Assembly (NCBI RefSeq): GCF_029338395.1 | Contig: NZ_CP119810.1 | Coordinates: 310,001-374,000 of the forward strand | DNA from: Halorussus caseinilyticus | Lineage (GTDB): Archaea; Halobacteriota; Halobacteria; Halobacteriales; Haladaptataceae | DNA: 64,000 nt | Direction: 5' to 3' | Shown here: piece after piece, positions 1-64,000 of the stretch | Layout: the number at the start of each line of letters is the position of its first letter | How positions within the stretch are numbered: position 1 is the first letter of the stretch | Notes under the pieces: generated by a model | What the model saw: only the letters and a program-made list of their open reading frames with translations | Database searches by the model: none | Told to the model about the DNA's origin: nothing | Program-made: the position numbers and the translations under genes

Positions 1-276
1 GTGCATCATCTTGGTCGTGGGTGCGCCGACCCGACTCTTCTCGTCTTTCTCCTTCGAGTCGAACGCCCGCCACTCCGGTCCGCGGTCCACGTTGTCCTCC
101 TCTACTACGAGACCGCACTCCTCGCAGACGGTTTCGCTGTCGCTGGTGGCGAGGTTGCCGCCGCACTCGGGGCACACCTGTTCGTCTTCGCGTTCGGTCT
201 CGGCTCGTTCGGTCTCCTCGGTTCGTTCGGTTACGTCGGTCTGTTCGTCGTAGCTCTGGATGCGTGTACTCGTCAT
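1..276 (-). CDS. tfb: Transcription initiation factor TFB (TFIIB), N-terminal part; cut by window edge
   Basis: Archaeal TFIIB homologue that bridges TBP-bound promoters and RNA polymerase. Only the first 92 codons are in the window, read leftward from ATG at 274-276. After an acidic 33-residue tail comes a zinc ribbon with Cys35/Cys38 and Cys51/Cys54, then the B-reader/B-linker stretch (residues about 63-92) with the conserved WRAF and SRVGAPTT motifs. The cyclin-like repeats must lie beyond base 1. Haloarchaea carry several TFB paralogues; the visible part cannot say which one this is. A TATA-like box and a palindrome lie just upstream. Confidence 0.95.
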   Translation of the reverse strand, partial: MTSTRIQSYDEQTDVTERTEETERAETEREDEQVCPECGGNLATSDSETVCEECGLVVEEDNVDRGPEWRAFDSKEKDEKSRVGAPTTKMMH

Positions 277-659
277 GATTGGATGGATGGGTGAGGCACA
301 GGGAGGGGAGAGAACCAAAAGAATCTCCGGAGCCTCGCTTCCTAACCAACAGTTAGGCCGACAAGTACTTAAATATTTCGCTATCGTGTGGGATGTTTGC
401 ACGCAGACGCGGCAATTCCGGCCGAAAGATGAGACGAAACGGAACGGTCTACCATCCGATAAAGTCGGCTTTCGAGCGCCGATAGCCGATTTCGAGGGGC
501 TACGGCGATTTCCGAACAGTATTGCGATAAGAGAACAATTTCATTTCTGGAAATCGCCGGGTTCTCGGCGTCGGGAGGCGAAACCGATTAAAAATAGCGC
601 CTTCGTGTGAACGCGAGCGCTCCGAGTCGGTCCCCGGCCGCGAGGAGAGTTCCGACCGG
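277..659. other. Intergenic stretch between tfb and phosphoribosyltransferase genes
   Basis: Apart from the tfb promoter at 341-379, I see no coding potential. Bases about 360-600 are less GC-rich than the genes. The weak open frame at 260-610 on the plus strand lacks haloarchaeal amino-acid composition and looks spurious. Confidence 0.6.
341..379 (-). promoter_or_regulatory. tfb promoter: TATA box with a palindrome over the predicted start site
   Basis: Read leftward, 366-379 gives an AT-rich box (gaaatatttaagta). A start site about 25 nt downstream falls near 345. That point is inside a perfect inverted repeat, CCTAAC-caaca-GTTAGG, at 341-357. A dyad over the start site is a typical position for a repressor or autoregulatory operator. 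The operator role is inference. Confidence 0.5.
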
Positions 660-1283
660 TCAGTCTTCGAGGTACGCCATCGCTTGCTCGTCGGTCACTT
701 GGTCGAACGACCGGTAGAACTGGCCGACGGCGCTGAAGTGGGGCGGCGTCTCGATGGCTATCACGTCGTCGACCTCGGTTCGGAGTCGCTCCACCGAGTC
801 GGGCGACCCGACGGGCACTGCGAGGACGACGTGGCTCGCGCCCGCCGCGCGGACTTGCCGGAGCGCCGCGATTGTGGTCGCGCCCGTGGCGAGTCCGTCG
901 TCCACGACGACCACGCGCTTTTCGGCCACGTCGGGCAGGTCGGCCGTGCCCCGATAGCGTTCGAGTTTCTCGCGCGCGGCCGCGGCCTCCGAATCGCGCT
1001 CTCGTTCGACGTACGCGTCTTCGACGCCGAGTCGGTCGATGAGGTTCTCGTTGCGCCAGAGCGACCCGTCGCTGGCCACCGCGCCGATGGCGAGTTCGGG
1101 GTTGTTCGGCGCGCCGATTTTCGAGGCGACCACCACGTCCAGCGGTGCGCCGAGGGCGTCCGCGACCGGGCGCGCGACCGGTAGGCCGCCGCGCGGTATC
1201 GCCAGCACCACGTCGGCCTCCACGTCCCGGTCGTCGAGCAGGTCGGACAGCTGTCGTCCGGCGTCGGTTCGGTCCTGAAACAT
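660..1283 (-). CDS. Phosphoribosyltransferase (type I fold)
   Basis: A 207-residue type I phosphoribosyltransferase. The PRPP-binding loop VVVVDDGLATGATT lies at residues 124-137 and the N-terminal flexible-loop region contains LAIPRGGLPVA. Proteins of this shape (ComF/PRTase-like, common in haloarchaea) are mostly of unknown substrate. They transfer or salvage phosphoribosyl groups on a base, but nothing in the neighbourhood identifies the base. Starts with ATG at 1283; the gene is monocistronic, with an unrelated small gene upstream. The family is certain, the substrate is not. Confidence 0.88.
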   Translation of the reverse strand: MFQDRTDAGRQLSDLLDDRDVEADVVLAIPRGGLPVARPVADALGAPLDVVVASKIGAPNNPELAIGAVASDGSLWRNENLIDRLGVEDAYVERERDSEAAAAREKLERYRGTADLPDVAEKRVVVVDDGLATGATTIAALRQVRAAGASHVVLAVPVGSPDSVERLRTEVDDVIAIETPPHFSAVGQFYRSFDQVTDEQAMAYLED

Positions 1284-1339
1284 CGTTCCCCCCGTAGAGC
1301 GGCGGTGGCAGTGAGCTTAAACCTAGTCGCGGTCCCGCG

Positions 1340-1528
1340 TCAGAACCGACGCCGGAGGCGGTGGTACACCGCGGCGACCAGCGACCCGTCGGACTCGCCG
1401 TCCGGCGACCGAACGTCGTCGGCGCACTGCGGGTCGGGTCGCAGGTCCTCGGGCGAGCGGTCGTAGGGCGGCGTCTCGCAGAACGCCTCGATGCGCTCTC
1501 GGTCGTCCTCGGTCAGTCCGGAACTCAT
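1340..1528 (-). CDS. Small acidic haloarchaeal protein, unknown function
   Basis: A 62-residue protein beginning MSSGLTEDDRERIEAF, with a middle PYDRSPEDL motif and a basic C-terminus (YHRLRRRF). Composition (Asp/Glu rich, high third-position GC) fits a real haloarchaeal gene. I recognise the pattern only as a conserved short haloarchaeal hypothetical protein; no function can be given. It is codirectional with the phosphoribosyltransferase 56 bp downstream and might be cotranscribed with it. Confidence 0.65.
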   Translation of the reverse strand: MSSGLTEDDRERIEAFCETPPYDRSPEDLRPDPQCADDVRSPDGESDGSLVAAVYHRLRRRF

Positions 1529-1629
1529 CGGTGGGTACTCCGGTCGCCGCGGCCTTAGACGCGCTCGATTCTTGGGACCAGTCGAACCGAATTAACCGGG
1601 ATTAACCCGAGTAACGGAACGTGGGAAAC

Positions 1630-1661
1630 GGTCGCCGGGCCGACCGGTCGGCCCGGCGACC
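1630..1661. repeat. Perfect 32-bp palindrome
   Basis: Arms 1630-1645 and 1646-1661 are exact reverse complements with no loop. One of a set of GC-rich palindromes in intergenic gaps of this window. Confidence 0.85.
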
Positions 1662-1750
1662 GACCGGATGCGCCCGCACGCGGCGGGACGGGGCGAACGC
1701 GCCCGGCGGGACGGACCGCGGAACCGCGCCCGAAAGAATCGGCCGACGAG

Positions 1751-1790
1751 CGGCCCGCACGCGCTGGCGAGTGCCAGCGCGTGCGGGCCG
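1751..1790. repeat. GC-rich inverted repeat, 18-nt arms
   Basis: Arms 1751-1768 and 1773-1790 pair perfectly around a 4-nt loop. An AT-rich island follows immediately (1803-1855). Confidence 0.85.
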
Positions 1791-1902
1791 AAGCGCGGAC
1801 GGCAAAATAGAATTATTGTTCTCAAAAATAAAAACACGTGTTTAACAAATCTAAACCTTTCCGAGGCGCCACTTCTTACTCCGCCTCGGCGTCGCTTCCC
1901 CA

Positions 1903-1910
1903 CGATTATA
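1903..1910 (+). promoter_or_regulatory. TATA-like box of AMP phosphorylase gene
   Basis: The ATTATA-type box ends about 25 nt before ATG 1934, the spacing expected for a leaderless haloarchaeal transcript. It supports that ATG over the longer open frame that begins at 1838. Confidence 0.45.
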
Positions 1911-1933
1911 CGCGCTGGCGTCGAACGACCGGC

Positions 1934-3412
1934 ATGGAACTGGTCGCCAGCGAAATCGACATCGGGACTCATCTGCCGACGGTCCTGCTCAACGGCGCGG
2001 ACGCCGAGGAGTTGGGCGTCCACCCCTTAGACCGGGTGCAGATAACCACCGACGGCACGACCACTATCGGTATCGTGGAGATGACCGACGAACTCGTCGC
2101 GCCGGGGACGCTCGGAGTCACGCGCCGACTCGGGCACGTAGAGGGCCGGGTCGAAGTCACCCACGCGCCCAAACCAAACTCCGCCCGGTACGTCCGCAAG
2201 AAACTCGACGACCGGGAACTGGAGGCCGACGAGATTCGGGCCATCGTCCGGGACATCGAGGCCGACCGACTCAACGACGTGGAACTGTCCGCCTACGTCT
2301 CGGGCGTCTATTCGAACGGCATGTCCGACGCCGAGACCACTCACCTCACCGAGGCGATGGCCGAAGTCGGCGACCACATCTCGTGGGACGACCCCGTGGT
2401 CGCCGACAAACACTCCATCGGCGGCGTGGCGGGCAATCGCGTCTCGCCGATACTCGTGCCCATCGTGGCCGCCGCGGGCGTCAAGATTCCCAAGACCTCC
2501 TCGCGGGCGGTCACCTCGCCCGCCGGAACCGCCGACACGATGGAAGTCTTCTGCGGCGTCGAGTTCTCCGTCGGCGAGATTCGGGACATCGTAGCGGAGA
2601 CGAACGGGTGTCTGGTGTGGGGCGGCGCGGTGGACCTCTCGCCCGTGGACGACAAAATCATCCGCGCGGAGAACCCCCTCTCGCTAGACCCGACCGGCCA
2701 ACTCATCGCGTCGGTCCTCTCGAAGAAACACTGCGCGGGTTCGACCCACGTCGTCGTGGACGTACCCTACGGCGAGGGGTCGAAGGTGGACGGCACCGCC
2801 GAGGCCCGCGAACTCGCCGACGACTTCGAGCGCGTCGGCGACCACCTCGGGATGGAGGTCACGCCCGCCGTCTCGCCCGGCGACGAACCAATCGGTCGCG
2901 GCATCGGCCCGGTTCTCGAAGCGCGCGACGTGCTGGCAGTCCTCGCCGGGGACGGTCCCGAGGACCTGCGACTCAAAGCCGTCCGACTCGCGGAAGTTCT
3001 CCTCGACGACTGCGACGTGGACGCCGACGCCGCAGAAATTCTCGAATCCGGCCGCGCGGAGGCCGCCTTCCGCGACATCGTGGCCGCACAGGGCGGCGAC
3101 CCCGACGTGACGCTCGCGGACCTCGTGCCCGGCGACGAACGCGCGACGATTGAAGCCGACCGCTCGGGCGTCGTAACCCACGTGGACAACCGCCTCGTCA
3201 GCGAACTCGGCCGCCGCGCCGGTGCCCCGAAAGACCAGCGCGCGGGTCTGACCCTCGCCCGGAGGGTGGACGACGAGGTTTCGGCGGGAGACGAGTTGTT
3301 CACCGTCTACGCCGAAACCGCGAGCAAACTCGAAGACGCCGTGGCCCTCGCCGACCGCGCGGAACCCGTCCGGGTCAGAAGCCGCGAGGAAGCGATGGTC
3401 GAGCGCGTCTGA
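1934..3412 (+). CDS. deoA: AMP phosphorylase (thymidine phosphorylase family)
   Basis: Converts AMP (also CMP/UMP) plus phosphate to ribose-1,5-bisphosphate and base. It is the entry step of the archaeal pentose-bisphosphate pathway, in which the product is isomerised and fed to type III RuBisCO. The 492-residue protein shows KHSIGG at 159-164 and the family signature SSRAVTSPAGTADTMEV from about 189. The N-terminal extension domain of about 85 residues is characteristic of the archaeal AMP-specific branch as opposed to bacterial DeoA. ATG 1934 was chosen because residues upstream look non-coding and a TATA-like box sits at the right distance. No RuBisCO or isomerase gene is nearby. Confidence 0.93.
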   Translation: MELVASEIDIGTHLPTVLLNGADAEELGVHPLDRVQITTDGTTTIGIVEMTDELVAPGTLGVTRRLGHVEGRVEVTHAPKPNSARYVRKKLDDRELEADEIRAIVRDIEADRLNDVELSAYVSGVYSNGMSDAETTHLTEAMAEVGDHISWDDPVVADKHSIGGVAGNRVSPILVPIVAAAGVKIPKTSSRAVTSPAGTADTMEVFCGVEFSVGEIRDIVAETNGCLVWGGAVDLSPVDDKIIRAENPLSLDPTGQLIASVLSKKHCAGSTHVVVDVPYGEGSKVDGTAEARELADDFERVGDHLGMEVTPAVSPGDEPIGRGIGPVLEARDVLAVLAGDGPEDLRLKAVRLAEVLLDDCDVDADAAEILESGRAEAAFRDIVAAQGGDPDVTLADLVPGDERATIEADRSGVVTHVDNRLVSELGRRAGAPKDQRAGLTLARRVDDEVSAGDELFTVYAETASKLEDAVALADRAEPVRVRSREEAMVERV

Positions 3413-3583
3413 CTACCACACCATCTGGCCGTTCTCGGTGACGTTGCCGACGTACAGCAGATGGGTGAACGGCACGAACGCCATGAACTCGCCGTCCGCG
3501 TCGTAGAGTTCGACGCCGTTGTCGCCGACCTCGTAGTCCTCGCACTCGATTTGCTCGCCGTCGGAGATTTGGGCTTTGTACAT
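3413..3583 (-). CDS. Small conserved haloarchaeal protein, unknown function
   Basis: A 56-residue protein (MYKAQISDGEQIECEDYEV...) made of alternating hydrophobic and acidic stretches, probably a small beta-rich fold; it ends GQMVW. The stop codon lies directly against the stop of AMP phosphorylase (convergent, no spacing). ATG 3583 is preferred because the 10 extra residues of the longer frame to 3613 look like leader. Amino-acid composition supports a real gene; I do not recognise a family. Confidence 0.65.
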   Translation of the reverse strand: MYKAQISDGEQIECEDYEVGDNGVELYDADGEFMAFVPFTHLLYVGNVTENGQMVW

Positions 3584-3740
3584 CCGTAGCCTATTGGCAA
3601 CGCCGTCGGACAAATGGTTGTCGGCGGGACCCCATCGTCGGGGACTACCGGTTCGCCCTCGCGCTTCACGAACACGACGACCACCGGAACGACGGCGACT
3701 GGGTGGACTTCGACGAGACGTACGACCCGACGTGCGCCTA

Positions 3741-3774
3741 CCCCGCCCGCTCGCGGCGCCGCGAGCGGGCGGGG
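3741..3774. repeat. Perfect 34-bp GC palindrome with shared family core
   Basis: Arms of 14 nt (3741-3754 and 3761-3774) flank a GGCGCC centre, so all 34 bases are self-complementary. It contains the core CGCCCGCTCGCGG also found near 30100 and 59860, and continues into GGGCGGGGGCTTCG, close to the tail seen at 38366 and 59847. Confidence 0.85.
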
Positions 3775-3856
3775 GCTTCGTAAACTGTCGTCTCTCCGAC
3801 GCTGAGGAATTTCTTCACGACGAATCCTTTTGGCGAATGATACCGTCTACCCCGTC

Positions 3857-5363
<1,507 letters not shown>

Positions 5364-5440
5364 ACTCTGTCCTCGAATTTCATGTTTACTGACGGTTCGA
5401 AATCTACACCCAACCGTCTTGCGGTCGGAGGCGTTCCGGT

Positions 5441-6139
5441 TTAGTTCTGAACCGCCGACGCCGCGGCGTCGGCGGTCCACAGCACGCCGACCAGAACCGC
5501 GGTGATGACGAAGTGGTTGGCGACTAGACCGAGGGCGATGCCGATGGAGTAGGCCGCGCTCCCGAGGTTCAGCGTCGGCGGGACCCCGCGGTACCACTGC
5601 ATCGCGTACCACCCGGCCAGCACGAGGGCCGCGAGGTGGGGCGCGTACCGGACCCCGGCGGCCATCGGCGTCGTCCCCTCGAACTCCCGGAGGCGGTCGG
5701 TCCCGAAGACGAACGGGACGTAGACGAACGCCAGCGCGTAGACGAAACTCGACCCGAGGACGCTCTCGGCCCCCTGCGCGTACCTGCTGAGGATGACCAA
5801 CACGACGGAGACGACGAGCGTGACGAACGCGTACATGAAGACGGCGTAGCCGAATATCAGCAGGTAGTCGCCGTGCCTGCGCGCTCGTTCGGTGCAACGG
5901 TAGGAGTTCCGAACCGCGACGGCCGACGTGAGCAGAAACAGCAGGAGGACCGCACCGACCGCGCCGGTGGACGTGGCGGTGGACTGCTGGAACTTCATCA
6001 GGTAGACCGAGAGCGCGCCGAAGATGCCGATGACCGTGAACAACTGGTGGTTGGTTTCGAGGAACTCCTCTATCGACGGCGGTCGCTCGTCCGCGGTTCC
6101 GGTACGCCTCCGACCAGCGAGTTCGCCCCACCGACCCAT
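5441..6139 (-). CDS. Multi-spanning membrane protein, unknown function
   Basis: A 232-residue integral membrane protein with about six hydrophobic segments: near residues 33-50, 60-78, 97-125, 130-150, 165-185 and 195-222. Short basic cytoplasmic loops (RRTGTADERPP, CTERARRHGDY) separate them. I recognise no transporter or enzyme signature. The start at ATG 6139 is supported by a CTTTATGA box (reading leftward, about 6163-6170) about 27 nt upstream, giving a leaderless mRNA; longer frames to 6166 or 6259 are less likely. An AT-rich island (about 6238-6292) lies further upstream. Confidence 0.75.
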   Translation of the reverse strand: MGRWGELAGRRRTGTADERPPSIEEFLETNHQLFTVIGIFGALSVYLMKFQQSTATSTGAVGAVLLLFLLTSAVAVRNSYRCTERARRHGDYLLIFGYAVFMYAFVTLVVSVVLVILSRYAQGAESVLGSSFVYALAFVYVPFVFGTDRLREFEGTTPMAAGVRYAPHLAALVLAGWYAMQWYRGVPPTLNLGSAAYSIGIALGLVANHFVITAVLVGVLWTADAAASAVQN

Positions 6140-6355
6140 GGATAGTGGAGTCCGAGGGTCGTTCATAAAGGCGGCGTAACCGCGACTCGACAGGTCGCTT
6201 CCAGAGCCAGTTCCGCGCTCGTCCGACTGGAGACGTATAATATTATGTATACCAATCAAAAACGTTGTCTAAACACAAGTATACAATTCTCTAACGTCGC
6301 CGCGCTCCCGCCGGGACCACGTTGAAGTCGCTCCGCGTCGTTTACCGACGACGGA

Positions 6356-6487
6356 ATGACGCTCCTCGTGGAAATCGGGTGTCCGGACTGCGGCCGGAAA
6401 TCCCCCGTTCGAAAACGGGGTCTCGGACGCTACTACTGCACGGGCTGTGACCGGGAGTTCACCCAGTCGGAGGTCCTCCCCGAGTAG
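6356..6487 (+). CDS. 43-residue zinc-ribbon mini-protein
   Basis: A very short protein with two CxxC knuckles: CPDC at residues 9-12 and CTGC at 28-31, spaced as in a single zinc ribbon with a basic middle (GRKSPVRKRGLGRYY). Haloarchaea encode many such one-domain zinc-finger proteins under 70 residues, several with regulatory roles in biofilm or stress. This fits that group. Codon usage is GC-rich at third positions. It lies alone between a minus-strand membrane gene and the convergent nucleotidyltransferase. Function is unknown. Confidence 0.75.
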   Translation: MTLLVEIGCPDCGRKSPVRKRGLGRYYCTGCDREFTQSEVLPE

Positions 6488-6514
6488 CCCCGCGCTTCGG
6501 GAGTGGACCGGGGT

Positions 6515-7303
6515 TCAGTCGCTCTCCGCCGAGAACTCTGCGGAACCGGACTCGGATTCGCCGCCGGTTTCGGTCTCGTCGCCGTCTGCGTCCTCGCCGC
6601 GGAGCAGACGCTCGGCCTTCTTTCGGTCCTCGGGGTAGCCAACGTCCACGCGCCACCCGTCCATCCGAATCGCGTCGATGGTGCGTCCGCTCTGGATGAG
6701 CAGGTCGATTGCCTCGCTGATTTCGTACTCGCCGCGATTGGAGGGTTGGACGAGGTGACAGGCGTGGAAGATGGCGGGCGTGAACGTGTAGAACCCGGTC
6801 ATCACGAGGTTCGACGGCGGATTCTCGGGTTTCTCTACCACGTCGGTAATCTCGCCGTAGTCGTTGGTCGCACAGACGCCGTAGCGTCCGGCCTCCTCGT
6901 AGGGCACTTCTTCGGTGAGGAACGCGGCGTCCGCGCGGTCCTCTCGCTGGCGTTTCACCACGTCGCCGAGGTTCGCGTCGAACACGTTGTCCCCCAACAT
7001 CAGCATGAAGTCGTCTTCGACGTGTTCTTCGACAGTGAGGAGGGCGTGGGCGAGTCCCTTCTGTTCGCGCTGGTGGGAGTACGTAATCGGGACGCCCTCG
7101 AACGCGTCGCCGTAGTAGCTGATTATGTCCTGCTTGCGGTAGCCCACGACTACCACGAATTCGTCGGCACCGAGCGCCCTCAGTTCCTCGAAGCAGTGTG
7201 TCAGGATGGGTTCCCCGTCTATCTCGACCATCCCCTTGGGCTTCTCGTCGGTCAGCGGTCGCAGGCGGGTTCCCTCTCCGGCGGCGAGTACGACGGCTTT
7301 CAT
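6515..7303 (-). CDS. Glucose-1-phosphate nucleotidyltransferase (UTP/dTTP type)
   Basis: A 262-residue sugar-nucleotide pyrophosphorylase. It makes an NDP-sugar (most likely UDP-glucose or dTDP-glucose) from the sugar-1-phosphate, supplying glycan synthesis such as S-layer N-glycosylation. Haloferax AglF belongs to this family. The N-terminus carries the signature LAAGEGTRLRPLTDEKPKGM, with the metal-binding LGDN further on and the ISEAIDLLI region in the C-terminal half. A Glu/Ser/Gly-rich tail of about 25 residues looks disordered. ATG 7303 lies about 28 nt after an AT-rich box at 7331-7340 (leaderless). Confidence 0.87.
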   Translation of the reverse strand: MKAVVLAAGEGTRLRPLTDEKPKGMVEIDGEPILTHCFEELRALGADEFVVVVGYRKQDIISYYGDAFEGVPITYSHQREQKGLAHALLTVEEHVEDDFMLMLGDNVFDANLGDVVKRQREDRADAAFLTEEVPYEEAGRYGVCATNDYGEITDVVEKPENPPSNLVMTGFYTFTPAIFHACHLVQPSNRGEYEISEAIDLLIQSGRTIDAIRMDGWRVDVGYPEDRKKAERLLRGEDADGDETETGGESESGSAEFSAESD

Positions 7304-7330
7304 GGTTCTCTGCGGGGTGACTACTTCGAC

Positions 7331-7340
7331 CGGTAAATAG
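7331..7340 (-). promoter_or_regulatory. TATA-like box of the nucleotidyltransferase gene
   Basis: Read leftward the bases give CTATTTACCG, placed so that transcription would begin at or next to ATG 7303. Confidence 0.5.
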
Positions 7341-7369
7341 CTCTCGGCCCGACACGTTGGGTTATTCCG

Positions 7370-7463
7370 GTCTCGTGCGCGCAGGACTGCGCGCACGAGA
7401 CACCGCACGGGCGATTGAACCCGCACGGACGACTGAATCGAACGCGGCCGTCGGCCGCGTTCG
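7370..7463. repeat. Two GC palindromes in a divergent promoter region
   Basis: First hairpin: arms 7370-7383 and 7388-7401 (14 nt, loop GGAC). Second: arms 7439-7450 and 7452-7463 (12 nt, 1-nt loop). They lie between two divergently read genes, so they are not 3' terminators. Confidence 0.8.
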
Positions 7464-7519
7464 CGGGCCGAAGGCACCTCGCCCGAAGGACTAACCCGTC
7501 GCGTTTCCAAGAGCGTCCC

Positions 7520-8077
7520 ATGTGGCCATGGGGACATCTCGCGGTCGGCTACCTGCTTTACACCGCCTTCGTCCACCTCCGGAGTCGCCGCGCGCCAGAC
7601 GGCTACGCCACCGTCGCGCTGGCGTTCGGCACGCAGTTTCCGGACCTCGTGGACAAACCGCTGGCGTGGACGTTCGGTCTAATTCCCAACGGCCGGTCGC
7701 TGGCCCACTCGCTTCTGAGCGCCGCCGTCGTGATTGCCGTCGTCCACGCCCTGCTCCGACGGTTCGACCGCCCGGCCGTGGCGACTGCGTTCGCCATCGG
7801 CTACCTCTCACACCTGCTCGGTGACGCGCTCTACCCCGCGCTGACCGGCGACTTCTACTCGCTGGGCTTTCTCGCGTGGCCGGTCGTGCCCGCCGTCGAG
7901 TACGCGACCGAACCGAGTTTCGCGGCCCACCTCCGGGGACTCTCGCTGAGTTCGTTCGTCGCCGTCGAGGGACTGCTGGCGCTCGTGGTCTTCGGCGTCT
8001 GGGCCTACGACGGCGCGCCGGGTCTCCGAGTCGTCGCCGCGATTCCCCGATGGGTCGGCCGAAAGCTCTCGGTCTAA
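7520..8077 (+). CDS. Membrane-bound metal-dependent hydrolase-like protein (YdjM type)
   Basis: A 185-residue membrane protein with about four hydrophobic helices and the conserved polar signature of the YdjM/DUF457 group: FPDLVDKP near residue 40, LAHSLL near 62, and YLSHLLGDAL near 95. Members are annotated as inner-membrane metal-dependent hydrolases, but activity is rarely demonstrated. ATG 7520 gives the canonical N-terminus MWPWGHLAVGYLLY. It is monocistronic, with the gene upstream divergent. Confidence 0.8.
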   Translation: MWPWGHLAVGYLLYTAFVHLRSRRAPDGYATVALAFGTQFPDLVDKPLAWTFGLIPNGRSLAHSLLSAAVVIAVVHALLRRFDRPAVATAFAIGYLSHLLGDALYPALTGDFYSLGFLAWPVVPAVEYATEPSFAAHLRGLSLSSFVAVEGLLALVVFGVWAYDGAPGLRVVAAIPRWVGRKLSV

Positions 8078-8196
8078 CTTCGGTAGGGCGCACAGGCGGC
8101 CCGTCGAACGCGCTGGGTGGCGGCCTGAAACCTCGCGTTTCGTCCGCCAGCGGATTTATACCAATCGTCGTGGACTGTCTGGCGGGGGAGAAATCA

Positions 8197-10050
8197 ATGA
8201 GCCGTAAGCACGCATCTTTGGCTATCCTGTTAGCCACAGCCACGATTTTCGGGGGTGTAGCCACTACCTTCGCCGCGACGGGGACCGACGCCGGGCCGGT
8301 CCAGTCGCCGCCGAGCGAGGTGGTGCGAGAGACGCAAGCGACCAACACGTCGGTCACGTTGGAGAACCAGACGAGCGGCGGCACCGTCGTCACCATCTCG
8401 CAGGTGAGTCTGTCGGAGGGCGGATTCGTCGTCGTCCACGACCGGAGCCTCCTGAACGGGTCGGTCCTCGACAGCGTTCGCGGGTCCTCGGAGTACCTCG
8501 AAGCCGGGTCCCACGAGAACGTCGAGGTAACGCTCGACCAACCAATCGAGGAGTCCCAGCGTCTCCTCGCGCTCGCCTACCGGGACACGAACGGTAACCA
8601 GAGCTTCGACTTCGTGGAGACGCAGGGTCAAGACGACGGCGCGTACACGGTGGACAATCAGGTCGTCGTGGACGAGGCGTTCGTCACCGTCGAGGAAGTG
8701 ACCGAAACGACTACCACGGAGACGACCACCGAGACGACTACGACGGAGACGCCGACAGAAACGACGACCACGACAGAAACGACAACCGAGACACCGACCG
8801 AAACGACGACCACGACAGAAACGACAACCGAGACACCGACCGAAACGACGACCACGACAGAAACGACAACCGAGACACCGACCGAAACGACGACCACGAC
8901 AGAAACGACAACCGAGACACCGACCGAAACGACGACCACGACAGAAACGACAACCGAGACGCCGACCGAAACGACGACCACGACAGAAACGACAACCGAG
9001 ACGCCGACCGAAACGACGACCACGACAGAAACGACAACCGAGACGCCGACCGAAACGACGACTACGATTGAGACGCCGACCGAAACGACGACTACGATTG
9101 AGACGCCGACCGAAACGACGACCGAGGCGACCACGATAGAGACGACGACCGAAACCGAGACCACGACGACCGAGGAACCGACCGAGACGACCACGATAGA
9201 GACGACGACCGAAACGACGACCACGACGATGGCCGAGCAACCGGTCGAAGAACGCCGGATTTCGTTCCGAATCGACAACGCCAACGTCGAGGGGTTCTCG
9301 TTCATCGTCGGGAGCGCAGACGAACCCGACCGGACGGTCGTCGTGGAGAACGTCACGATTAGCGACCGGACGGTCCGCGTGGACCTCACGAAACTCCTGA
9401 GCGGCGCGTCGCTCGAAGAGAGTCTCGGCGAGGCCGCGGCCGACGGGGAGGTGTCTCGGTCCGAACTCCAGACCGTCGAGTTCGTCTTCCGCGACGTGAC
9501 GATTCAGAACGTCGAGTTCGTCGTGACCGCGCCGAAGGGCGTCGAGACTCGCCTGCCCGAGCGGACGACCACGCCGACGGAGACGACGACGGAGGAATCC
9601 ACCGAGACGACGACCGAAGTGCTGACCGAGACGACTGCGACACCGACTGAAACCGAGACGACGACGGAGGAACTGACTGAAACCGAGACGACGACCGAGA
9701 CGACCACCGCCGCAGAGCCGTCGCTTCGGGTGCCCGCGCTCGACGCGCCCCAGACTGTGGTCCTGAACGGGAGTCAACTGGTCGTGGGCGCGGAGGTTAG
9801 CAACCCGAGCGACCGGACCGTGACCGAGACGGTCCAACTCCGAATCGACGGGACCGTCGTGGCACAACAGACGGTGAAAGCCGAACCCGGCGAGACCCGA
9901 CAGGTGCAGTTCGAACTCGGCAAGTCCGACCTCGGACTCGAACCGGGCCAAGCCTTCCTCGGCGTCCTCACCGACGACTTCGGCGAGACTGTCATCATCA
10001 CGGTCGAGGACCGGAGACAGGACTCGGACACCACGACCGCGGAAGGATAG
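8197..10050 (+). CDS. Secreted Thr-rich surface protein with DUF7282-like domain
   Basis: A 617-residue exported protein. Residues 1-27 form a Sec-type signal peptide (hydrophobic LAILLATATIFGGVATTFA). Residues about 50-165 match the haloarchaeal DUF7282 fold (DTNGNQSFDF, EDGAYTVDNQVVVDEA type pattern). Residues about 170-345 are an almost pure Thr/Glu/Pro linker built from seven 14-residue repeats and degenerate units. A beta domain follows (about 350-445), then a second Thr-rich linker and a C-terminal CARDB-like beta-sandwich (about 510-605). The Thr linker is a probable O-glycosylation target and spacer. No C-terminal membrane anchor is visible. A GGATTTATACC box near 8152 is the likely promoter. 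Confidence 0.82.
   Translation: MSRKHASLAILLATATIFGGVATTFAATGTDAGPVQSPPSEVVRETQATNTSVTLENQTSGGTVVTISQVSLSEGGFVVVHDRSLLNGSVLDSVRGSSEYLEAGSHENVEVTLDQPIEESQRLLALAYRDTNGNQSFDFVETQGQDDGAYTVDNQVVVDEAFVTVEEVTETTTTETTTETTTTETPTETTTTTETTTETPTETTTTTETTTETPTETTTTTETTTETPTETTTTTETTTETPTETTTTTETTTETPTETTTTTETTTETPTETTTTTETTTETPTETTTTIETPTETTTTIETPTETTTEATTIETTTETETTTTEEPTETTTIETTTETTTTTMAEQPVEERRISFRIDNANVEGFSFIVGSADEPDRTVVVENVTISDRTVRVDLTKLLSGASLEESLGEAAADGEVSRSELQTVEFVFRDVTIQNVEFVVTAPKGVETRLPERTTTPTETTTEESTETTTEVLTETTATPTETETTTEELTETETTTETTTAAEPSLRVPALDAPQTVVLNGSQLVVGAEVSNPSDRTVTETVQLRIDGTVVAQQTVKAEPGETRQVQFELGKSDLGLEPGQAFLGVLTDDFGETVIITVEDRRQDSDTTTAEG
8755..9060 (+). repeat. 42-bp coding minisatellite, about seven tandem copies
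   Basis: The unit encodes a 14-residue Thr/Glu/Pro block and is nearly identical at DNA level, with copies differing mainly at an ACA/ACG codon (first copies ACACCG, last copies ACGCCG). Identity at synonymous sites indicates recent tandem duplication rather than selection on protein alone. Two 30-bp derived units follow. Confidence 0.85.
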
Positions 10051-10118
10051 TTCCGCTCGCCGCCTCTTTTTCGGCCGGAGCGACTGCGAGTGAGAGCGAG
10101 AGAGCGCAACGCCCGACG

Positions 10119-11576
10119 CTACAGATACCCCAAGTCAGCCAACTGCTCTTTCATCTCGTCGGTGAACTCCGCCTCGTCGGTTTCGGCCGCGGTCCAGTCC
10201 ACCCAGTCGTCGGCGACGGCCGACAGTTCCTCGACTGCCTCCGGTTGCTCGTCGCTCACGTCGGTCTCCTCGTCGGGGAGTTCGAAGAGCTGGGACTTCC
10301 CCTCGCTTTCGAGGTACTTGAACTCGCGGGTCCGAATCGCGCTGAACGGCTGTTCGTGGAGAAGTTCGGTGTTGAACTCCGGATTCACCGCGAAGAACTC
10401 GTCGAAGTCGGCGCGTCCGCGCTGGCTTAGGCAGTAGTCGCGCGTCTCGGTCCGGAGGTCGTAGCCGCGGAACTGGTCGTGGTCGCACCCGAGGATGCTC
10501 GCAATCGTTCGGGTCACGTCCACGTGCTGGACGAGTTCGTCGCCGTCGCAGTCGAGGTCCGCGCCCGCGACGACCAGCGGAACGTGGGTCAGCGCGTCGT
10601 GGAGCGCGAGGTTGTGGCCGACGAGTCCGTACTCGCCGAAGCACTCGCCGTGGTCGGCCGTGACGACGACGATGGTGTCGCCGTTGAGCGCCCGGACGTG
10701 GTTGACGATTTCCCGAACGCAGTCGTCGGCGTAGCTGATTTCGGTGTCGTAGAGTGTCTCGATGGTCTCCCACTGTTCGGGGGTGAGTTGGCTCCCGTGG
10801 GCGTTGAGTCGCTGGATTCGGTCGGCGCTCCCGTAGAGGTCGAGCGAGAGGGCTATCGCCTCGTCCATCGGCACGGGAAGTGAGTCGCGGAACCGGTCGC
10901 GCGCCCGCCGCGGCGGGCAGTAGGGGTGGTGGGGGTTGCCGACGTGGGCGTAGAGGAAGAAGGGGTCGTCGCCGTTCGCGGCCTTCGAGGTCCACTGCTT
11001 CGCCATCTCGGTCGTGACGTACGAGAGGTTGTGCCGGTTCCTGTCGAGGGTGAACCCCGGCCCGTGCGACCGGACGTTGAGCGCGTACTTGGCCAGCGCG
11101 CGGGTCTTCTCGTTGAGGGGTCGGCCCTCGTGGGACCCGAGGTTGAGACCGTACTTCAGCAGGTCCGCGACGCCGCCGTCGCCGAGGTTCTTCGAGAGCC
11201 AGTAGAAGTCCTCGAACCCCCGGTCGAGACCGTTGGCGGAACTCAGGTAACCGTTCGGCGAGAGGCAGGCGGTGCGATACCCCTCGTCGGCGAGCAGTGC
11301 CGGGAGGGTCGTCAGGTCCGGCGGGAGCTTTCTCATTCCGGTGCCCTCCTTCCCGACGCCGTGGTCCGAGAGGTACGTCCCGGTGAAAATCGAGGCACTG
11401 GACGCTGGCGTCCACATCGAGTGGGCGAAACAGTTCTCGAAGGCGGTGGCATCGTCTTCCTCGGCCAACTGCCGAATCGCGGGCGTGGTGTCCCGGTCGT
11501 ATCCCCCCATCGGCGTGTGGTCGGCTCTGACGCTTTCGAGCGTCAGCCACACGACGTTCGGCGCGTCCCGTGTCAT
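10119..11576 (-). CDS. Sulfatase-superfamily protein with Thr at the nucleophile position
   Basis: A 485-residue alkaline-phosphatase/sulfatase-fold enzyme. Metal-site motifs are visible: VWLTLESVRADH at the N-terminus and VTADHGECFGEYGLVGH in the C-terminal half. The nucleophile strand reads TPASSASIFTG (residues 56-66). Thr56 sits where sulfatases have the Cys/Ser that becomes formylglycine, and the usual C-x-P-x-R pattern is missing. A Thr nucleophile and a Glu metal ligand (E14) are features of lipoteichoic-acid-synthase/phosphoglycerol-transferase relatives. A phosphotransferase or phosphodiesterase role is therefore as likely as sulfate hydrolysis. No signal peptide; cytoplasmic as read. 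Confidence 0.82.
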   Translation of the reverse strand: MTRDAPNVVWLTLESVRADHTPMGGYDRDTTPAIRQLAEEDDATAFENCFAHSMWTPASSASIFTGTYLSDHGVGKEGTGMRKLPPDLTTLPALLADEGYRTACLSPNGYLSSANGLDRGFEDFYWLSKNLGDGGVADLLKYGLNLGSHEGRPLNEKTRALAKYALNVRSHGPGFTLDRNRHNLSYVTTEMAKQWTSKAANGDDPFFLYAHVGNPHHPYCPPRRARDRFRDSLPVPMDEAIALSLDLYGSADRIQRLNAHGSQLTPEQWETIETLYDTEISYADDCVREIVNHVRALNGDTIVVVTADHGECFGEYGLVGHNLALHDALTHVPLVVAGADLDCDGDELVQHVDVTRTIASILGCDHDQFRGYDLRTETRDYCLSQRGRADFDEFFAVNPEFNTELLHEQPFSAIRTREFKYLESEGKSQLFELPDEETDVSDEQPEAVEELSAVADDWVDWTAAETDEAEFTDEMKEQLADLGYL

Positions 11577-11713
11577 GGCACCAGTACCGACAGATGTCGG
11601 TTTAGCTATTTCGGCCAGCGCTTCCGGTGTCGGTAGAATCGGCGGCCCCGTTCTGAAACTGCTAGCGTGACGAGGCCAGCAAACCTTTGCCTGCGTGGGA
11701 CCACCGTCTCTCT

Positions 11714-12103
11714 ATGGAACTCGGACCAGACGAAGACGGGCAACCAATCGAAGTCTCGGTCGAAGACGAACCGCCCGGCATGGAGCGCGTCCGGGCCGTC
11801 GCCGACCTGCTCGACGAGGCAATCGAGCTTCCGGTAATCGACTACAAAATCGGACTCGACCCCATCCTCGGCATCCTGCCGGTCGGCGGCGACGCAGTTT
11901 CTGCGGCCATCTCGCTCTACATCGTCGCCGAGGGCGCGCGGATGGGCGCGTCGCGGGACACCGTGCTGAAGATGCTGTTCAACGTCGGCGTTGACGCGGT
12001 TCTCGGGTCGATTCCCGTCCTCGGGACGCTCATCGACGCGGTGTGGAAGGCCAACGAGCGCAACGTCGCGCTGTTGGAAGAGGAGTTGGGCGAGACGGCG
12101 TGA
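11714..12103 (+). CDS. DUF4112 membrane protein
   Basis: A 129-residue protein with the DUF4112 pattern. A short acidic N-terminus is followed by LDPILGILPVGGDAVSAAISLYI (a membrane-inserted hydrophobic hairpin) and a second hydrophobic segment near residue 95 (VLGSIPVLGTLIDAVW) with the trailing N-x-R-N motif. The function of the family is unknown. ATG 11714 is taken because an AAACCTTT box lies about 27 nt upstream; the frame open from 11687 adds unlikely residues. Confidence 0.85.
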   Translation: MELGPDEDGQPIEVSVEDEPPGMERVRAVADLLDEAIELPVIDYKIGLDPILGILPVGGDAVSAAISLYIVAEGARMGASRDTVLKMLFNVGVDAVLGSIPVLGTLIDAVWKANERNVALLEEELGETA

Positions 12104-12166
12104 GGGTCGGGTCTCGAAGCGGATAGACTCCCGCTCTCTCTCATCGACGCGGGTTCTCGAACCGCC

Positions 12167-13936
12167 TCACCCCAACCGAACCCAGCAGAACCCGTACCGA
12201 CCCATCTCGAAGCGCCACCCGTCCGAGCCTTCTTTATCGTTCCCATAACCTCCTATATCGTTCTTAGACGTATCTTTATCTTTCTGAGAGACATCTTTAT
12301 CGGTCTTGTCCTCCGACTCGACCCGCTCGAACTCCGCTTCGCCGAAGAGTCGAGTCGGTTCGCCGTCGAGTTCGAGAGTCGCCGTCGCGTCGTCGTCGCC
12401 GAGGTTGTGGACCGCGGCGACTCGTCCGTGGTCGCTGACCATCCGGTGGGCGAACACCGCGGGGTCGTCGGTGTCGAACACCGCCCAGTCGCCGGTGGCG
12501 ATTTCGGGGCACTCCCCGCGGAGGCGGTTGAGGCGCGAGAACCACTGGAGCAGGGAATCGGGGTCGCCGCGCTGGTCGGCGACGTTGACCGACTCGTAGC
12601 CGAACTCGCCGTCGGAGACGACGGGGCGTACGAGGTCCTCGGGGTCGGCCGTCGAGAATCCGCCGTTTCGGTCCGCCGACCACTGCATCGGGGTCCGGAC
12701 CGCGGTCCGCCCCGGCAGGTTCAAGTCGTCTCCCATCCCGATTTCGTCGCCGTAGACCACCAGCGGCGTGCCGGGGAGCGAGAACAGCAGACTGTAGGCG
12801 AGGCGGATGCGGTCCCCGTCGCCGTCCAACATCGGCGCGAGGCGTCGGCGGATGCCCCGGCCGTAGATTCGCATCCCCTCGTCGGGCGCGAACGCCTCGA
12901 ACACCGTCTGCTGGTCGTCCTGCGGGAGACGCCCCACGTTGAGTTCGTCGTAGTTCCGGAGGAAGTTGGCCCACTGGCCGCCCGCCGGTCGCGGCGGGAG
13001 CAGGTCCAACACCTCCCGAATCGGTTCGGCTTTCTCCTCGGCGAGTGCCAACACGAGGTAGGCGTCGAGCAGGAAGTTGAGCAGGACGTTCATCTCGTCG
13101 CTCTCGCCGAGTTCCTCGCGTGCCTCGGCCTCGTCTGGGCGTCGGCCGGTCGTGGTACCGAAGTACTCTCCGAGGTGTTCGGGCGCGTCGTCGGCCTCCG
13201 CGAAGAGGATGGCGTCGTCGCCGCGGCGTTCCACGAAGTGGCGCATGTCCCGGAGGACGCCGTGGGGGTCGTCGAGTCGCGTCGATTCGAGACCGCCCTT
13301 GTTGTCTATCATCAGCGTTGCGGCGTCCACCCGGAAGCCCGAGACGCCGAGTTGGAGCCAGAAGCCCATGATTTTCCGAATCTCCTCGCGCACGTCGTCG
13401 TTGGCGACGTTCAGGTCCGGTTGATAGTGGTAGAACCGGTGGTAGTAGAACGCCTCGGCCTCCTCGTCGTAACTCCACACCGCGTCTTCCTCGCCGGGAA
13501 ACACCGGCCCGCGGTGGGGGTCGGGATTCTCGGGCAGGTCCTCGCGCCAGATGTAGTAGTCGCGGTACTTCGAGTCGGGGTCGCTCCGTGCGGCCCGAAA
13601 CCACGGATGTTGGTCGGACGTGTGGTTGACCACGAGGTCCACGATGACCCGGATACCCCGACGGTCGGCCTCGCGCACGAACTCCACGAAGTCCCCGAGC
13701 GTGCCGTACTCGGCGCCCACGCCGTAGTAGTCGCTCACGTCGTACCCGTTGTCGCGGTTCGGCGACGGGTAGAACGGCAAGAGCCACACGCAATCGACGC
13801 CGATACTTTCGAGGTAGTCGAGTCGCTCGGTCAGTCCGCGGAGGTCGCCCACCCCGTCGCCGTTTCCGTCCGCGAACGCCTCCACGTCGATTGCGTAGAA
13901 CGTCGCGTTCTCGTACCACTGGTCTTTGGTCCCCAT
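12167..13936 (-). CDS. GH13 alpha-glucosyl enzyme, trehalose-synthase (TreS)-like
   Basis: A 589-residue alpha-amylase-superfamily protein. (beta/alpha)8 barrel motifs: DLVVNHTSDQHPWF (100-113), nucleophile D204 in GFRVDAATLM, acid/base E247 in LFAEADD, and transition-state D330 in FLRNYDELN. The YHRFYHYQPDLN block is typical of trehalose synthase (maltose to trehalose) and related glucosyltransferases. The C-terminal beta domain carries an unusual Lys/Asp/Ser/Asn-rich, AT-rich insertion (DNA about 12232-12303) before the last strand. Trehalose is a compatible solute in haloarchaea, so an osmotic or storage role is plausible. Maltase or alpha-glucosidase activity cannot be excluded. Confidence 0.87.
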   Translation of the reverse strand: MGTKDQWYENATFYAIDVEAFADGNGDGVGDLRGLTERLDYLESIGVDCVWLLPFYPSPNRDNGYDVSDYYGVGAEYGTLGDFVEFVREADRRGIRVIVDLVVNHTSDQHPWFRAARSDPDSKYRDYYIWREDLPENPDPHRGPVFPGEEDAVWSYDEEAEAFYYHRFYHYQPDLNVANDDVREEIRKIMGFWLQLGVSGFRVDAATLMIDNKGGLESTRLDDPHGVLRDMRHFVERRGDDAILFAEADDAPEHLGEYFGTTTGRRPDEAEAREELGESDEMNVLLNFLLDAYLVLALAEEKAEPIREVLDLLPPRPAGGQWANFLRNYDELNVGRLPQDDQQTVFEAFAPDEGMRIYGRGIRRRLAPMLDGDGDRIRLAYSLLFSLPGTPLVVYGDEIGMGDDLNLPGRTAVRTPMQWSADRNGGFSTADPEDLVRPVVSDGEFGYESVNVADQRGDPDSLLQWFSRLNRLRGECPEIATGDWAVFDTDDPAVFAHRMVSDHGRVAAVHNLGDDDATATLELDGEPTRLFGEAEFERVESEDKTDKDVSQKDKDTSKNDIGGYGNDKEGSDGWRFEMGRYGFCWVRLG

Positions 13937-14201
13937 TTCACACCCTCCCTCTCTTCGACGGCTTCGAGCGGAAAAAACGGTGTGGCGACGGTCGAAACGG
14001 TGGTCCGTCGAAGACGGTGCTACCGCGTACCTCGTGACGAATTCAAAACGAGTCTAACGCCACGTTTCCGCCCCTTTCCGTGCGTCCAACGGCGGAGTAA
14101 GAAGCGTAACACTTGCGGACGCCGCCGTAATTCAGACGTTACGTGGTGGGACGTTTGAGACGGACTCACTCGTTCAAGAGTGTCCCGCCGAAAGTACTTG
14201 T

Positions 14202-14540
14202 ATGAACGCCGAAGACAGCAGTGAGATACTCACTGCCGACCCCGACGCGGGCACGTATCGGGTGACGTACGACTACCCGTCGAACCCGCCGAGCATCGCC
14301 GTTCCGCTCGCTATCGCCGAGACGACCGGATGCGGACTGACCGACCTCGAACCGCTGTACGACGCCGAAGGGGTGGACCCGGACGCCTTGGACGACCTGT
14401 TCCGTCCGAACGCGAGCGGTATCGCGCCGGAGTGTCGTGTGACGTTCGGCTACCACGGCTACGAAGTCACGGTCAAGAGTTACGGCCGCATCGTCATCCG
14501 GTCCCCGGCGGCGTCGAGTACGACCTCCCATCGCCGCTGA
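14202..14540 (+). CDS. HalOD1-domain protein
   Basis: A 112-residue stand-alone HalOD1 output domain, a haloarchaea-specific module often found at the end of two-component signalling proteins or alone. Pattern: IAVPLAIAETTGCGLTDLEPLYD (about residues 31-54), PDALDDLF, and the final beta strands CRVTFGYHGYEVTVKSYGRIVI. No DNA-binding motif is evident. An AAAGTACTT box directly precedes the start. It is not in an operon with either neighbour. Confidence 0.85.
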   Translation: MNAEDSSEILTADPDAGTYRVTYDYPSNPPSIAVPLAIAETTGCGLTDLEPLYDAEGVDPDALDDLFRPNASGIAPECRVTFGYHGYEVTVKSYGRIVIRSPAASSTTSHRR

Positions 14541-14706
14541 GAGTGCGGCGTCTCACCGCCGTCGAGCGTCGAGACGACTCGCCGGGCGCACGCGCCCGAC
14601 GAAGACCGAAACGCCGCTCAGCGTTGATTTAACCCTTTCTCGTGGACGACCGGCCTGAAACGATAAGTGGGTCGGCGTGTTCTTCACTCCCGTTCTGGGG
14701 GGACTG

Positions 14707-15468
14707 ATGGACGCGAGTACACGAACAGCGACGGAGGAATCGGACCGGAGAGAGGCGGTGGTCGAGTGTTCGGAGGTCACGCGGAGGTACGAGCGAGGGG
14801 GAAGCGGCGGCGGGTGGTTCCCGTTCGGCGACGACGCGGACGCGGACCGGCCGACCGTGACGGCGCTCGAAGACGTGTCGCTGACCATCGAACGCGGGGA
14901 GTTCGTCGGCCTGTCGGGACCGAGCGGGAGCGGCAAGTCCACGCTCATCCACCTGCTGTCGGGACTCGACGCGCCGACCGGCGGCACCGTCACGCTGGCG
15001 GGCGAGGACGTGTCGGACCTCTCACAGAAGGAACTCACCCGCCTGCGACTCGAACGGGTCGGCATCGTCTTCCAGCGGTTTCACCTGCTCCCGTCGCTGT
15101 CGGCGCGGGCGAACGTCGCGCTCCCGCTGGTCGAACGCGGGATGGGCAAGTCGGCGCGCCGCGAGGAGGCCGCGGACCTGCTCGAACGGGTCGGACTCGG
15201 CGACCGCCAAAGCCATCGCCCCGGCGAGATGTCCGGCGGCGAGCAACAGCGAGTCGCCGTCGCGCGCGCTCTCGCGGGCGACCCCTTCGTCGTGTTCGCC
15301 GACGAACCGACCGGCGAACTCGACACCGACACCGGCGAGGTCATCCTCGACTTGCTCGCGGACCTCGCCGAGGACCGCGCCGTCGTCCTCGCCTCGCACG
15401 ACGAGCAAGCGCTCGCTCGGACCGGCCGAGTGATTCGCCTCCGCGACGGGCGGGTGACGGATGCCTGA
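14707..15468 (+). CDS. ABC transporter ATPase, LolD/MacB type
   Basis: A 253-residue nucleotide-binding subunit. Walker A GPSGSGKST, Q-loop VFQRFHLLPSLS, signature MSGGEQQRVAVARAL, Walker B VVFADEPTGELD and H-loop LASHDEQ are all present. A Gly-rich insertion (ERGGSGGGWFPFGDDADADR) separates the first strand from the second. This class pairs with FtsX-like permeases to extrude lipoproteins, lipids or peptides. It is the first gene of a three-gene cassette with the two permeases downstream. ATG 14707 is preferred; a GTG at 14677 is possible. Confidence 0.92.
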   Translation: MDASTRTATEESDRREAVVECSEVTRRYERGGSGGGWFPFGDDADADRPTVTALEDVSLTIERGEFVGLSGPSGSGKSTLIHLLSGLDAPTGGTVTLAGEDVSDLSQKELTRLRLERVGIVFQRFHLLPSLSARANVALPLVERGMGKSARREEAADLLERVGLGDRQSHRPGEMSGGEQQRVAVARALAGDPFVVFADEPTGELDTDTGEVILDLLADLAEDRAVVLASHDEQALARTGRVIRLRDGRVTDA

Positions 15469-15480
15469 GGGGGGCCGCGC

Positions 15481-16722
15481 GTGAGTCGCCGACTCGCGCG
15501 CTGGAGCGGTCTCGTCGGGGTCGCGCTCCGCCGAACCGCGACGAAGGCGACCAAGACCGCTCCGCGCCAGACCGCGGTCAGCGTCCTCGGGGTCGCCATC
15601 GCCGTCGCGCTGATGCTGGTCGTCACCGCGACGGGTCTCGGTCTGGTCCAAGGGACGACGGTCCGGGGTGACGCCGTGGACTACTGGGTCGTCCCGGAGG
15701 GGGGCGGCGCGTCCACGATGGTCGTCTCCACCGCGTCGGCCCAACTCGGTGACGTTCACGACAAGAGCGCCGCGCTCAACGACGACCGGCGAATCGAGTA
15801 CGCGACCCCGGTCCAAATCTCGGTGCTGAAGGTCAGTTCCGGCGGCGCGAGCGAGTACGTCCTCGGCGTCGGTGTCGTCCCTTCGCCGAAACTCGACCGG
15901 GTGGCCGGACTCCCGACGGAGGCGCTCTCGTCTGGCGACCCCTACTACGCGAACGGAAGCTACCACGGCGAGTGGACCGGCGAGGCCGTCCTCTCGGCGG
16001 GCGCGGCAGAACGGTTGGGCGCGAACCGGTCGGCGAACCTCTCGGTCAGCGGGGCCGTCTCGGGGTCCGGGAGTCGCGGACTGCGGGTCGCGGCCGTCGA
16101 GAGCGCCGCCGTCGAGTCCGGACTGTCGGGGATGCCCGTCATGATAACGCACCTGAGCGAGTTGCAGACCATCACCGGCGCGCAGTCGGGCGACCAAGCC
16201 GACCAACTGCTAGTCCAGTCGAACGCGGGCGGACTCCGGTCGGCGCTCGAAAGCCGGTTCCCCGGGGCGACCGCGGTGACTCGTTCGGGGTTCACCGCTC
16301 AAAACTCGGTGGATTCGGACCTCCCGCTGGCGATGGGGCTGGCGGCCCTGCTCATCGCCGTCGTGGTCGGCACCCTGTTCGTGGCGACCACGCAGGGGTT
16401 GCAGGTCGAGGCCGACAGCGAGCAGTTGGCCGCCCTGACCGCAATCGGGTTCTCGCGGCGCGCGCGTGCGCTCTTGCTCGTCGTGCAGGCGCTCGCGCTC
16501 ACGCTCGCGGGCGGCGCGCTCGGCATCGTGCTGGCGTATCTCACGACGGCGGCGACGAACTACGCCGCCACGCGAGCAATCGCGCCCGTGCCGATAGCTG
16601 ACTTCCACCCCCTGCTGGTGGGCTACGGGTTCGTCGTCTCGGCGCTCATCGGCCTGCTGGTCGCGCCCTACCTGCTGGCGATGGAGGGTCGGACCGAAGG
16701 GGTCGCGGAGGTGATTCGGTGA
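15481..16722 (+). CDS. FtsX/MacB-like ABC permease 1
   Basis: A 413-residue permease starting with GTG 13 nt after the ATPase. One N-terminal membrane helix (about residues 34-56) is followed by a large extracytoplasmic domain of about 230 residues. Three C-terminal helices then follow (about 280-300, 330-355, 378-400), which is the FtsX topology. The conserved cytoplasmic loop TAIGFSRRARALLLVVQA couples to the ATPase. It partners the ATPase upstream and the paralogous permease downstream. Confidence 0.88.
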   Translation: MSRRLARWSGLVGVALRRTATKATKTAPRQTAVSVLGVAIAVALMLVVTATGLGLVQGTTVRGDAVDYWVVPEGGGASTMVVSTASAQLGDVHDKSAALNDDRRIEYATPVQISVLKVSSGGASEYVLGVGVVPSPKLDRVAGLPTEALSSGDPYYANGSYHGEWTGEAVLSAGAAERLGANRSANLSVSGAVSGSGSRGLRVAAVESAAVESGLSGMPVMITHLSELQTITGAQSGDQADQLLVQSNAGGLRSALESRFPGATAVTRSGFTAQNSVDSDLPLAMGLAALLIAVVVGTLFVATTQGLQVEADSEQLAALTAIGFSRRARALLLVVQALALTLAGGALGIVLAYLTTAATNYAATRAIAPVPIADFHPLLVGYGFVVSALIGLLVAPYLLAMEGRTEGVAEVIR

Positions 16723-16748
16723 GCCGACTTCGAAGAAGTCCGCTCGTC

Positions 16749-16774
16749 GCGGCGGCCCGGAACCGGGCCGCCGC
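16749..16774. repeat. GC palindrome between the two permease genes
   Basis: Arms 16749-16760 and 16763-16774 (12 nt) around AA, in the short gap between two cotranscribed genes. Confidence 0.75.
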
Positions 16775-16785
16775 GGGGTGGACCG

Positions 16786-18000
16786 ATGAGCAGACTCCGG
16801 GTCGCGATTTCGGTCGCGGCGGCCCAACTCCGGCACGACCGCGCTCGGACCGTCCTCGCGGTGGTCGGCATCGCGGTGGCGGTCCTCTCGACCACCCTGC
16901 TCGCCAGCCTCGGCTACGGCGTGTTCGAGACCGGCCAGCAGAAGTTCGACGCCTCGGGCCGGGACCTCTGGGTGACCGGCGGGTCGCTCTCGGAGGGACC
17001 CGGCGGGTTCGGCACGTCAATCCTCGACGCCCACGAGGTGGCCCGGGACATCGAGTCCCGCGAGCAGGTGCAGTCGGCGGTTCCGATGGCGTTCCGGGCC
17101 GTCTACGTCGGCAACGGTTCCGGAGAGATGCAGACGCTCGTCGGCGTGGGCGTCCCCGGCGGCGGCCCGTTCGTCAGCATCGAGGAGGGACCGGGCTTCG
17201 AGCAGTCCGACGTTCACTACGCCGAGGGGAGTTACGACGGACCGATGACCAACTCGGTCGTCATCGACTCCCGAACGGCCGAGATGTTCGACGTGGGCGT
17301 CGGCGACACGCTCCACGTCGGCGGGTCCGCCGAGAGCGCGCGCGACCACATCTTCACCGTGGTCGGCATCTCGCCGACGTTCTCCAGCTTTTTGGGCGCG
17401 CCCACCGCGACGGTCCACCTGAGCGAACTCCAAGAAGTCACCGGCACGACGGGCACCGACAAGGCGACGTTCGTCACCGTCTCGCTGGCCGACGGTGCGA
17501 ACCGGAACGCGATGGAGCAGACGCTACAGCGAGAGTACCCCGACTACACGATTCGGACGAACGACGAGCAGATGCGCTCGGTCCTCCAGCACAACGCCGT
17601 CGTCATCGCGGTCGGCGGTGCGCTGGTGTTCCTCTCGGTGGTCGCGGGGTTCGCGCTCACGCTCAACGTCCTCTCCATCGTCGTGTTCCAGCAGAAGGAG
17701 GAACTCGCCGCGCTGACCGCGCTCGGAGTCTCCGCGAAGACGCTGGTCGGGATGGTCGCCGCCCAAGGCGTCCTGCTCGGCGCTGTCGGCGGACTGGTCG
17801 GCGTGGTCGCCACCCCGCCGTCGGTGGCCGCGCTGAACTTCGTCGCGGCCGAAATCGTCGGCTTCGAGGGACTGGTGCAGGCACCGGGGTCGGTGCTGGC
17901 TCTCGGCGCGGCCATCGCGCTGGTCATCGGGACGCTGGCGGCCGCAGTCGCTGGCTGGCGGACGCTCCGGACGGTCGGCATCGACCAACTCTCGCGGTAG
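16786..18000 (+). CDS. FtsX/MacB-like ABC permease 2
   Basis: A 404-residue paralogue of the preceding permease with the same topology. The first helix lies at about residues 18-42, followed by an extracytoplasmic domain (about 45-260). Three helices then follow around 268-292, 318-343 and 363-388, with the coupling motif TALGVSAKTLVGMVAAQG. Having two different permeases suggests a heterodimeric exporter. The substrate is unknown; lipoprotein or lipid extrusion is typical for the family. Confidence 0.88.
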   Translation: MSRLRVAISVAAAQLRHDRARTVLAVVGIAVAVLSTTLLASLGYGVFETGQQKFDASGRDLWVTGGSLSEGPGGFGTSILDAHEVARDIESREQVQSAVPMAFRAVYVGNGSGEMQTLVGVGVPGGGPFVSIEEGPGFEQSDVHYAEGSYDGPMTNSVVIDSRTAEMFDVGVGDTLHVGGSAESARDHIFTVVGISPTFSSFLGAPTATVHLSELQEVTGTTGTDKATFVTVSLADGANRNAMEQTLQREYPDYTIRTNDEQMRSVLQHNAVVIAVGGALVFLSVVAGFALTLNVLSIVVFQQKEELAALTALGVSAKTLVGMVAAQGVLLGAVGGLVGVVATPPSVAALNFVAAEIVGFEGLVQAPGSVLALGAAIALVIGTLAAAVAGWRTLRTVGIDQLSR

Positions 18001-18057
18001 GCCGGTCCCGGGAGTCCCCGCTCGCTTCGCTCGCTTGACGGTCGCTCCGCCGCGGTC

Positions 18058-18251
18058 AGCAACCTCTATCGTTGCGAAACAAATCAAAATATTTCTTTAG
18101 GAAATAATTGAATTTCTCATCGGTGCGCGCTGGCGCGGCGGCGAACGGCCGCGCCAGCGCCGTGGGCGGCCGTCGGGAGCGGAGCGACCGACGGCCAGTC
18201 GCGGGGGAAGCGAAGTAACGGTGGGCGGCGGCCGCGAACGCGGCCGCCGCC
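18058..18251. repeat. AT-rich island followed by three GC hairpins (convergent gap)
   Basis: AT-rich at about 18058-18118, then hairpins with arms 18127-18139/18148-18160, 18168-18176/18188-18196 and 18224-18236/18239-18251. For the minus-strand gene ending at 18287 the order is hairpin then T-rich, so this end could act as its terminator. Confidence 0.7.
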
Positions 18252-18286
18252 CTCCGGTGTCGCCGGTTCGTAGCGAGAGACCTCGC

Positions 18287-19777
18287 CTACAGCGACACCG
18301 ACTGCGAGCGCTTCGTGACGTTGCCCGACGAGTCTTTCACGCGGAGTCGCACGTCCATGGTGCTTCCGGTGGGGAACTGGAAGAGTTCCCATCCGGAGGC
18401 TCGCTTGCCGCTCACGTCCTCTACCGCGAAGTTCACGTCGGCCGACCCGTCGTTGACGACCACTTCCACTGTGTCGAGGTCCTTGTCCGCGTCGGACGCC
18501 GCCCACCGGACCGAGAACATCCGGTCACCGCCGAGTCGGTTACTCTTGGACACGTCGAACTTCTTGACGGTCGGGGGATTCGACGGCACGAGGTCCGCGA
18601 CGCTCACTTCCTGTCCGTCGTAGCGTAGCGTCCACTTGCTGTCGTCTATCTTCATCGACGTGATGGTGCCGTCAACGTAGTAGGCGTCGCCGTAGCCACT
18701 GCCTCCGGCCCCGGAGACCGTCACCGTGCCGTCGCCGTTGTCGGTCACGCTGTCGTTGCCCTCCGCGGAGTTGTCGCCTGCCGAGGTGTTCTTGACCACG
18801 TTCCCCTCGACGGTGAACTCGTAGGTCAGACCCTCGGTGCCGGAGTCGGCGACGAGTTCGAAGGGGGTACCCTGCGTGGTGTCTCCGCCGCCGGACGACC
18901 CATCCCCGGAGATGTCGGGCATCTCGGTGTCGCTGAGCGCCCACCGGTCGAAGTAGACCGACTGGTCCTGTGGCGAGGTCCAACTGCCCCCGAAGTAGGC
19001 GTTGAACCAGTAGTTACACCCGAGCGAGAGGTCTTCGGTGAACCGCATCCCCGACTTGTCGAGTTGTAACTCGTCGTTGACCCACATCTTGAGTTGGCCG
19101 TCGGCGTTCGCCGACCCGCCGTCGACCGAGTTCAGTTTGATGTATTGGCCGACCTTCACCCACTCGCCCGTCGGAACGGTCGCCGCCCAGAAGTGGTCGC
19201 CGTACGTTCCGCCTTGGTCCATGTGGTAGGTGTAGTAGCCGATTTTGACCCCGTTGCTCGGCGAACCGTCGAAGGTCGCGCGGGCCGACCACCCGTTCGT
19301 CCCGTCGGCGGGTTCGCCGCCCTTCGCACCGCCGGGTTCGATGTTCGCGGGACCGGGAAGTTTCCCGGTCCGGCCGGTGAACCCCGACGAGAACCGCACC
19401 CACGCGTTCGCGTACAGTTCGGTGGTTTCGGAGTCTAAGTCACCCGCATCCACCGGGTCGTATATCGCGGCCATCCCGTAGTGGCTTCCCTCGGGGAAAC
19501 TGACGCGGAGCGCGTTACTCCCGTCTTTCACGGGGTCGCTCACTCGCTCGTCGTACGTGCCCTGTTGCCATGCGTTCGTGAAGATGTCTCCGTACCCCGA
19601 CTCGTCGAACTCCTCGTAAACGAGGTCACTGGTGCTACTCGCGGCCGAACTCGCTGAACTTGCGGCGTTCAGTCCGGCGACGGATGCGGCGGCCGCACCC
19701 GCGAGTTGGAGGTAACTCCGCCGGTCGAGTAGCGATGTCTCTGATTCGGACTCGCGTGCCGTTTCGTCGCGTGCCAT
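18287..19777 (-). CDS. Tat-exported polysaccharide-lyase-14-like protein 1
   Basis: A 496-residue secreted protein. Tat signal RRSYLQLAGAAAA (twin Arg at 19-20). The catalytic-type domain (about residues 50-290) has the features of polysaccharide lyase family 14 (viral/fungal alginate or glucuronan lyases): RVSFPEGSHYG, GKLPGP at 138-143, NGWSAR at 161-166, and a final YFDRWALSDTE strand. A Gly/Ser linker (about 290-300) is followed by a second domain with a repeated Asp/Gly beta pattern (about 303-400) and a C-terminal Ig-like domain (about 405-495) that may bind sugar or the S-layer. It is paralogous to the protein at 23089. Substrate unknown; a uronate-containing glycan is inferred. Confidence 0.8.
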   Translation of the reverse strand: MARDETARESESETSLLDRRSYLQLAGAAAASVAGLNAASSASSAASSTSDLVYEEFDESGYGDIFTNAWQQGTYDERVSDPVKDGSNALRVSFPEGSHYGMAAIYDPVDAGDLDSETTELYANAWVRFSSGFTGRTGKLPGPANIEPGGAKGGEPADGTNGWSARATFDGSPSNGVKIGYYTYHMDQGGTYGDHFWAATVPTGEWVKVGQYIKLNSVDGGSANADGQLKMWVNDELQLDKSGMRFTEDLSLGCNYWFNAYFGGSWTSPQDQSVYFDRWALSDTEMPDISGDGSSGGGDTTQGTPFELVADSGTEGLTYEFTVEGNVVKNTSAGDNSAEGNDSVTDNGDGTVTVSGAGGSGYGDAYYVDGTITSMKIDDSKWTLRYDGQEVSVADLVPSNPPTVKKFDVSKSNRLGGDRMFSVRWAASDADKDLDTVEVVVNDGSADVNFAVEDVSGKRASGWELFQFPTGSTMDVRLRVKDSSGNVTKRSQSVSL

Positions 19778-19798
19778 GCAGTTTTCAATGCTTTGTAG

Positions 19799-19812
19799 AC
19801 ATTTTAAATATT
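19799..19812 (-). promoter_or_regulatory. TATA box of PL14-like gene 1
   Basis: Read leftward the region gives AAATATTTAAAATG about 25 nt before the ATG at 19777; a clear haloarchaeal core promoter. Confidence 0.55.
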
Positions 19813-19949
19813 TACCGAAACGTCTCGTTTGGTGTTGGTGAGTTGTGAGGTGCGCACTTTCGTCTAGACGTTTCTCGTCGCTGTCGGACGCCGACCGCCA
19901 GCACAGTTAAGCGCGGAGGAGTCGTACCGCCACGCCGACGCAGGTCAGT

Positions 19950-21062
19950 ATGTCAGGGGGTAGACCGACGGTTCTGGGGTTCACCGACATGCGGTCCGAG
20001 GAGTTAGTGACGCCGCTGGAAGCCACGAACGCGCCCGGCCGAATCCTCTCGTTCGAGGGGACGGGTCCAGTCGCCAAGTTCGTCCGCGCAGTCGTCCGTG
20101 GAGTCGGCGTCTTCCGCGAGTCGGAGGTGGACGCGATACTGCTCTACAACGGAACCGGGGTCCTCGGTCTGGTCTCCGTGTTACTCGCGGGTCTCTATCG
20201 GGTACCCCTCGTCGTGCGGGTGAACGGGGACATCTACCGACAGCACGCCGACAGATTGGACGAACTCCGGAGCGACGACGAGTACGCCCGCACCGCGGTG
20301 TTCCTGCTCTACCACCTCCTGACGCGTCTCACGTATCGGGTCGCCACCGGCTACGTGACCGTCTCCGAGGACCTGCGCGAGCGAATCGAGTTCGGAACGA
20401 CCTACCCGAACCGGGCGACCGCGACGGTGTACAACCCCGTGGACGCGGCGGAGTTCCGGAACGCCGACCGACCGGACGAGTCGGATGTAGACCTCGCCGG
20501 GAACCGCGTCCTCGTCACCGTGACCAACCTCGATTTCGAGGGCAAGTGTCGCGGCACGGTCGAAATCATCGACGCCGTAGCCGACGTACTCGCCGAGAAC
20601 GACGACGTGACCTACGTGGTCGCTGGCGACGGGACGTATCTCGACGCGCTCGAAACCTACGTCGAGACCCGCGTCCCGGACGAGACCGCCGAGCGAATCC
20701 ACCTGTTGGGATACGTAGACGACGTTCCCTCGCTACTCGCCGCGGCCGACGTGTTCGTCTACAAGTCGTACATCGACGGCTATCCGAACGTGATTCTCGA
20801 AGCGCAGGCCGCCGGACTCCCGGTAATCGCAAACCCGGCGTACGGCATCGGCGAGCAGATTTCCCACGGCAGGACGGGACTGCTTGTCCCGGACGACGGC
20901 GACGCGAGTTACCGGCGAGCGGTCGAGAAACTCCTCGCCGACGAGTCGTTACGCGAGCGATTAGGACGGAACGCGGCGCGGACGGTTCGGGACGAGAACG
21001 CTCACGAGCGAGTCGGCGACGAACTACTCGCCGCCGTCTCCCGCATCGTAGCGCGACGGTAA
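19950..21062 (+). CDS. Glycosyltransferase family 4
   Basis: A 370-residue GT-B retaining glycosyltransferase. The N-terminal half binds the acceptor. The C-terminal donor domain shows VTNLDFEGKCRG, VVAGDGTYLDALE and the E-x7-E type motif SYIDGYPNVILEAQAAGLPV. It transfers a sugar from a nucleotide donor to a lipid-linked or surface glycan. First gene of a plus-strand run that continues with the ABC exporter 120 bp downstream. Neither donor nor acceptor can be read from sequence. Confidence 0.9.
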   Translation: MSGGRPTVLGFTDMRSEELVTPLEATNAPGRILSFEGTGPVAKFVRAVVRGVGVFRESEVDAILLYNGTGVLGLVSVLLAGLYRVPLVVRVNGDIYRQHADRLDELRSDDEYARTAVFLLYHLLTRLTYRVATGYVTVSEDLRERIEFGTTYPNRATATVYNPVDAAEFRNADRPDESDVDLAGNRVLVTVTNLDFEGKCRGTVEIIDAVADVLAENDDVTYVVAGDGTYLDALETYVETRVPDETAERIHLLGYVDDVPSLLAAADVFVYKSYIDGYPNVILEAQAAGLPVIANPAYGIGEQISHGRTGLLVPDDGDASYRRAVEKLLADESLRERLGRNAARTVRDENAHERVGDELLAAVSRIVARR

Positions 21063-21181
21063 CGACTCCATACCGGACCGTAACTTCCGTGGCGTCGGCG
21101 TCGGTCGCTCGCCCGGGCGTGTAACCGAGGCCCAGATATAAGACGCGCCGTGTGGTTAGCCAATCAACCGACTGGGGGAGA

Positions 21182-22978
21182 ATGACTGGGGATATTTCGA
21201 ACACCGAGAAGTTGGCCGCGCTTCGAGAGATACTGACGTACCGACCGCTCCTGATGGGGTCGATACTGACCCTCGGGGTCGTCGCCGCGCTCCTCGAAGG
21301 CATCGGACTCAGCTTTCTGATTCCGATAATCGAGATGATTCAATCCGGAGGAACCGCGTCTGCCGAGGGCGGGGTAGTGGGCGCGTTCGCCCGCGTCTAC
21401 GCTACTCTCGGCGTCCCGTTCACGCTCGAATCCGTCGTGGCGGGCGTCGTCGTCGTGATGGGCGTCCGGTACGCCTCCGGGTTCGGCGTGATGTGGTTGG
21501 GGCAGGCACTCCGGACCTACTACGAGGGCGACCTGAAACGACGGGCGTTCGACTCGGCGCTCGGAGCGCGAATCGCGTACTTCAACCGGAGCGGGTCCGA
21601 CGAGATACTGAACGCCATCGTCACGCAGTCGAAGTACGCCGGTCGGAGCGTCTCGTGGTTCGTGAAACTGCTGGAGCGGGCGCTCTTGGCCGGGATGTAC
21701 GGTGCCATCGCGTTGTACCTCGCTCCCGTGCTGACGCTCGTGACCGGCGTCGTGTTGGCCGCGGTCGCGGTCGGAATCCGGTACGGACTGGAGTCCGGGT
21801 ACTCCGTCGGCGACCGAGTTACCGAAGCGAACGAGCGAATACAGCAGGCCGCACAAGCCGGAACGCAGGGCATCCGGGAGGTGAAACTGTTCGGCGTCAC
21901 CGACGAAGTTCGTCGGGACTTCCGGGAGGCAGTCGATACGTTCGTGGGCGCGACGGTGCGTCTCCGACGCAACGAGGCCGCAGTCAACAACGTCTACCAG
22001 TTCGCCAGTGCAATCTCCATCTTCGTTCTCATCTACCTCGCGGTCACGTTCACGTCGATGAACCTCGGGATGCTCGGCGTGTTCCTGTTCGCCATGTTCC
22101 GACTCGCACCGATACTGAGCATGCTCAACCACCGCGTCTACCAGTTGGAGGGGAACCTTCCGCACGTCGTCAGGACGAACGAGTTCATCGAGGACCTCCA
22201 GCGGAATCAGGAACCGGCCAACGGCGATTTCGAGGACATCGGCGAAGTGAACGAAGTGGCGTTCCGCGACGTGTCGTTCTCGTATCCGACCGGCGAGCGA
22301 GTCCTCGATAGCGTCTCGTTCTCGGTCTCGAAGGGCGAGTTCGTCGCGTTCGTCGGCCAGTCGGGGGCCGGGAAATCGACCGTCGTCTCGCTGCTGAGTC
22401 GAATGTACCTCCCCGACGAGGGCGAAATCGTCGCCGACGGTTGTCCGATTTCCGACATCGACTTGAAAGAATGGCGCTCGAAGTTGGCCATCGTCAGGCA
22501 GGACCCGTACGTCTTCGACGACACCCTCTGGTACAACCTCACGGTCGGCAACCGGTCGGCGTCGCGCGAGGAGGTTGCCCGAGCGTGCGACATCGCCGAG
22601 GTGAACGAGTTCCTCGACTCGCTTCCCGACGGGTTCGACACCCAACTCGGCGAGGAGGGCGTCCGTCTCTCCGGGGGCCAGAAACAGCGCATCGCCCTCG
22701 CCCGCGCGCTCCTGAAGGAGGACGCCGAAATCCTCGTGTTGGACGAGGCGACCAGCGACTTGGACTCCGTGACCGAAGAGCGAGTGCAGGCCGGAATCGA
22801 GTCGATGGACCGCGAATACGCCGTCATCACGATAGCTCACCAGCTTTCGACCATCCGGAACGCCGACCAGATTAACACAATCGAGAACGGCCACATCGCC
22901 GAGAAGGGGAGTCACGACGCGCTACTCGACAACGAGGGTACTTACGCCGACCTCTACAGTCGCCAGTACTCGGACTGA
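21182..22978 (+). CDS. ABC exporter, MsbA/PglK-like flippase (TMD-NBD fusion)
   Basis: A 598-residue half-transporter that should act as a homodimer. Six membrane helices occupy about residues 1-320, then the ATPase domain with Walker A VGQSGAGKST, signature LSGGQKQRIALARALL, Walker B ILVLDEATSDLD and H-loop ITIAHQLSTIRNADQI. In glycan loci such proteins flip lipid-linked oligosaccharides across the membrane (PglK in Campylobacter), which fits the flanking glycosyltransferases. ATG 21182 follows an AGATATAAG box at about 21134; a GTG at 21152 is the alternative start. Confidence 0.88.
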   Translation: MTGDISNTEKLAALREILTYRPLLMGSILTLGVVAALLEGIGLSFLIPIIEMIQSGGTASAEGGVVGAFARVYATLGVPFTLESVVAGVVVVMGVRYASGFGVMWLGQALRTYYEGDLKRRAFDSALGARIAYFNRSGSDEILNAIVTQSKYAGRSVSWFVKLLERALLAGMYGAIALYLAPVLTLVTGVVLAAVAVGIRYGLESGYSVGDRVTEANERIQQAAQAGTQGIREVKLFGVTDEVRRDFREAVDTFVGATVRLRRNEAAVNNVYQFASAISIFVLIYLAVTFTSMNLGMLGVFLFAMFRLAPILSMLNHRVYQLEGNLPHVVRTNEFIEDLQRNQEPANGDFEDIGEVNEVAFRDVSFSYPTGERVLDSVSFSVSKGEFVAFVGQSGAGKSTVVSLLSRMYLPDEGEIVADGCPISDIDLKEWRSKLAIVRQDPYVFDDTLWYNLTVGNRSASREEVARACDIAEVNEFLDSLPDGFDTQLGEEGVRLSGGQKQRIALARALLKEDAEILVLDEATSDLDSVTEERVQAGIESMDREYAVITIAHQLSTIRNADQINTIENGHIAEKGSHDALLDNEGTYADLYSRQYSD

Positions 22979-23088
22979 CCTCGAATCGCGCCGAAACTAT
23001 CTGCACACTTACACCTCTTTTATACGTATTGGAGCCTCTAGCACCGATTACGGCCCAATCGCCGGATGCGACTGGACCGGGAGTAACG

Positions 23089-24207
23089 ATGAAACCGACG
23101 CGACGACGGGTTCTTCTCGGCCTCGGCGCAGTCGTGGGTGGCGGGAGTCTCGCGTACGCCGGACGCGACGGCGAGCGCACGCGGATGGGCGTGCGAGACC
23201 GGGCGACCGACACGGAGCAGACGAGCGAGACCACCGCCGAAGAAGCGACGACGACCGACGCGGAGACCACCACGGAAGAAGCCACCACGACCGAACGCGA
23301 CGTGGAGTTTCCCGATCAGTTCGTTCGGATGTCGTTCGACACCCGCGATTCGCTGGAGAAGTTCACGGAACTCGACGTGACGGAGAACGTCGAAATCGAC
23401 GAGCGCGGCGTCGTCTCCGAGTCGAACTCGCTCCGGGTGACGTTCCCCGAGGGCAGACACTACGGCACGTCGCTTCACTACCGATTCGACGAGGCGGGCT
23501 ACCCCGAACCCGACGAGTTGCACGCGCGCTACTACCTCCGTTTCGCCGAGACGTTCGACCTCTCGCACGGCGGCGGGAAGTTACCCGGACCGTCGGGGAC
23601 CTACGGGCAAGCGGGGTGGGGCGGCCGGGAGGCCGACGGGACGAACGGATGGTCCGCGCGGATGTACTTCCATCCGAGTTACGACGACGACCACCCGATT
23701 CAGCTTTCGAGCTACGTCTATCACGCCGAGATGGGTGGGCCGTACGGTGACATCTTCGAGTGGAACGACTCCGACGCTGGGCGACTGCACGTCGGCAAGT
23801 GGTACCGAATCGATAACTATCTGCGACTCAACACCCCCGGCGAAGACGACGGCGTACTGAAAGGATGGGTGAACGGCGAGCGTGCGCTAGACGTGAGCGA
23901 CCTCCGGTTCCGCGACGTGCCCCGACTTCGAATCGGCGAGTACTGGTTCGACTGCTACTGGGGCGGCGGGTGGCACCCGCCCGCGGACAACCACGTCTAC
24001 TTCGACAAGTTGGCGCTCTTCTCGGAGCGACGGAGACCCAACGACTGGGGCGGCACCGAGACGGGGATGACGCCGCGGCCGGAGACGACGACGCGAGAAG
24101 AGACCGAGGCGACCACCGCAGAGGAAACGACCGCCGGAGGGGGGACCGAGACGACGACCGAGGAGAAAGACACCGAGACGACCGACTCCGCAACCACCGC
24201 GGAGTAG
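23089..24207 (+). CDS. Tat-exported polysaccharide-lyase-14-like protein 2
   Basis: A 372-residue secreted protein. Tat signal TRRRVLLGLGAVVGGG at the N-terminus, then a Thr/Glu-rich linker (residues 41-72). A single PL14-like domain follows (about 75-325) with RVTFPEGRHYG, GGKLPGP at 162-168, NGWSAR at 186-191 and the final VYFDKLALFSE strand. The C-terminus is another Thr/Glu-rich stretch of about 50 residues. It lacks the extra C-terminal beta domains of its paralogue at 18287. It sits between the flippase and a glycosyltransferase, so it probably acts on the glycan made by this locus (editing, release or turnover). The enzymatic activity itself is inferred. Confidence 0.8.
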   Translation: MKPTRRRVLLGLGAVVGGGSLAYAGRDGERTRMGVRDRATDTEQTSETTAEEATTTDAETTTEEATTTERDVEFPDQFVRMSFDTRDSLEKFTELDVTENVEIDERGVVSESNSLRVTFPEGRHYGTSLHYRFDEAGYPEPDELHARYYLRFAETFDLSHGGGKLPGPSGTYGQAGWGGREADGTNGWSARMYFHPSYDDDHPIQLSSYVYHAEMGGPYGDIFEWNDSDAGRLHVGKWYRIDNYLRLNTPGEDDGVLKGWVNGERALDVSDLRFRDVPRLRIGEYWFDCYWGGGWHPPADNHVYFDKLALFSERRRPNDWGGTETGMTPRPETTTREETEATTAEETTAGGGTETTTEEKDTETTDSATTAE

Positions 24208-24264
24208 ACGACGCCCGGCCGACTCCGTTTACCCGCCGCAAACCTATTCAAATATCTACCGAGA

Positions 24265-24273
24265 TTTTTATAC
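24265..24273 (+). promoter_or_regulatory. TATA box placing transcription start at ATG 24296
   Basis: TTTTTATAC centred near 24269 is 27 nt before ATG 24296. This supports a leaderless start in the reading frame of the membrane segment, not in the frame of the downstream glycosyltransferase domain. Confidence 0.55.
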
Positions 24274-24295
24274 TCGGGAGTTGCCGTTACGGTGG

Positions 24296-25623
24296 ATGAG
24301 AACCGTAATCGCGTTCCTGCGGGCCGCGCTCGCCGGGTCGTTGCTCACGGTATTGTACACGAACGTCCTCTATCCGGTCTTGGTCGCGCTTCTCGGGCGC
24401 TTCGCGGACCGGAGTCCGCGAAGCGCCCCGAAAGCGCCGGAGAAAATAAAGAAGAGGCTGAAACATCACTAAACAATTCCGAATACGAGCTAAACAATTC
24501 TAAAAGCATTGGTATTACTGCCGAATCGGACGGCGACGAGTCGGACCTCCCGTCTGTCTCGCTTATCGTCGCGGCGTACAACGAGGAGGATGTCATCGCC
24601 GAGAAGATAGAGAACAGCCTCGAACTCGACTACCCCGACGAGCAGTTAGAACTGCTCGTCTTCTCCGACGCGTCGAACGACGCCACCGACGACATCGTTC
24701 GGTCCTACGCCGACGAGGGCGTCGAACTGATTCGAGTCGAAGGGCGGGTCGGCAAGACCCAGTGCCAGAACGTCGTCGCGGAGCAGGCAGACGGCGAGAT
24801 TCTGGTCTTCTCCGACGCAAACAGCATGTACGAACCCGACGCGATACGCCGACTCGTCGCCGAGTTCGACGACGACGTGGGGTGCGTCGTCGGCGGACTT
24901 CACTACGAGAACGTCGGCGACGACACCGGCGGCATCCCCGTCTACCGGCGGTTCGAGCGGTTCGTCCAGCGCTCCGAATCCCGAACCGGGTCCGTCGTGA
25001 AGGGCAACGGCGCGATTTACGCGGTCCGGGCCGACGAATACGTGCCCCTCTCGGCGGACCTGATGAGCGACTTCGGCGAACCGCTGGCGATTCGGTCCCG
25101 CGGTAAGCAAGTGAAGTTCGCGCCCGACGCGATTGCGCGCGAACAGGCCCGCGACTCGCTCGACTCCCAGCGCGACGCCGAGAACCGCATCACCACCCGG
25201 TCGTGGCACACCCTGTCTGCGTTCTCGGAGTTGCTGAATCCGGCGGAGTACGGCACCTACTCGGTCAAGCTCTGGTCGCGGACCGCCCTGCTGTGGTTGA
25301 CGCCGGTCGCGTTGGGCGTCGCTGGGTCGTCGGCGCTCTTGCTGGCGCTTCTCGAACCGACTGGGCTTCACCTCGCGTTCGCTGGCGGGTTCGCGGCGTT
25401 CGCGCTCTCGGTCGGTCTAACCGAGGCCGCGAAGCGCCGGGGTCGGACCGCGCCGCTTCCGTTGCAGGCGGCCCACTACTTCGCGCTCCTGAACTACAGT
25501 CTGGTCGTCGGTCTCTCGAACTTCCTCCGTGGTCGCAACATCGTGACGTGGGACACCGACGAGCGACCCGAAGAGGCAGACGCGAGCGAAGCGAACGCCG
25601 CCAACCCGCAGGGTGGAACGTGA
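24296..25623 (+). pseudogene. Family 2 glycosyltransferase with an apparent frameshift near its N-terminus
   Basis: From ATG 24296 the frame encodes an N-terminal membrane helix (LRAALAGSLLTVLYTNVLYP) typical of membrane-anchored GT2 enzymes, but it stops at 24470-24472. The GT-A domain lies in the -1 frame and ends at 25623: PSVSLIVAAYNEEDVI, VFSDASNDATDD, then FSDANSMYEPDA, GNGAIYAVRADEY and two C-terminal helices. The change of frame falls between a 15-nt-arm GC palindrome (24395-24428) and an AT-rich stretch (about 24440-24525). No good in-frame start exists just before the GT domain except GTG 24292, whose product would begin with improbable residues. It is either a disrupted gene, a sequencing error, or a programmed -1 frameshift. 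Confidence 0.7.
24395..24428. repeat. GC palindrome inside the frameshifted glycosyltransferase gene
   Basis: Arms 24395-24409 and 24414-24428 (15 nt, loop CGGA) pair perfectly. Same style as the intergenic palindromes elsewhere in the window. Confidence 0.85.
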
Positions 25624-26846
25624 GCGAGTCGTCGCGCGGGCGCGCAGAACCGTCTGCGGGGAGGCCCGAGAGCGAGCGCGAACGCGCGAGCGACCGCACC
25701 CGCGAACGCGAGTCGGCCAGCGAGTTGCAGGCGTTGCACCTGCCCCACTTCGACTCGAACCCGTATCAGGCGAATCTGGCCGCCGCGCTCGAAGACCGCG
25801 GCGTCTCGGTGACGCTGGCGAGCGGGTACCCCCTCCGGACGGTTCGCACCGTCGCCTCCGAGGGGGTGCCGGACGTGGTTCACCTCCACTGGATTTCGCC
25901 CTACCTCGTCGCCGACGGCCGACTCCGGAGCGTGGCGAAGGCCGCGGTGTTCCTCGTGGGTCTACTCCTCGCGCGACTGGTCGGCACCCGAGTCGTCTGG
26001 ACCGCCCACAATCTGGTCGAACACGAGCGCAGACGCCCCGAATTCGAGCGATTCTGCAAGCGACACCTCGTCAGACGCGTCTTCGACCGGGTGTTCGTCC
26101 ACTGGCCGAGCGCGCGCCGCCGACTCGCCGCGGAGTACGACCTCTCGGGAGACGAACGCGCCGACCTCGTGACGATTCCCCACGGCCACTACGCCGCGGA
26201 CTACGACGACGAAATCGACCGCCGGACCGCCAGAGAACGACTCGGACTCGGCCCCGAGGAGTTCGTCTTCCTCTACTTCGGGCGCATCCGACCCTACAAG
26301 CAGGTACCCGAACTCGTGGAGGCGTTCGGCCGACTCGACGCCGACGCCCGCCTCGTGGTCGCCGGAAACGCGACCGACGACGAGTTGCGCGAGCGAGTCG
26401 CCGACCGCGCGGACGCCGACGACCGAGTGCTGTCGGTCCTCGAATACGTCCCCGACGAGGACGTGCAGACGTACATGAACGCGGCCGACGCCGTTGTCTT
26501 CCCCTTCCGGGACATCTTCACTTCGGGGAGCGTCCTGCTCGCCATGTCGTTCGGCAACGCGGTCGTCGCCCCGGCGTCGGGGTGTCTCCCGGACGTGGTT
26601 GGCGAGGCGGGGGGCGTCCTCTACGACTCCAAAAAATCGGGCGCGTCGAACTCGTCGGAGTCGTCGGACCGGTCCGACGACTCCGACAGACCCGACAACC
26701 TGACGCGGGCCATGCGCGAAATCCTGTCGCAGGACGCGGCCGCGATGGGTCGTCGCAACTACGAGACTGCGGTCGGGTACTCGTGGGACGACGCGGCCGG
26801 ACGAACCGCGGCGGCCTACGCCGACCTGTTGGCCGAGAGTTGGTAG
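25620..26846 (+). CDS. Glycosyltransferase family 4/1 (GT-B)
   Basis: A 408-residue GT-B glycosyltransferase. Its GTG start overlaps the previous stop (GTGA), so the two genes are translationally coupled. A charged 35-residue N-terminal tail precedes the fold. The acceptor domain shows VVHLHWISPYL and VVWTAHNLVEHERRRPEF. The donor domain shows VFLYFGRIRPYKQVPELVEAF, VVAGNATDDEL and FRDIFTSGSVLLAMSFGNAVVAP. A Ser/Asp-rich insertion (about residues 338-362) is unusual. The stop codon is part of a palindrome shared with the convergent gene end. Confidence 0.88.
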   Translation: MSESSRGRAEPSAGRPESERERASDRTRERESASELQALHLPHFDSNPYQANLAAALEDRGVSVTLASGYPLRTVRTVASEGVPDVVHLHWISPYLVADGRLRSVAKAAVFLVGLLLARLVGTRVVWTAHNLVEHERRRPEFERFCKRHLVRRVFDRVFVHWPSARRRLAAEYDLSGDERADLVTIPHGHYAADYDDEIDRRTARERLGLGPEEFVFLYFGRIRPYKQVPELVEAFGRLDADARLVVAGNATDDELRERVADRADADDRVLSVLEYVPDEDVQTYMNAADAVVFPFRDIFTSGSVLLAMSFGNAVVAPASGCLPDVVGEAGGVLYDSKKSGASNSSESSDRSDDSDRPDNLTRAMREILSQDAAAMGRRNYETAVGYSWDDAAGRTAAAYADLLAESW

Positions 26847-26875
26847 CGCCGCCGCGATACTCGCGGCGGCGCTAC
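26843..26875. terminator. Hairpin between convergent genes
   Basis: Arms 26843-26857 and 26861-26875 (15 nt, loop TAC) include the plus-strand stop codon and reach the end of the minus-strand gene. The position suits a shared bidirectional 3' end signal, but no T tract follows. Confidence 0.5.
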
Positions 26876-28626
26876 CCCCCGAAACCGAGGTTCCGGGCCA
26901 ACTGGTCGGCGGTCCGCCGGACGTTGTAGGCGTTCCAGACGAATCGGTGGCCGTCGATGAGCGTCAGGCCGCCGCCCGACGAGATGGTGTGTCGTCCGGC
27001 CGGGAGGGGACCGTCCTCGCTCGGCGCGATTTCGGCGACGGGTTCCTCCCCGAACGTCTCGGGCGTGAGTTCGGTCACGCGGTTGACGACGATTTTCTTC
27101 CCGTACCAGTCGGCGCAGTACTGAGCCGGGCGGTACAGGTCGCCGTCCGACACCCACGGCGTTCCCGCGGGTCTCGCGGACCGAACGTCGGTCTCGACCG
27201 GGTTGTTCTCGTGGGGTCGCCACGGGCCGGTCAGGTCCGGGGCGTGCCAGAGGTGGAGGTTGGTGTTCACCATGTCGTCCTGTTTGGTGAAGAACAACCA
27301 CCACCGCCCGTCGCGGCGGACCGGCGTCGGGTCCACGCCCGCCACGTCGGGAATCAGGGTCTGCTCGCGCACCCACTCGTCGGGCGACTCGACCCGGTAG
27401 AGCGCGATTTCGTTCGCCTCGTGGGTCTCGGGCGTCGCGTAGAGCGTCCCGTCGTGACGGAACAGGTAGGGGTACGAGAGGTGACAGTCCCTGCCGAGGG
27501 CGGTGCCGACGGTCGGATTCGGGCCGTCTACGGTCGCGTAGGCGATGTCGCCGGTCTCGTCCGCGTAGGAGTACCGCTCGTAGAAGACGTACGTTCGGCC
27601 GTCTATCTCCGCCGGGAACGGGTCGGCGACGAACTCGTCGGCGCGCGGCGAGGAGTACCACTGGACCGTCGCCTGCGAGTCGTCGGCGAACCGCTCGATT
27701 GGCGCGTCCGAGACGCCGATGCTCCACTTCTCGTACCCGCGGGTCAGTTCGCGGGCCATCGCCGCGGCGCGCGCGGCGTCGAACCGCAGAATCTGACCGG
27801 GACTCGGCGCGCGGTAGACCGGCGCGTCGGTCTTCGAGGGCGACCGGTCCACGTAGTCGCCGTTGCCGTTCAGGAGGTCGGTGGCGACCTGCGCGGGCCA
27901 CCGGGTGGTTCCGTAGAGGGCTTGGTCCAGATTCGCGGTCCACGAGAACGGAATCGTCGGGAAGTGGCCCCGCCGGAGGACGACGCCGCCGTCGAGTCGC
28001 TCGGTGAGTCGCTGTAACACCGCGCCCGTCACCGGGTCGGCCTCGCGTATCTCCCAGAAGCACGGCGGGACGCCGCGGTACTTCCGTTCGTCGTCGTGGT
28101 GGAACGACCAGATTCCGTACCGGGGCGCGTCGAGTATCTCGCCTTTCACGATGCCGAACGCGAACCGCAGGAGGAAGTCGAGGTCGAACTCCCGAATCCG
28201 GTCCACGTCCGACTCGGCGAAGTACTCGGCGTACCCCTCCTCGCGCACCTCGCAGTGGAGTCGTTCGACGCCCGCCAACTCGTCGGCGAGGTCCACCGGG
28301 GTCCGGGCCTCGCCGTCGTCCGCACGTCGCTTGCGCAAGCGCCACGCGACTTTGTTCACCGTCTCGCTCGCGCCCTCCGACCGGACGAGTTCGGCCAGTG
28401 AACGCGCCTTCCCCGCGACCCGGCCGAGTCGGGATTCGCGGATTCGGTCGTCGGTCTGTCCGCCGGTCTCGTCCCCCACGCCCGCCCGTCGCTCGTCCAC
28501 GACGAGCAGTCTCGGGCGGACGCCCTTCACGTCGAGGAGGTGACGGATACAGTCGGCCTGCCAGTCCTCGAACGTCGTCCCGGTACACATGACGCCGAAG
28601 TCGAGCGTCGAGTCGTCGCCTCTCAT
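26872..28626 (-). CDS. Formyltransferase-like / GINT1-type beta-propeller fusion protein
   Basis: A 584-residue two-domain protein. Residues about 1-250 resemble formyltransferases: a Rossmann-like start, then a catalytic-loop region FHHDDERKYRGVPPCFW (175-191) and TGAVLQRLTERLDGGVV, but with HHDD where the canonical N-x-HP lies. Residues about 300-584 form a five-bladed propeller related to the N-terminal domain of glucosamine inositolphosphorylceramide transferase (GINT1), with repeated YPYLFRHDGTLY and WWLFFTKQDD strands. The combination suggests sugar recognition plus acyl or formyl transfer on a glycan. It is read against the flanking genes from its own promoter (CTATTTG box about 28 nt upstream). 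Confidence 0.75.
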   Translation of the reverse strand: MRGDDSTLDFGVMCTGTTFEDWQADCIRHLLDVKGVRPRLLVVDERRAGVGDETGGQTDDRIRESRLGRVAGKARSLAELVRSEGASETVNKVAWRLRKRRADDGEARTPVDLADELAGVERLHCEVREEGYAEYFAESDVDRIREFDLDFLLRFAFGIVKGEILDAPRYGIWSFHHDDERKYRGVPPCFWEIREADPVTGAVLQRLTERLDGGVVLRRGHFPTIPFSWTANLDQALYGTTRWPAQVATDLLNGNGDYVDRSPSKTDAPVYRAPSPGQILRFDAARAAAMARELTRGYEKWSIGVSDAPIERFADDSQATVQWYSSPRADEFVADPFPAEIDGRTYVFYERYSYADETGDIAYATVDGPNPTVGTALGRDCHLSYPYLFRHDGTLYATPETHEANEIALYRVESPDEWVREQTLIPDVAGVDPTPVRRDGRWWLFFTKQDDMVNTNLHLWHAPDLTGPWRPHENNPVETDVRSARPAGTPWVSDGDLYRPAQYCADWYGKKIVVNRVTELTPETFGEEPVAEIAPSEDGPLPAGRHTISSGGGLTLIDGHRFVWNAYNVRRTADQLARNLGFGG

Positions 28627-28795
28627 GCTCCCCCGACGGTGCGACGACGGGGACGCTCAAATAGCTCTCGGCGGGTTGACAGCGCCGTGAGCGGAAAAGT
28701 CCGGTGGTCGCCGTTACGCTATTGTACGAGACCATAGTCTGGTGTGGCATGCGCTCCACGCGCTCCGTGCGTTCCAGACGCTCCGGCTTCAGGCA

Positions 28796-28823
28796 CGGCC
28801 GCGACGGTGAACCGTCGCGGCCG
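28796..28823. repeat. GC palindrome upstream of the polysialyltransferase-like gene
   Basis: Arms 28796-28808 and 28811-28823 (13 nt) around GA, about 33 nt before ATG 28856. It lies in a divergent promoter region. Confidence 0.75.
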
Positions 28824-28855
28824 ACGCCGCCGACGCGGACGCCGAGGGGGTCCAG

Positions 28856-29932
28856 ATGAAGTCGCTCTACCTCGTCCACACGCCGTACCACGTCGTCCTC
28901 GCCAGCGCGCTCGCGGCCACGGACCGCGAGCGCGACGGGTCGGACCGCGAGCGACACCTGCTGAGCGTCCGCGATTCGGACATGTCGGAGTTACTGCGCT
29001 CGCTCGAAGTCGGCGAGGACGTACCCTTCGACCGGATGGAGTCGCTTCCGGGGACGCTGGACACGACCGGACGGCGCGGCGAGGTCCGAAAGAAGGTAAA
29101 CAGCGTGCGCGTCCGGCGGTACGTGAACCGCGAGCGGCCCGACGAGTTCTACTCGTTCAACGACCACCGCCCGGAGTCCCAAGCCGCCTTCGACGCGCTG
29201 AGCGACGACGTGCGCCGGGTCTACGTCGAGGACGGCACCGCCGCCTACGCCCGGTTCCCTCCGGCGGACGAGTGGACCCGCCTCGGCTATCTCAAGGCCA
29301 AACTCTTCTACGGGCCGTGGCGCAGGAACCCCCGAATCCTCGGCACGACCGACTGGATAGACGAGGTGCGGGCCGTCTTCCCCGACCACCTCTTGGCGGA
29401 GTTGCGCGACCGGCCGGTCTCCCGGATACCCCGCGAGTCGGTGCTGTCGCTCGCGGACGCCGACTGGTTCGGCCGCTACGTCGAACGCAACGACGTTGAC
29501 GACGTTCTCGACAGACTCGACGCGCTGGTGTTCGTGACTCACTCGAACTACGTGAACCGGGTCCCGCGCTACGTCGAGACGCTGGAGACGCTGGTGGACC
29601 GCCTGACCGAACGGGGCTACCGCGTCGGCCTGAAGTACCACCCCCGCGAGAGTCGGAAGGCCTTCGAACTCGACAGGGACGACGTGGAAGTCGTCTCCCG
29701 CGGCGTCTCGGCGGAGGTCCTCTACGTCGCGGACCCGACGCTGGACTTCGTGGTGGGCGGGATGTCCACGGCGCTGTTGACCGCCCGGTGGTTGCTGGAC
29801 GACGCCACCGTCGTCTCGCTGACGGAGGTCCTAGACCAGTCGAACCGCGAACTCCCCGAGGTGTTCGAGCGACTGGGCATCCACGTCCCGGAAAATCGCT
29901 CGGCGGTGGGCCAGATTCCGATTCGCCGGTAG
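28856..29932 (+). CDS. Polysialyltransferase-like (GT52/alpha-2,8-polyST-related) protein
   Basis: A 358-residue GT-B-like protein. The N-terminus MKSLYLVHTPYHVVLASALA closely follows the start of bacterial lipooligosaccharide sialyltransferases and polysialyltransferases. The C-terminal half shows VGLKYHPRES (a conserved His-Pro motif of CMP-sialyl enzymes) and a Ser-rich VVGGMSTALLTARWL loop. A CMP-nonulosonate donor is plausible because a CMP-sugar synthetase and NeuB/NeuC-like genes lie 11-18 kb downstream. Assignment rests on N-terminal pattern and context; it could also be an uncharacterised capsule-type glycosyltransferase. Confidence 0.65.
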   Translation: MKSLYLVHTPYHVVLASALAATDRERDGSDRERHLLSVRDSDMSELLRSLEVGEDVPFDRMESLPGTLDTTGRRGEVRKKVNSVRVRRYVNRERPDEFYSFNDHRPESQAAFDALSDDVRRVYVEDGTAAYARFPPADEWTRLGYLKAKLFYGPWRRNPRILGTTDWIDEVRAVFPDHLLAELRDRPVSRIPRESVLSLADADWFGRYVERNDVDDVLDRLDALVFVTHSNYVNRVPRYVETLETLVDRLTERGYRVGLKYHPRESRKAFELDRDDVEVVSRGVSAEVLYVADPTLDFVVGGMSTALLTARWLLDDATVVSLTEVLDQSNRELPEVFERLGIHVPENRSAVGQIPIRR

Positions 29933-30301
29933 ACATCTTTCCCTGTCTTTAGACAATATTTAGATTGCTTAGAAAGACATTCTCAATTTATTAGAGGGGA
30001 TATAGATTTCCTTTGCGCGTCGGAGGTGCCGACGACCGGTCGCGCGACGGCCGACCGAACCACCGCGAACGCTCGGGGGACCAACCGGCGGGGTGGGACC
30101 GCCCGCTCGCGGTCACGCGAGCGTGCGGGTGCGACGCGCTCCGCGGTCGCACCCGCACGCGCCGCACGAACCCCGAAACGGACGGGCCGGAACACGGACC
30201 CTCAGACCCGAGAACCCGACGACGGACAGTATACTTATCCCGGTCGTCGTCGAACGGCCTACAACGCTCCAGCCGACGCGAGCGGCGAGAATCGACGCGA
30301 G
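29933..30301. other. Gap with AT-rich island, family core and palindrome
   Basis: AT-rich at about 29936-30015 (TCTTTAGACAATATTTAGATT type sequence), then GCGAACGCTCGG at about 30065, the core CGCCCGCTCGCGG near 30100-30112, and a hairpin with arms 30121-30135 and 30146-30160. A TATA-like AGTATACTTATCC near 30229-30240 is the promoter of the next gene. Confidence 0.7.
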
Positions 30302-32233
30302 ATGCGAAACCGCCGCGGGACGGCAGTCGAACGGGGAACTCGGGGGACGAGCGTGGGGGAGAAAGTACTCAAGACACTCGGCACGGTCGCGTTCGCGCTA
30401 CTCGCAGTCTTAGGCGCGACTGCGGCCTCTTCGAGCGCCACCGGCTACGAAGTCTCCATCTACGCCGCGTACCCGTGGTGGTTCTGGTGGGGTCTCGTCG
30501 CCACCTTCGTCCTCGGGGCCGTCGTCGCCCTCCGGTCGAAAGACGTGGCCCACCGGAAGCGGTATCTCGCGCTCGGCGTCGGAGTCATGCTGTTTTCCAA
30601 CGTCTTCCTGCTGTTGATGCCCGTCGTTCGGGGCTACGCGGCCTACGGCGGCGGCGACATGTTCACCCACCTCGGTCGGGTCCTCGAAATCCTCGAAAAC
30701 GGCCACGTCAACGAGGGCAACTACTACCCCGGCATCCACGTCCACGCGGTGATGGTGATGGAGGTGACGGGACTGGACTACTACGCGGTCAAGAACGTCG
30801 TCGCGCCCGTCTTCTCGGTGGCCTACTGGCTCGGCATCTTGGCGCTCGGCGTTCGCGTGACCGACGAACCCGCCGCGTTCCACTATCTCGTTCCGTTCGC
30901 GCTCCTGCCCGTTTTCAAGCGCTCGGAGGTGTACTTCGGCCCGAACATGCTGAGTTTCAGCCTCTATCCGCTTTTGCTCTACGCGCTATTCAGCGTCCGC
31001 CGGTCGCGCAACCGGTTCGCGGCGCTGGTCGCGCTGGTCTTCTGTTACTTCGTCTTCACTCACCCCGTCACGACTCTGCTCGGCCTGTTCACCGTCGCGC
31101 TCGTGGCGGCGTCGAAACTCGCCGCCGCGCGGTGGCACGGCGAGCGACTCCCGGTCAAGCAGTCGCTGTCGGTGGTCACGATACCCGTCGCCGTCGGCGT
31201 GGTGTTCGTCTCGTGGTACTACTCGTTCCTGAAGATTCTGACCATGACCCTGAGCATGCTCGGGTCGTTGCTCTTGGGCATCGGCACGTCGCAACTCGGC
31301 GAGTACTCGAACGCGCTCCGGAACGTACCGCTAGACCCCGTGGACCTGCTGGCGGTCGTCGTCTTCCGGAAGGGGTCCGAAATCGTCCTCATGGTCGGCA
31401 CCGTGGTCGTCGTCCTCTATCTCGCCTACCACGTCCGGTACGGCGAGCGGGAACTCCGCTGGCAGGACCTCTTCTGGGTCGCCGGATTCGCGCTCTTCTC
31501 CGCGCTGGCGGCGGCGTTCCTCGTCAAGCCAATCATGCTGACGTGGACGCGACTGCTCAAGTTCGCCGAGTTCTTCGCCGTCTTGCTCGCGGCGACGGCG
31601 GCGTACGTCTACGCCGCCGGGTCCGGCCGGTCGTTCGGCAGGCGGGACGCCGTGGTCGTGACTCTCGTCGTCGTCCTGTTCAGTCTGGTCGCGTTCGGCG
31701 TCTACAACTCGCCTCTCCAGCGCGAGACGACGACGCACGTCCCCGAGACCCGACTCGACGGGATGGAGTGGTTCGTGGACCACCGGGACGAAAACCGGTT
31801 GGCCTACGGGTTTAGCCGTCGCTGGGAACACGCTTTCCTCGGCGTCTCCCCTAATCCGAGGGCGTACACGGAGCGACCGATACCACGGCACTTCGGCTAC
31901 CACAACGCTTCGACGTTCGCCACGCCGAACCGAACCGGAAGCTACCTCCTCGTGACTCGGCGTCTCGAAACGTACTACCCGTCGCTCCACCCCGACTACC
32001 CCGAGTATTGGCGGTACACCCCACAGGACTTCCGGCGACTCGACCGCGACGAGGGTCTGTCGAAGGTGTACGCCAACGGCGGGCTTCGAATCTACCGGTC
32101 GAGTTCCGAACCGGAGGGGACGCCGCGTCCGACCAGAAGGAGCGAGAACGCGACGGCGACCACCACCAACACCGACGCGACGAACGCGACTCCGGCGCTC
32201 ACCCGAGGTGGACCTCGATGGAGTGGAGGATGA
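30302..32233 (+). CDS. Large polytopic membrane protein of the glycan locus (GT-C-like)
   Basis: A 643-residue protein with about 11-13 membrane helices between residues 25 and 500 and a soluble C-terminal region of about 150 residues. Polar motifs in early loops (GGGDMFTHLGRVLEILENGHV, NYYPGIHVHAVMV) recall GT-C enzymes, where an Asp in the first outer loop is catalytic. The C-terminal part (EWFVDHRDENRLAYGFSRRWEHAF) is probably extracytoplasmic. I infer a glycosyltransferase or oligosaccharide-handling role from topology and context; polymerase and flippase are alternatives. The last 35 nt overlap the convergent gene. ATG 30302 follows a promoter-like box by about 65 nt; upstream codons are palindromic spacer. 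Confidence 0.7.
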   Translation: MRNRRGTAVERGTRGTSVGEKVLKTLGTVAFALLAVLGATAASSSATGYEVSIYAAYPWWFWWGLVATFVLGAVVALRSKDVAHRKRYLALGVGVMLFSNVFLLLMPVVRGYAAYGGGDMFTHLGRVLEILENGHVNEGNYYPGIHVHAVMVMEVTGLDYYAVKNVVAPVFSVAYWLGILALGVRVTDEPAAFHYLVPFALLPVFKRSEVYFGPNMLSFSLYPLLLYALFSVRRSRNRFAALVALVFCYFVFTHPVTTLLGLFTVALVAASKLAAARWHGERLPVKQSLSVVTIPVAVGVVFVSWYYSFLKILTMTLSMLGSLLLGIGTSQLGEYSNALRNVPLDPVDLLAVVVFRKGSEIVLMVGTVVVVLYLAYHVRYGERELRWQDLFWVAGFALFSALAAAFLVKPIMLTWTRLLKFAEFFAVLLAATAAYVYAAGSGRSFGRRDAVVVTLVVVLFSLVAFGVYNSPLQRETTTHVPETRLDGMEWFVDHRDENRLAYGFSRRWEHAFLGVSPNPRAYTERPIPRHFGYHNASTFATPNRTGSYLLVTRRLETYYPSLHPDYPEYWRYTPQDFRRLDRDEGLSKVYANGGLRIYRSSSEPEGTPRPTRRSENATATTTNTDATNATPALTRGGPRWSGG

Positions 32234-33500
32234 CCGCCGAGAAGCAGGCCAGTCCCCCCGCGAGGACGAAAAACACCGACGCGATGGCGAGTCCGACCGG
32301 GAAGTCACCCGACCGAAACAGGTTGGTGAGCGCCCAGTAGCCGAGTCCGAACCCGACGAACGTCGCCACGAACCCCGGCACCCCGATGAGCATGATGGGT
32401 CGCTCCTGTTCGATGAGCGTGAGGATGTTCCGAATCAAGACCACGCCGTGGGAGAGCGGATGCTGACTGTTCGCGTTCTCGCCGTCGTAGGTGATTCGGG
32501 TGCCGACCTCCTCGACGGAGTAGTTCCGGTTGAACGCGTGGTGGATGATGTCCGTGCTGGCGCTCATCTGGGTCCCGATGGAGTCGTCCTCGGCAATCGA
32601 CCGAATCGCGTCGGCGTCGTAGGCCCGAAAGCCGCTCTGGGTGTCGCGTATCCACGACTCGGGCCGGAACGCGCCGAGTCCGACGTTGGTCAGCGTGTTA
32701 ACCACGAACAGACCGAACCGCCGGTAGAGCGGCACGTCGCTGTCACCGAGGAACCGACTCCCGACGACGATTTCCGCGCCGGTCTCGCGCTGAGTCTCGA
32801 CCAACTTCGGAACGTCCGCCGGGTCGTGTTGGCCGTCGCCGTCGAGTATCACCAGATGCTCGACACCGAGGCGGTCGGCCTCCTCGAAGGCGGTCTGGAG
32901 CGCCCCGCCGTAGCCCTGATTCCGTCGGTGGACGACGACCCTCGCGCCCGCTTGTTCGGCGCGTTCGGCGGTGTCGTCGCCGCTCCCGTCGTCCACGACG
33001 ACCACCCGGTCGGCGAACTGCCGGACTTCCGTGACGACTTCGCCGATGGTCTCGGCCTCGTTGTAGGCCGGGATAGCGACCAACACCTCGGTTCGGGACC
33101 CCGTTCCTTCGGTCGCCGCCGACCCGATAGCCGCCGACACGACGTACTCCTCGGAGTTCTCGAAGTCGTGGATACTCCGGTCGTAGTCTATCGGTTCGGA
33201 CGGCACGCCGTGCCAAATCAGCCCGCAGAAGCCGTACGTTTTGGCGACTTTCACGAGCGTCGATTGAGTCCCCTCGGTCGAGTCCGACGTGTCGAGGACG
33301 AGCGCACCCGCTCGGTCGGCGATTCGAATCGACTCCGGAGTCGCGTTCCCGTCGTGACTGACGAGGACGGGATGGTCCCGTATCTTCGCGCGGAGACTCG
33401 TCCGGGCGACTTCGGCCGGAGTCGCGTTCGTCGCGTCGATGGCGACTGTCGGTTTTTGGGTCTCCTCGGCGGAGACTGGTTGCTCCTCTACGTTCTTCAT
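32199..33500 (-). CDS. Family 2 glycosyltransferase, dolichol-phosphate-sugar synthase-like
   Basis: A 433-residue protein. A unique N-terminal region of about 135 residues (possibly an alpha/beta regulatory domain) precedes a GT-A domain: VLVAIPAYNEAETIGEVV, VVVVDDGSGDDTAE, LVILDGDGQHDPADV (DxD) and GSRFLGDSDVPLYRR. Two C-terminal helices (about 370-395 and 402-425) anchor it in the membrane. Close relatives transfer glucose or mannose from a nucleotide donor to dolichol phosphate or act in N-glycosylation (AglD/AglJ type). It is transcribed opposite to its neighbours, with a few bases overlapping the polytopic membrane gene. Confidence 0.87.
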   Translation of the reverse strand: MKNVEEQPVSAEETQKPTVAIDATNATPAEVARTSLRAKIRDHPVLVSHDGNATPESIRIADRAGALVLDTSDSTEGTQSTLVKVAKTYGFCGLIWHGVPSEPIDYDRSIHDFENSEEYVVSAAIGSAATEGTGSRTEVLVAIPAYNEAETIGEVVTEVRQFADRVVVVDDGSGDDTAERAEQAGARVVVHRRNQGYGGALQTAFEEADRLGVEHLVILDGDGQHDPADVPKLVETQRETGAEIVVGSRFLGDSDVPLYRRFGLFVVNTLTNVGLGAFRPESWIRDTQSGFRAYDADAIRSIAEDDSIGTQMSASTDIIHHAFNRNYSVEEVGTRITYDGENANSQHPLSHGVVLIRNILTLIEQERPIMLIGVPGFVATFVGFGLGYWALTNLFRSGDFPVGLAIASVFFVLAGGLACFSAVILHSIEVHLG

Positions 33501-33829
33501 GCGTGTCGTTTCCCCCCGCTCGACTCCTGCACGAGTTACATCATGAGATACTTAGTTACGTGTTCCGTAGAACTACGGCTACAGGCGTTATCGTGCCTAT
33601 TTAGCCCGAATATCGCGGTAACGCCGATTATCGACGCGCGAAGTTCCGGTATTCGTCCGTTGAACTCCGTCCGAGAGCGCGACCGAAACGACCGAAACCG
33701 TCGGAGGAAAGCGCGCGGTTCCGGTAACGACTCGTTTTGTGGCTCCGAAATCGCCGCCGACCGCGAGCGCGGACTGATTCCGGCCGCAAGCGAACCGGCC
33801 GCGACAAAGCCTAAACCCCCGGTCGTTGA
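33501..33829. other. Divergent promoter gap, no gene seen
   Basis: Between the minus-strand GT2 and the plus-strand aminotransferase. Bases 33535-33640 are less GC-rich and probably hold the minus-strand promoter. A CCTAAACC box near 33810 lies about 20-25 nt before ATG 33830. Confidence 0.55.
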
Positions 33830-34975
33830 ATGGCGTCCGAAGCGATGCCAGACGAAATACCGCTGTTCGAGATTTCGTGGGACGGCGGCGAGGTCCGCAA
33901 CGCCGTCGAATCTATCTGTCGCGGGGGGTACTGGGCGAAGGGACCGTACGTGTCGGAGTTCGAGGACCGACTGGAGGAGTATCTCGGGGTCGAACACGCG
34001 ATAACCGTCAACTCCGGCACGACGGCCCTCGAAAGCGCGCTGGTCGCTCACGGCGTCGGACCGGGCGACGAGGTAATCGTCCCCTCGTTCACGTTCGTCG
34101 CCACGGCCAACGTCGTGGAGTTGGTGGGTGCGACACCCGTGTTCGCCGACATCGAGCGCGACACCTACGGACTCGACCCGGAAGCCGTCCGGGACGCAAT
34201 CTCGCCCTCGACGGCCGCCGTCCTGCCGGTCCACCCCTACGGGGCCGCCTGCAAAATCGACCGAATCGTGGAGGTCGCTCGGGAACGCGACGTGACCGTC
34301 GTCGAGGACGCCGCCGAAGCGCTCGGTGCCGACGCCGACGGCCGGATGGTCGGGACGTTCGGCGACAGCGCCGCGCTGAGTTTCTGTCAGAACAAGGTCG
34401 TCGCCACCGGCGAGGGCGGTGCCGTCGTGACCGACGACGACGACGTGGCCGAGCGACTCAGACTGTATCGCTCGCACGGCCGGGTGTCGGGCGACTACTT
34501 CGGGTCGGCCGACAGCGGTCGGTACGTCTCGGCCGGGACGAACTACCGAATGGCGGACGTGGTTGCGGCCATCGGGTGCGCGCAACTCGACAAAATCGAG
34601 CGTCTCGTCGGCGGTCGGCGGCGCGCCGCCGACCGCCTGACCGACGAAATCGGCCGAATCGACGGCATCGAACCCCACACCGGCGACGGGTCCGGTCGGC
34701 ACGTCAACCAACTCTACACCGTGACGCTCGACGATTCCCTCGACAGGGACGCGATTATCGAGACGTTAGCGTCGAAAAACGTCGCCTCGAAGGTGTACTG
34801 GGACCCGCCGGTTCACCGAACCGGCCACTACCGGGAGCGCCACGGGTCGGCGGCCCTGCCCGTCACCGACGACATCTCATCGCGGGTCCTCTCGTTGCCG
34901 ATGTACCCCGAACTGTCGCAGTCGGGGACCGACCACATCGCCGAAGCGGTTCGAGCGGCGGTCGGCAGAGCGTAA
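33830..34975 (+). CDS. PLP-dependent sugar aminotransferase (DegT/DnrJ/EryC1; LegC/PseC-like)
   Basis: A 381-residue type I-fold aminotransferase acting on a 4-keto NDP-sugar with glutamate as amino donor. The Schiff-base Lys189 lies in SFCQNKVVATGEGG, the PLP-ring Asp160 in VVEDAAEALGA, and the phosphate-binding NSGTTALESAL at 61-71. With the dehydratase directly downstream it would make a UDP-4-amino-4,6-dideoxy-N-acetylhexosamine, the first dedicated intermediate of legionaminic- or pseudaminic-type sugars or bacillosamine. The ATG at 33830 is preferred (leaderless); a second ATG 15 nt further is possible. Confidence 0.88.
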   Translation: MASEAMPDEIPLFEISWDGGEVRNAVESICRGGYWAKGPYVSEFEDRLEEYLGVEHAITVNSGTTALESALVAHGVGPGDEVIVPSFTFVATANVVELVGATPVFADIERDTYGLDPEAVRDAISPSTAAVLPVHPYGAACKIDRIVEVARERDVTVVEDAAEALGADADGRMVGTFGDSAALSFCQNKVVATGEGGAVVTDDDDVAERLRLYRSHGRVSGDYFGSADSGRYVSAGTNYRMADVVAAIGCAQLDKIERLVGGRRRAADRLTDEIGRIDGIEPHTGDGSGRHVNQLYTVTLDDSLDRDAIIETLASKNVASKVYWDPPVHRTGHYRERHGSAALPVTDDISSRVLSLPMYPELSQSGTDHIAEAVRAAVGRA

Positions 34976-35048
34976 ACGCGCGAATCGCTCACGACTATCT
35001 CAAACCTTCCCGGAAATTTATTAGCTGTTCTGTGGTACTGCGGTCGGG

Positions 35049-36083
35049 ATGACGGACTTAGAGAACAAACAAGTACTCGTCACTGGGGGGTGCGGGTCGA
35101 TTGGCTCCGAGTTGGTCGAGCGACTGCTCGACTACGAGGAGCCTGCGGTCGTGCGCGTCTTCGACAACGACGAGGCGGGCCTGTTCGACCTGAAGACCAC
35201 ACTCGACTCGGACCGACTTCGATTCCTGCTCGGCGACGTGCGCGACCGAAACCGACTGGAGATGGCGATGGAGGACATCGACGTGGTGTTTCACGCCGCG
35301 GCGCTCAAGCACGTCGGACTCAACGAGTACAACCCCTTCGAGACGGTCCAGACGAACGCGCTCGGGACACAGAACCTCATCCGGGCCGCGATGGAGGAGA
35401 ACGTCGAAGCCTTCGTCACGATAAGCACCGACAAGGCGTCGAACCCGACTTCGGTGATGGGCGCGACGAAACTCCTCTCCGAGCGGTTGACTATCGCCGC
35501 GAATACCTACAAGGGCGAACAGAACACCGAGTTCGGATGCGTCCGGTTCGGCAACGTCTTCGGGTCCAGCGGGTCGGTCGTCCCGCTGTTCCTCGACCAA
35601 ATCAGCGACGGCGGGCCGATGACCGTCACCAACCGGGAGATGACGCGGTTCATCATGCCAATCGAGGAGGCGACCGACTTGGTGTTCGACGCCTACGAGC
35701 GCATGGAGGGCGGCGAGACGTTCGTTCTCAAGATGCCGGTCTTCCGACTGATGGACCTCGCGGAGGCGATGCGGACCGAGTACGCCCCGCAGTTCGGCTA
35801 CGACCCCTCGGAGGTCGAGATTCACAAGACCGGCAAGCGGCCCGGCGAGCGCATCCACGAGAAACTCATCTCGAAGGACGAGATTCAGCAGACGATAGAG
35901 TTAGACGAGATGTTCGTCATCACGCCGCTCATCGAGGACTGCGGCTACGACCCGCTGGACTACGAGAGTCGGAACTCGCTCGACGCCGAGTACACCTCCG
36001 CGGACGTAGACCCGCTCTCGAAGTCCGAGATTATCGCCATGATAGAGAACACGTCGGCCTACGAGACGATGGTCGAGGGGTGA
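35049..36083 (+). CDS. NDP-N-acetylhexosamine 4,6-dehydratase (PseB/LegB/CapD family)
   Basis: A 344-residue extended SDR enzyme. NAD(P)-binding VTGGCGSIGSELV at 11-23 and the catalytic strip STDKASNPTSVMGATK at 126-141. The Tyr of usual SDRs is replaced by Met137 and Lys141 is kept, as in the FlaA1/WbpM-type dehydratases. It converts UDP-GlcNAc to the 4-keto-6-deoxy sugar, feeding the aminotransferase 74 bp upstream. The short soluble form (no membrane domain) matches PseB/LegB rather than the long PglF/WbpM type. Epimerising (PseB) and non-epimerising (LegB) outcomes cannot be separated by eye. Confidence 0.88.
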   Translation: MTDLENKQVLVTGGCGSIGSELVERLLDYEEPAVVRVFDNDEAGLFDLKTTLDSDRLRFLLGDVRDRNRLEMAMEDIDVVFHAAALKHVGLNEYNPFETVQTNALGTQNLIRAAMEENVEAFVTISTDKASNPTSVMGATKLLSERLTIAANTYKGEQNTEFGCVRFGNVFGSSGSVVPLFLDQISDGGPMTVTNREMTRFIMPIEEATDLVFDAYERMEGGETFVLKMPVFRLMDLAEAMRTEYAPQFGYDPSEVEIHKTGKRPGERIHEKLISKDEIQQTIELDEMFVITPLIEDCGYDPLDYESRNSLDAEYTSADVDPLSKSEIIAMIENTSAYETMVEG

Positions 36084-36085
36084 CG

Positions 36086-37045
36086 ATGCAGGTGGTGATG
36101 TACCACTACGTCCGGCCGTCGTCCGACAGGCCGCCCCACGGCTACTACCACCTCGCGCTGGAGGACTTCCGGCGACAGTTGGACCACCTCGAAGCGGAGT
36201 ACGACTTCGTGGACCGCGAGACGTTTCTGGCCTGTGCGACCGGCGACCGGTCGTCAGAAAACGACCGGTCGCCGCCCGACGACGCGGTAGTTCTCACGTT
36301 CGACGACGGGTTGGCCGACCACTACGAGTGGGTCCTGCCCGAACTCCGGTCTCGGGACCTCTTCGGCGTGTTCTTCGTTCCGACCGGACCGCTGGTCGGC
36401 AACGGGGTACTTCCGGTGCATCGCGTCCACTCGCTGGCGGGACGACACGGCGCGACCGAACTCAGAGACGCGCTATTCGACGTGCTTGCGGAAGGCGAGT
36501 TCGCCGACGCGGACGGAGGGACCGTTGGCGACCCCTACGGCGGCCGTTCGACAGACGACGCGCTGACGACGTTCAAGCGCGTCCTCAACTTCGAGGTGCC
36601 CTACGACCGACTCGGCGACGTACTCGACGCGGTGGAGGCGAGCTTTGGGGGCGGACCGAGCGCCGACGACTACTACCTCTCGGGGGACCAACTCCGGCAA
36701 CTCCGCGACGACGGGATGGTGGTCGGTGCCCACTCGGTCGGCCATCCCGTCCTCTCGCGCCTCTCGTCGGCCGACCAGCGTGCCGAGATTGCCTCGTCGT
36801 TCGAGACGCTGGCCGAACGCGTCGGAGGTCTGTCGGCGAGACTGTTCGCGTACCCCTACGGGAGCGACCGGACGTTCACCGACGAGACGAAGAGTCTCCT
36901 CGAAGCGGTCGGGTGTGACGCGGCGTTCACGACGGTTTCCGGTCGTGCGACTCCCGAGCGGTTCCGGAACTCGCGGTTGGCCCTCCCGCGAACGGACTGC
37001 AACGAGTTTCCCCACGGGGGCGCGACGTTCGACCTCTCGCCGTGA
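36086..37045 (+). CDS. Polysaccharide deacetylase (carbohydrate esterase 4-like)
   Basis: A 319-residue NodB-fold enzyme starting 2 nt after the dehydratase stop, so probably translated from the same message. Motif 1 is VVLTFDDGLADHYEW, with Asp-Asp as catalytic base and metal ligand. A later motif is VVGAHSVGHPVLSRL (H-S-x-x-H metal site), followed by LFAYPYGS. It removes N- or O-acetyl groups from a polysaccharide or lipid-linked sugar. No signal peptide is visible, so it probably acts on cytoplasmic precursors. An insertion of about 80 residues between the first two motifs is larger than usual. Confidence 0.85.
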   Translation: MQVVMYHYVRPSSDRPPHGYYHLALEDFRRQLDHLEAEYDFVDRETFLACATGDRSSENDRSPPDDAVVLTFDDGLADHYEWVLPELRSRDLFGVFFVPTGPLVGNGVLPVHRVHSLAGRHGATELRDALFDVLAEGEFADADGGTVGDPYGGRSTDDALTTFKRVLNFEVPYDRLGDVLDAVEASFGGGPSADDYYLSGDQLRQLRDDGMVVGAHSVGHPVLSRLSSADQRAEIASSFETLAERVGGLSARLFAYPYGSDRTFTDETKSLLEAVGCDAAFTTVSGRATPERFRNSRLALPRTDCNEFPHGGATFDLSP

Positions 37046-37235
37046 CCCCCTAACCCCGGACTATCTATCGTAACAGAATTGTCAATTATATGGTAAGTAT
37101 AAGTGGGTGGGTGTCGTGCCTCTGGTTGGACAATATGCGAAATCCGGTTAGGAGTATCCGAATTAACAGTCGTAGGGGGACAACTACGGTCAGCGAGTCC
37201 GACGGGGGGCCGTCCGGTCGGGGGGTGAGTGGGTC

Positions 37236-38240
37236 GTGAAGACGTTCCACGGAAAGCCGGTGGACCCGCGGGAATTCAAGCACCGGGACCTCTCGAATCT
37301 CCGAGAGCGAGTCTCGGCCAAGCGCCAGCGTGCCCGCGAGTTCCGCGAGCGAGCGAACGTCGAGGTGGAAGAGTGCTACGTCTGCGGTTCGACCGAGACC
37401 GACATCGTGCGCGAGATGTTCGGCTACGAGTACGCCCAGTGTGACCACTGCTCGCACGTCTACCAGACGCCGCGACTCCCGGACGACGTTCTCAACGAGT
37501 ACTACGAGACCGACACCGAGTTCGCCAGCATCTACACCGACGAGGACCAAATCCAGTACCGACTGGAGAACATCACCAAGCCGAAAATCGACTTCGTGTT
37601 GGACCACGTAGACGCCGAGCAAGGTCGATGGCTGGACGTGGGGTGTGGCGTCGGTGCATCCATCAACTACCTCGAATCGCAGGGGTGGGACGCCGTCGGT
37701 CTCGAAATCAGCGACCAGTGCGTCTCGGTCGCGCGCGACGTTCTCGGCGTCGAACTCGAACAGCGACCGATAGACGAGTACGCCGACCGCAACCCCGACG
37801 CGACGTTCGACGTGGTGACGTTCTTCGGCTATCTGGAGATGGTACCTCACTCGATGCGTGACCTCCGACTGGCCCACGAGATGCTGGACCCGGACGGGAA
37901 CGTCGGTATCGGCGTGATGAACGCCGACTCGATGTCCTCGATGGTCCACCGGGCGATACCCGAGCAGGCGGTCCGCCACTCGATTCCGCCCGTCGGCCTC
38001 CAGCAGTTCACCAGAGAGTCCGTCGCGGAAGCGTTCGACCGCGTGGGGTTCTCGCCGGAGGCGGCGTGGTTCTTCGGACTGGACTTCTACGAACTGCTCA
38101 CCCACCTCTGTCTCGAAGTCGAGGACTTCCAGCACTCGGACCTCTACGAGTACCTGATGGAGAACCTCAACGACTTCCAGCAGGTGATAGACGACGACGA
38201 AGAGAGCGACTACATGGTGTTCGTCGGCGACCGGGAGTGA
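37236..38240 (+). CDS. SAM-dependent methyltransferase with N-terminal zinc-knuckle
   Basis: A 334-residue protein. Four cysteines (CYVC near residue 48 and CDHC near 69) form a zinc knuckle like that of sugar C-methyltransferases. The class I Rossmann fold follows with LDVGCGVGASINYLES (about 131-147) and an Asp-containing DVVTFFGYLEM strand. Such proteins methylate NDP-sugars or lipid-linked sugars. Start GTG 37236. It lies after a 190-bp gap from the deacetylase, and a loosely AT-rich stretch (about 37065-37110) in that gap may separate the transcripts. Target unknown. Confidence 0.82.
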   Translation: MKTFHGKPVDPREFKHRDLSNLRERVSAKRQRAREFRERANVEVEECYVCGSTETDIVREMFGYEYAQCDHCSHVYQTPRLPDDVLNEYYETDTEFASIYTDEDQIQYRLENITKPKIDFVLDHVDAEQGRWLDVGCGVGASINYLESQGWDAVGLEISDQCVSVARDVLGVELEQRPIDEYADRNPDATFDVVTFFGYLEMVPHSMRDLRLAHEMLDPDGNVGIGVMNADSMSSMVHRAIPEQAVRHSIPPVGLQQFTRESVAEAFDRVGFSPEAAWFFGLDFYELLTHLCLEVEDFQHSDLYEYLMENLNDFQQVIDDDEESDYMVFVGDRE

Positions 38241-38611
38241 GCGTTTCGGGGCGTGAGACCGGATTCGACTACCCGCTCTCCGCCGCGAACGCTCGGCGGA
38301 CCGGACCACGAGCGAACGCTCGGCCGACCAACCGACGGGATTCGCCCAGCGCGACGAACTACCGTGGGCGGGGGCTTTCGAGGACTTCTTCGTCGCAGTT
38401 CCTGCGGTAGCTGTAGCGGTGCGGGAATTCCGGGAACCGTACGACTTCATCGACACCGACCACTGCCGTCGGATTACTCACACCGCACAGCACTACAACC
38501 GCGACCACCAGCGTCGGACCGACGAAACCGCAGAAGCGAACCGCCACGGCAACCACATCATCCCCGCATCTCGCCCGAACTATTTTCCCGCGGTACGGTG
38601 AGAAGCGACGT
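38241..38611. other. Gap with repeated GCGAACGCTCGG motif and family tail
   Basis: Contains two tandem-like copies of GCGAACGCTCGG[C/G][C/G]GACC (about 38285-38335) and GGGCGGGGGCTTTCGAGG at 38366-38383, which is exactly the reverse complement of 59847-59864. An ACTATTTTCCC box near 38580 is the probable promoter of the SDR gene. No credible gene. Confidence 0.65.
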
Positions 38612-39388
38612 ATGGGGGGCGCATTCGACCTGTCGGACAGCATCGCAGTCGTCGCCGGAGGTGCGGGACTCATCGGGACCGCGCTCTGCGAGGGACTCGC
38701 CGACCACGGCGCGACGGTCGTCGTCGCGGACGCCGCGGTAGAACGGGGCGAAGCACTCGCGGACGAACTCGGAGAGCGCGCGGAGTTCTGTCGCGTCGAT
38801 ATAACCGACGAGGATTCCGTGGTCGGGTTGGTAGAGACGGTGCTGGACCGCCACGGACGCATCGACGCGTTCGTCAACTGCTCGTACCCGCGAAACGAGA
38901 ACTACGGGCGGCGCTACGAGGACGTGACCGCCGCGGACTTCCGCGAGAACGTGGAACTCCACCTCGATAGCTACTTCGTAGCCGCTCGCGCCGTCTCGCG
39001 GGCAATGATGGACCAACCCGACGGCGGGAGCATCGTGAACTTCGGGTCGACCTACGGCGTGCAGGCCCCGGACTTCTCGGTGTACGAGGGCACCGAGATG
39101 ACCAGTCCCGTCGAGTATTCGGCCATCAAGGGCGGCATCTTGAACCTGACGCGCTACATGGCGTCGTATCTCGGCGAACACGGCGTCCGCGTGAACGCGG
39201 TCAGTCCCGGCGGCGTGTTCGACGACCAGCACCCTGAGTTCGTGGACCGCTACGAGGACCGGACCCCGTTGGGCCGGATGGCGACCCCAGAGGACTTCGA
39301 GGGGGCCGTCGTCTATCTGGCGTCCGACGCCTCGCGGTACGTCACCGGCCACAACCTCGTGGTGGACGGCGGGTGGACGATTTGCTGA
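38612..39388 (+). CDS. Short-chain dehydrogenase/reductase (PtmA-like) 1
   Basis: A 258-residue classical SDR. Cofactor motif GGAGLIG near residue 14, Ser in VNFGSTYGVQ and catalytic YSAIK; the C-terminus YVTGHNLVVDGGW is standard for the class. It is clearly paralogous to the SDR at 40539. Similar SDRs (PtmA-type) accompany nonulosonic-acid clusters in bacteria and are thought to modify the sugar acid or its precursor. The redox substrate cannot be told from the sequence. Confidence 0.87.
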   Translation: MGGAFDLSDSIAVVAGGAGLIGTALCEGLADHGATVVVADAAVERGEALADELGERAEFCRVDITDEDSVVGLVETVLDRHGRIDAFVNCSYPRNENYGRRYEDVTAADFRENVELHLDSYFVAARAVSRAMMDQPDGGSIVNFGSTYGVQAPDFSVYEGTEMTSPVEYSAIKGGILNLTRYMASYLGEHGVRVNAVSPGGVFDDQHPEFVDRYEDRTPLGRMATPEDFEGAVVYLASDASRYVTGHNLVVDGGWTIC

Positions 39389-39835
39389 CGGCGGAGAGGG
39401 GCCTGAGACACTTTCTCAATCCTTAAAACAATATTTATAATTGTTTTAGAATTGTATAGGTTTCTCTAATACGGACGCGACTTCGGCAGTCGCCGGTCCG
39501 CGACCGACTCGCCGTCGCCTACGTCCGAGGTCGAACCGGCCGGGGTTTACACTAGCGACGCTCTCGTCACCCCGAACATCGGAGATTTTCGACGACAGCG
39601 GGGCGACCGGGGGACTTTCGAGGAAGACTCCGGGTCTCCGACCCCTGCAGTGCCGTCACTGGCGACTCCGGTCACGACGACCGAGACAGCGACGACTCCG
39701 AGGACGACCACCGAACCAATCAGCACAGCGACCGCACAGCACCGCGATTCCCGAACCCCCTGATTCCCGCCCACGACCCCGCAGACCGCCCTGAACAGTT
39801 ATACGGGACGCTATTGAACCAGCACCGGGGGTCAG
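39389..39835. other. AT-rich island and GC region before the cytidylyltransferase gene
   Basis: An AT-rich stretch at about 39405-39470 (containing ACAATATTTATAATTGTTTTAG) follows the SDR. The remainder is GC-rich with one weak minus-strand reading frame (listed separately). A GTTATAC box at about 39798-39805 precedes ATG 39836 by about 30 nt. Confidence 0.6.
39547..39774 (-). CDS. Possible small membrane peptide (weak candidate)
   Basis: A 75-residue frame with GTG start and one strongly hydrophobic segment (AVAVLIGSVVVLGVVAVSVVVTG, residues about 14-36) after a basic N-terminus, resembling a membrane-anchored or pilin-like N-terminus. Third-position GC is lower than in neighbouring genes. 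The only TATA-like box (about 39799-39806) may instead serve the plus-strand gene. Could be spurious. Confidence 0.25.
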   Translation of the reverse strand: MGGNQGVRESRCCAVAVLIGSVVVLGVVAVSVVVTGVASDGTAGVGDPESSSKVPRSPRCRRKSPMFGVTRASLV

Positions 39836-40546
39836 ATGATAGACGACAAGCGGGTAGTCGCCGCAGTCCCCGCCCGTGGGGGAAGTACGACAGTACCGAA
39901 CAAGAATCGCCGGTCGCTGGCGGGCAAACCGCTGGTCGCGTGGCCGATAGACGTGGCCGCCGAGACGCCCGAAATCGACCGGACCGTCGTGACGACCGAC
40001 GACGACGACATCGCTTCGACGGCGCGCGAGTGGGGTGCGGAGGTGGTCGAGAGACCCGACTCGCTGGCCGAAGACGACTCGCTGGTGGTGGACGCCCTCC
40101 GGCACCTCGTCGGCGAACTCCGCGCGGAGGGTGAGACGGCCGAGTACATGGTGATGCTCGAACCGACGTGTCCGCTCCGGACGCCCGGCGACGTGCGCCG
40201 GTGTCTGGACCGCCTCGCAGACCCGTCGGCCGACTACGACTCGGTGGCGACGTTCACCGAAGCGGACCCGAGTCCACACCGACTCTGGGACATCCGCGAC
40301 GGCGAACCGGAACCGTTCGTGGAGGGGGCCGACCCGTGGCTCCCCCGGCAGGAGCAACCCGACGGCTACGAACTCACCGGCGCGGTGTACGCCTTCGAAA
40401 TCGACCGCCTGCCCGAGGAGGGGACCGGCCTGCTGTTCGGCGAGGCGGGCGCGGTCACGATGCCCCGCGAGCGAGCGGTGGACATCGACACGGAGTTCGA
40501 CTTCGGACTCGCGGAACTGCTACTGGAGGAAGGTATCCATGAGTGA
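39836..40546 (+). CDS. CMP-nonulosonate cytidylyltransferase (NeuA/LegF/PseF-like)
   Basis: A 236-residue nucleotidyltransferase that activates a sialic-acid-like sugar with CTP. The signature VPARGGSTTVPNKN (residues 11-24) is the CMP-NeuAc synthetase nucleotide loop. Other conserved features are LEPTCPLRTPGDV, ELTGAVYAF and the C-terminal VDIDTEFDFGLAE (Asp metal ligands). The last 8 nt overlap the following SDR gene, so the two are cotranscribed. With NeuB- and NeuC-like enzymes at 44-47 kb it completes the core of a nonulosonic acid pathway. Confidence 0.88.
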   Translation: MIDDKRVVAAVPARGGSTTVPNKNRRSLAGKPLVAWPIDVAAETPEIDRTVVTTDDDDIASTAREWGAEVVERPDSLAEDDSLVVDALRHLVGELRAEGETAEYMVMLEPTCPLRTPGDVRRCLDRLADPSADYDSVATFTEADPSPHRLWDIRDGEPEPFVEGADPWLPRQEQPDGYELTGAVYAFEIDRLPEEGTGLLFGEAGAVTMPRERAVDIDTEFDFGLAELLLEEGIHE

Positions 40547-41363
40547 ACCCGAAGACGGAACGATTTGGGACCTGTTCGACCTGACCGGACGAGTCGCCGT
40601 CGTGACCGGCGGCCCGGGCAAACTCGGGTCCCAGATGTGCGACGCGCTGGCCGAGGCGGGCGCGAACGTCGTGGTCGCCTCCCGGACCTACGAGGACTGC
40701 CGGGAGAAAGCCGACGAACTCACCGACCGCTACAACGAGGCGATGGCCGTCTCGGTGGACGTGACCGACGAGCAAGCGGTCGAGGAGATGGTCGAAGAAG
40801 TCGTAGACCGGTTCGGCAAGATAGACGTGCTGGTCAACAACGCGTACAACGCCAGCGGCTACGGCGTCCCGTTCGAGGAGTTGACCAGAGACGAGTGGGA
40901 GCAGACGCTCGAAGGCGTCCTGACCCAGACGTTCTTCTGCTCGCAGGCGGCGCTCCCGGCCATCCGCGAGAGCGACGCCGGTACCATCATCAACATCGGG
41001 AGTCACTACAGCGTCGTCGCGCCCGACCACCGCGTCTACGGCGACAGCGACATCAACAACCCGCCGACCTACGGGTCGGCGAAGGCGGGCGTCATCCAGT
41101 TCAGTCGGTGGCTGGCGTCGTATCTCGCAAGCGAGGGGATTCGGGTCAACTCCGTCAGTCCCGGCGGGTTCTACAGCGAGGAGATGGAGGACGTGGAGGA
41201 CTACGAAGAGGTGTTCGTCCCGAACTACGAACACCGGACGCCGCTGGGTCGGATGGGCGACGACACCGACATGAAGGGCATCGTGGCCTACCTCGCCTCC
41301 GACGCCAGTAAGTGGATGACCGGCCAGAACATCGTCCTCGACGGGGGGTGGACGGTGTGGTAG
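40539..41363 (+). CDS. Short-chain dehydrogenase/reductase (PtmA-like) 2
   Basis: A 274-residue SDR, paralogue of the one at 38612. Cofactor motif GGPGKLG near residue 25, NNAYNASGYG in place of NNAG, Ser in INIGSHYSVV, catalytic YGSAK, and C-terminus MTGQNIVLDGGWTVW. It overlaps the cytidylyltransferase upstream by 8 nt and the oxidoreductase downstream by 7 nt: a tight operon. A role in tailoring the nonulosonic acid or a precursor is inferred from position. Confidence 0.87.
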   Translation: MSEPEDGTIWDLFDLTGRVAVVTGGPGKLGSQMCDALAEAGANVVVASRTYEDCREKADELTDRYNEAMAVSVDVTDEQAVEEMVEEVVDRFGKIDVLVNNAYNASGYGVPFEELTRDEWEQTLEGVLTQTFFCSQAALPAIRESDAGTIINIGSHYSVVAPDHRVYGDSDINNPPTYGSAKAGVIQFSRWLASYLASEGIRVNSVSPGGFYSEEMEDVEDYEEVFVPNYEHRTPLGRMGDDTDMKGIVAYLASDASKWMTGQNIVLDGGWTVW

Positions 41364-42343
41364 ACGACCTCGATTTGGGAATCGTCGGCGTGAGTCCGGG
41401 CAACGGACACCCCTACTCGTTCGCGTCCATCGTCAACGGCTATTCGGACGAGGGGTTCGAGCGGACCGACTGGGGGGTCATCCACGACTACCTCCGGGAG
41501 AAGGACGCCTCGGAGTTCGGCTTTCCCGGCGTGCGCGTCACCCACGCGTGGACCCAAGACGACGCCGAGACCGACCGACTCCGCGAGGCGGCCCGAATCC
41601 CGAACGCCGCTCCGGACCTCGAATCGCTCGGCGACGCGGTGGACGCCGTAATCGTCGCCCGCGACGACTACGAGACCCACGCCGAGATGGTCCTGCCGTT
41701 GCTCGAACGCGGGATTCCCGTGTTCTGCGACAAGCCGCTGACGATGGACCCCGGAGAACTCGCCGACTTCCGGCCCTACCTCGAACGCGGCCAGTTGATG
41801 TCCTGTTCGGGGATGCGATACGCCCAAGCCCTCGACGAACCCCGAGCGCACACCGACCGGTTCGGCCGCATCGAACTCGTTCGCGGCACGGTCATCAACG
41901 ACTGGCCGAAGTACGGCGCGCACATGCTAGACGCCATCTTCGGCGTCTTAGACCAGCGTCCGGTCGCCGTCGAGACGGCGACCGGCGGGGACGTTTCGGA
42001 GGGGCACCCTGCGGAGGGGGATGCCGCGGACCGGGACGCCGCGAACGGACACACCTCGGCCGCGATTCGGATGGACGGCGGAACGCTCGTGCAGGTCGAT
42101 ACCTTGGGCGACGTGCCGATGACCTTCTCGGTGGAGTTCTACGGCACCGAGCGGACCGGTCGCTACGACCTCCGGGACAACTTCACCGCGTTCCGGCGCA
42201 CCCTCTGGCGGTTCGTGGAGACGGTCCGGTCGGGCGACCCGGCGCTGGACCCCGACGAGACGCTGGACGTGGTTCGCACCCTTATCGCCGGTCGCATCGC
42301 GGACAGAGAGGACAGGCGGGTCTCGCTGGACGAGGTGACGTGA
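41357..42343 (+). CDS. Gfo/Idh/MocA-family oxidoreductase
   Basis: A 328-residue NAD(P)-dependent sugar oxidoreductase. N-terminal Rossmann start LDLGIVGVSPGNGHPYSF. The family's catalytic Lys is in VFCDKPLTMD (the EKP-type motif), followed by the substrate-domain beta sheet. An insertion rich in Asp/Ala/Gly (about residues 212-235, DNA about 41990-42055) is unusual. GTG 41357 overlaps the SDR stop by 7 nt. Family members act on NDP-sugars or cyclitols; here the substrate is probably a nonulosonate precursor. Confidence 0.82.
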   Translation: MVDDLDLGIVGVSPGNGHPYSFASIVNGYSDEGFERTDWGVIHDYLREKDASEFGFPGVRVTHAWTQDDAETDRLREAARIPNAAPDLESLGDAVDAVIVARDDYETHAEMVLPLLERGIPVFCDKPLTMDPGELADFRPYLERGQLMSCSGMRYAQALDEPRAHTDRFGRIELVRGTVINDWPKYGAHMLDAIFGVLDQRPVAVETATGGDVSEGHPAEGDAADRDAANGHTSAAIRMDGGTLVQVDTLGDVPMTFSVEFYGTERTGRYDLRDNFTAFRRTLWRFVETVRSGDPALDPDETLDVVRTLIAGRIADREDRRVSLDEVT

Positions 42344-42348
42344 CTGGC

Positions 42349-43071
42349 ATGACCGACCCGACCGAAGTCGTCTTCCTCGGCGCGAACAACGTCGGCCGCG
42401 AGGTGTACGACTGGCTCTGCGACCGCGAGTCGGTGGCGGTCCGGGCGATGCTGACCGAGGCCGACCAGTTGTCGCTCGTCGCGGACCTCGAACCCGAGGT
42501 TGTGGTCGCGGTGGGGTTCCAGCACATCGTCCCGCCCGAGATTCTGGCGGTGCCCGAGAAGGGGTGTCTCAACCTCCACCCGGGCCTGCTCCCCGAGACG
42601 AGAGGCTTCAACCCGAACGTCTGGAGCATCGTGGAGGGCCACCCCGCCGGGGCGACGCTCCACTACATGGACGACGGCGTGGACACCGGCGACGTAATCG
42701 CCCGCGAGCGCGTCGAAAAGCGCTTCGACGACACCGGCCGGGACCTCTACGAGCGCCTCGAACGCGCCTGCTTCGAGGTGTTCACCGAGGCGTGGCCCGA
42801 CGTGGAATCGGGCACCGTCGAGACCGAACCGCAGGACGACGACCGGGCGACCACCCACCGAAAGCGCGAGTTCACGGACCTCTGCGAACTCGACGCAGAC
42901 GCCGAGTACACCGTGAAAGAACTGCTCGACCGACTCCGGGCGCTGACGTTCCCGCCGTTCGACAACGCCCGAATCGAGGTGGACGGCGAGACGTACTTCG
43001 TGGACGTGGACGTGCGCCACGAGGACGACGCCGACGAGGACGCCGAGTTCGGGTCGCTGTCGTCGTACTGA
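42349..43071 (+). CDS. Sugar N-formyltransferase-like protein 1
   Basis: A 240-residue N10-formyltetrahydrofolate-dependent formyltransferase. The catalytic Asn-His-Asp set is intact: N and H in CLNLHPGLLPETRG and D in DDGVDTGDVI. In glycan loci such enzymes N-formylate 4-amino sugars (VioF, WlaRD) or ArnA substrates, producing NHCHO groups. ATG 42349 is used; a GTG at 42340, overlapping the previous stop, would add three residues and couple translation. The C-terminal part after residue 170 resembles the Fmt C-terminal region in reduced form, ending in an acidic tail. Confidence 0.85.
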   Translation: MTDPTEVVFLGANNVGREVYDWLCDRESVAVRAMLTEADQLSLVADLEPEVVVAVGFQHIVPPEILAVPEKGCLNLHPGLLPETRGFNPNVWSIVEGHPAGATLHYMDDGVDTGDVIARERVEKRFDDTGRDLYERLERACFEVFTEAWPDVESGTVETEPQDDDRATTHRKREFTDLCELDADAEYTVKELLDRLRALTFPPFDNARIEVDGETYFVDVDVRHEDDADEDAEFGSLSSY

Positions 43072-43136
43072 CGGCGGCGTACTCGACGGTCCGAGCTCGC
43101 TCGCGCTCGCGCGAAACATCATATATAATGCTCGAA

Positions 43137-43169
43137 GCGCGGGCCGAGCGCACGGCGCTCGGCCCGCGC
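43137..43169. terminator. Palindrome between convergent formyltransferase genes
   Basis: Arms 43137-43151 and 43155-43169 (15 nt, loop ACG), next to a short AT-rich patch (43116-43130). It lies between two gene ends, so a 3' end role is possible. Confidence 0.5.
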
Positions 43170-43194
43170 GGACCCGTTTTCGCCGATGCTCCCG

Positions 43195-44139
43195 CTACGA
43201 CCGTCTGTCGCGGGCGTTCTCGAACCGGTCGCCCACTTCCACGTCGAACCGCTCTACCAGTTCGCCCGCCGGAATCTCGTCGCCGTCGCCGACCTGCAAG
43301 CGAGTGAGTTCGACGCTCCCCTCCCACGCGCCGACCGCGAGGGTATCCCCTTCCCGGTGGAGAATCTCACCCGGTCGGCAGAACGCCGACTCGTCGTCCG
43401 GCGGGTTCGCGGCCCAGATTGTGACGCGGTGGTCGTTCACGAACGAGAACGCGCCGGGGTAGGGATGCGTCTGACCCCGAATCCAGTCGTACACCTCGCC
43501 GGGCGGCCGGGTCCAGTCCACGAGTCCGTGGTCGGGCGTGCGCTTGGGCCACCACGTCGCGGCGTCGTCGTCCTGCGGTCGCCGGGGGACCGCGCCGTCC
43601 TCGAACTGGGGGTAGTAGGTCCGAATCAGGTCGCGCCCGGCCGCAACCACCTTCTCGTAGAGGGTTGCGGCGTCGTCCTCGCGGTCGATTTCGATGGGGT
43701 GCTGGCCCACCAAGTCACCGGCGTCGGCCTCCTCGACCAGATGGAAAAACGAGAGCGCGGTCCGGTCGAGACCCTTGACGAGACTCCACGCGATTGGCGC
43801 GCGGCCACGGCCCCGCGGGAGCGGTGCGGGGTGCATCCCGAGCGCCGCGACTTCGGGAATGTCGAGGACCTCCTGCTTCACGAGGCGCGACCACCCGACG
43901 ACGAACAGCAGGTCCGGGTCGCAGTCGGCGATTCGCCCGCGGGACGGGTCGTCGTTGACCGATTCGGTCTCGTGGAGCGGAACGCCCCGGTCGTCGGCGA
44001 ACGCCGCCAAGTCGGTCTGGTCGGCGATGTCCTCGCGCCGAGGCCGGGTGAAGATTCCCCGGATGTCCGCGCCGAGCGCGTCCAGTTCCTCCAAGCAGGC
44101 CAACCCGAGGTCGTTGTGCGTGACGAAGACGACTCGCAT
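43195..44139 (-). CDS. Formyltransferase-like protein 2 (Fmt/ArnA-type)
   Basis: A 314-residue protein with the methionyl-tRNA-formyltransferase fold. N-terminus MRVVFVTHNDLGLACLEEL. The catalytic loop reads LGMHPAPLPRGRGRAP, keeping His but with Gly-Met where Asn-x-His is normal. DAGDLVGQHPI supplies the Asp. The C-terminal OB-like domain is complete (about 205-314), as in ArnA/PmrI and Fmt. The missing Asn equivalent makes catalysis uncertain. It is read against its neighbours and starts divergently from neuB. Distinct enough from formyltransferase 1 to act on another amine or acceptor. Confidence 0.8.
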   Translation of the reverse strand: MRVVFVTHNDLGLACLEELDALGADIRGIFTRPRREDIADQTDLAAFADDRGVPLHETESVNDDPSRGRIADCDPDLLFVVGWSRLVKQEVLDIPEVAALGMHPAPLPRGRGRAPIAWSLVKGLDRTALSFFHLVEEADAGDLVGQHPIEIDREDDAATLYEKVVAAGRDLIRTYYPQFEDGAVPRRPQDDDAATWWPKRTPDHGLVDWTRPPGEVYDWIRGQTHPYPGAFSFVNDHRVTIWAANPPDDESAFCRPGEILHREGDTLAVGAWEGSVELTRLQVGDGDEIPAGELVERFDVEVGDRFENARDRRS

Positions 44140-44187
44140 GCCCACCGCCACGACGCCGACCCGCTTGAATCTCGGGGACGACGAAGA

Positions 44188-44196
44188 ACCTATAGG
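44188..44196 (+). promoter_or_regulatory. TATA box of the neuB-like gene
   Basis: ACCTATAGG centred about 27 nt before ATG 44219 indicates a leaderless transcript starting the neuB-PIG-L-neuC operon. Confidence 0.5.
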
Positions 44197-44218
44197 GAGA
44201 AACGTTGCTGTACACTCC

Positions 44219-45355
44219 ATGCGTTCGTTTCGAGACGTGGTGGACGACCCCGAATCGGCGTACTTCGTCGCGGAAGCGGGAGTCAACCACAACGGGGAGG
44301 TGGAGATGGCCGAACGACTGGTCGAGGTGGCCGCCGAGAGCGGGGCCGACGCCGTGAAGTTCCAGACGTTCGCGGCCGACAGGTTGGTGACCGAGAGCGC
44401 GCCGAAGGCCGACTATCAGGACGAGACCACCGACGACCGGTCCCAGTACGAGATGCTGGAGAACTACGAACTGTCGCGGGCCGACCACGAACACCTGCAG
44501 GACTACTGCGACGACCGCGGGATTACGTTCCTCTCGACGCCGTTCGACGCCCGGAGCGCCGACCTGCTGGCCGACCTCGGAGTGCCGGTGTTCAAAATCG
44601 GGTCGGGCGAACTCGACAACTACCCCCTACTCGAACACGTCGCCGAGTTCGACACGCCGATGGTCGTGAGTACCGGGATGGGGACCTTGGACGAGGTGCG
44701 CGAGGCGTTCGAGGCGATTCGGTCGGCGAACCCGGACGTGCCGCTGGTCTTTCTCCACTGCACGTCGGCGTACCCGACCGAGATGGCCGACGCCAACCTG
44801 CGGGCGATGGGGACGATGGACGAGGAACTCCCGGTGCCGGTGGGCTACTCAGACCACACCACGGCCCCCGAGACGCCCGCCTTCGCGGTCGCGGCGGGCG
44901 CGACTGTCGTGGAGAAGCACTTCACGCTGAGCAAGCGCCTTCCGGGTCCGGACCACCGGGCGTCGCTGGAACCCGACGAACTCGACCGGGCGGTGTCGCT
45001 GGTCCGGGAGGCGGCCACCGCGATGGGGAGTCCCGAGAAGGTCCCGACCGACGAGGAACGAGAGAACCGGTCGGTCATCCGAAAGAGCCTCCACGCCGCC
45101 GAGCGCGTCGAATCGGGCGAGTCGCTGACCCGCGAGAACGTCGCCGTCACCCGGCCCGCGGACGGGGTGGCCCCGCGACACTACGAGGCGGTCGTCGGCG
45201 GGCGCGCGCGCGAGACCTTAGACCCCGGCGAGGCGATTACCGCCGACGCGGTGGACGTTGAGGTGGACGCCGAGGGAGACCCCGAGATGGAGACGCGGGC
45301 GGACGGTCCCCCGGCGAGCGAGACGGCCGAGAGCGGGGGTGAGCGGAGTGAGTAG
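44219..45355 (+). CDS. neuB: Nonulosonic acid synthase (NeuB/LegI/PseI family)
   Basis: A 378-residue enzyme that condenses phosphoenolpyruvate with a six-carbon amino sugar to give a nine-carbon sialic-acid-like sugar. The TIM barrel begins FVAEAGVNHNGEVEMAERLVE. Active-site features are ADAVKFQTF, KIGSGELDN, STGMGTLDEV and VVEKHFTLSK. A C-terminal SAF/antifreeze-like lid domain (about residues 285-350) is present, as in true NeuB. The final 25 residues are an acidic tail. First gene of an operon with PIG-L (overlapping) and neuC. Whether the product is sialic, legionaminic or pseudaminic acid cannot be read directly. Confidence 0.92.
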   Translation: MRSFRDVVDDPESAYFVAEAGVNHNGEVEMAERLVEVAAESGADAVKFQTFAADRLVTESAPKADYQDETTDDRSQYEMLENYELSRADHEHLQDYCDDRGITFLSTPFDARSADLLADLGVPVFKIGSGELDNYPLLEHVAEFDTPMVVSTGMGTLDEVREAFEAIRSANPDVPLVFLHCTSAYPTEMADANLRAMGTMDEELPVPVGYSDHTTAPETPAFAVAAGATVVEKHFTLSKRLPGPDHRASLEPDELDRAVSLVREAATAMGSPEKVPTDEERENRSVIRKSLHAAERVESGESLTRENVAVTRPADGVAPRHYEAVVGGRARETLDPGEAITADAVDVEVDAEGDPEMETRADGPPASETAESGGERSE

Positions 45356-46031
45356 CGCGGGCGAGCGGACCGTCCTCGCGGTGGCGGCCCATCCGGACGA
45401 CGAGGTGCTTGGCGCTGGCGGGACGCTCTCGAAGCACGCCGACGCGGGCCACGAGGTTCACGTCCTCGTCGTGACCGAGGGCGCGACCCAGCAGTACGAC
45501 GACGAGTCGCTGGTGGCCCAGAAGCGCCGGGAGACCGAGGCCTGTGCCCGCCGACTCGGGGTCTCGGAGGTCCACTTCGGCGACCTTCCGGACATGCGTC
45601 TGGACGACGTACCACACGTCGAGGTCAACGCCGTCGTGGAGGAGGCAGTCGAGCAGTACCGGCCCGAAGTCGTCTACACCCACTCCGACCGGGAGGTCAA
45701 CGCCGACCACCGCGCGCTCTACGACTCGACGCTGGTGGCGACCCGGCCGGGGTCTGGCGTCGAGCGAGTGCTGGCCTACGAGGTGCCGTCTTCGACCGAC
45801 TGGACCGGCGGGGACCGACCCCAGTTCGCACCGAACGTCTACGTCGATGTTTCGGACCACCTCGACGCCAAAGTCGAGGCGTTCGCCGAGTACGAGTCCG
45901 AAACCCGCGAGTTTCCGCACCCGCGCTCGGCCGAGAGCCTGCGCGCTCGCGCCCGGACGCGAGGGGCCGCCGCGGGCGTCGAGGCGGCCGAGGCGTTCAG
46001 CCTCGTCAGGGAGGTGCGCGAGTCGGTATGA
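45348..46031 (+). CDS. PIG-L family N-deacetylase
   Basis: A 227-residue LmbE/PIG-L zinc deacetylase. The metal motif AHPDDE lies near the N-terminus, and VYTHSDREVNADH supplies the second-site His residues. Family members remove N-acetyl groups from GlcNAc derivatives (GlcNAc-PI, bacillithiol and mycothiol precursors) or act on sugar nucleotides. Placed between neuB and neuC, with overlaps on both sides (start inside the neuB end, ATGA with neuC), it very likely acts on a pathway intermediate, exposing an amine that could then be formylated. The start GTG 45348 is the best of two close GTG codons. Confidence 0.85.
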   Translation: MSSAGERTVLAVAAHPDDEVLGAGGTLSKHADAGHEVHVLVVTEGATQQYDDESLVAQKRRETEACARRLGVSEVHFGDLPDMRLDDVPHVEVNAVVEEAVEQYRPEVVYTHSDREVNADHRALYDSTLVATRPGSGVERVLAYEVPSSTDWTGGDRPQFAPNVYVDVSDHLDAKVEAFAEYESETREFPHPRSAESLRARARTRGAAAGVEAAEAFSLVREVRESV

Positions 46032-47257
46032 CGGGGGAGAGAGGCGACGCGACGAGGCGCGGTGACGACGCCGACACCGGCGGTTCGGGGGCCGACGACG
46101 GCGACGAGCGAGTCGTCGCCGTCGTCACCGGGACTCGGGCGGAGTACGGTCTGCTCCAGTCCTCGATGGCGGCGATACGCGACACCGAGGGGGTGGCGCT
46201 CCGAACCGTCGCCACCGGGATGCACCTCTCGCCCGAACACGGCAACACCGTCGAGGAGATTCGGGCCGACGGCTTCGACGTGACCGAGACGGTCCACACG
46301 CTGGTCGCGGGCGACACGGGTCTCTCGATGGCGAAGTCGCTCGGTCTCGGCACCGAGGGGGTGGCCGAGGCGCTGGGGAGCATCGACCCCGACGTGGTGC
46401 TGGTCCTCGGGGACCGCGACGAGGCGCTGGCGGCGGGTCTCGCGGCGGCGCACATGAACGTCCCCGTCGCGCACGTCCACGGCGGCGACTCGATGCACGG
46501 CGCGATAATCGACGACAGCATCAGGCACGCCCTCACGAAGTTCGCTCACCTCCACTTCCCCGTCTCGGAGAAGAGCGCCGAGCGCGTGCGCAACCTCGGC
46601 GAGGAGGAGTGGCGCGTCACCACGGTCGGCGCGCCGGGTCTCGACGCGGTGCTGGACGGCGAGTACGCCGACCCCGAGTCGGTGGTCTCGAAGTACGGTC
46701 TCGACGCGGACGGACCGCTCGCGCTCGTGGTCCAGCATCCGGTCACGACGATGCCCGACGCGGCGGGCGACCAGATGCGGGCCACGCTGGAGGCCGTCAC
46801 CGACGCGGGCGCTCGCCCGGTCGTGGTCTACCCCAACTCCGACGCGGGCGGCCGCCGGATGATAGCCGTCATCGACGAGTTCGCGGCCGAGCGCGGCATC
46901 CGGACGTTCGATAGCCTCCCGCGCGCGGACTACCTCGGCCTGATGGCCGCCGCGGACGCGATGGTCGGCAACTCCAGTAGCGGCGTCATCGAAGCGCCGT
47001 CGTTCGACCTGCCCGTCGTGGACGTGGGACCGCGACAGGAGGGCCGCGAGCGCGCGGACAACACGATTTCGGTGCCACACGACCGCGAGCGGATACGCGA
47101 GGCCGTCGAGCGCGCGCTGACCGACGAGTCGGTCCGACGGCGCGCCGCCGAGTGCGAAAACCCCTACGACTACGGCGGGGCGGGCGAGCGCATCGCCGAG
47201 CGTCTGGCGTCGGTCGAACTCGGCGAGAACCTGCTCCGGAAGCGACTGGCGTTTTGA
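46028..47257 (+). CDS. neuC: Hydrolysing UDP-GlcNAc-type 2-epimerase (NeuC/LegG-like)
   Basis: A 409-residue GT-B-fold epimerase that releases UDP while inverting C2, giving the ManNAc-type substrate of NeuB. Conserved: VTGTRAEYGLL (about 33-43), LVLGDRDEAL, VAHVHGGDSMHGAIIDDSIRHALTK, LALVVQHPVTT and NSSSGVIEAPSF. The first 30 residues are a low-complexity charged extension. ATG overlaps the PIG-L stop (ATGA). Together with neuB it marks a nonulosonic acid pathway. Confidence 0.9.
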   Translation: MTGERGDATRRGDDADTGGSGADDGDERVVAVVTGTRAEYGLLQSSMAAIRDTEGVALRTVATGMHLSPEHGNTVEEIRADGFDVTETVHTLVAGDTGLSMAKSLGLGTEGVAEALGSIDPDVVLVLGDRDEALAAGLAAAHMNVPVAHVHGGDSMHGAIIDDSIRHALTKFAHLHFPVSEKSAERVRNLGEEEWRVTTVGAPGLDAVLDGEYADPESVVSKYGLDADGPLALVVQHPVTTMPDAAGDQMRATLEAVTDAGARPVVVYPNSDAGGRRMIAVIDEFAAERGIRTFDSLPRADYLGLMAAADAMVGNSSSGVIEAPSFDLPVVDVGPRQEGRERADNTISVPHDRERIREAVERALTDESVRRRAAECENPYDYGGAGERIAERLASVELGENLLRKRLAF

Positions 47258-47261
47258 GGGT

Positions 47262-47403
47262 AGAGAAAGAGAAATGTTTCTTTAAAGTATGTATTTCGTT
47301 CTTTACTGATTAGAAATCATTCTTTCAGAAAGAAACGCTTGGCTGGTCGGCCACCGTGGGGTAAAGCCCGCCCGGTCGCGGCTACAGGCCGCGACCGGGC
47401 GGG
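47262..47403 (+). terminator. AT-rich island plus hairpin after neuC
   Basis: AT-rich at about 47262-47335, then arms 47367-47382 and 47388-47403 (16 nt, loop TACAG) followed by a T-rich run. It sits 110 nt after the neuC stop and ahead of the methyltransferase gene. Hairpin followed by T residues would fit an intrinsic-type terminator; the role is inferred. Confidence 0.45.
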
Positions 47404-47547
47404 GCTTTCTGAGACTTCTTTTCGGCGGTTTCCGCGATTTCCGTCTCCTTCGGCGTCGTCTGCGTCGGAATGCCCGCGACGACCGCTGAGACGGACGACC
47501 CGAAGCCCGCCCGAACGTAGAAACCTTCGAAGATTGAAGGGAGTGCC

Positions 47548-48414
47548 ATGCGGATACCGACGACCGAGGACTTCGCCGAACTCGAATCGTGGGGGTTGGT
47601 CGAGGACCCGATGGCCGCCATCGCGGACTACTCCGACGAGCGAGCGGAGCGCCGGTGGGACAACGACCGGCACTGCCGCGCCCACCGCGAACACGCCGAG
47701 AACCAGTCCGAGGAGTTCCTCGCCGACGCCCAAGCCTACTACCGGTCGATGGACAGACCCATCGACCGGCGGAAGTGGGCGTTCCTCAAGCGCCGGAAGG
47801 CGTGGTTCCACCCGCCGGTCGAGTGGGGTCGGTTCGCGGCCACCGACGCCTCGCGGATTCTGGACCTCGGGTGCGGCGACGGCGACGTGACCCAGCGAGT
47901 CGCCGAGTTCGTCGCGGGGCGATGGACCCAGACGGGGTACGACGGCGCGCCGATGGAAATCGTCGGCGTGGACCTCAACGAGTCGCGCGTCCGGAACGCC
48001 CGGAAACTCGCCGAGTCACCCCACGAGAAGATTACCCTGACCTTCGAACAGGCCGACGCGACCGACCGACTCGACTACGGCGAGGACTTCTTCGACTACG
48101 CCCTGCTCAATGGCGTCTTCGAGGTGCTGGACGACGAGAACTTCGAGGCGGTCCGCGACGAGGTGAGTCGCGTCACCGCCATCGGACTCTACGTCCGGGA
48201 CCTGCTGGACGACTACGAGGGCCTGCACCCGAGACCCGACCTGCCAGACTCGCTCGCCGACCGCGGATTCGAGACCGTCGCGCGCCACAAAATCTTCGAG
48301 GAACCGTTCGCCGAGGAGGGGACGACCGACCCCCTCGCCGTCTGGCCGATGAACGTCCATCAGGTCCTGTTCGCCGAGGCGAGCGACGTGTCGTCGCTCG
48401 CCGACCGGTACTGA
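47548..48414 (+). CDS. Class I SAM-dependent methyltransferase
   Basis: A 288-residue soluble protein. A helical N-terminal region of about 100 residues is followed by the SAM-binding motif ILDLGCGDGDVTQRVAEF (about 109-126), the Asp-containing VGVDLNESRVRNA strand and the motif IV region FFDYALLNGVFEVL. It probably methylates a sugar or lipid intermediate of the glycan locus (position) but could be unrelated; the hairpin upstream separates it from neuC. No further domain is seen. Confidence 0.82.
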   Translation: MRIPTTEDFAELESWGLVEDPMAAIADYSDERAERRWDNDRHCRAHREHAENQSEEFLADAQAYYRSMDRPIDRRKWAFLKRRKAWFHPPVEWGRFAATDASRILDLGCGDGDVTQRVAEFVAGRWTQTGYDGAPMEIVGVDLNESRVRNARKLAESPHEKITLTFEQADATDRLDYGEDFFDYALLNGVFEVLDDENFEAVRDEVSRVTAIGLYVRDLLDDYEGLHPRPDLPDSLADRGFETVARHKIFEEPFAEEGTTDPLAVWPMNVHQVLFAEASDVSSLADRY

Positions 48415-48421
48415 CCGCGCT

Positions 48422-48454
48422 GTCGCCGACCGCCCGAGTCGGGCGGTCGGCGAC
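48422..48454. terminator. Palindrome between convergent genes
   Basis: Arms 48422-48436 and 48440-48454 (15 nt, loop AGT) between the methyltransferase stop and the DUF1616 stop. Confidence 0.5.
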
Positions 48455-48469
48455 GGCGCTACCGAACTG

Positions 48470-49528
48470 TCACCGACTCCGATTCCCCGCTCCCTCGCGG
48501 GTGACGTTTACCCAGAGGTTGGTCTCCTCGTACGCGCTGGCCGCGCGCGGTTCCGCGGGCGCGGAACCGCGATAGAGCAAGTACTGGAGCCGGAGGCTCG
48601 GTCCGGTCATCGTCGGTTCGACGGTGTGGCGGTGGTGCCACGTCTCGTTCGGGCCGAGGACGACCCGGAATCGGTGGAGGTCCCGGCGCTCCACGACGCG
48701 CGAGTCGTTCGGCCCGCCCGCGACTCGCTGGAGTTCCACGACGACGGTGTAGTTGGTCCGCTCGCCCTCGCGGTTCGTGACGCCGACGGTCAGGGGCTTG
48801 CCCTCGCCGCGGGCGAACTCGGTCGGGTAGTCGTCGGCGACGAGTCGGCCGTCGTCGGCCTCCGAGAGCAGGTAGAACTCGGTGTACTGCTGGCTCGGTT
48901 TCGGCGACGTGACCGCGTACCCGACGCTCCCGAGCGCCAGCACTAGCGACACCGCGAGCGCGACGTTCAGCGCCCGGTCGGTCCGAGTCTCGCCCCCGAG
49001 TAGTCCGGCCCGCGCCTCGGCGTACCACTCCCGGTACGGGACGCGAAACCGACGCTCCGGCGGGAGGTTCCACCGGCGAACCGCGGCGAACACCGACGCG
49101 GCGGCCGTGAACGCGCCCACCGAGACTACGACCGGCACGAGTCGGATGCCGAACGGTGTGAAGTTGAGCGCCACGCCGACGAGCGGAACGACCACGAGAC
49201 TCAGACCGACCGAGAGCGCGAGGCGCTCCCACCCGCCGACGCTCCCGCGCCGGAGTCGCCGGAAAACGTCGTCGTCCCGCGGCGCGTCCTCGGAGAGGTC
49301 GGCACCCGTTTCGGCGCGCTCCGGAAACAGCGCGGCCGCGAGCGCGTACCCCGGCGCGAGGAACGCGAACGCGAGTCCGAGACCGGCCCGGCCCGGCGAC
49401 TCCGAGACCACCGGCAGGAAGACGGCGAGACAGGCCGCCGCGTCGAGCGCCAGCACCGCCGCGAGGTCCGCGGGGAGGCGTCGGACCGGGCCGGGAACCA
49501 TCAACCGGAGGGTCCGGGCGTCGAGCAT
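48470..49528 (-). CDS. DUF1616 membrane protein
   Basis: A 352-residue protein with four to five N-terminal helices (about residues 20-175) and the DUF1616 pattern FAFLAPGYALAAALFPER and ERLALSVGLSLVVVPLVGVALN. A further helix (about 205-225) leads to an extracytoplasmic domain with TEFYLLSEADDG and WHHRHTVEP. DUF1616 proteins occur in archaeal surface or glycan loci; function unknown. The ATG shares one base with the stop of the DUF4129 gene upstream (TGATG), so the two are cotranscribed. Confidence 0.85.
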   Translation of the reverse strand: MLDARTLRLMVPGPVRRLPADLAAVLALDAAACLAVFLPVVSESPGRAGLGLAFAFLAPGYALAAALFPERAETGADLSEDAPRDDDVFRRLRRGSVGGWERLALSVGLSLVVVPLVGVALNFTPFGIRLVPVVVSVGAFTAAASVFAAVRRWNLPPERRFRVPYREWYAEARAGLLGGETRTDRALNVALAVSLVLALGSVGYAVTSPKPSQQYTEFYLLSEADDGRLVADDYPTEFARGEGKPLTVGVTNREGERTNYTVVVELQRVAGGPNDSRVVERRDLHRFRVVLGPNETWHHRHTVEPTMTGPSLRLQYLLYRGSAPAEPRAASAYEETNLWVNVTREGAGNRSR

Positions 49529-51747
49529 CAGTCCGCTCCCCTCGCCGTCGCGTCGGCGTCTATCTCGCTCTCTTCGACCAGCGACGACCCGGCCCGGAGC
49601 GCGTCCGCCGCCGTCTCGGTCGGGAGTCGGTGCGACGAGAACTGGGCGCGCTCGTAGGCCTGCGTGACCTCTCGAAGGTCGTCGAGTCGGTCCTCGGGGA
49701 GTCCGGCGTCACGACAGCGAGCGTAGAGTTCGACGTGAGTGACGGCGGGGTCGGTCTCGATTTCGACCGCGAGTCGGCGACGGACTGCGGCGTACACCGT
49801 GCTGGCGGCCGACTCGGGGTCCCCGCGGTCGAGTCGCTGGCGGGCCAGCGCCAAGAGGTGAGTCCGAGACGCGCCCGAGGTTTCGTCGGGGAACCGACCG
49901 CCGGAGTCGGCGAACTCGCCGACTCCAGCGTCGAGTTCGGTGGGAGTCGGCCCACTCTCGGCCCCCTCGTCGCGGGTCGGCCGGAACCGACCGACGGCGA
50001 GGTACGCGGCCACCGCGATTCCCGACCCGGCGAGCAGGAGCGCCCACCACGGCGCGGTCACGGCGGCCAGAACCGCGGTTTCGAGGACCGACTCCGGACC
50101 GCCCGACGGCGGGAACCCGATTCGCTCGCTGGCCCGCGCCGGGGTCAGGCCGCGGTTCCCGTCGAAGGTCGCGTTCGCGGTCACGTTCCCGTCTCGCCGG
50201 GCGGACTTCGGGACCGAAATCGTCGCGCGGTACCGGCCCGCGTCGTCCGTCTCGACCACCGCGAGCACCGCGCCGCCGACTCGGACGTGGACCGCGCGGT
50301 CCGAAAGCGGGTCCCCGTCGTCGGCGGTGAGTCTGCCGGTCGCCCGGAGCGTCGTCCCGTCGCGCGAGGCGTCGAGCGAGAGCGAGGTTCCGACGCGTTC
50401 GACCGGGACCGTCGCCGTGGCGTTTCCGGACGACAGCGCCGCGTCTCCGAGCGGAAGCGAGACTTCGAGTTCCGTCCGATTTTCGGCAGGGGTTCCGGGG
50501 AACCGGCCAGCGAGGGCGAACGTGCCGTTCTCGGCGGTGGTGGCGTTCCCGACGAACTCGTCGCTCGCGGTGAGTCGGACCGGCGCGTCCGCGACCGGAG
50601 TGCCATCGACGGTGACGGTACCCCGGACGCGAAGGGTTCGGTTGTAGGCGGCGCGGTCGGGGGTCGCCGCGAGTCTGACGGTCGGGTCGGCCTGCCGGAC
50701 GCTCACGGGGACCGAGGCGTTCGAGGTCCGGTAGAGCGAGCGACTCTCGGGGACGAACCGGACCGAGACGAACGAGGCGTTCGACGCGAGCGCGGTGGGT
50801 CGGTAGGTGAGTCGGAACCCGCCGGTCGCGTTCGTGGTGGCGGTGAGGTTGGTCGCGCCGACGCGGAACGTCGCGGTCCGGTTCGCGAGCGGCGTCCCGT
50901 TCGCGGCCCGGAGTCGCCCGGTGACGGCCAGCGGGTCGGCGAACGAGACGGTCCGGTCGGTCGCCGCCGCGGTCAACTCGGTCCGGACGAACGACTCGCG
51001 TTCGACTTCGCGCTGGCGGGCGGTGACGTTGGCCGACCGCTCGCGGACGACGCGGCGGCTTTCGGTGAGGTCGGCGTCGGTCTGGTTCGCGGCCGCCCGG
51101 AGGCTACCGCCCAGTGCGTTCCCGCGGCGCTGGACTCGCTCGGCGTGGCGGCGGAGTTCGCGGGCGAATCGGCGCGCGCGGACCTCGCTCCCGTTCTCGC
51201 GGGCGGTCCGGTAGCGGTCGTAGGTCCGCTCGTATCGCTCGACGGCGGTCAGAAACGCCCGCTGTTTCCGCTGGGCGCGTTCGAGGGCTTGGGGGTCGGT
51301 CGGCCCGCCCTCCATCCGGTCGGCGATGTCGGCGTAGCGTTCGTACTCGTCGCTGTACTCGCCGCCGACGGCCTTCTTCGCGGCGGCATACTGGCCGTCG
51401 CTCAACTCGGCGGAACTCCGCTCGAAGCGCGACCCGAGTTGGCTCGCTAGCCACGCCTCCATGCTCCCGAGACTGTCGCTCTCCTCGACGTTCGCGGGGT
51501 TGACCTGTCCGGGCGTGGAGTTGTTTCGCTCGGACGCGGCGTCGTTCGCCGAGTCCGCGCCCGCCGAACGCGGGGCGTCGGCGAGGGCGGGCGAGTCGCC
51601 GGGACCCGGCGACTCGCCCGCCGGTTCGACACCCGACGAGTTCCCGACGATACCCCCGGCGAGCGTCCCGGTCACGAGGCTCGCGACGAGGACAGCGACC
51701 GCTACGCGGCGTGCTATCGCGGCGACTCGGGCGAGCGGGTCTCTCAT
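49528..51747 (-). CDS. Exported multi-domain protein with C-terminal DUF4129
   Basis: A 739-residue membrane-anchored surface protein. Signal or anchor helix at residues about 10-32, a disordered acidic stretch, then a helical region (about 90-250). Several beta-sandwich repeats follow (about 250-560) with Asn-x-Thr/Ser-rich loops likely to be glycosylated. A transmembrane helix (about 575-600, WWALLLAGSGIAVAAYLAVG) and a cytoplasmic DUF4129 domain (about 640-720, LYARCRDAGLPEDRLDDLREV) complete it. DUF4129 regularly accompanies MoxR ATPases and DUF58 proteins in haloarchaea, as here. ATG 51747 is preferred over a TTG at 51795. Confidence 0.82.
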   Translation of the reverse strand: MRDPLARVAAIARRVAVAVLVASLVTGTLAGGIVGNSSGVEPAGESPGPGDSPALADAPRSAGADSANDAASERNNSTPGQVNPANVEESDSLGSMEAWLASQLGSRFERSSAELSDGQYAAAKKAVGGEYSDEYERYADIADRMEGGPTDPQALERAQRKQRAFLTAVERYERTYDRYRTARENGSEVRARRFARELRRHAERVQRRGNALGGSLRAAANQTDADLTESRRVVRERSANVTARQREVERESFVRTELTAAATDRTVSFADPLAVTGRLRAANGTPLANRTATFRVGATNLTATTNATGGFRLTYRPTALASNASFVSVRFVPESRSLYRTSNASVPVSVRQADPTVRLAATPDRAAYNRTLRVRGTVTVDGTPVADAPVRLTASDEFVGNATTAENGTFALAGRFPGTPAENRTELEVSLPLGDAALSSGNATATVPVERVGTSLSLDASRDGTTLRATGRLTADDGDPLSDRAVHVRVGGAVLAVVETDDAGRYRATISVPKSARRDGNVTANATFDGNRGLTPARASERIGFPPSGGPESVLETAVLAAVTAPWWALLLAGSGIAVAAYLAVGRFRPTRDEGAESGPTPTELDAGVGEFADSGGRFPDETSGASRTHLLALARQRLDRGDPESAASTVYAAVRRRLAVEIETDPAVTHVELYARCRDAGLPEDRLDDLREVTQAYERAQFSSHRLPTETAADALRAGSSLVEESEIDADATARGAD

Positions 51748-52164
51748 GGGACAGTCTCCTCGCACTCCGAACGGACGAACGGGTCGCAGACGCAAAGATG
51801 AACTACGAGGGTTTTATTGAAGGTGACTGTTTTTCTCGCGCCCGAATCGCTCGGAGGGAATCGCGCGCCGTCGGATTCGGAGGACGGCGGCGGCTCGCGG
51901 CGCGCGACCGTGGTCGCGCGCCGCTCGCAACCTCTACGATAGAGAATTCTCCGTCATTGTGAAAGCAATAAATAGATTTCTCTAGGAAACGTATCTATTT
52001 CCCTGCTCCGGTTAGGCAGTGCTTTCCGCCCGCGGATGCTCGGTTCCACCGCTTCCGGTCGAACCCCACGACCGTCCTCGGTCGGGGCCTTCGAGACGCG
52101 CGGCGCTCTACGCTCCGAGACCGAAAAGCCGCCATTACCGCTCGAACGACCGGTATCTTCAAAG
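51748..52164. other. Divergent gap with palindrome and AT-rich island
   Basis: Hairpin arms 51897-51909 and 51912-51924, then AT-rich at about 51935-52000 (TTTCTCTAGGAAACGTATC). A GGGTTTTATTG box near 51808 (read leftward) is the likely promoter of the minus-strand gene. No gene is supported. Confidence 0.7.
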
Positions 52165-53700
52165 GTGACGACGGAGTTAGGGACCGGCGTGCGAGCAGAG
52201 CGGCGCTACTGGGGGGTGGCCGTCGTCGGCGCGTTGCTCGCGTTCTCGGCCGTCGCCCTCGAACGACCCGTACTCGTCGTCGGAGCGGCAGGTGTCGGCG
52301 CGTGGTTGGTGTCGCGCCAGTACGCCTTCGTCCGGGCCGCGGCCGCGACTCGCTCGGCGCTCCGTGTCGAACAGGAGACCGAGCGACCCGCGGCACTCGT
52401 CCGCCGACCGATTCCCGTGTCGTTCCGGGTTCGACTCGCTTGGCCGTCGGCGCTGGCGCTCCGAGTCGAACAGCGACCGCCGGTGTCGATGCGGCGCTCC
52501 GGTACGGGGCGTTCGGTCGCGGGGCACTCCGACATCGGGCGTTCGGACGCCGGAAAGTCGGCGTCCGAACGCCCGCGGGTCGGGGGTCCGGCGGTCACGC
52601 TCCCGCCGGGCGAAATAGCGGCCGAACGGACCGATACCTACGAGGCGCAGGTCGCCGGGGACCACGCCTTCGACCCGCCGAGCGTCACCGTCTCGGACCC
52701 GTCGGGTCTGTTCAGCCAGCGGTTCACCCACGGCACCGGCCGGACCGTCGCGGTCGAACCGCGACGGCCGCGGGACCTCCACGTCGGCGAGGGCGGCGAG
52801 CAAGTCGTCGCGGCCTACGGCGGCCAGAGCGAGCGCCGACGCGGGAGCGGTCTCGAATTCGCGGAACTCCGCAAGTACGTCACGGGCGACCCCGCGAGCG
52901 AAATCGACTGGAAGACCACCGCGCGGATGGGCGAACCCTACGTCCGGGAGTACGAGACCGAGACCACCAACTCGACCGCAATCGTCTTCGACCACCGGGC
53001 CTCCCTCGGCGACGGACCCGAGGGCGCGACCAAACTCGACTACCTCCGGCAGGTCGCGCTGGCCGTCGCGCGGGACGCCCACGACCGGGACGACCCCGTG
53101 GGTCTCTACGCGGTCGGCGACGGAGGCGCGACAGAGCTACTCCGGCCCGGCGCGAAGGAGGACCGCTACGACGAGGTTCGCCGGGCGATTCGGGAGGCGT
53201 CCCCGACCGGGACCGACCGCGGCCCGGAGCGAAATCAGAAACAGACGGTGACGCCAGCGACCGCCCGGCGGATGGCCGAGGACCTCACGGGCACCGACGA
53301 CTTCGCGGCCACGCTCCGGCCCTACGTCGAGAGCGCCGACGACTACGCCTCACAACTCGACGACCGGCCGCTGGTCGAGACGGTTCGCGTCGCCGACTCT
53401 CGGTTCCGGAACGCCGACTCGAGCGTGCTGTTGACCGACGACGCCGACCTCGCCGAGACGCTGGAAACGGTCAAACTTCTACACCGCGGCGGGGGCCGCG
53501 TGCTGGTGTTTCTCGCGCCGGGCGTCCTCTTCGAGTCGGGAGGGTTGGCCGACTTCGAGCGGGCGTACGCCCGGTACGTCGAGTTCGAGGAGTTCCGCCG
53601 CCGACTCGAACGCCTCGACCGCGTGTCGGCCCTCGAAGTCGCACCGGGCAACCGAGTAGATGCCGTCCTCGACGAGCGACGACGCCGACCCAAAACGTAA
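52165..53700 (+). CDS. DUF58 family protein (MoxR-associated)
   Basis: A 511-residue protein. Two N-terminal helices (about residues 15-55) anchor it. A beta-rich domain follows, then the DUF58 signature GLEFAELRKYVTGDPASEIDWKTTARMGEP around residues 245-275. The vWA-like fold continues with AIVFDHRASL (metal-site-like Asp). DUF58 proteins are thought to be remodelled by MoxR AAA ATPases; such an ATPase lies 1.5 kb downstream in the opposite orientation. GTG 52165 is taken as start; the frame is open from 52036 but the extra residues are atypical. Confidence 0.85.
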   Translation: MTTELGTGVRAERRYWGVAVVGALLAFSAVALERPVLVVGAAGVGAWLVSRQYAFVRAAAATRSALRVEQETERPAALVRRPIPVSFRVRLAWPSALALRVEQRPPVSMRRSGTGRSVAGHSDIGRSDAGKSASERPRVGGPAVTLPPGEIAAERTDTYEAQVAGDHAFDPPSVTVSDPSGLFSQRFTHGTGRTVAVEPRRPRDLHVGEGGEQVVAAYGGQSERRRGSGLEFAELRKYVTGDPASEIDWKTTARMGEPYVREYETETTNSTAIVFDHRASLGDGPEGATKLDYLRQVALAVARDAHDRDDPVGLYAVGDGGATELLRPGAKEDRYDEVRRAIREASPTGTDRGPERNQKQTVTPATARRMAEDLTGTDDFAATLRPYVESADDYASQLDDRPLVETVRVADSRFRNADSSVLLTDDADLAETLETVKLLHRGGGRVLVFLAPGVLFESGGLADFERAYARYVEFEEFRRRLERLDRVSALEVAPGNRVDAVLDERRRRPKT

Positions 53701-53702
53701 CC

Positions 53703-54284
53703 ATGTCCGGAGAATCCACGAGCCACGAATCCACGAACCGCGACCCGGCGCGCACAGAGCCGACGACCCGCGACTCCGCGTCCGAGCATCGAACGCCCGC
53801 CAGCGGGGTCGCCACGCTCGTCGCCGCGGGCGCGCTGGCCGTGAGCATCGGGACGATGAACGGCGGTGTCGCGGCAGGCGGCGGTGTCGCCGGGGGTCTC
53901 GCGTCCGGCGGACTCGCCGCGCCGCTCGCGTCGGGTGCGCTCGTCCTCGCGTGGGCGCTCGCGGGACCCGTCTACGCCTTCGCGTTGGGCCAGATTCTGT
54001 TCGCCGCGCTCGCGCCGTCTCCGACCGCCGCGGCGGTCGGGACGGCGCAGGCCGGACTGTTTGCCCTACTCGCGGTGCCGGTGGGCCGGAACGCCACGCT
54101 CCGGACCGTCGGCGCGTTCCTCGTGGCCAGCGCCGGGTTGGTCGGCGTCGGCGCTGGCGTCCGCGACGTGACCGGCGACCTCTGGCCCGCGGCGCTGGCG
54201 GTAGCTCTCGCGGTGGCACTGGTGAGTTACGCGCTCCACCGCTACGAACTCGTGGCGCTGGACCTCGTGGAGGCCGACCCGTGA
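53703..54284 (+). CDS. Small multi-spanning membrane protein of the MoxR cluster
   Basis: A 193-residue protein. A charged 34-residue N-terminus is followed by five or six Ala/Gly/Val-rich helices (about residues 36-180), with no polar catalytic motif. It lies 2 nt after the DUF58 gene and overlaps the next gene (GTGA), so it belongs to the same operon. I do not recognise a named function; related small membrane proteins occur in haloarchaeal DUF58/MoxR clusters. Confidence 0.72.
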   Translation: MSGESTSHESTNRDPARTEPTTRDSASEHRTPASGVATLVAAGALAVSIGTMNGGVAAGGGVAGGLASGGLAAPLASGALVLAWALAGPVYAFALGQILFAALAPSPTAAAVGTAQAGLFALLAVPVGRNATLRTVGAFLVASAGLVGVGAGVRDVTGDLWPAALAVALAVALVSYALHRYELVALDLVEADP

Positions 54285-55222
54285 GTCGCCGGAGTTCCTC
54301 GCGGTCCCAGACCGCCGACGCCGACTCGCCGGGGTCTCCGGGCACCGACCGCTCGGGCGACGACGCCGTGACCGAGACCGAGCGACTCCGGGCGCGAGTG
54401 GCCGTGCTGGAGGAAGAGAACGACAAACTCCGGCGCGAGTACGCCCGGTCGAAGCGGGCGCGCCACCGCCGGACCGCCCTCGGCCTGTTCGCGGTCGGCG
54501 CGCTCGCGGTGGTCGCTGGTCTCGCGCTCCCGGCCAGCAGGGACGTGCTGTTCGCGCTCGGCGGCACGGGCCTGTTCGCTGGCGTGCTGACCTACTACCT
54601 CACACCCGAGCGGTTCCTCCCCGCGAGCGTCGGCGAGAGCGTCTACGCCGCCCTCGCCGAGAACGGGACCGCGATTCGCGCCGAACTGGGTCTGGCCGAC
54701 GAGACGGTCTACGTCCCGGCCCCCGAGCGCGCAAGCCGCGACGAACGGGTGTTCGTGCCTCGGCGCGACGACTACGAGTTGCCCGACGACGAGTCGCTCG
54801 CCCGAACGTTCGTGACGAGCGACGACAGGCAACGCGGCGTGACCCTCGAACCGGCCGGTCTCGCACTGGTCGCGGAGTTCGAGCGCGCACTGTCGGGGTC
54901 GCTGGCCGAGGACCCCGAGACGCTGGCCGACCAACTCGCCGACGGCGCGGCCGAGCAGTTCGAACTCGCGGACCGACTCGACGCCGACCCGGACGACCGG
55001 CGCGTCACGGTGGGCGTCACCGGAAGCGCGTTCGGACGCGTGGACCGCTTCGACCACCCGATTCAGTCGTTCCTCGGGGTCGGACTCGCGCGGGGTCTCG
55101 ACCGCCCCGTAGCGGTCGAGACCGAATCGGTCTCGTCATCGGCGGCATCGGCGTCGGAGACCGACGCCGATGCCGCCGATGCCGACTACGACTATCTGGT
55201 GACGTGTCGCTGGCGGTCGTGA
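54281..55222 (+). CDS. Coiled-coil/membrane hypothetical protein of the MoxR cluster
   Basis: A 313-residue protein. A disordered charged start is followed by a short coiled coil (ETERLRARVAVLEEENDKLRR, about residues 28-50). A hydrophobic hairpin (about 62-105) leads to a cytoplasmic alpha/beta domain (about 110-290) with SVYAALAENGTAIRAELGL and GVTLEPAGLALVAEFE, and a Ser/Ala/Asp-rich tail. Coupled to the membrane gene upstream by a GTGA overlap. No family function is known to me. It converges on the MoxR gene. Confidence 0.72.
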   Translation: MSRRSSSRSQTADADSPGSPGTDRSGDDAVTETERLRARVAVLEEENDKLRREYARSKRARHRRTALGLFAVGALAVVAGLALPASRDVLFALGGTGLFAGVLTYYLTPERFLPASVGESVYAALAENGTAIRAELGLADETVYVPAPERASRDERVFVPRRDDYELPDDESLARTFVTSDDRQRGVTLEPAGLALVAEFERALSGSLAEDPETLADQLADGAAEQFELADRLDADPDDRRVTVGVTGSAFGRVDRFDHPIQSFLGVGLARGLDRPVAVETESVSSSAASASETDADAADADYDYLVTCRWRS

Positions 55223-55245
55223 GAGACGTGCGGAGACGGAACCCG

Positions 55246-56238
55246 TCAGTCCGTGGCGTCGGTACTGGCCCGGTCCGCGAGTTCGACCGCCGCCTCGCCG
55301 CCCGGCGGTTCCACGTCGTCCATCACGTCGCCGACGACGCCCGCCGGAGATACGTCCGCGAGTTCGGTGTCGGTTTCGAGGACGAGGCGGTGGACCAGCA
55401 CGGGTTCGGCCAGCGCCTTCACGTCGTCGGGAATCACGTAGTCGCGGCCGTGGATGGCGGCCCGCGCCTTGCTCGCGTGGAGGAAAGCCAGCGTCGCCCG
55501 TGGGGACGCGCCGTAGGCGACCTGCGAACTCTCTCGGGTCGCGGCCACCACGTCCAAGACGTACTCGCGGACCGACTCGGCGACGTGAACGTCCCGAACC
55601 GTATCCGCGGCAGATTGCAGTTCTCGGACCGAGACGACCGGTTCCACGTCGTCGGGCGAAAGGTCGTGGTCGCGGTCGAACCGGTCTAAGATTGCTCGTT
55701 CCTCCTCGCGGTCCGGGATGTCCACGGTGAGTTTGAACTGGAACCGGTCGCGCTGGGCTTTCGGCAACTCGAAGGTGCCTTCCATCTCGATGGGGTTCTG
55801 GGTGGCGACGACGAGAAACGGCGTCGGGAGGTTGTGAGTGTCGCCTTCGATGGTGACCTGCTGTTCCTGCATGGCTTCGAGCAGGGCGGATTGGGTCTTC
55901 GGGGTCGCGCGGTTGATTTCGTCCACCATCACGACGTTGGCGAAGACGGGACCGCGCTGGAGTTCGAACTCACCGGTCGTCTCCCGGTAGACGTGGGTCC
56001 CGGTCACGTCGGCCGGAAGCACGTCGGGCATCATCTGAATCCGGTTGTACTCCAAGTCGATGGTGCGGGCGAACAGGCGAGCGATGGTGGTCTTGGCGAC
56101 GCCCGGAACGCCTTCGAGGATGACGTGGCCGCCGGTCAGAAGCGCGATAGTCAGCAATTCGACGGCTTCGTCGTTCCCCACGAGGACGCGACCGGTCTCG
56201 TCGGCGACCGCCTCGTAGAGTTCCGCGGGGTCAGTCAT
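55246..56238 (-). CDS. MoxR-family AAA ATPase
   Basis: A 330-residue AAA ATPase. Walker A EGVPGVAKTTIARLFA (about 39-54), Walker B MVDEINRATPKTQSALLEAM, sensor I ATQNPIEMEGTFELP and sensor II region GASPRATLAFLHASKA are all clear. MoxR ATPases act as chaperones that activate or assemble vWA/DUF58 partner proteins at the membrane. First gene of a minus-strand run facing the DUF58 operon; the DUF4350 and small membrane genes upstream complete the set. Confidence 0.93.
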   Translation of the reverse strand: MTDPAELYEAVADETGRVLVGNDEAVELLTIALLTGGHVILEGVPGVAKTTIARLFARTIDLEYNRIQMMPDVLPADVTGTHVYRETTGEFELQRGPVFANVVMVDEINRATPKTQSALLEAMQEQQVTIEGDTHNLPTPFLVVATQNPIEMEGTFELPKAQRDRFQFKLTVDIPDREEERAILDRFDRDHDLSPDDVEPVVSVRELQSAADTVRDVHVAESVREYVLDVVAATRESSQVAYGASPRATLAFLHASKARAAIHGRDYVIPDDVKALAEPVLVHRLVLETDTELADVSPAGVVGDVMDDVEPPGGEAAVELADRASTDATD

Positions 56239-56289
56239 TCGGCCAAGTGTGTCGGGACGGCCGATGATACGTCTTTTGCCGGTAACGGG

Positions 56290-57468
56290 TTATTTCTCGC
56301 GCGCCTCTCGCTCGGTTTCGCCACCCTCTCGCTCGGATGTGCCCGCTTTTCGCCCGGACCGACCGCCCTCGATTCGGTCGATTCGCCGGGCGACTCTGCG
56401 AATTCGGTCGTCACTCCAGTCGGGCTGTCGGCGTCGGACGGCCGCGACGACTTCCTCGGTCGAGAGCGCGAGCGAGGTGGTCGCGGATGGCGCGGTTTCG
56501 GACGCCGACTCGCCGCGGTCCGCCGCGGCGGGTCGGCGCAGGCGCGTCGAGACTCGCGTCAGGAGTTCCGGCCGCGACCAGACGCCGACGAGAGCAAGCG
56601 CGAGCGCGCCGAGACCGATTTGGGCGAGTGGCGACCCGCGCAAAGCGAGGGTCGCCGCGACCAGCGGCGGCACCCCGGCCGAGTGAGAGTAGTCCAGAAG
56701 AACGCGGTCGGCGGTCCCGAGGAGGTTCCGGGCGAACGCGCGGTTGTCCGACCGGTCCATCATCGCGTTGACGAAGACGCTCGGGTCGCTCACGACCACT
56801 ACCCGGCCCTCTCCGACGCGTTCGACCGTCGCCACCGGGCGGCGCTCGGGCGTCTCGGAGGGGTCTAAGGTCTCGTTGCGGTTGCGGTCGAGGTAGGCGT
56901 ACTCGGAGGTGTTGACCAGCACCGTCGCGCCGTTCGGTTCCACGACGGTCCCGTAGTTCAGCGCGAGCGACGAGACGCCGCGGGCGAGTCGGCGGTCGGA
57001 GGCGTTGGTCGCCACCGGAAGCGAGGGCGTCCGGTAGTTGTACCGGTCGTCCCGGACCGGCGCGCCGTCGATGCGGGCGTCAGCGCCCACGGCCGCCAGC
57101 AAGTCGTCGGCGTGAGGGCCGGAGTCGGCCGCGACGACGAGGGTGCCGCCGCGAGCGACGAACTCGACGACGGGCGCGACTTCGGTCGGTCGGTACGACT
57201 CGTCGGGCGAGAGAACGACGGCCACGGTTTCGGCCGGGTCCGCGGCGCGGTACGCCTCCGCGTTCCGGGCCACTTGCGGGTCGGTCCCGCCCGCTTCGGC
57301 CTGAGTTCGGAGCGCCGACGCGCCGTCCCACCCGTAGTTGTACGCGCCGAGCGGAGCGTCCGAGGTGGTGGCCGCAGTCGCGCCCGCGGCGACGACTGCG
57401 ACGACGAGGGCCGCGAGGACGACCCGCGGCCAGTCGAGGTCCGACCAGTCGAGGTCCGAGGGGTTCAC
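56290..57468 (-). CDS. DUF4350 membrane protein
   Basis: A 392-residue protein. N-terminal helix (about residues 15-40), an extracytoplasmic DUF4350 domain (about 45-260) with VVEFVARGGTLVVAADSGPHADDLL and VVVVSDPSVFVNAMMDRSDN, a second helix (about 290-315) and a basic cytoplasmic tail. DUF4350 is a GATase-like fold usually found with MoxR/DUF58 genes. GTG 57468 overlaps the stop of the small membrane gene upstream (GTGA). Confidence 0.83.
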   Translation of the reverse strand: MNPSDLDWSDLDWPRVVLAALVVAVVAAGATAATTSDAPLGAYNYGWDGASALRTQAEAGGTDPQVARNAEAYRAADPAETVAVVLSPDESYRPTEVAPVVEFVARGGTLVVAADSGPHADDLLAAVGADARIDGAPVRDDRYNYRTPSLPVATNASDRRLARGVSSLALNYGTVVEPNGATVLVNTSEYAYLDRNRNETLDPSETPERRPVATVERVGEGRVVVVSDPSVFVNAMMDRSDNRAFARNLLGTADRVLLDYSHSAGVPPLVAATLALRGSPLAQIGLGALALALVGVWSRPELLTRVSTRLRRPAAADRGESASETAPSATTSLALSTEEVVAAVRRRQPDWSDDRIRRVARRIDRIEGGRSGRKAGTSEREGGETEREAREK

Positions 57469-57743
57469 GGGAACCCTCCTTCCGGCAGGAGCGCGAGGAC
57501 GCGCTTGCCGAGCAAGTAGGCGAAGACGAGCAGACCGAACAGAACGAACCACTTGAGTCGCCTGCGCCACGCCGGAGTCACGTCGAAGGGAGCGGTGAAC
57601 TCCATCATCACGAGAAAGCCCACCAGTGACGCGACCAGAAAGACGCGGGCCGTGAGAGCGTCGAGGGCCGCGAGGACGACGACTGTCGCGAGCATCCACG
57701 CGGTCTGGCCGTGGACGAACCGCCATCGACGCGGGGTAGCCAT
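57465..57743 (-). CDS. Small two-helix membrane protein of the MoxR cluster
   Basis: A 92-residue protein with a basic start (MATPRRWRFVHGQ) and three hydrophobic segments (about residues 15-32, 35-50, 67-85). It is the first gene of the minus-strand DUF4350-MoxR run and overlaps DUF4350 by 4 nt. Unknown function; ATG 57743 is preferred over an ATG five codons earlier. Confidence 0.72.
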   Translation of the reverse strand: MATPRRWRFVHGQTAWMLATVVVLAALDALTARVFLVASLVGFLVMMEFTAPFDVTPAWRRRLKWFVLFGLLVFAYLLGKRVLALLPEGGFP

Positions 57744-57861
57744 TGACGCCACTTCCACAGCATCGCCATTGAAGCTGTCGCCCGTTTCGGGTGCGCCGGT
57801 CGGGTAGCCGACTTCCGGCCGACCGGCGATTTTATTATCTAGTGGTATAACCTAGTAATTC

Positions 57862-59295
57862 GTGACGCAGTTACAGCGCGCCCGAGAGGGTACGGTGACA
57901 GACGCGATGGAACGGGTCGCCGAACGCGAGCAGGTAGACCCCGATTTCGTCCGCCAGCAGGTCGCAGACGGGCAGGCCGTGATTCCCGCGAACGTCGAAC
58001 ACGACCGACTCGACCCGATGGTCATCGGCCGGGAGTTCGCCACGAAGGTCAACGCCAACATCGGCAACAGCGACGAGGCAGGCGGCGTCGAAGCGGAGTT
58101 AGAGAAGTTGCACGCCGCGGTTCACTACGGCGCAGACACCGTGATGGACCTCAGCACCGGCGGGGAGTTGGACCGGGTTCGAGAGACCAACGTCGAACAC
58201 TCGCCGGTTCCCGTCGGCACGGTGCCCGTCTACGAGGCGGTCAAGCGCGCCGAGAGCGTCGAGGACATCACCACCGACCTCCTGTTGGAGGTCATCGAGA
58301 AGCAGGCCGCCCAAGGCGTCGATTACATGACCGTCCACGCCGGGGTCCTCGCCGAACACCTGCCGCTGACCGACGGCCGAAAGACCGGCATCGTCTCGCG
58401 CGGCGGGTCGATTCTGGCCCAGTGGATGGAAGAGAACGGCACGCAAAACCCGCTGTACGCCGCGTTCGAGGCCATCTGCGAGATATTCGCGGAGTACGAC
58501 GTGACCTTCAGCCTCGGCGACGGTCTCCGGCCGGGGTGTCTCGCCGACGCGGGCGACGACGCCCAGTTCGCCGAACTGGAGACGCTCGGCGAGTTGACCC
58601 GGACCGCGTGGGACCACGGCGTACAAGTCATGGTCGAGGGACCGGGCCACGTCCCGATGGACCAGATTTCGGGGCAGGTCGAACGCCAGCAGGAGGTCTG
58701 CGACGGCGCGCCGTTCTACGTCCTCGGTCCCCTCGTGACCGACGTAGCGCCGGGCTACGACCACATCACCAGCGCCATCGGCGCGACGGAGGCGGCCCGC
58801 GCGGGCGCGGCGATGCTCTGCTACGTCACGCCCAAAGAACACCTCGGCCTGCCCGACGCCGAGGACGTGCGCGAGGGACTCGCCGCCTACCGCATCGCGG
58901 CCCACGCCGCCGACGTAGCCGACGGCCGGGAGGGTGCCCGCGACTGGGACGACGCCCTCTCGGAGGCCCGCTACGACTTCGACTGGGAGCGCCAGTTCGA
59001 ACTCGCGTTGGACCCCGAGCGCGCCCGGTCGTACCACGACCAGACGCTCCCCGGCGACAACTACAAGGAAGCGCGCTTTTGCTCGATGTGCGGCGTCGAG
59101 TTCTGCTCGATGCGCATCGACCGAGACGCCCGAGACGCCGACGGCGAGATGACCGAACTCGAAACGGGGACCTCCGCGGCGGACGAGTCCGCCGCGGAGG
59201 TCAACCGCCCGCCGGTCGGAACCCACGAGACGGACGGCGACCCGTCGCTCGCGGACGTGGACCTCGGCCGCGAGTACCCCTCGGCGGACGACTAG
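57862..59295 (+). CDS. thiC: Phosphomethylpyrimidine synthase ThiC
   Basis: A 477-residue radical-SAM enzyme converting aminoimidazole ribotide to HMP-phosphate in thiamine synthesis. The core barrel (about residues 60-390) includes [22 protein letters not shown] and [10 protein letters not shown]. The C-terminal cluster motif is Cys407-x2-Cys410-x4-Cys415 ([12 protein letters not shown]) for a [4Fe-4S] centre. GTG start after an AT-rich promoter region (ATTTTATTATC, about 57829). The C-terminal tail after residue 425 is variable and encodes a perfect DNA palindrome in frame. No TPP riboswitch is evident upstream. Confidence 0.95.
59169..59202. repeat. GC palindrome inside the thiC tail
   Basis: Arms 59169-59183 and 59188-59202 (15 nt, loop CGAG) lie in frame within the disordered C-terminal tail, encoding [11 protein letters not shown]. 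Confidence 0.85.
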
Positions 59296-59296
59296 C

Positions 59297-59390
59297 GAGC
59301 GTTAGGCAAACAAAATTCTTTCTCTAAACCACTCATGTATATATTAAAAAATTGGAAAGGTTGCTGTAAAGATTGTATCGCTACGTCCGG
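59297..59390. other. AT-rich island between convergent genes
   Basis: Strongly AT-rich (TTCTTTCTCTAAACC, ATGTATATATTAAAAAATTGG) after thiC and before the end of the winged-helix gene. T/A-rich runs on both strands would suit bidirectional transcription termination, the usual archaeal type. Confidence 0.55.
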
Positions 59391-59420
59391 GGAGAACAGA
59401 AGAGTTCCGCGACGACCGGG

Positions 59421-59702
59421 TTAGACCGCTTCGGCGCTCTCGGCCGTCCGGTCGCCCGCCTGTAGACACTCCTCGATGGAGTCGGTGAGAACGTACAGTT
59501 GCTTGCGCGCGTCGGGGATGTAGACGCGTTCTTCGAGTACCCCGCGGTCTTTGAGGCGCTTGATGGAACTCCGGACCGTCCGCGGAGAGAGTCGCGTTCG
59601 GGTGGCAATCTGCTGTTGAGTCAGCGGGTCGTCGCTGTATTCGAGTACTTTTACGACCAGTTTCGCACTCGGCGGGGCGTCGTCGTCGAGGCAGTCAGAC
59701 AT
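59421..59702 (-). CDS. Winged-helix (MarR/HTH_20-like) transcriptional regulator
   Basis: A 93-residue DNA-binding protein. The helix-turn-helix spans about residues 26-58 (SDDPLTQQQIATRTRLSPRTVRSSIKRL), followed by the wing (GVLEERVYIPDARKQLYVL). Short stand-alone regulators of this kind are frequent in haloarchaea. Target unknown; the adjacent thiC is convergent and not obviously regulated by it. Confidence 0.85.
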   Translation of the reverse strand: MSDCLDDDAPPSAKLVVKVLEYSDDPLTQQQIATRTRLSPRTVRSSIKRLKDRGVLEERVYIPDARKQLYVLTDSIEECLQAGDRTAESAEAV

Positions 59703-60091
59703 CGTGTTCCAAGCGTGGGCCGCGACTGAATTATACGTTTGCTAACCTGCGTGAAACGAGGTTACGTCGAGGTAACTGCCCTTCGGGACGACTCGTTACG
59801 TCTCGTTGGAACGCGACAGCGACCGCCGGAATCGTGGTGACGAACGCCTCGAAAGCCCCCGCCCGCTCGCGGTCGCTCAGTGACATATTCTCGCGCCTCA
59901 CTTCGTTCGGCGCTCGAATAGGGGTCACTGAGGCGACCAAGATAAACGCGAGCGGGCGGCCCCTTTATCCCACCCTGTCGGTCGGTGGGCCGGGCGTTCG
60001 CTGGCGGTTGGTCGAGCGCCCTCACTGGCGGTTGGTTGGCCGACCGTCTTCGGTGGGTCGTCTCACCGAGCGTCCGCCCGTAGAGCGGTCC
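59703..60091. other. Gap with a nested ~100-bp inverted repeat
   Basis: Outer arms 59860-59871 (CGCCCGCTCGCG) and 59947-59958 pair exactly. Inner arms 59871-59884 and 59924-59938 pair with one extra base. The centre is itself nearly palindromic (TATTCTCGCGCC against GGCGCTCGAATA). The outer segment with CCTCGAAAGCCCCCGCCC (59847-59864) is shared with 38366-38383. A repeated GGCGGTTGGT-type motif follows to about 60075. No gene. Confidence 0.75.
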
Positions 60092-60889
60092 CTACCGCCG
60101 ACTCCCCGGTTGCGGGTCCACGTGCGGTTTCGCCATCAGGTCCTCGAAGCGCCGGTCGTCCAGCCACTCCAGCAGGCGGGCCAACTGCTCGCTGGCGGCG
60201 TCGAAGAGTCTCGCGCCCTTCTCGGGCGTGGCGTCGGTCTGGTCGCCCAACACGCCGTTGTCGGTGTTGTCGATGGCGTCGTAGAAGTTTCGCGCGCCGT
60301 GGACGGAGGCGTCGTCGCTGTTGGCCCAGTCCACCAGACCGCCGTCGCGGGCGTCTTCCAGTCTGTCGGTCCGGACGTTCTCGGGGTCCAAGTGCATCAT
60401 CATCGCGGTCTCTTTGGGTCCTCCGTGGGGTCCGTTGGTCTCGAAGAGGTCGTCCACGAGGTCCGGGATGGACTCGTCCCACATCCACTCGACGGCGTAG
60501 GCCACCCGGTCCTCGCGGAGGCGGCGGCCGACCTCCCGGAGGTGGGTCTGGTTGCCCCCGTGGGCGTTGACGAAGACGATGCGGTCGATGCCGTGGTACG
60601 CGAGGTTCCGGGAGAAACTCTCCACGTAGTCGCGGAACTCGGGCGCGTCGGTCCACATCGTGCCGTGGAACTGCTTGTGGTGGACGCTCACGCCGACGTT
60701 GACGGTCGGCGTGCAGAGGTAGCCCGTCCGGTCGGCCGCTTCGCGGGCGAGACCCTCCGCGATTCGGTGGTCGGTCGAGAGCGGGAGGTGAGGACCGTGC
60801 TGTTCGGTCGAACCGAGGGGGACGACTGCAAGCGACTCTTCGGCCACGTAGTCGCCCAGTTCCGGCCACGTCTGGTCGGCGAGGTACAT
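60092..60889 (-). CDS. Creatininase-family amidohydrolase
   Basis: A 265-residue zinc/manganese amidase. The metal-binding strip reads PLGSTEQHGPHLPLSTDH (E29, H31, D40), with VNAHGGNQ and the ETAMMMHLDPE region further on. Archaeal relatives include ArfB, the 2-amino-5-formylamino-6-ribosylaminopyrimidinone hydrolase of riboflavin/F420 synthesis (substrate not proved here); creatinine or mycofactocin substrates are alternatives. An ATTTTACC box about 27 nt upstream indicates a leaderless start at ATG 60889. Confidence 0.88.
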   Translation of the reverse strand: MYLADQTWPELGDYVAEESLAVVPLGSTEQHGPHLPLSTDHRIAEGLAREAADRTGYLCTPTVNVGVSVHHKQFHGTMWTDAPEFRDYVESFSRNLAYHGIDRIVFVNAHGGNQTHLREVGRRLREDRVAYAVEWMWDESIPDLVDDLFETNGPHGGPKETAMMMHLDPENVRTDRLEDARDGGLVDWANSDDASVHGARNFYDAIDNTDNGVLGDQTDATPEKGARLFDAASEQLARLLEWLDDRRFEDLMAKPHVDPQPGSRR

Positions 60890-60999
60890 ACCGGTAGACC
60901 GGTGTCGAAGGGGTAAAATGCTTCCCCGCGCTCGGAGGACGCCGAACCCGGACCCAATCGGCCACAGGTCCTAACCGCGTGAGAACCCTGTTTCCCTAC

Positions 61000-61296
61000 G
61001 TGACGAACGACCCCTACACCGACGACGAGTACGACGACACGTACGAGAAGGTCCACGGGGACGAACCCACGCGCGACCAGTATACCGACGAAGCGACCGA
61101 CGAGACCCCGAGGACCGACACCGCGACCACCGACGCCGACGAAGACGACGACTCGTGGCTCAGCGAAGGTCTCATCGGAACCTTCCTGCTCGTCGGCGTC
61201 GCCCTCTTTTTCTTCCCAGAACCCGCCACCTCCGCGGTCGGCATCGCCATGGTCGCGATGGGCGTCGTGGCGTGGATTGCGAACTGGGCGATGTGA
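61000..61296 (+). CDS. Small acidic protein with two C-terminal membrane helices
   Basis: A 98-residue protein. A disordered acidic/Thr-rich half (residues 1-52, DPYTDDEYDDTYEK...) is followed by two hydrophobic helices (about 57-72, FLLVGVALFFFPEP, and 76-96). GTG 61000 is chosen because a CCTAACCG box lies 27 nt upstream; a GTG at 60979 would add seven residues. Conserved hypothetical type common in haloarchaea. Confidence 0.68.
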   Translation: MTNDPYTDDEYDDTYEKVHGDEPTRDQYTDEATDETPRTDTATTDADEDDDSWLSEGLIGTFLLVGVALFFFPEPATSAVGIAMVAMGVVAWIANWAM

Positions 61297-61344
61297 CGGG
61301 AGGTCGGTGCGGTTACGGCCCTTCGGCGCGACGACGCGAACGAG

Positions 61345-62127
61345 ATGGCAACGCTGAATCCCGACTTCGCCGACTCGACGGTAATCGTCACGGGCGCGAG
61401 CGCGGGCATCGGACGCGCCGTCGCACTCGCGTTCGGGGACGCGGGCGCGACGGTGGTAAACGCCGACGTTCGTGAGGACCCGAAGGCCGCGGGCGAATCG
61501 ACGCCGACTCACGAGAAGATACGCGCGGCGGGCGGCCGGGCCGAGTACGTCGAAACCGACGTGGCCGACCCCGACCGGATTCGGGCCGTAATCGAGGCGG
61601 CCCGCGACTGGGGAGGCGTGGACGTGATGGTGAACAACGCGGGCGTCTACACCAAACGGCGGTTCCGCGAGGTGACGCCCGAGGAGTTCGAGGAGGTCCA
61701 CGCCGTGAACGCCCGCGGGACCTTCTTCGGCACGCAAATCGCCGCCAACGACATGATAGACCGGGGCGACCCCGGCGTCGTGGTCAACACCGCCTCGGAC
61801 ACGCAGGGCCGGGCGGCGTGGGACCACTCCCACTACGCCGCGACGAAGGGCGCGATTCGGATGATAACCCGGAGCGCGGCTCTCGAACTCGCCACCGAGG
61901 ACGTGCGGGTCAACGCCGTCGCGCCCGGACCGGTCGCCACCGAAATCCGCGAAGGCTGGTCGGAGGAAGCCGAGGAGATGGGACCCGACGGCGAGACGCC
62001 GGACCTTCCCCTGCGGGCCGCCGACCCCGAGGAACTGGCCGGGACCTACCTCTTTCTGGCGAGCGACGACGCCTCGTACGTCACCGGCGAGACGGTGTGG
62101 GTGGACGGCGGCGGCCACGTCTGCTGA
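61345..62127 (+). CDS. Short-chain dehydrogenase/reductase
   Basis: A 260-residue classical SDR. TGASAGIGRAV near residue 16, NNAGVYTKRRF, Ser in VNTASDTQGR, catalytic HYAATKGAI and the usual ETVWVDGGG end. Substrate unknown; glucose/3-ketoacyl-type enzymes look like this. It has no close similarity to the two glycan-locus SDRs beyond the family. It lies 48 bp after the small membrane gene and could be cotranscribed. Confidence 0.87.
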   Translation: MATLNPDFADSTVIVTGASAGIGRAVALAFGDAGATVVNADVREDPKAAGESTPTHEKIRAAGGRAEYVETDVADPDRIRAVIEAARDWGGVDVMVNNAGVYTKRRFREVTPEEFEEVHAVNARGTFFGTQIAANDMIDRGDPGVVVNTASDTQGRAAWDHSHYAATKGAIRMITRSAALELATEDVRVNAVAPGPVATEIREGWSEEAEEMGPDGETPDLPLRAADPEELAGTYLFLASDDASYVTGETVWVDGGGHVC

Positions 62128-62579
62128 GCGCGGACGGCCGGTTTCAAGCGAGCGACGACCGAAACGGTCGTCGCTCGCCCCGCCAGACGCGCCGCGGGCA
62201 TCGCGGCGCGTAACCTCGACTCGACGAAGGCTACCGTACAGCACGACCGACTCGCTCGGGTCCGTGGATGTGCGTGCGGGAGTCCGAGAGGTACGCCACG
62301 CGCGAGGCGAACCACGTACCGGCGACCCTCGGTCGTCTGTGGGGGTGGCGTCCGTAGGCCACGACGAACCAGAACTTATACCCACGGTGACGCGCCAACC
62401 GAAACTATCGGTGGCGTTCGACCGCGATAACTGGTCAGGTTCGAAATTTGACTATTTGAAAGTTCGACGCCGGCATAATTGACAAATAGATAGAATTTAA
62501 TACGTAATATTTATACTGGCCGTACTATAAACCCTTTTTATTATATATTTATTGTCTATAACATTTAGAAAATTAGATA
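62128..62579. other. Gap with two hairpins then an AT-rich promoter region
   Basis: Hairpin arms 62148-62160/62166-62178 and 62188-62196/62202-62210 follow the SDR stop. From about 62440 to 62579 the DNA is extremely AT-rich (ATAATATTTATAC, TTTTTATTATATATTTATTG), a strong promoter-like context for the peptide gene. No other gene is seen. Confidence 0.65.
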
Positions 62580-62741
62580 ATGACAGAGGAAATAAAAGTG
62601 ATTGCGATGGCACAGAAACCCGACTTCCGAAGTTGGCTCGCACAGAATCCGAAACTGATGGGCGCTCTCTGGGCGCTCGTTCTCCTACTCGCGCAGACGG
62701 GACAGGTCGCCGCCGACAACGGCGGCGTCGTCGGACCTTAG
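62580..62741 (+). CDS. Short hydrophobic peptide, DUF7503-like
   Basis: A 53-residue peptide (44 residues if it starts at the second ATG, 62607). A polar start MAQKPDFRSWLAQNPK leads into one hydrophobic helix (LMGALWALVLLLAQTGQVAA) and a short Gly-rich tail DNGGVVGP. The pattern matches short haloarchaeal proteins grouped as DUF7503, of unknown function. Its stop overlaps by 4 nt the stop of the convergent CHAT-protease gene. A strong AT-rich promoter region precedes it. The membrane helix makes it a candidate effector or substrate of the protease, which is inference. Confidence 0.72.
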   Translation: MTEEIKVIAMAQKPDFRSWLAQNPKLMGALWALVLLLAQTGQVAADNGGVVGP

Positions 62742-64000
62742 AGGTCCTCGAACCAGTCGTCACTCCACACTAGTTTTTCGTCCACGATTAGCGGTCTCGT
62801 CCGTCCGTTTAGACGTTCCCGAAACACGCCGCGAGAGAGTTCGGTGTCGCCGCACGCTCCGACACCGAAGAACATGCCGTCGATACCGGGCAAGTACGAT
62901 TCGATGACCGCTCCTGCGTTGAACTTCCGGTTGGGATAGGCGTAGAACTCGACTTTCATCGTCCCGTCGTCGTCGGAGGCATCGGGAAAGACGTGGTACA
63001 TCGACGGCATTCCGGACTCGGTTTGCGTTATCGTGACTCCGGGGTCGCCGAGAACCAGATAGTCCCGCCCGATAGTAGTGTATTGGCGAACGATTTCCAT
63101 CGAGTAGCCGACGCTGAAGCCGTGGTGGAGTAGTTTTGCGAGCGTCTCGCCGACTTCCACCGCGCCGTTGTTCCCCACGTCCCCGAGACTGACGACGGCG
63201 GCGTTCGCCCCCGCCTCGACGAGCGCGACACCTTGGTCGTGGGAGCGACACCCGTTGAGAAGCACCGCGGTCGCCCCGGTCTCTTCGACCGTCTTCGCGT
63301 CGAGAACGCCGTCAGGACACTCGAATCCGCGGCCGTCGATGTGGCCGATGAAGTGGAACACGTCGTGGTCCGCGGCCAACAGGTCTCTGAGGTCGTCAGT
63401 CGAAACGTCGAACCGGCGGTCTACGTCCACGTACACGTCGTCCCGACAGCCGTAAATCTTCGAGACGGCTTCCAACTCCGCGCGCATCTCGTCGTCGTTG
63501 CACACCACCGAGATTTCGATGACGCCCTCGCTCTGTTCGGGGTCTTCGTTCTCGAACGCCTCGGCGAGCAGTTTCGAGCCGCGTTCGGGCGTCTTGTCGC
63601 CGACGTAGGCCTGTTCCAGCGCGTCCACCCCCGGAAGCGGGACGTACTCGCCCGCGCCGGGGATTCCGCGCTCGCCCGCCGCGTCCTCCGCGGGCGAGCG
63701 CGGTCCGCGAGTATTGGCCGACCGGAGGAAGTCGTCGCCGTCTGCAAGTTCGCTCCGGCGCACGAACGACTCGAGGGCGTCCTCGGTCGCGCACTGACTC
63801 TCGGTCGGCGTCCACGCCTCCTCGCAAGGCGTCTCGACCCGGACGAGCGAGAGGTTTCTGACGACGTAGGGGATGAGTTCGACCGCCGACGCGTTCGGTT
63901 GAACGTGGGTGACGCGATGCCACGTCGGTACAATCGAGGCGACTGCTTCGTCCGATACCGAGAGGTACGCCGCCAGTCGCTCGTCGAGGGAGGCGTCGTA
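62738..64000 (-). CDS. CHAT-domain (caspase-like) protease, C-terminal part; cut by window edge
   Basis: 421 codons, open at the right edge. The C-terminal 240 residues form a CHAT peptidase domain. The catalytic His is in HFIGH (DNA 63341-63343) and the catalytic Cys in LLNGCRS (63248-63250). The HxxGH/GC dyad is followed by VVSLGDVGNN and the YLVLGDPGVTI strand. The preceding region (residues from the edge) is alpha/beta without visible TPR repeats, so any sensor domain may lie beyond the window. CHAT proteases act in programmed cell death and defence (TPR-CHAT of type III-E CRISPR, separase-like). The stop overlaps the peptide gene. Confidence 0.8.
   Translation of the reverse strand, partial: YDASLDERLAAYLSVSDEAVASIVPTWHRVTHVQPNASAVELIPYVVRNLSLVRVETPCEEAWTPTESQCATEDALESFVRRSELADGDDFLRSANTRGPRSPAEDAAGERGIPGAGEYVPLPGVDALEQAYVGDKTPERGSKLLAEAFENEDPEQSEGVIEISVVCNDDEMRAELEAVSKIYGCRDDVYVDVDRRFDVSTDDLRDLLAADHDVFHFIGHIDGRGFECPDGVLDAKTVEETGATAVLLNGCRSHDQGVALVEAGANAAVVSLGDVGNNGAVEVGETLAKLLHHGFSVGYSMEIVRQYTTIGRDYLVLGDPGVTITQTESGMPSMYHVFPDASDDDGTMKVEFYAYPNRKFNAGAVIESYLPGIDGMFFGVGACGDTELSRGVFRERLNGRTRPLIVDEKLVWSDDWFEDL

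Follow-up and report, generated by a model that had tools for sequence, protein, structure and literature searches.

The window is a 64,000-nucleotide stretch of the genome of Halorussus caseinilyticus (labelled G000; 4.39 Mb); the contig on which it lies, G000:C2, is 427 kb long. The genes considered here are given below in their order on the window. G181 (H. salinisoli, same genus), G203 and G205 are genomes of the comparison set.

28856..29932, + strand: PF07388 (GT38-like) protein, candidate CMP-nonulosonate transferase (Pfam 3.7e-11).
33830..34975, + strand: LegC-like C4 aminotransferase of the DegT family (Pfam DegT 4.5e-115); linked to NeuB/NeuC in related clusters.
35049..36083, + strand: UDP-GlcNAc 4,6-dehydratase, short Polysacc_synt_2 (Pfam 7.5e-100), with a PglF/WbpM-type STDKASNPTSVMGATK motif.
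36080..37045, + strand: NodB-type polysaccharide deacetylase; its start overlaps the dehydratase stop by 4 bp.
37236..38240, + strand: SAM methyltransferase, possible sugar methylation; conserved in G181, G203 and G205.
38612..39388, + strand: SDR1, PtmA-like short-chain dehydrogenase (PtmA model 178 bits, cut-off 350).
39836..40546, + strand: predicted CMP-nonulosonate synthetase, divergent member of the LegF/PseF superfamily (CTP_transf_3, PF02348, 2.9e-18).
40539..41363, + strand: SDR2, second short-chain dehydrogenase; 8 bp overlap with the CMP synthetase.
41312..42343, + strand: Gfo/Idh/MocA oxidoreductase; gene order compared with that of Plesiomonas.
42349..43071, + strand: FT1, WbtJ/PseJ/VioF-like sugar N-formyltransferase with N_formyltrans_C (start corrected to 42349).
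43195..44133, - strand: FT2, ArnA-like formyltransferase (start corrected to 44133), counterpart of HrrPV6_1050.
44219..45355, + strand: LegI, NeuB-type nonulosonate synthase (Pfam NeuB 4.8e-89, SAF domain).
45339..46031, + strand: PIG-L de-N-acetylase, metal motifs HPDDE and HSDREVNADH (start corrected to 45339).
46028..47257, + strand: LegG, NeuC-type hydrolysing 2-epimerase (Epimerase_2 1.2e-81); its start overlaps the PIG-L stop by 4 bp.

The aminotransferase, 4,6-dehydratase, CMP-sugar synthetase, NeuB and NeuC genes are all intact ORFs that match their Pfam families and lie where the original prediction had placed them; the formyltransferases and the PIG-L gene that it mentioned are real. 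A NeuB, a nucleotide-removing enzyme and a CMP synthetase, which together make up the general nonulosonic acid set, are all encoded. It had also been claimed that every legionaminic family except LegH is represented. This holds for NeuB (TIGR03569, 423 bits, cut-off 399.65; PseI model, 283 bits) and NeuC (TIGR03568, 401 bits, cut-off 235.9); LegB, LegC and LegF are represented only at superfamily level, because the cut-offs of the specific NCBIfam models are not passed. The aminotransferase scores 267 bits with PseC and 259 with LegC (cut-offs 420 or more), the dehydratase 328 with PseB (cut-off 407.75) and 68 with LegB (cut-off 475), and the CMP synthetase 107 with PseF (cut-off 205.7). Close relatives of this synthetase were found only in G181, G203 and G205 among the compared clusters.

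The dehydratase carries TDK...Mx3K, with Met where PseB and FlaA1 have Tyr. The motif table of PMC8987622 gives this motif for two of the C5-retaining enzymes, PglF and WbpM. It was rejected as a discriminator between Leg and Pse: PseI/SpsE-like clusters carry it too, so that alone it cannot tell the two apart. No ortholog of the window dehydratase was found in G203 and G205 at E 1e-30, despite their very similar cassettes. In G203, an apparent fusion of a CBS domain and an extended SDR (L105:6561-7985) lies beside the aminotransferase gene and is a possible dehydratase substitute.

TIGR03569 NeuB is present in 51 of the 293 genomes sampled from the order; the NeuB neighbourhoods of 47 genomes and of the window were compared with the window proteins. 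In a collection of named genomes, NeuB matches were found only in Halorussus salinisoli (strain LT46, the closest, 88% identical) and one Rhodospirillales MAG. The neighbourhoods sort into three kinds. Type A (n=14, the window and 13 others) has a high-scoring NeuB, nearly always a high-scoring NeuC and, in most cases, the aminotransferase and dehydratase close by, so that these four genes co-occur in most type A clusters. Type B has the aminotransferase and dehydratase and lacks NeuC; in one such cluster an epimerase-like SDR (L054:7322-8302) lies between the two. Type C is the remainder; most of these clusters combine NeuB and a CMP synthetase with a NeuC of lower score.

The phylogeny of NeuB that had been proposed as a check was built; its reference branches are long, and Campylobacter/Legionella LegI and Kdo8P synthase are not among the references. 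Type A and G173 form one clade (support 99/99), which unites the window NeuB with the LegI type of Halorubrum sp. PV6, an enzyme tested experimentally (PMC6137143), apart from Neisseria NeuB and Campylobacter PseI. With TIGR03569 passed, this places the window protein among the nonulosonate synthases, as predicted; a position away from them had been named beforehand as refuting. G173 has NeuC; the aminotransferase is not nearby and the dehydratase ortholog is absent. Type B groups with C. jejuni PseI and B. subtilis SpsE, and eight type C sequences with Neisseria NeuB. Type B was not taken as simply pseudaminic, because SpsE, which joins it, is required for legionaminic acid (PMC7439481).

The legionaminic precedent in PV6, cited in the original prediction, is correct: formylated legionaminic acid has been reported on an archaeal glycoprotein (PMC6137143). 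The sugar is 5-N-formyl-legionaminic acid, with one formyl group placed at N-5 according to that paper; the reported mass step of 302.1 Da is consistent, by calculation, with one formyl and one acetyl group. One locus of the comparison set (L040) is taken as the PV6-type locus, because it contains exact 20-base matches to the gene-start parts of the published legI and legF forward primers (chance expectation 0), exactly where its NeuB gene and its CMP synthetase gene begin. Its order (aminotransferase, dehydratase, LegF, NeuC, FT2, NeuD; PIG-L and NeuB on the opposite strand) agrees with the published one, FT2 corresponding to HrrPV6_1050 (953 bp; a predicted formyltransferase in PMC6137143) and NeuD to HrrPV6_1051 (629 bp). 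The authors assigned LegH to HrrPV6_1014; HrrPV6_1051 (annotated NeuD) would be a better candidate, since the LegH of Plesiomonas is itself NeuD-like (PMC4481668).

The window shares with the PV6 type the NeuB clade, NeuC, the aminotransferase, the dehydratase, FT2 and PIG-L (PMC6137143; L040). The PV6-type locus encodes the acetyltransferase NeuD but lacks FT1; in the window FT1 is present and NeuD absent. The window has in addition a divergent CMP synthetase, two SDRs, the Gfo/Idh oxidoreductase, the methyltransferase, the NodB deacetylase and the PF07388 protein. As in Campylobacter jejuni and Plesiomonas shigelloides (PMC4481668), LegF, LegI, LegG and LegC functions are predicted; as in bacterial legionaminic clusters, a PtmA-like SDR lies beside LegF and an oxidoreductase in the vicinity. 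Unlike these clusters, the window has FT1, probably in LegH's stead, a dehydratase without a match to the LegB model and no PtmE-type nucleotidyltransferase in the core.

The absence of LegH was rightly noted: no NeuD, LbH or LegH acetyltransferase gene was found in the cluster. The only full-length NeuD-family gene of the genome (C1:2562730) lies outside the locus, next to an FdtA-like cupin and a DegT gene (both identified by eye) in what is probably a 3-amino-sugar pathway; it was rejected as LegH for its neighbourhood. FT1 keeps the catalytic Asn-His-Asp triad (N-x-H and D). It shares family, N-x-H...D motif and N_formyltrans_C domain with the PseJ, WbtJ and VioF formyltransferases and groups with the type B FT1s, on the PseJ/WbtJ side of the tree; its context, however, is NeuB/NeuC.

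Within type A, an FT1-type formyltransferase without an acetyltransferase was found in six clusters (G000, G181, G203, G205, G021 and G155; those of G021 and G155 are distant relatives). NeuD is found in G052, G103, G058, G108, G257 and G113, and another LbH acetyltransferase in G071 and G010; none of these eight has FT1 in the operon (Fisher p = 3e-4, the genomes being treated as independent though not fully so). G113 has a relative of FT1 about 9 kb from NeuB, closest to a different aminotransferase. The 'NeuD' matches between NeuC and NeuB in L041 and L043 were not accepted as NeuD; they correspond to a different, shorter LbH acetyltransferase. The alternation suggests that FT1 probably replaces LegH in the window. 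The suggestion that the gene set may be a variant is upheld, with FT1 probably standing in for LegH and a dehydratase of the PglF/WbpM motif; because a formyltransferase sits in LegH's place, the window is counted as a legionaminic pathway only as a variant.

PIG-L enzymes take the N-acetyl group off C-2 of GlcNAc derivatives. In the 16 whole genomes searched, FT2 orthologs (>170 bits) were found in six (G000, G181, G203, G205, G052 and G243); each of the six clusters concerned, five of them type A, also holds a PIG-L ortholog. PIG-L occurs without FT2 in G103, whose cluster carries a transposase-like ORF, and in G058, where it lies on another contig. The association within type A gives Fisher p = 0.003, with genomes treated as independent. 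The FT2-less legionaminic cluster of G103 (L042) contains, besides the transposase-like ORF, a fragment of a truncated NeuC (within 17377-17781) together with another NeuC that is divergent. In FT2, Gly replaces the catalytic Asn of ArnA-type formyltransferases (G-M-H for N-x-H), and His and Asp are kept; the same change is found in the FT2 of the PV6-type locus, and the catalytic Asn is missing throughout the FT2s. No formyltransferase other than FT2 was found in the PV6-type locus. A deacetylase is nowhere mentioned in the text of PMC6137143, and among the papers searched none was found that ties PIG-L to nonulosonic acids.

Among the accessory genes, the NodB-type deacetylase is a conserved neighbour in G181, G203 and G205, and an SDR1-type gene lies close to NeuB in most type A clusters. 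The Gfo/Idh/MocA oxidoreductase possibly stands in for PtmF. The NodB deacetylase, like the methyltransferase and the dehydrogenases, may modify the product further.

The PF07388 protein, encoded just outside the coordinates originally considered, is probably a nonulosonate transferase, as judged from its motifs, predicted fold and distribution. Its motifs EDG, KYHPRE and ST are invariant in six relatives; PMC2169525 describes EDG and HP as functional motifs. It gives a weak profile match (2e-4) to the polysialyltransferase SiaD (5wcn). Its predicted fold is GT-B (pLDDT 81, pTM 0.85), with polysialyltransferases as top matches (5wc6, Z 20.7; 5wcn, E 2.4e-11) and other GT-B enzymes only slightly lower. 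It thus shares the D/E-D/E-G and HP motifs and the GT-B fold with these GT38 structures but is archaeal, not bacterial, and only 13% identical over the structural alignment. PF07388 is found in 9 of the 293 genomes of the order, and all nine have NeuB (hypergeometric 8e-8; 0.001 when counted by genus), in each case within about 20 kb of PF07388.

Glycosyltransferases, a sulfatase, PL14-like lyases and an ABC exporter are encoded upstream of the cassette. Positions 10119 to 24207 of the window, which hold the sulfatase, the lyases, the exporter and a glycosyltransferase, make up a surface polysaccharide region. In PV6, aglB lies in the same region as the leg genes, whereas the AglB-like STT3 gene of the window's genome is on another contig; the acceptor may for this reason be an exopolysaccharide or other glycan rather than an AglB N-glycan. 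In L055 and L056 (G114 and G176), the genes that flank the window's cassette (GINT1_N, membrane protein, GT2, PF07388) accompany a PseI/SpsE-like NeuB cassette in place of the legionaminic one, an apparent case of cassette exchange at one glycan locus. In L037 and L083 (G181, H. salinisoli), the NeuB-PIG-L-NeuC and PF07388-GINT1_N blocks have swapped ends relative to the window.

In the proposed pathway, the dehydratase would convert UDP-GlcNAc to its 4-keto-6-deoxy derivative and the DegT aminotransferase would add the 4-amine. FT1 would N-formylate this amine, the site acetylated by LegH, whose nitrogen would become N-7. At some stage of the pathway, PIG-L would deacetylate the nitrogen that stood at C-2 (the later N-5) and FT2 would formylate the nitrogen so freed. 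NeuC would catalyse hydrolysis and 2-epimerisation, NeuB condensation with PEP, the CMP synthetase activation of the nonulosonic acid, and the PF07388 protein transfer of the CMP-activated sugar.

A legionaminic acid with a single formyl group would result if FT1 acted at N-7 and FT2 were inactive or used another substrate, or if FT2 acted and FT1 served another sugar. The missing Asn of FT2, the one formyl group of the PV6 sugar and the FT1-type gene of L035 (G021), found without PIG-L and FT2, are consistent with this. It is nevertheless rather unlikely, given that FT2 and PIG-L are kept together in their six clusters and that the PV6 sugar is formylated although the PV6-type cluster has FT2 as its sole formyltransferase found. 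An improbable arrangement is that of two pathways in one locus, NeuC, NeuB and the CMP synthetase leading to Neu5Ac and the aminotransferase, dehydratase and FT1 to a 4-formamido-4,6-dideoxyhexose. In most genomes, NeuB and NeuC of this type are linked with the aminotransferase and dehydratase, two genes that are absent where NeuC scores about 170-200 bits and NeuB groups with Neisseria NeuB; moreover, PV6, with the same core genes, produces formyl-Leg. The passed NeuB and NeuC models do, however, bear Neu5Ac-pathway names, G173 has NeuB and NeuC of the same type with no aminotransferase or dehydratase nearby, and the LegI and LegF of PV6 were assayed with ManNAc and Neu5Ac only (PMC6137143).

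Synthesis of a pseudaminic-type acid by way of an inverting dehydratase and a formyltransferase like PseJ is very improbable. PseC, PseB and PseF are the top specific models for the aminotransferase, dehydratase and CMP synthetase (all under cut-off) and FT1 is similar to PseJ; but the NeuB stands apart from PseI in the tree and scores far higher with the NeuB model than with the PseI model, and the dehydratase carries Met at the position of the PseB/FlaA1 Tyr. Hydrolysing epimerases of the NeuC type belong to the Neu and Leg pathways and not to the Pse pathway, and the window encodes one.

Legionaminic-type synthesis is the best reading of the gene content. It is fairly probable that the locus makes a CMP-activated legionaminic-type acid that is probably transferred to a surface glycan; since FT1 occupies LegH's place and PIG-L is paired with FT2, 5,7-di-N-formyl-legionaminic acid is the predicted product. 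Calculated residue masses are 288.096 Da for the di-formyl sugar, 302.111 Da for a sugar with a single formyl group (a value shared by a di-formyl sugar bearing one methyl), 316.127 Da for the di-acetyl form and 291.095 Da for Neu5Ac. The complete scheme (PIG-L/FT2 exchange at N-5, FT1 for LegH at N-7, archaeal PF07388 transfer from CMP, di-N-formyl product) is more tentative and is rated slightly short of an even chance. Cells would display the sugar at their surface.

Archaeal legionaminic synthesis was already known (PMC6137143); new here are the alternation of FT1 with an acetyltransferase, the pairing of PIG-L with FT2 and the PF07388 transferase candidate. PIG-L with FT2, FT1 and the PF07388 protein are candidates for the formyl source and the transferase, two points left open by that study. 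The finding of the same flanking glycan genes around a different nonulosonate cassette in two congeneric species hints at surface-sugar switching, which may be relevant to viruses that recognise such sugars.
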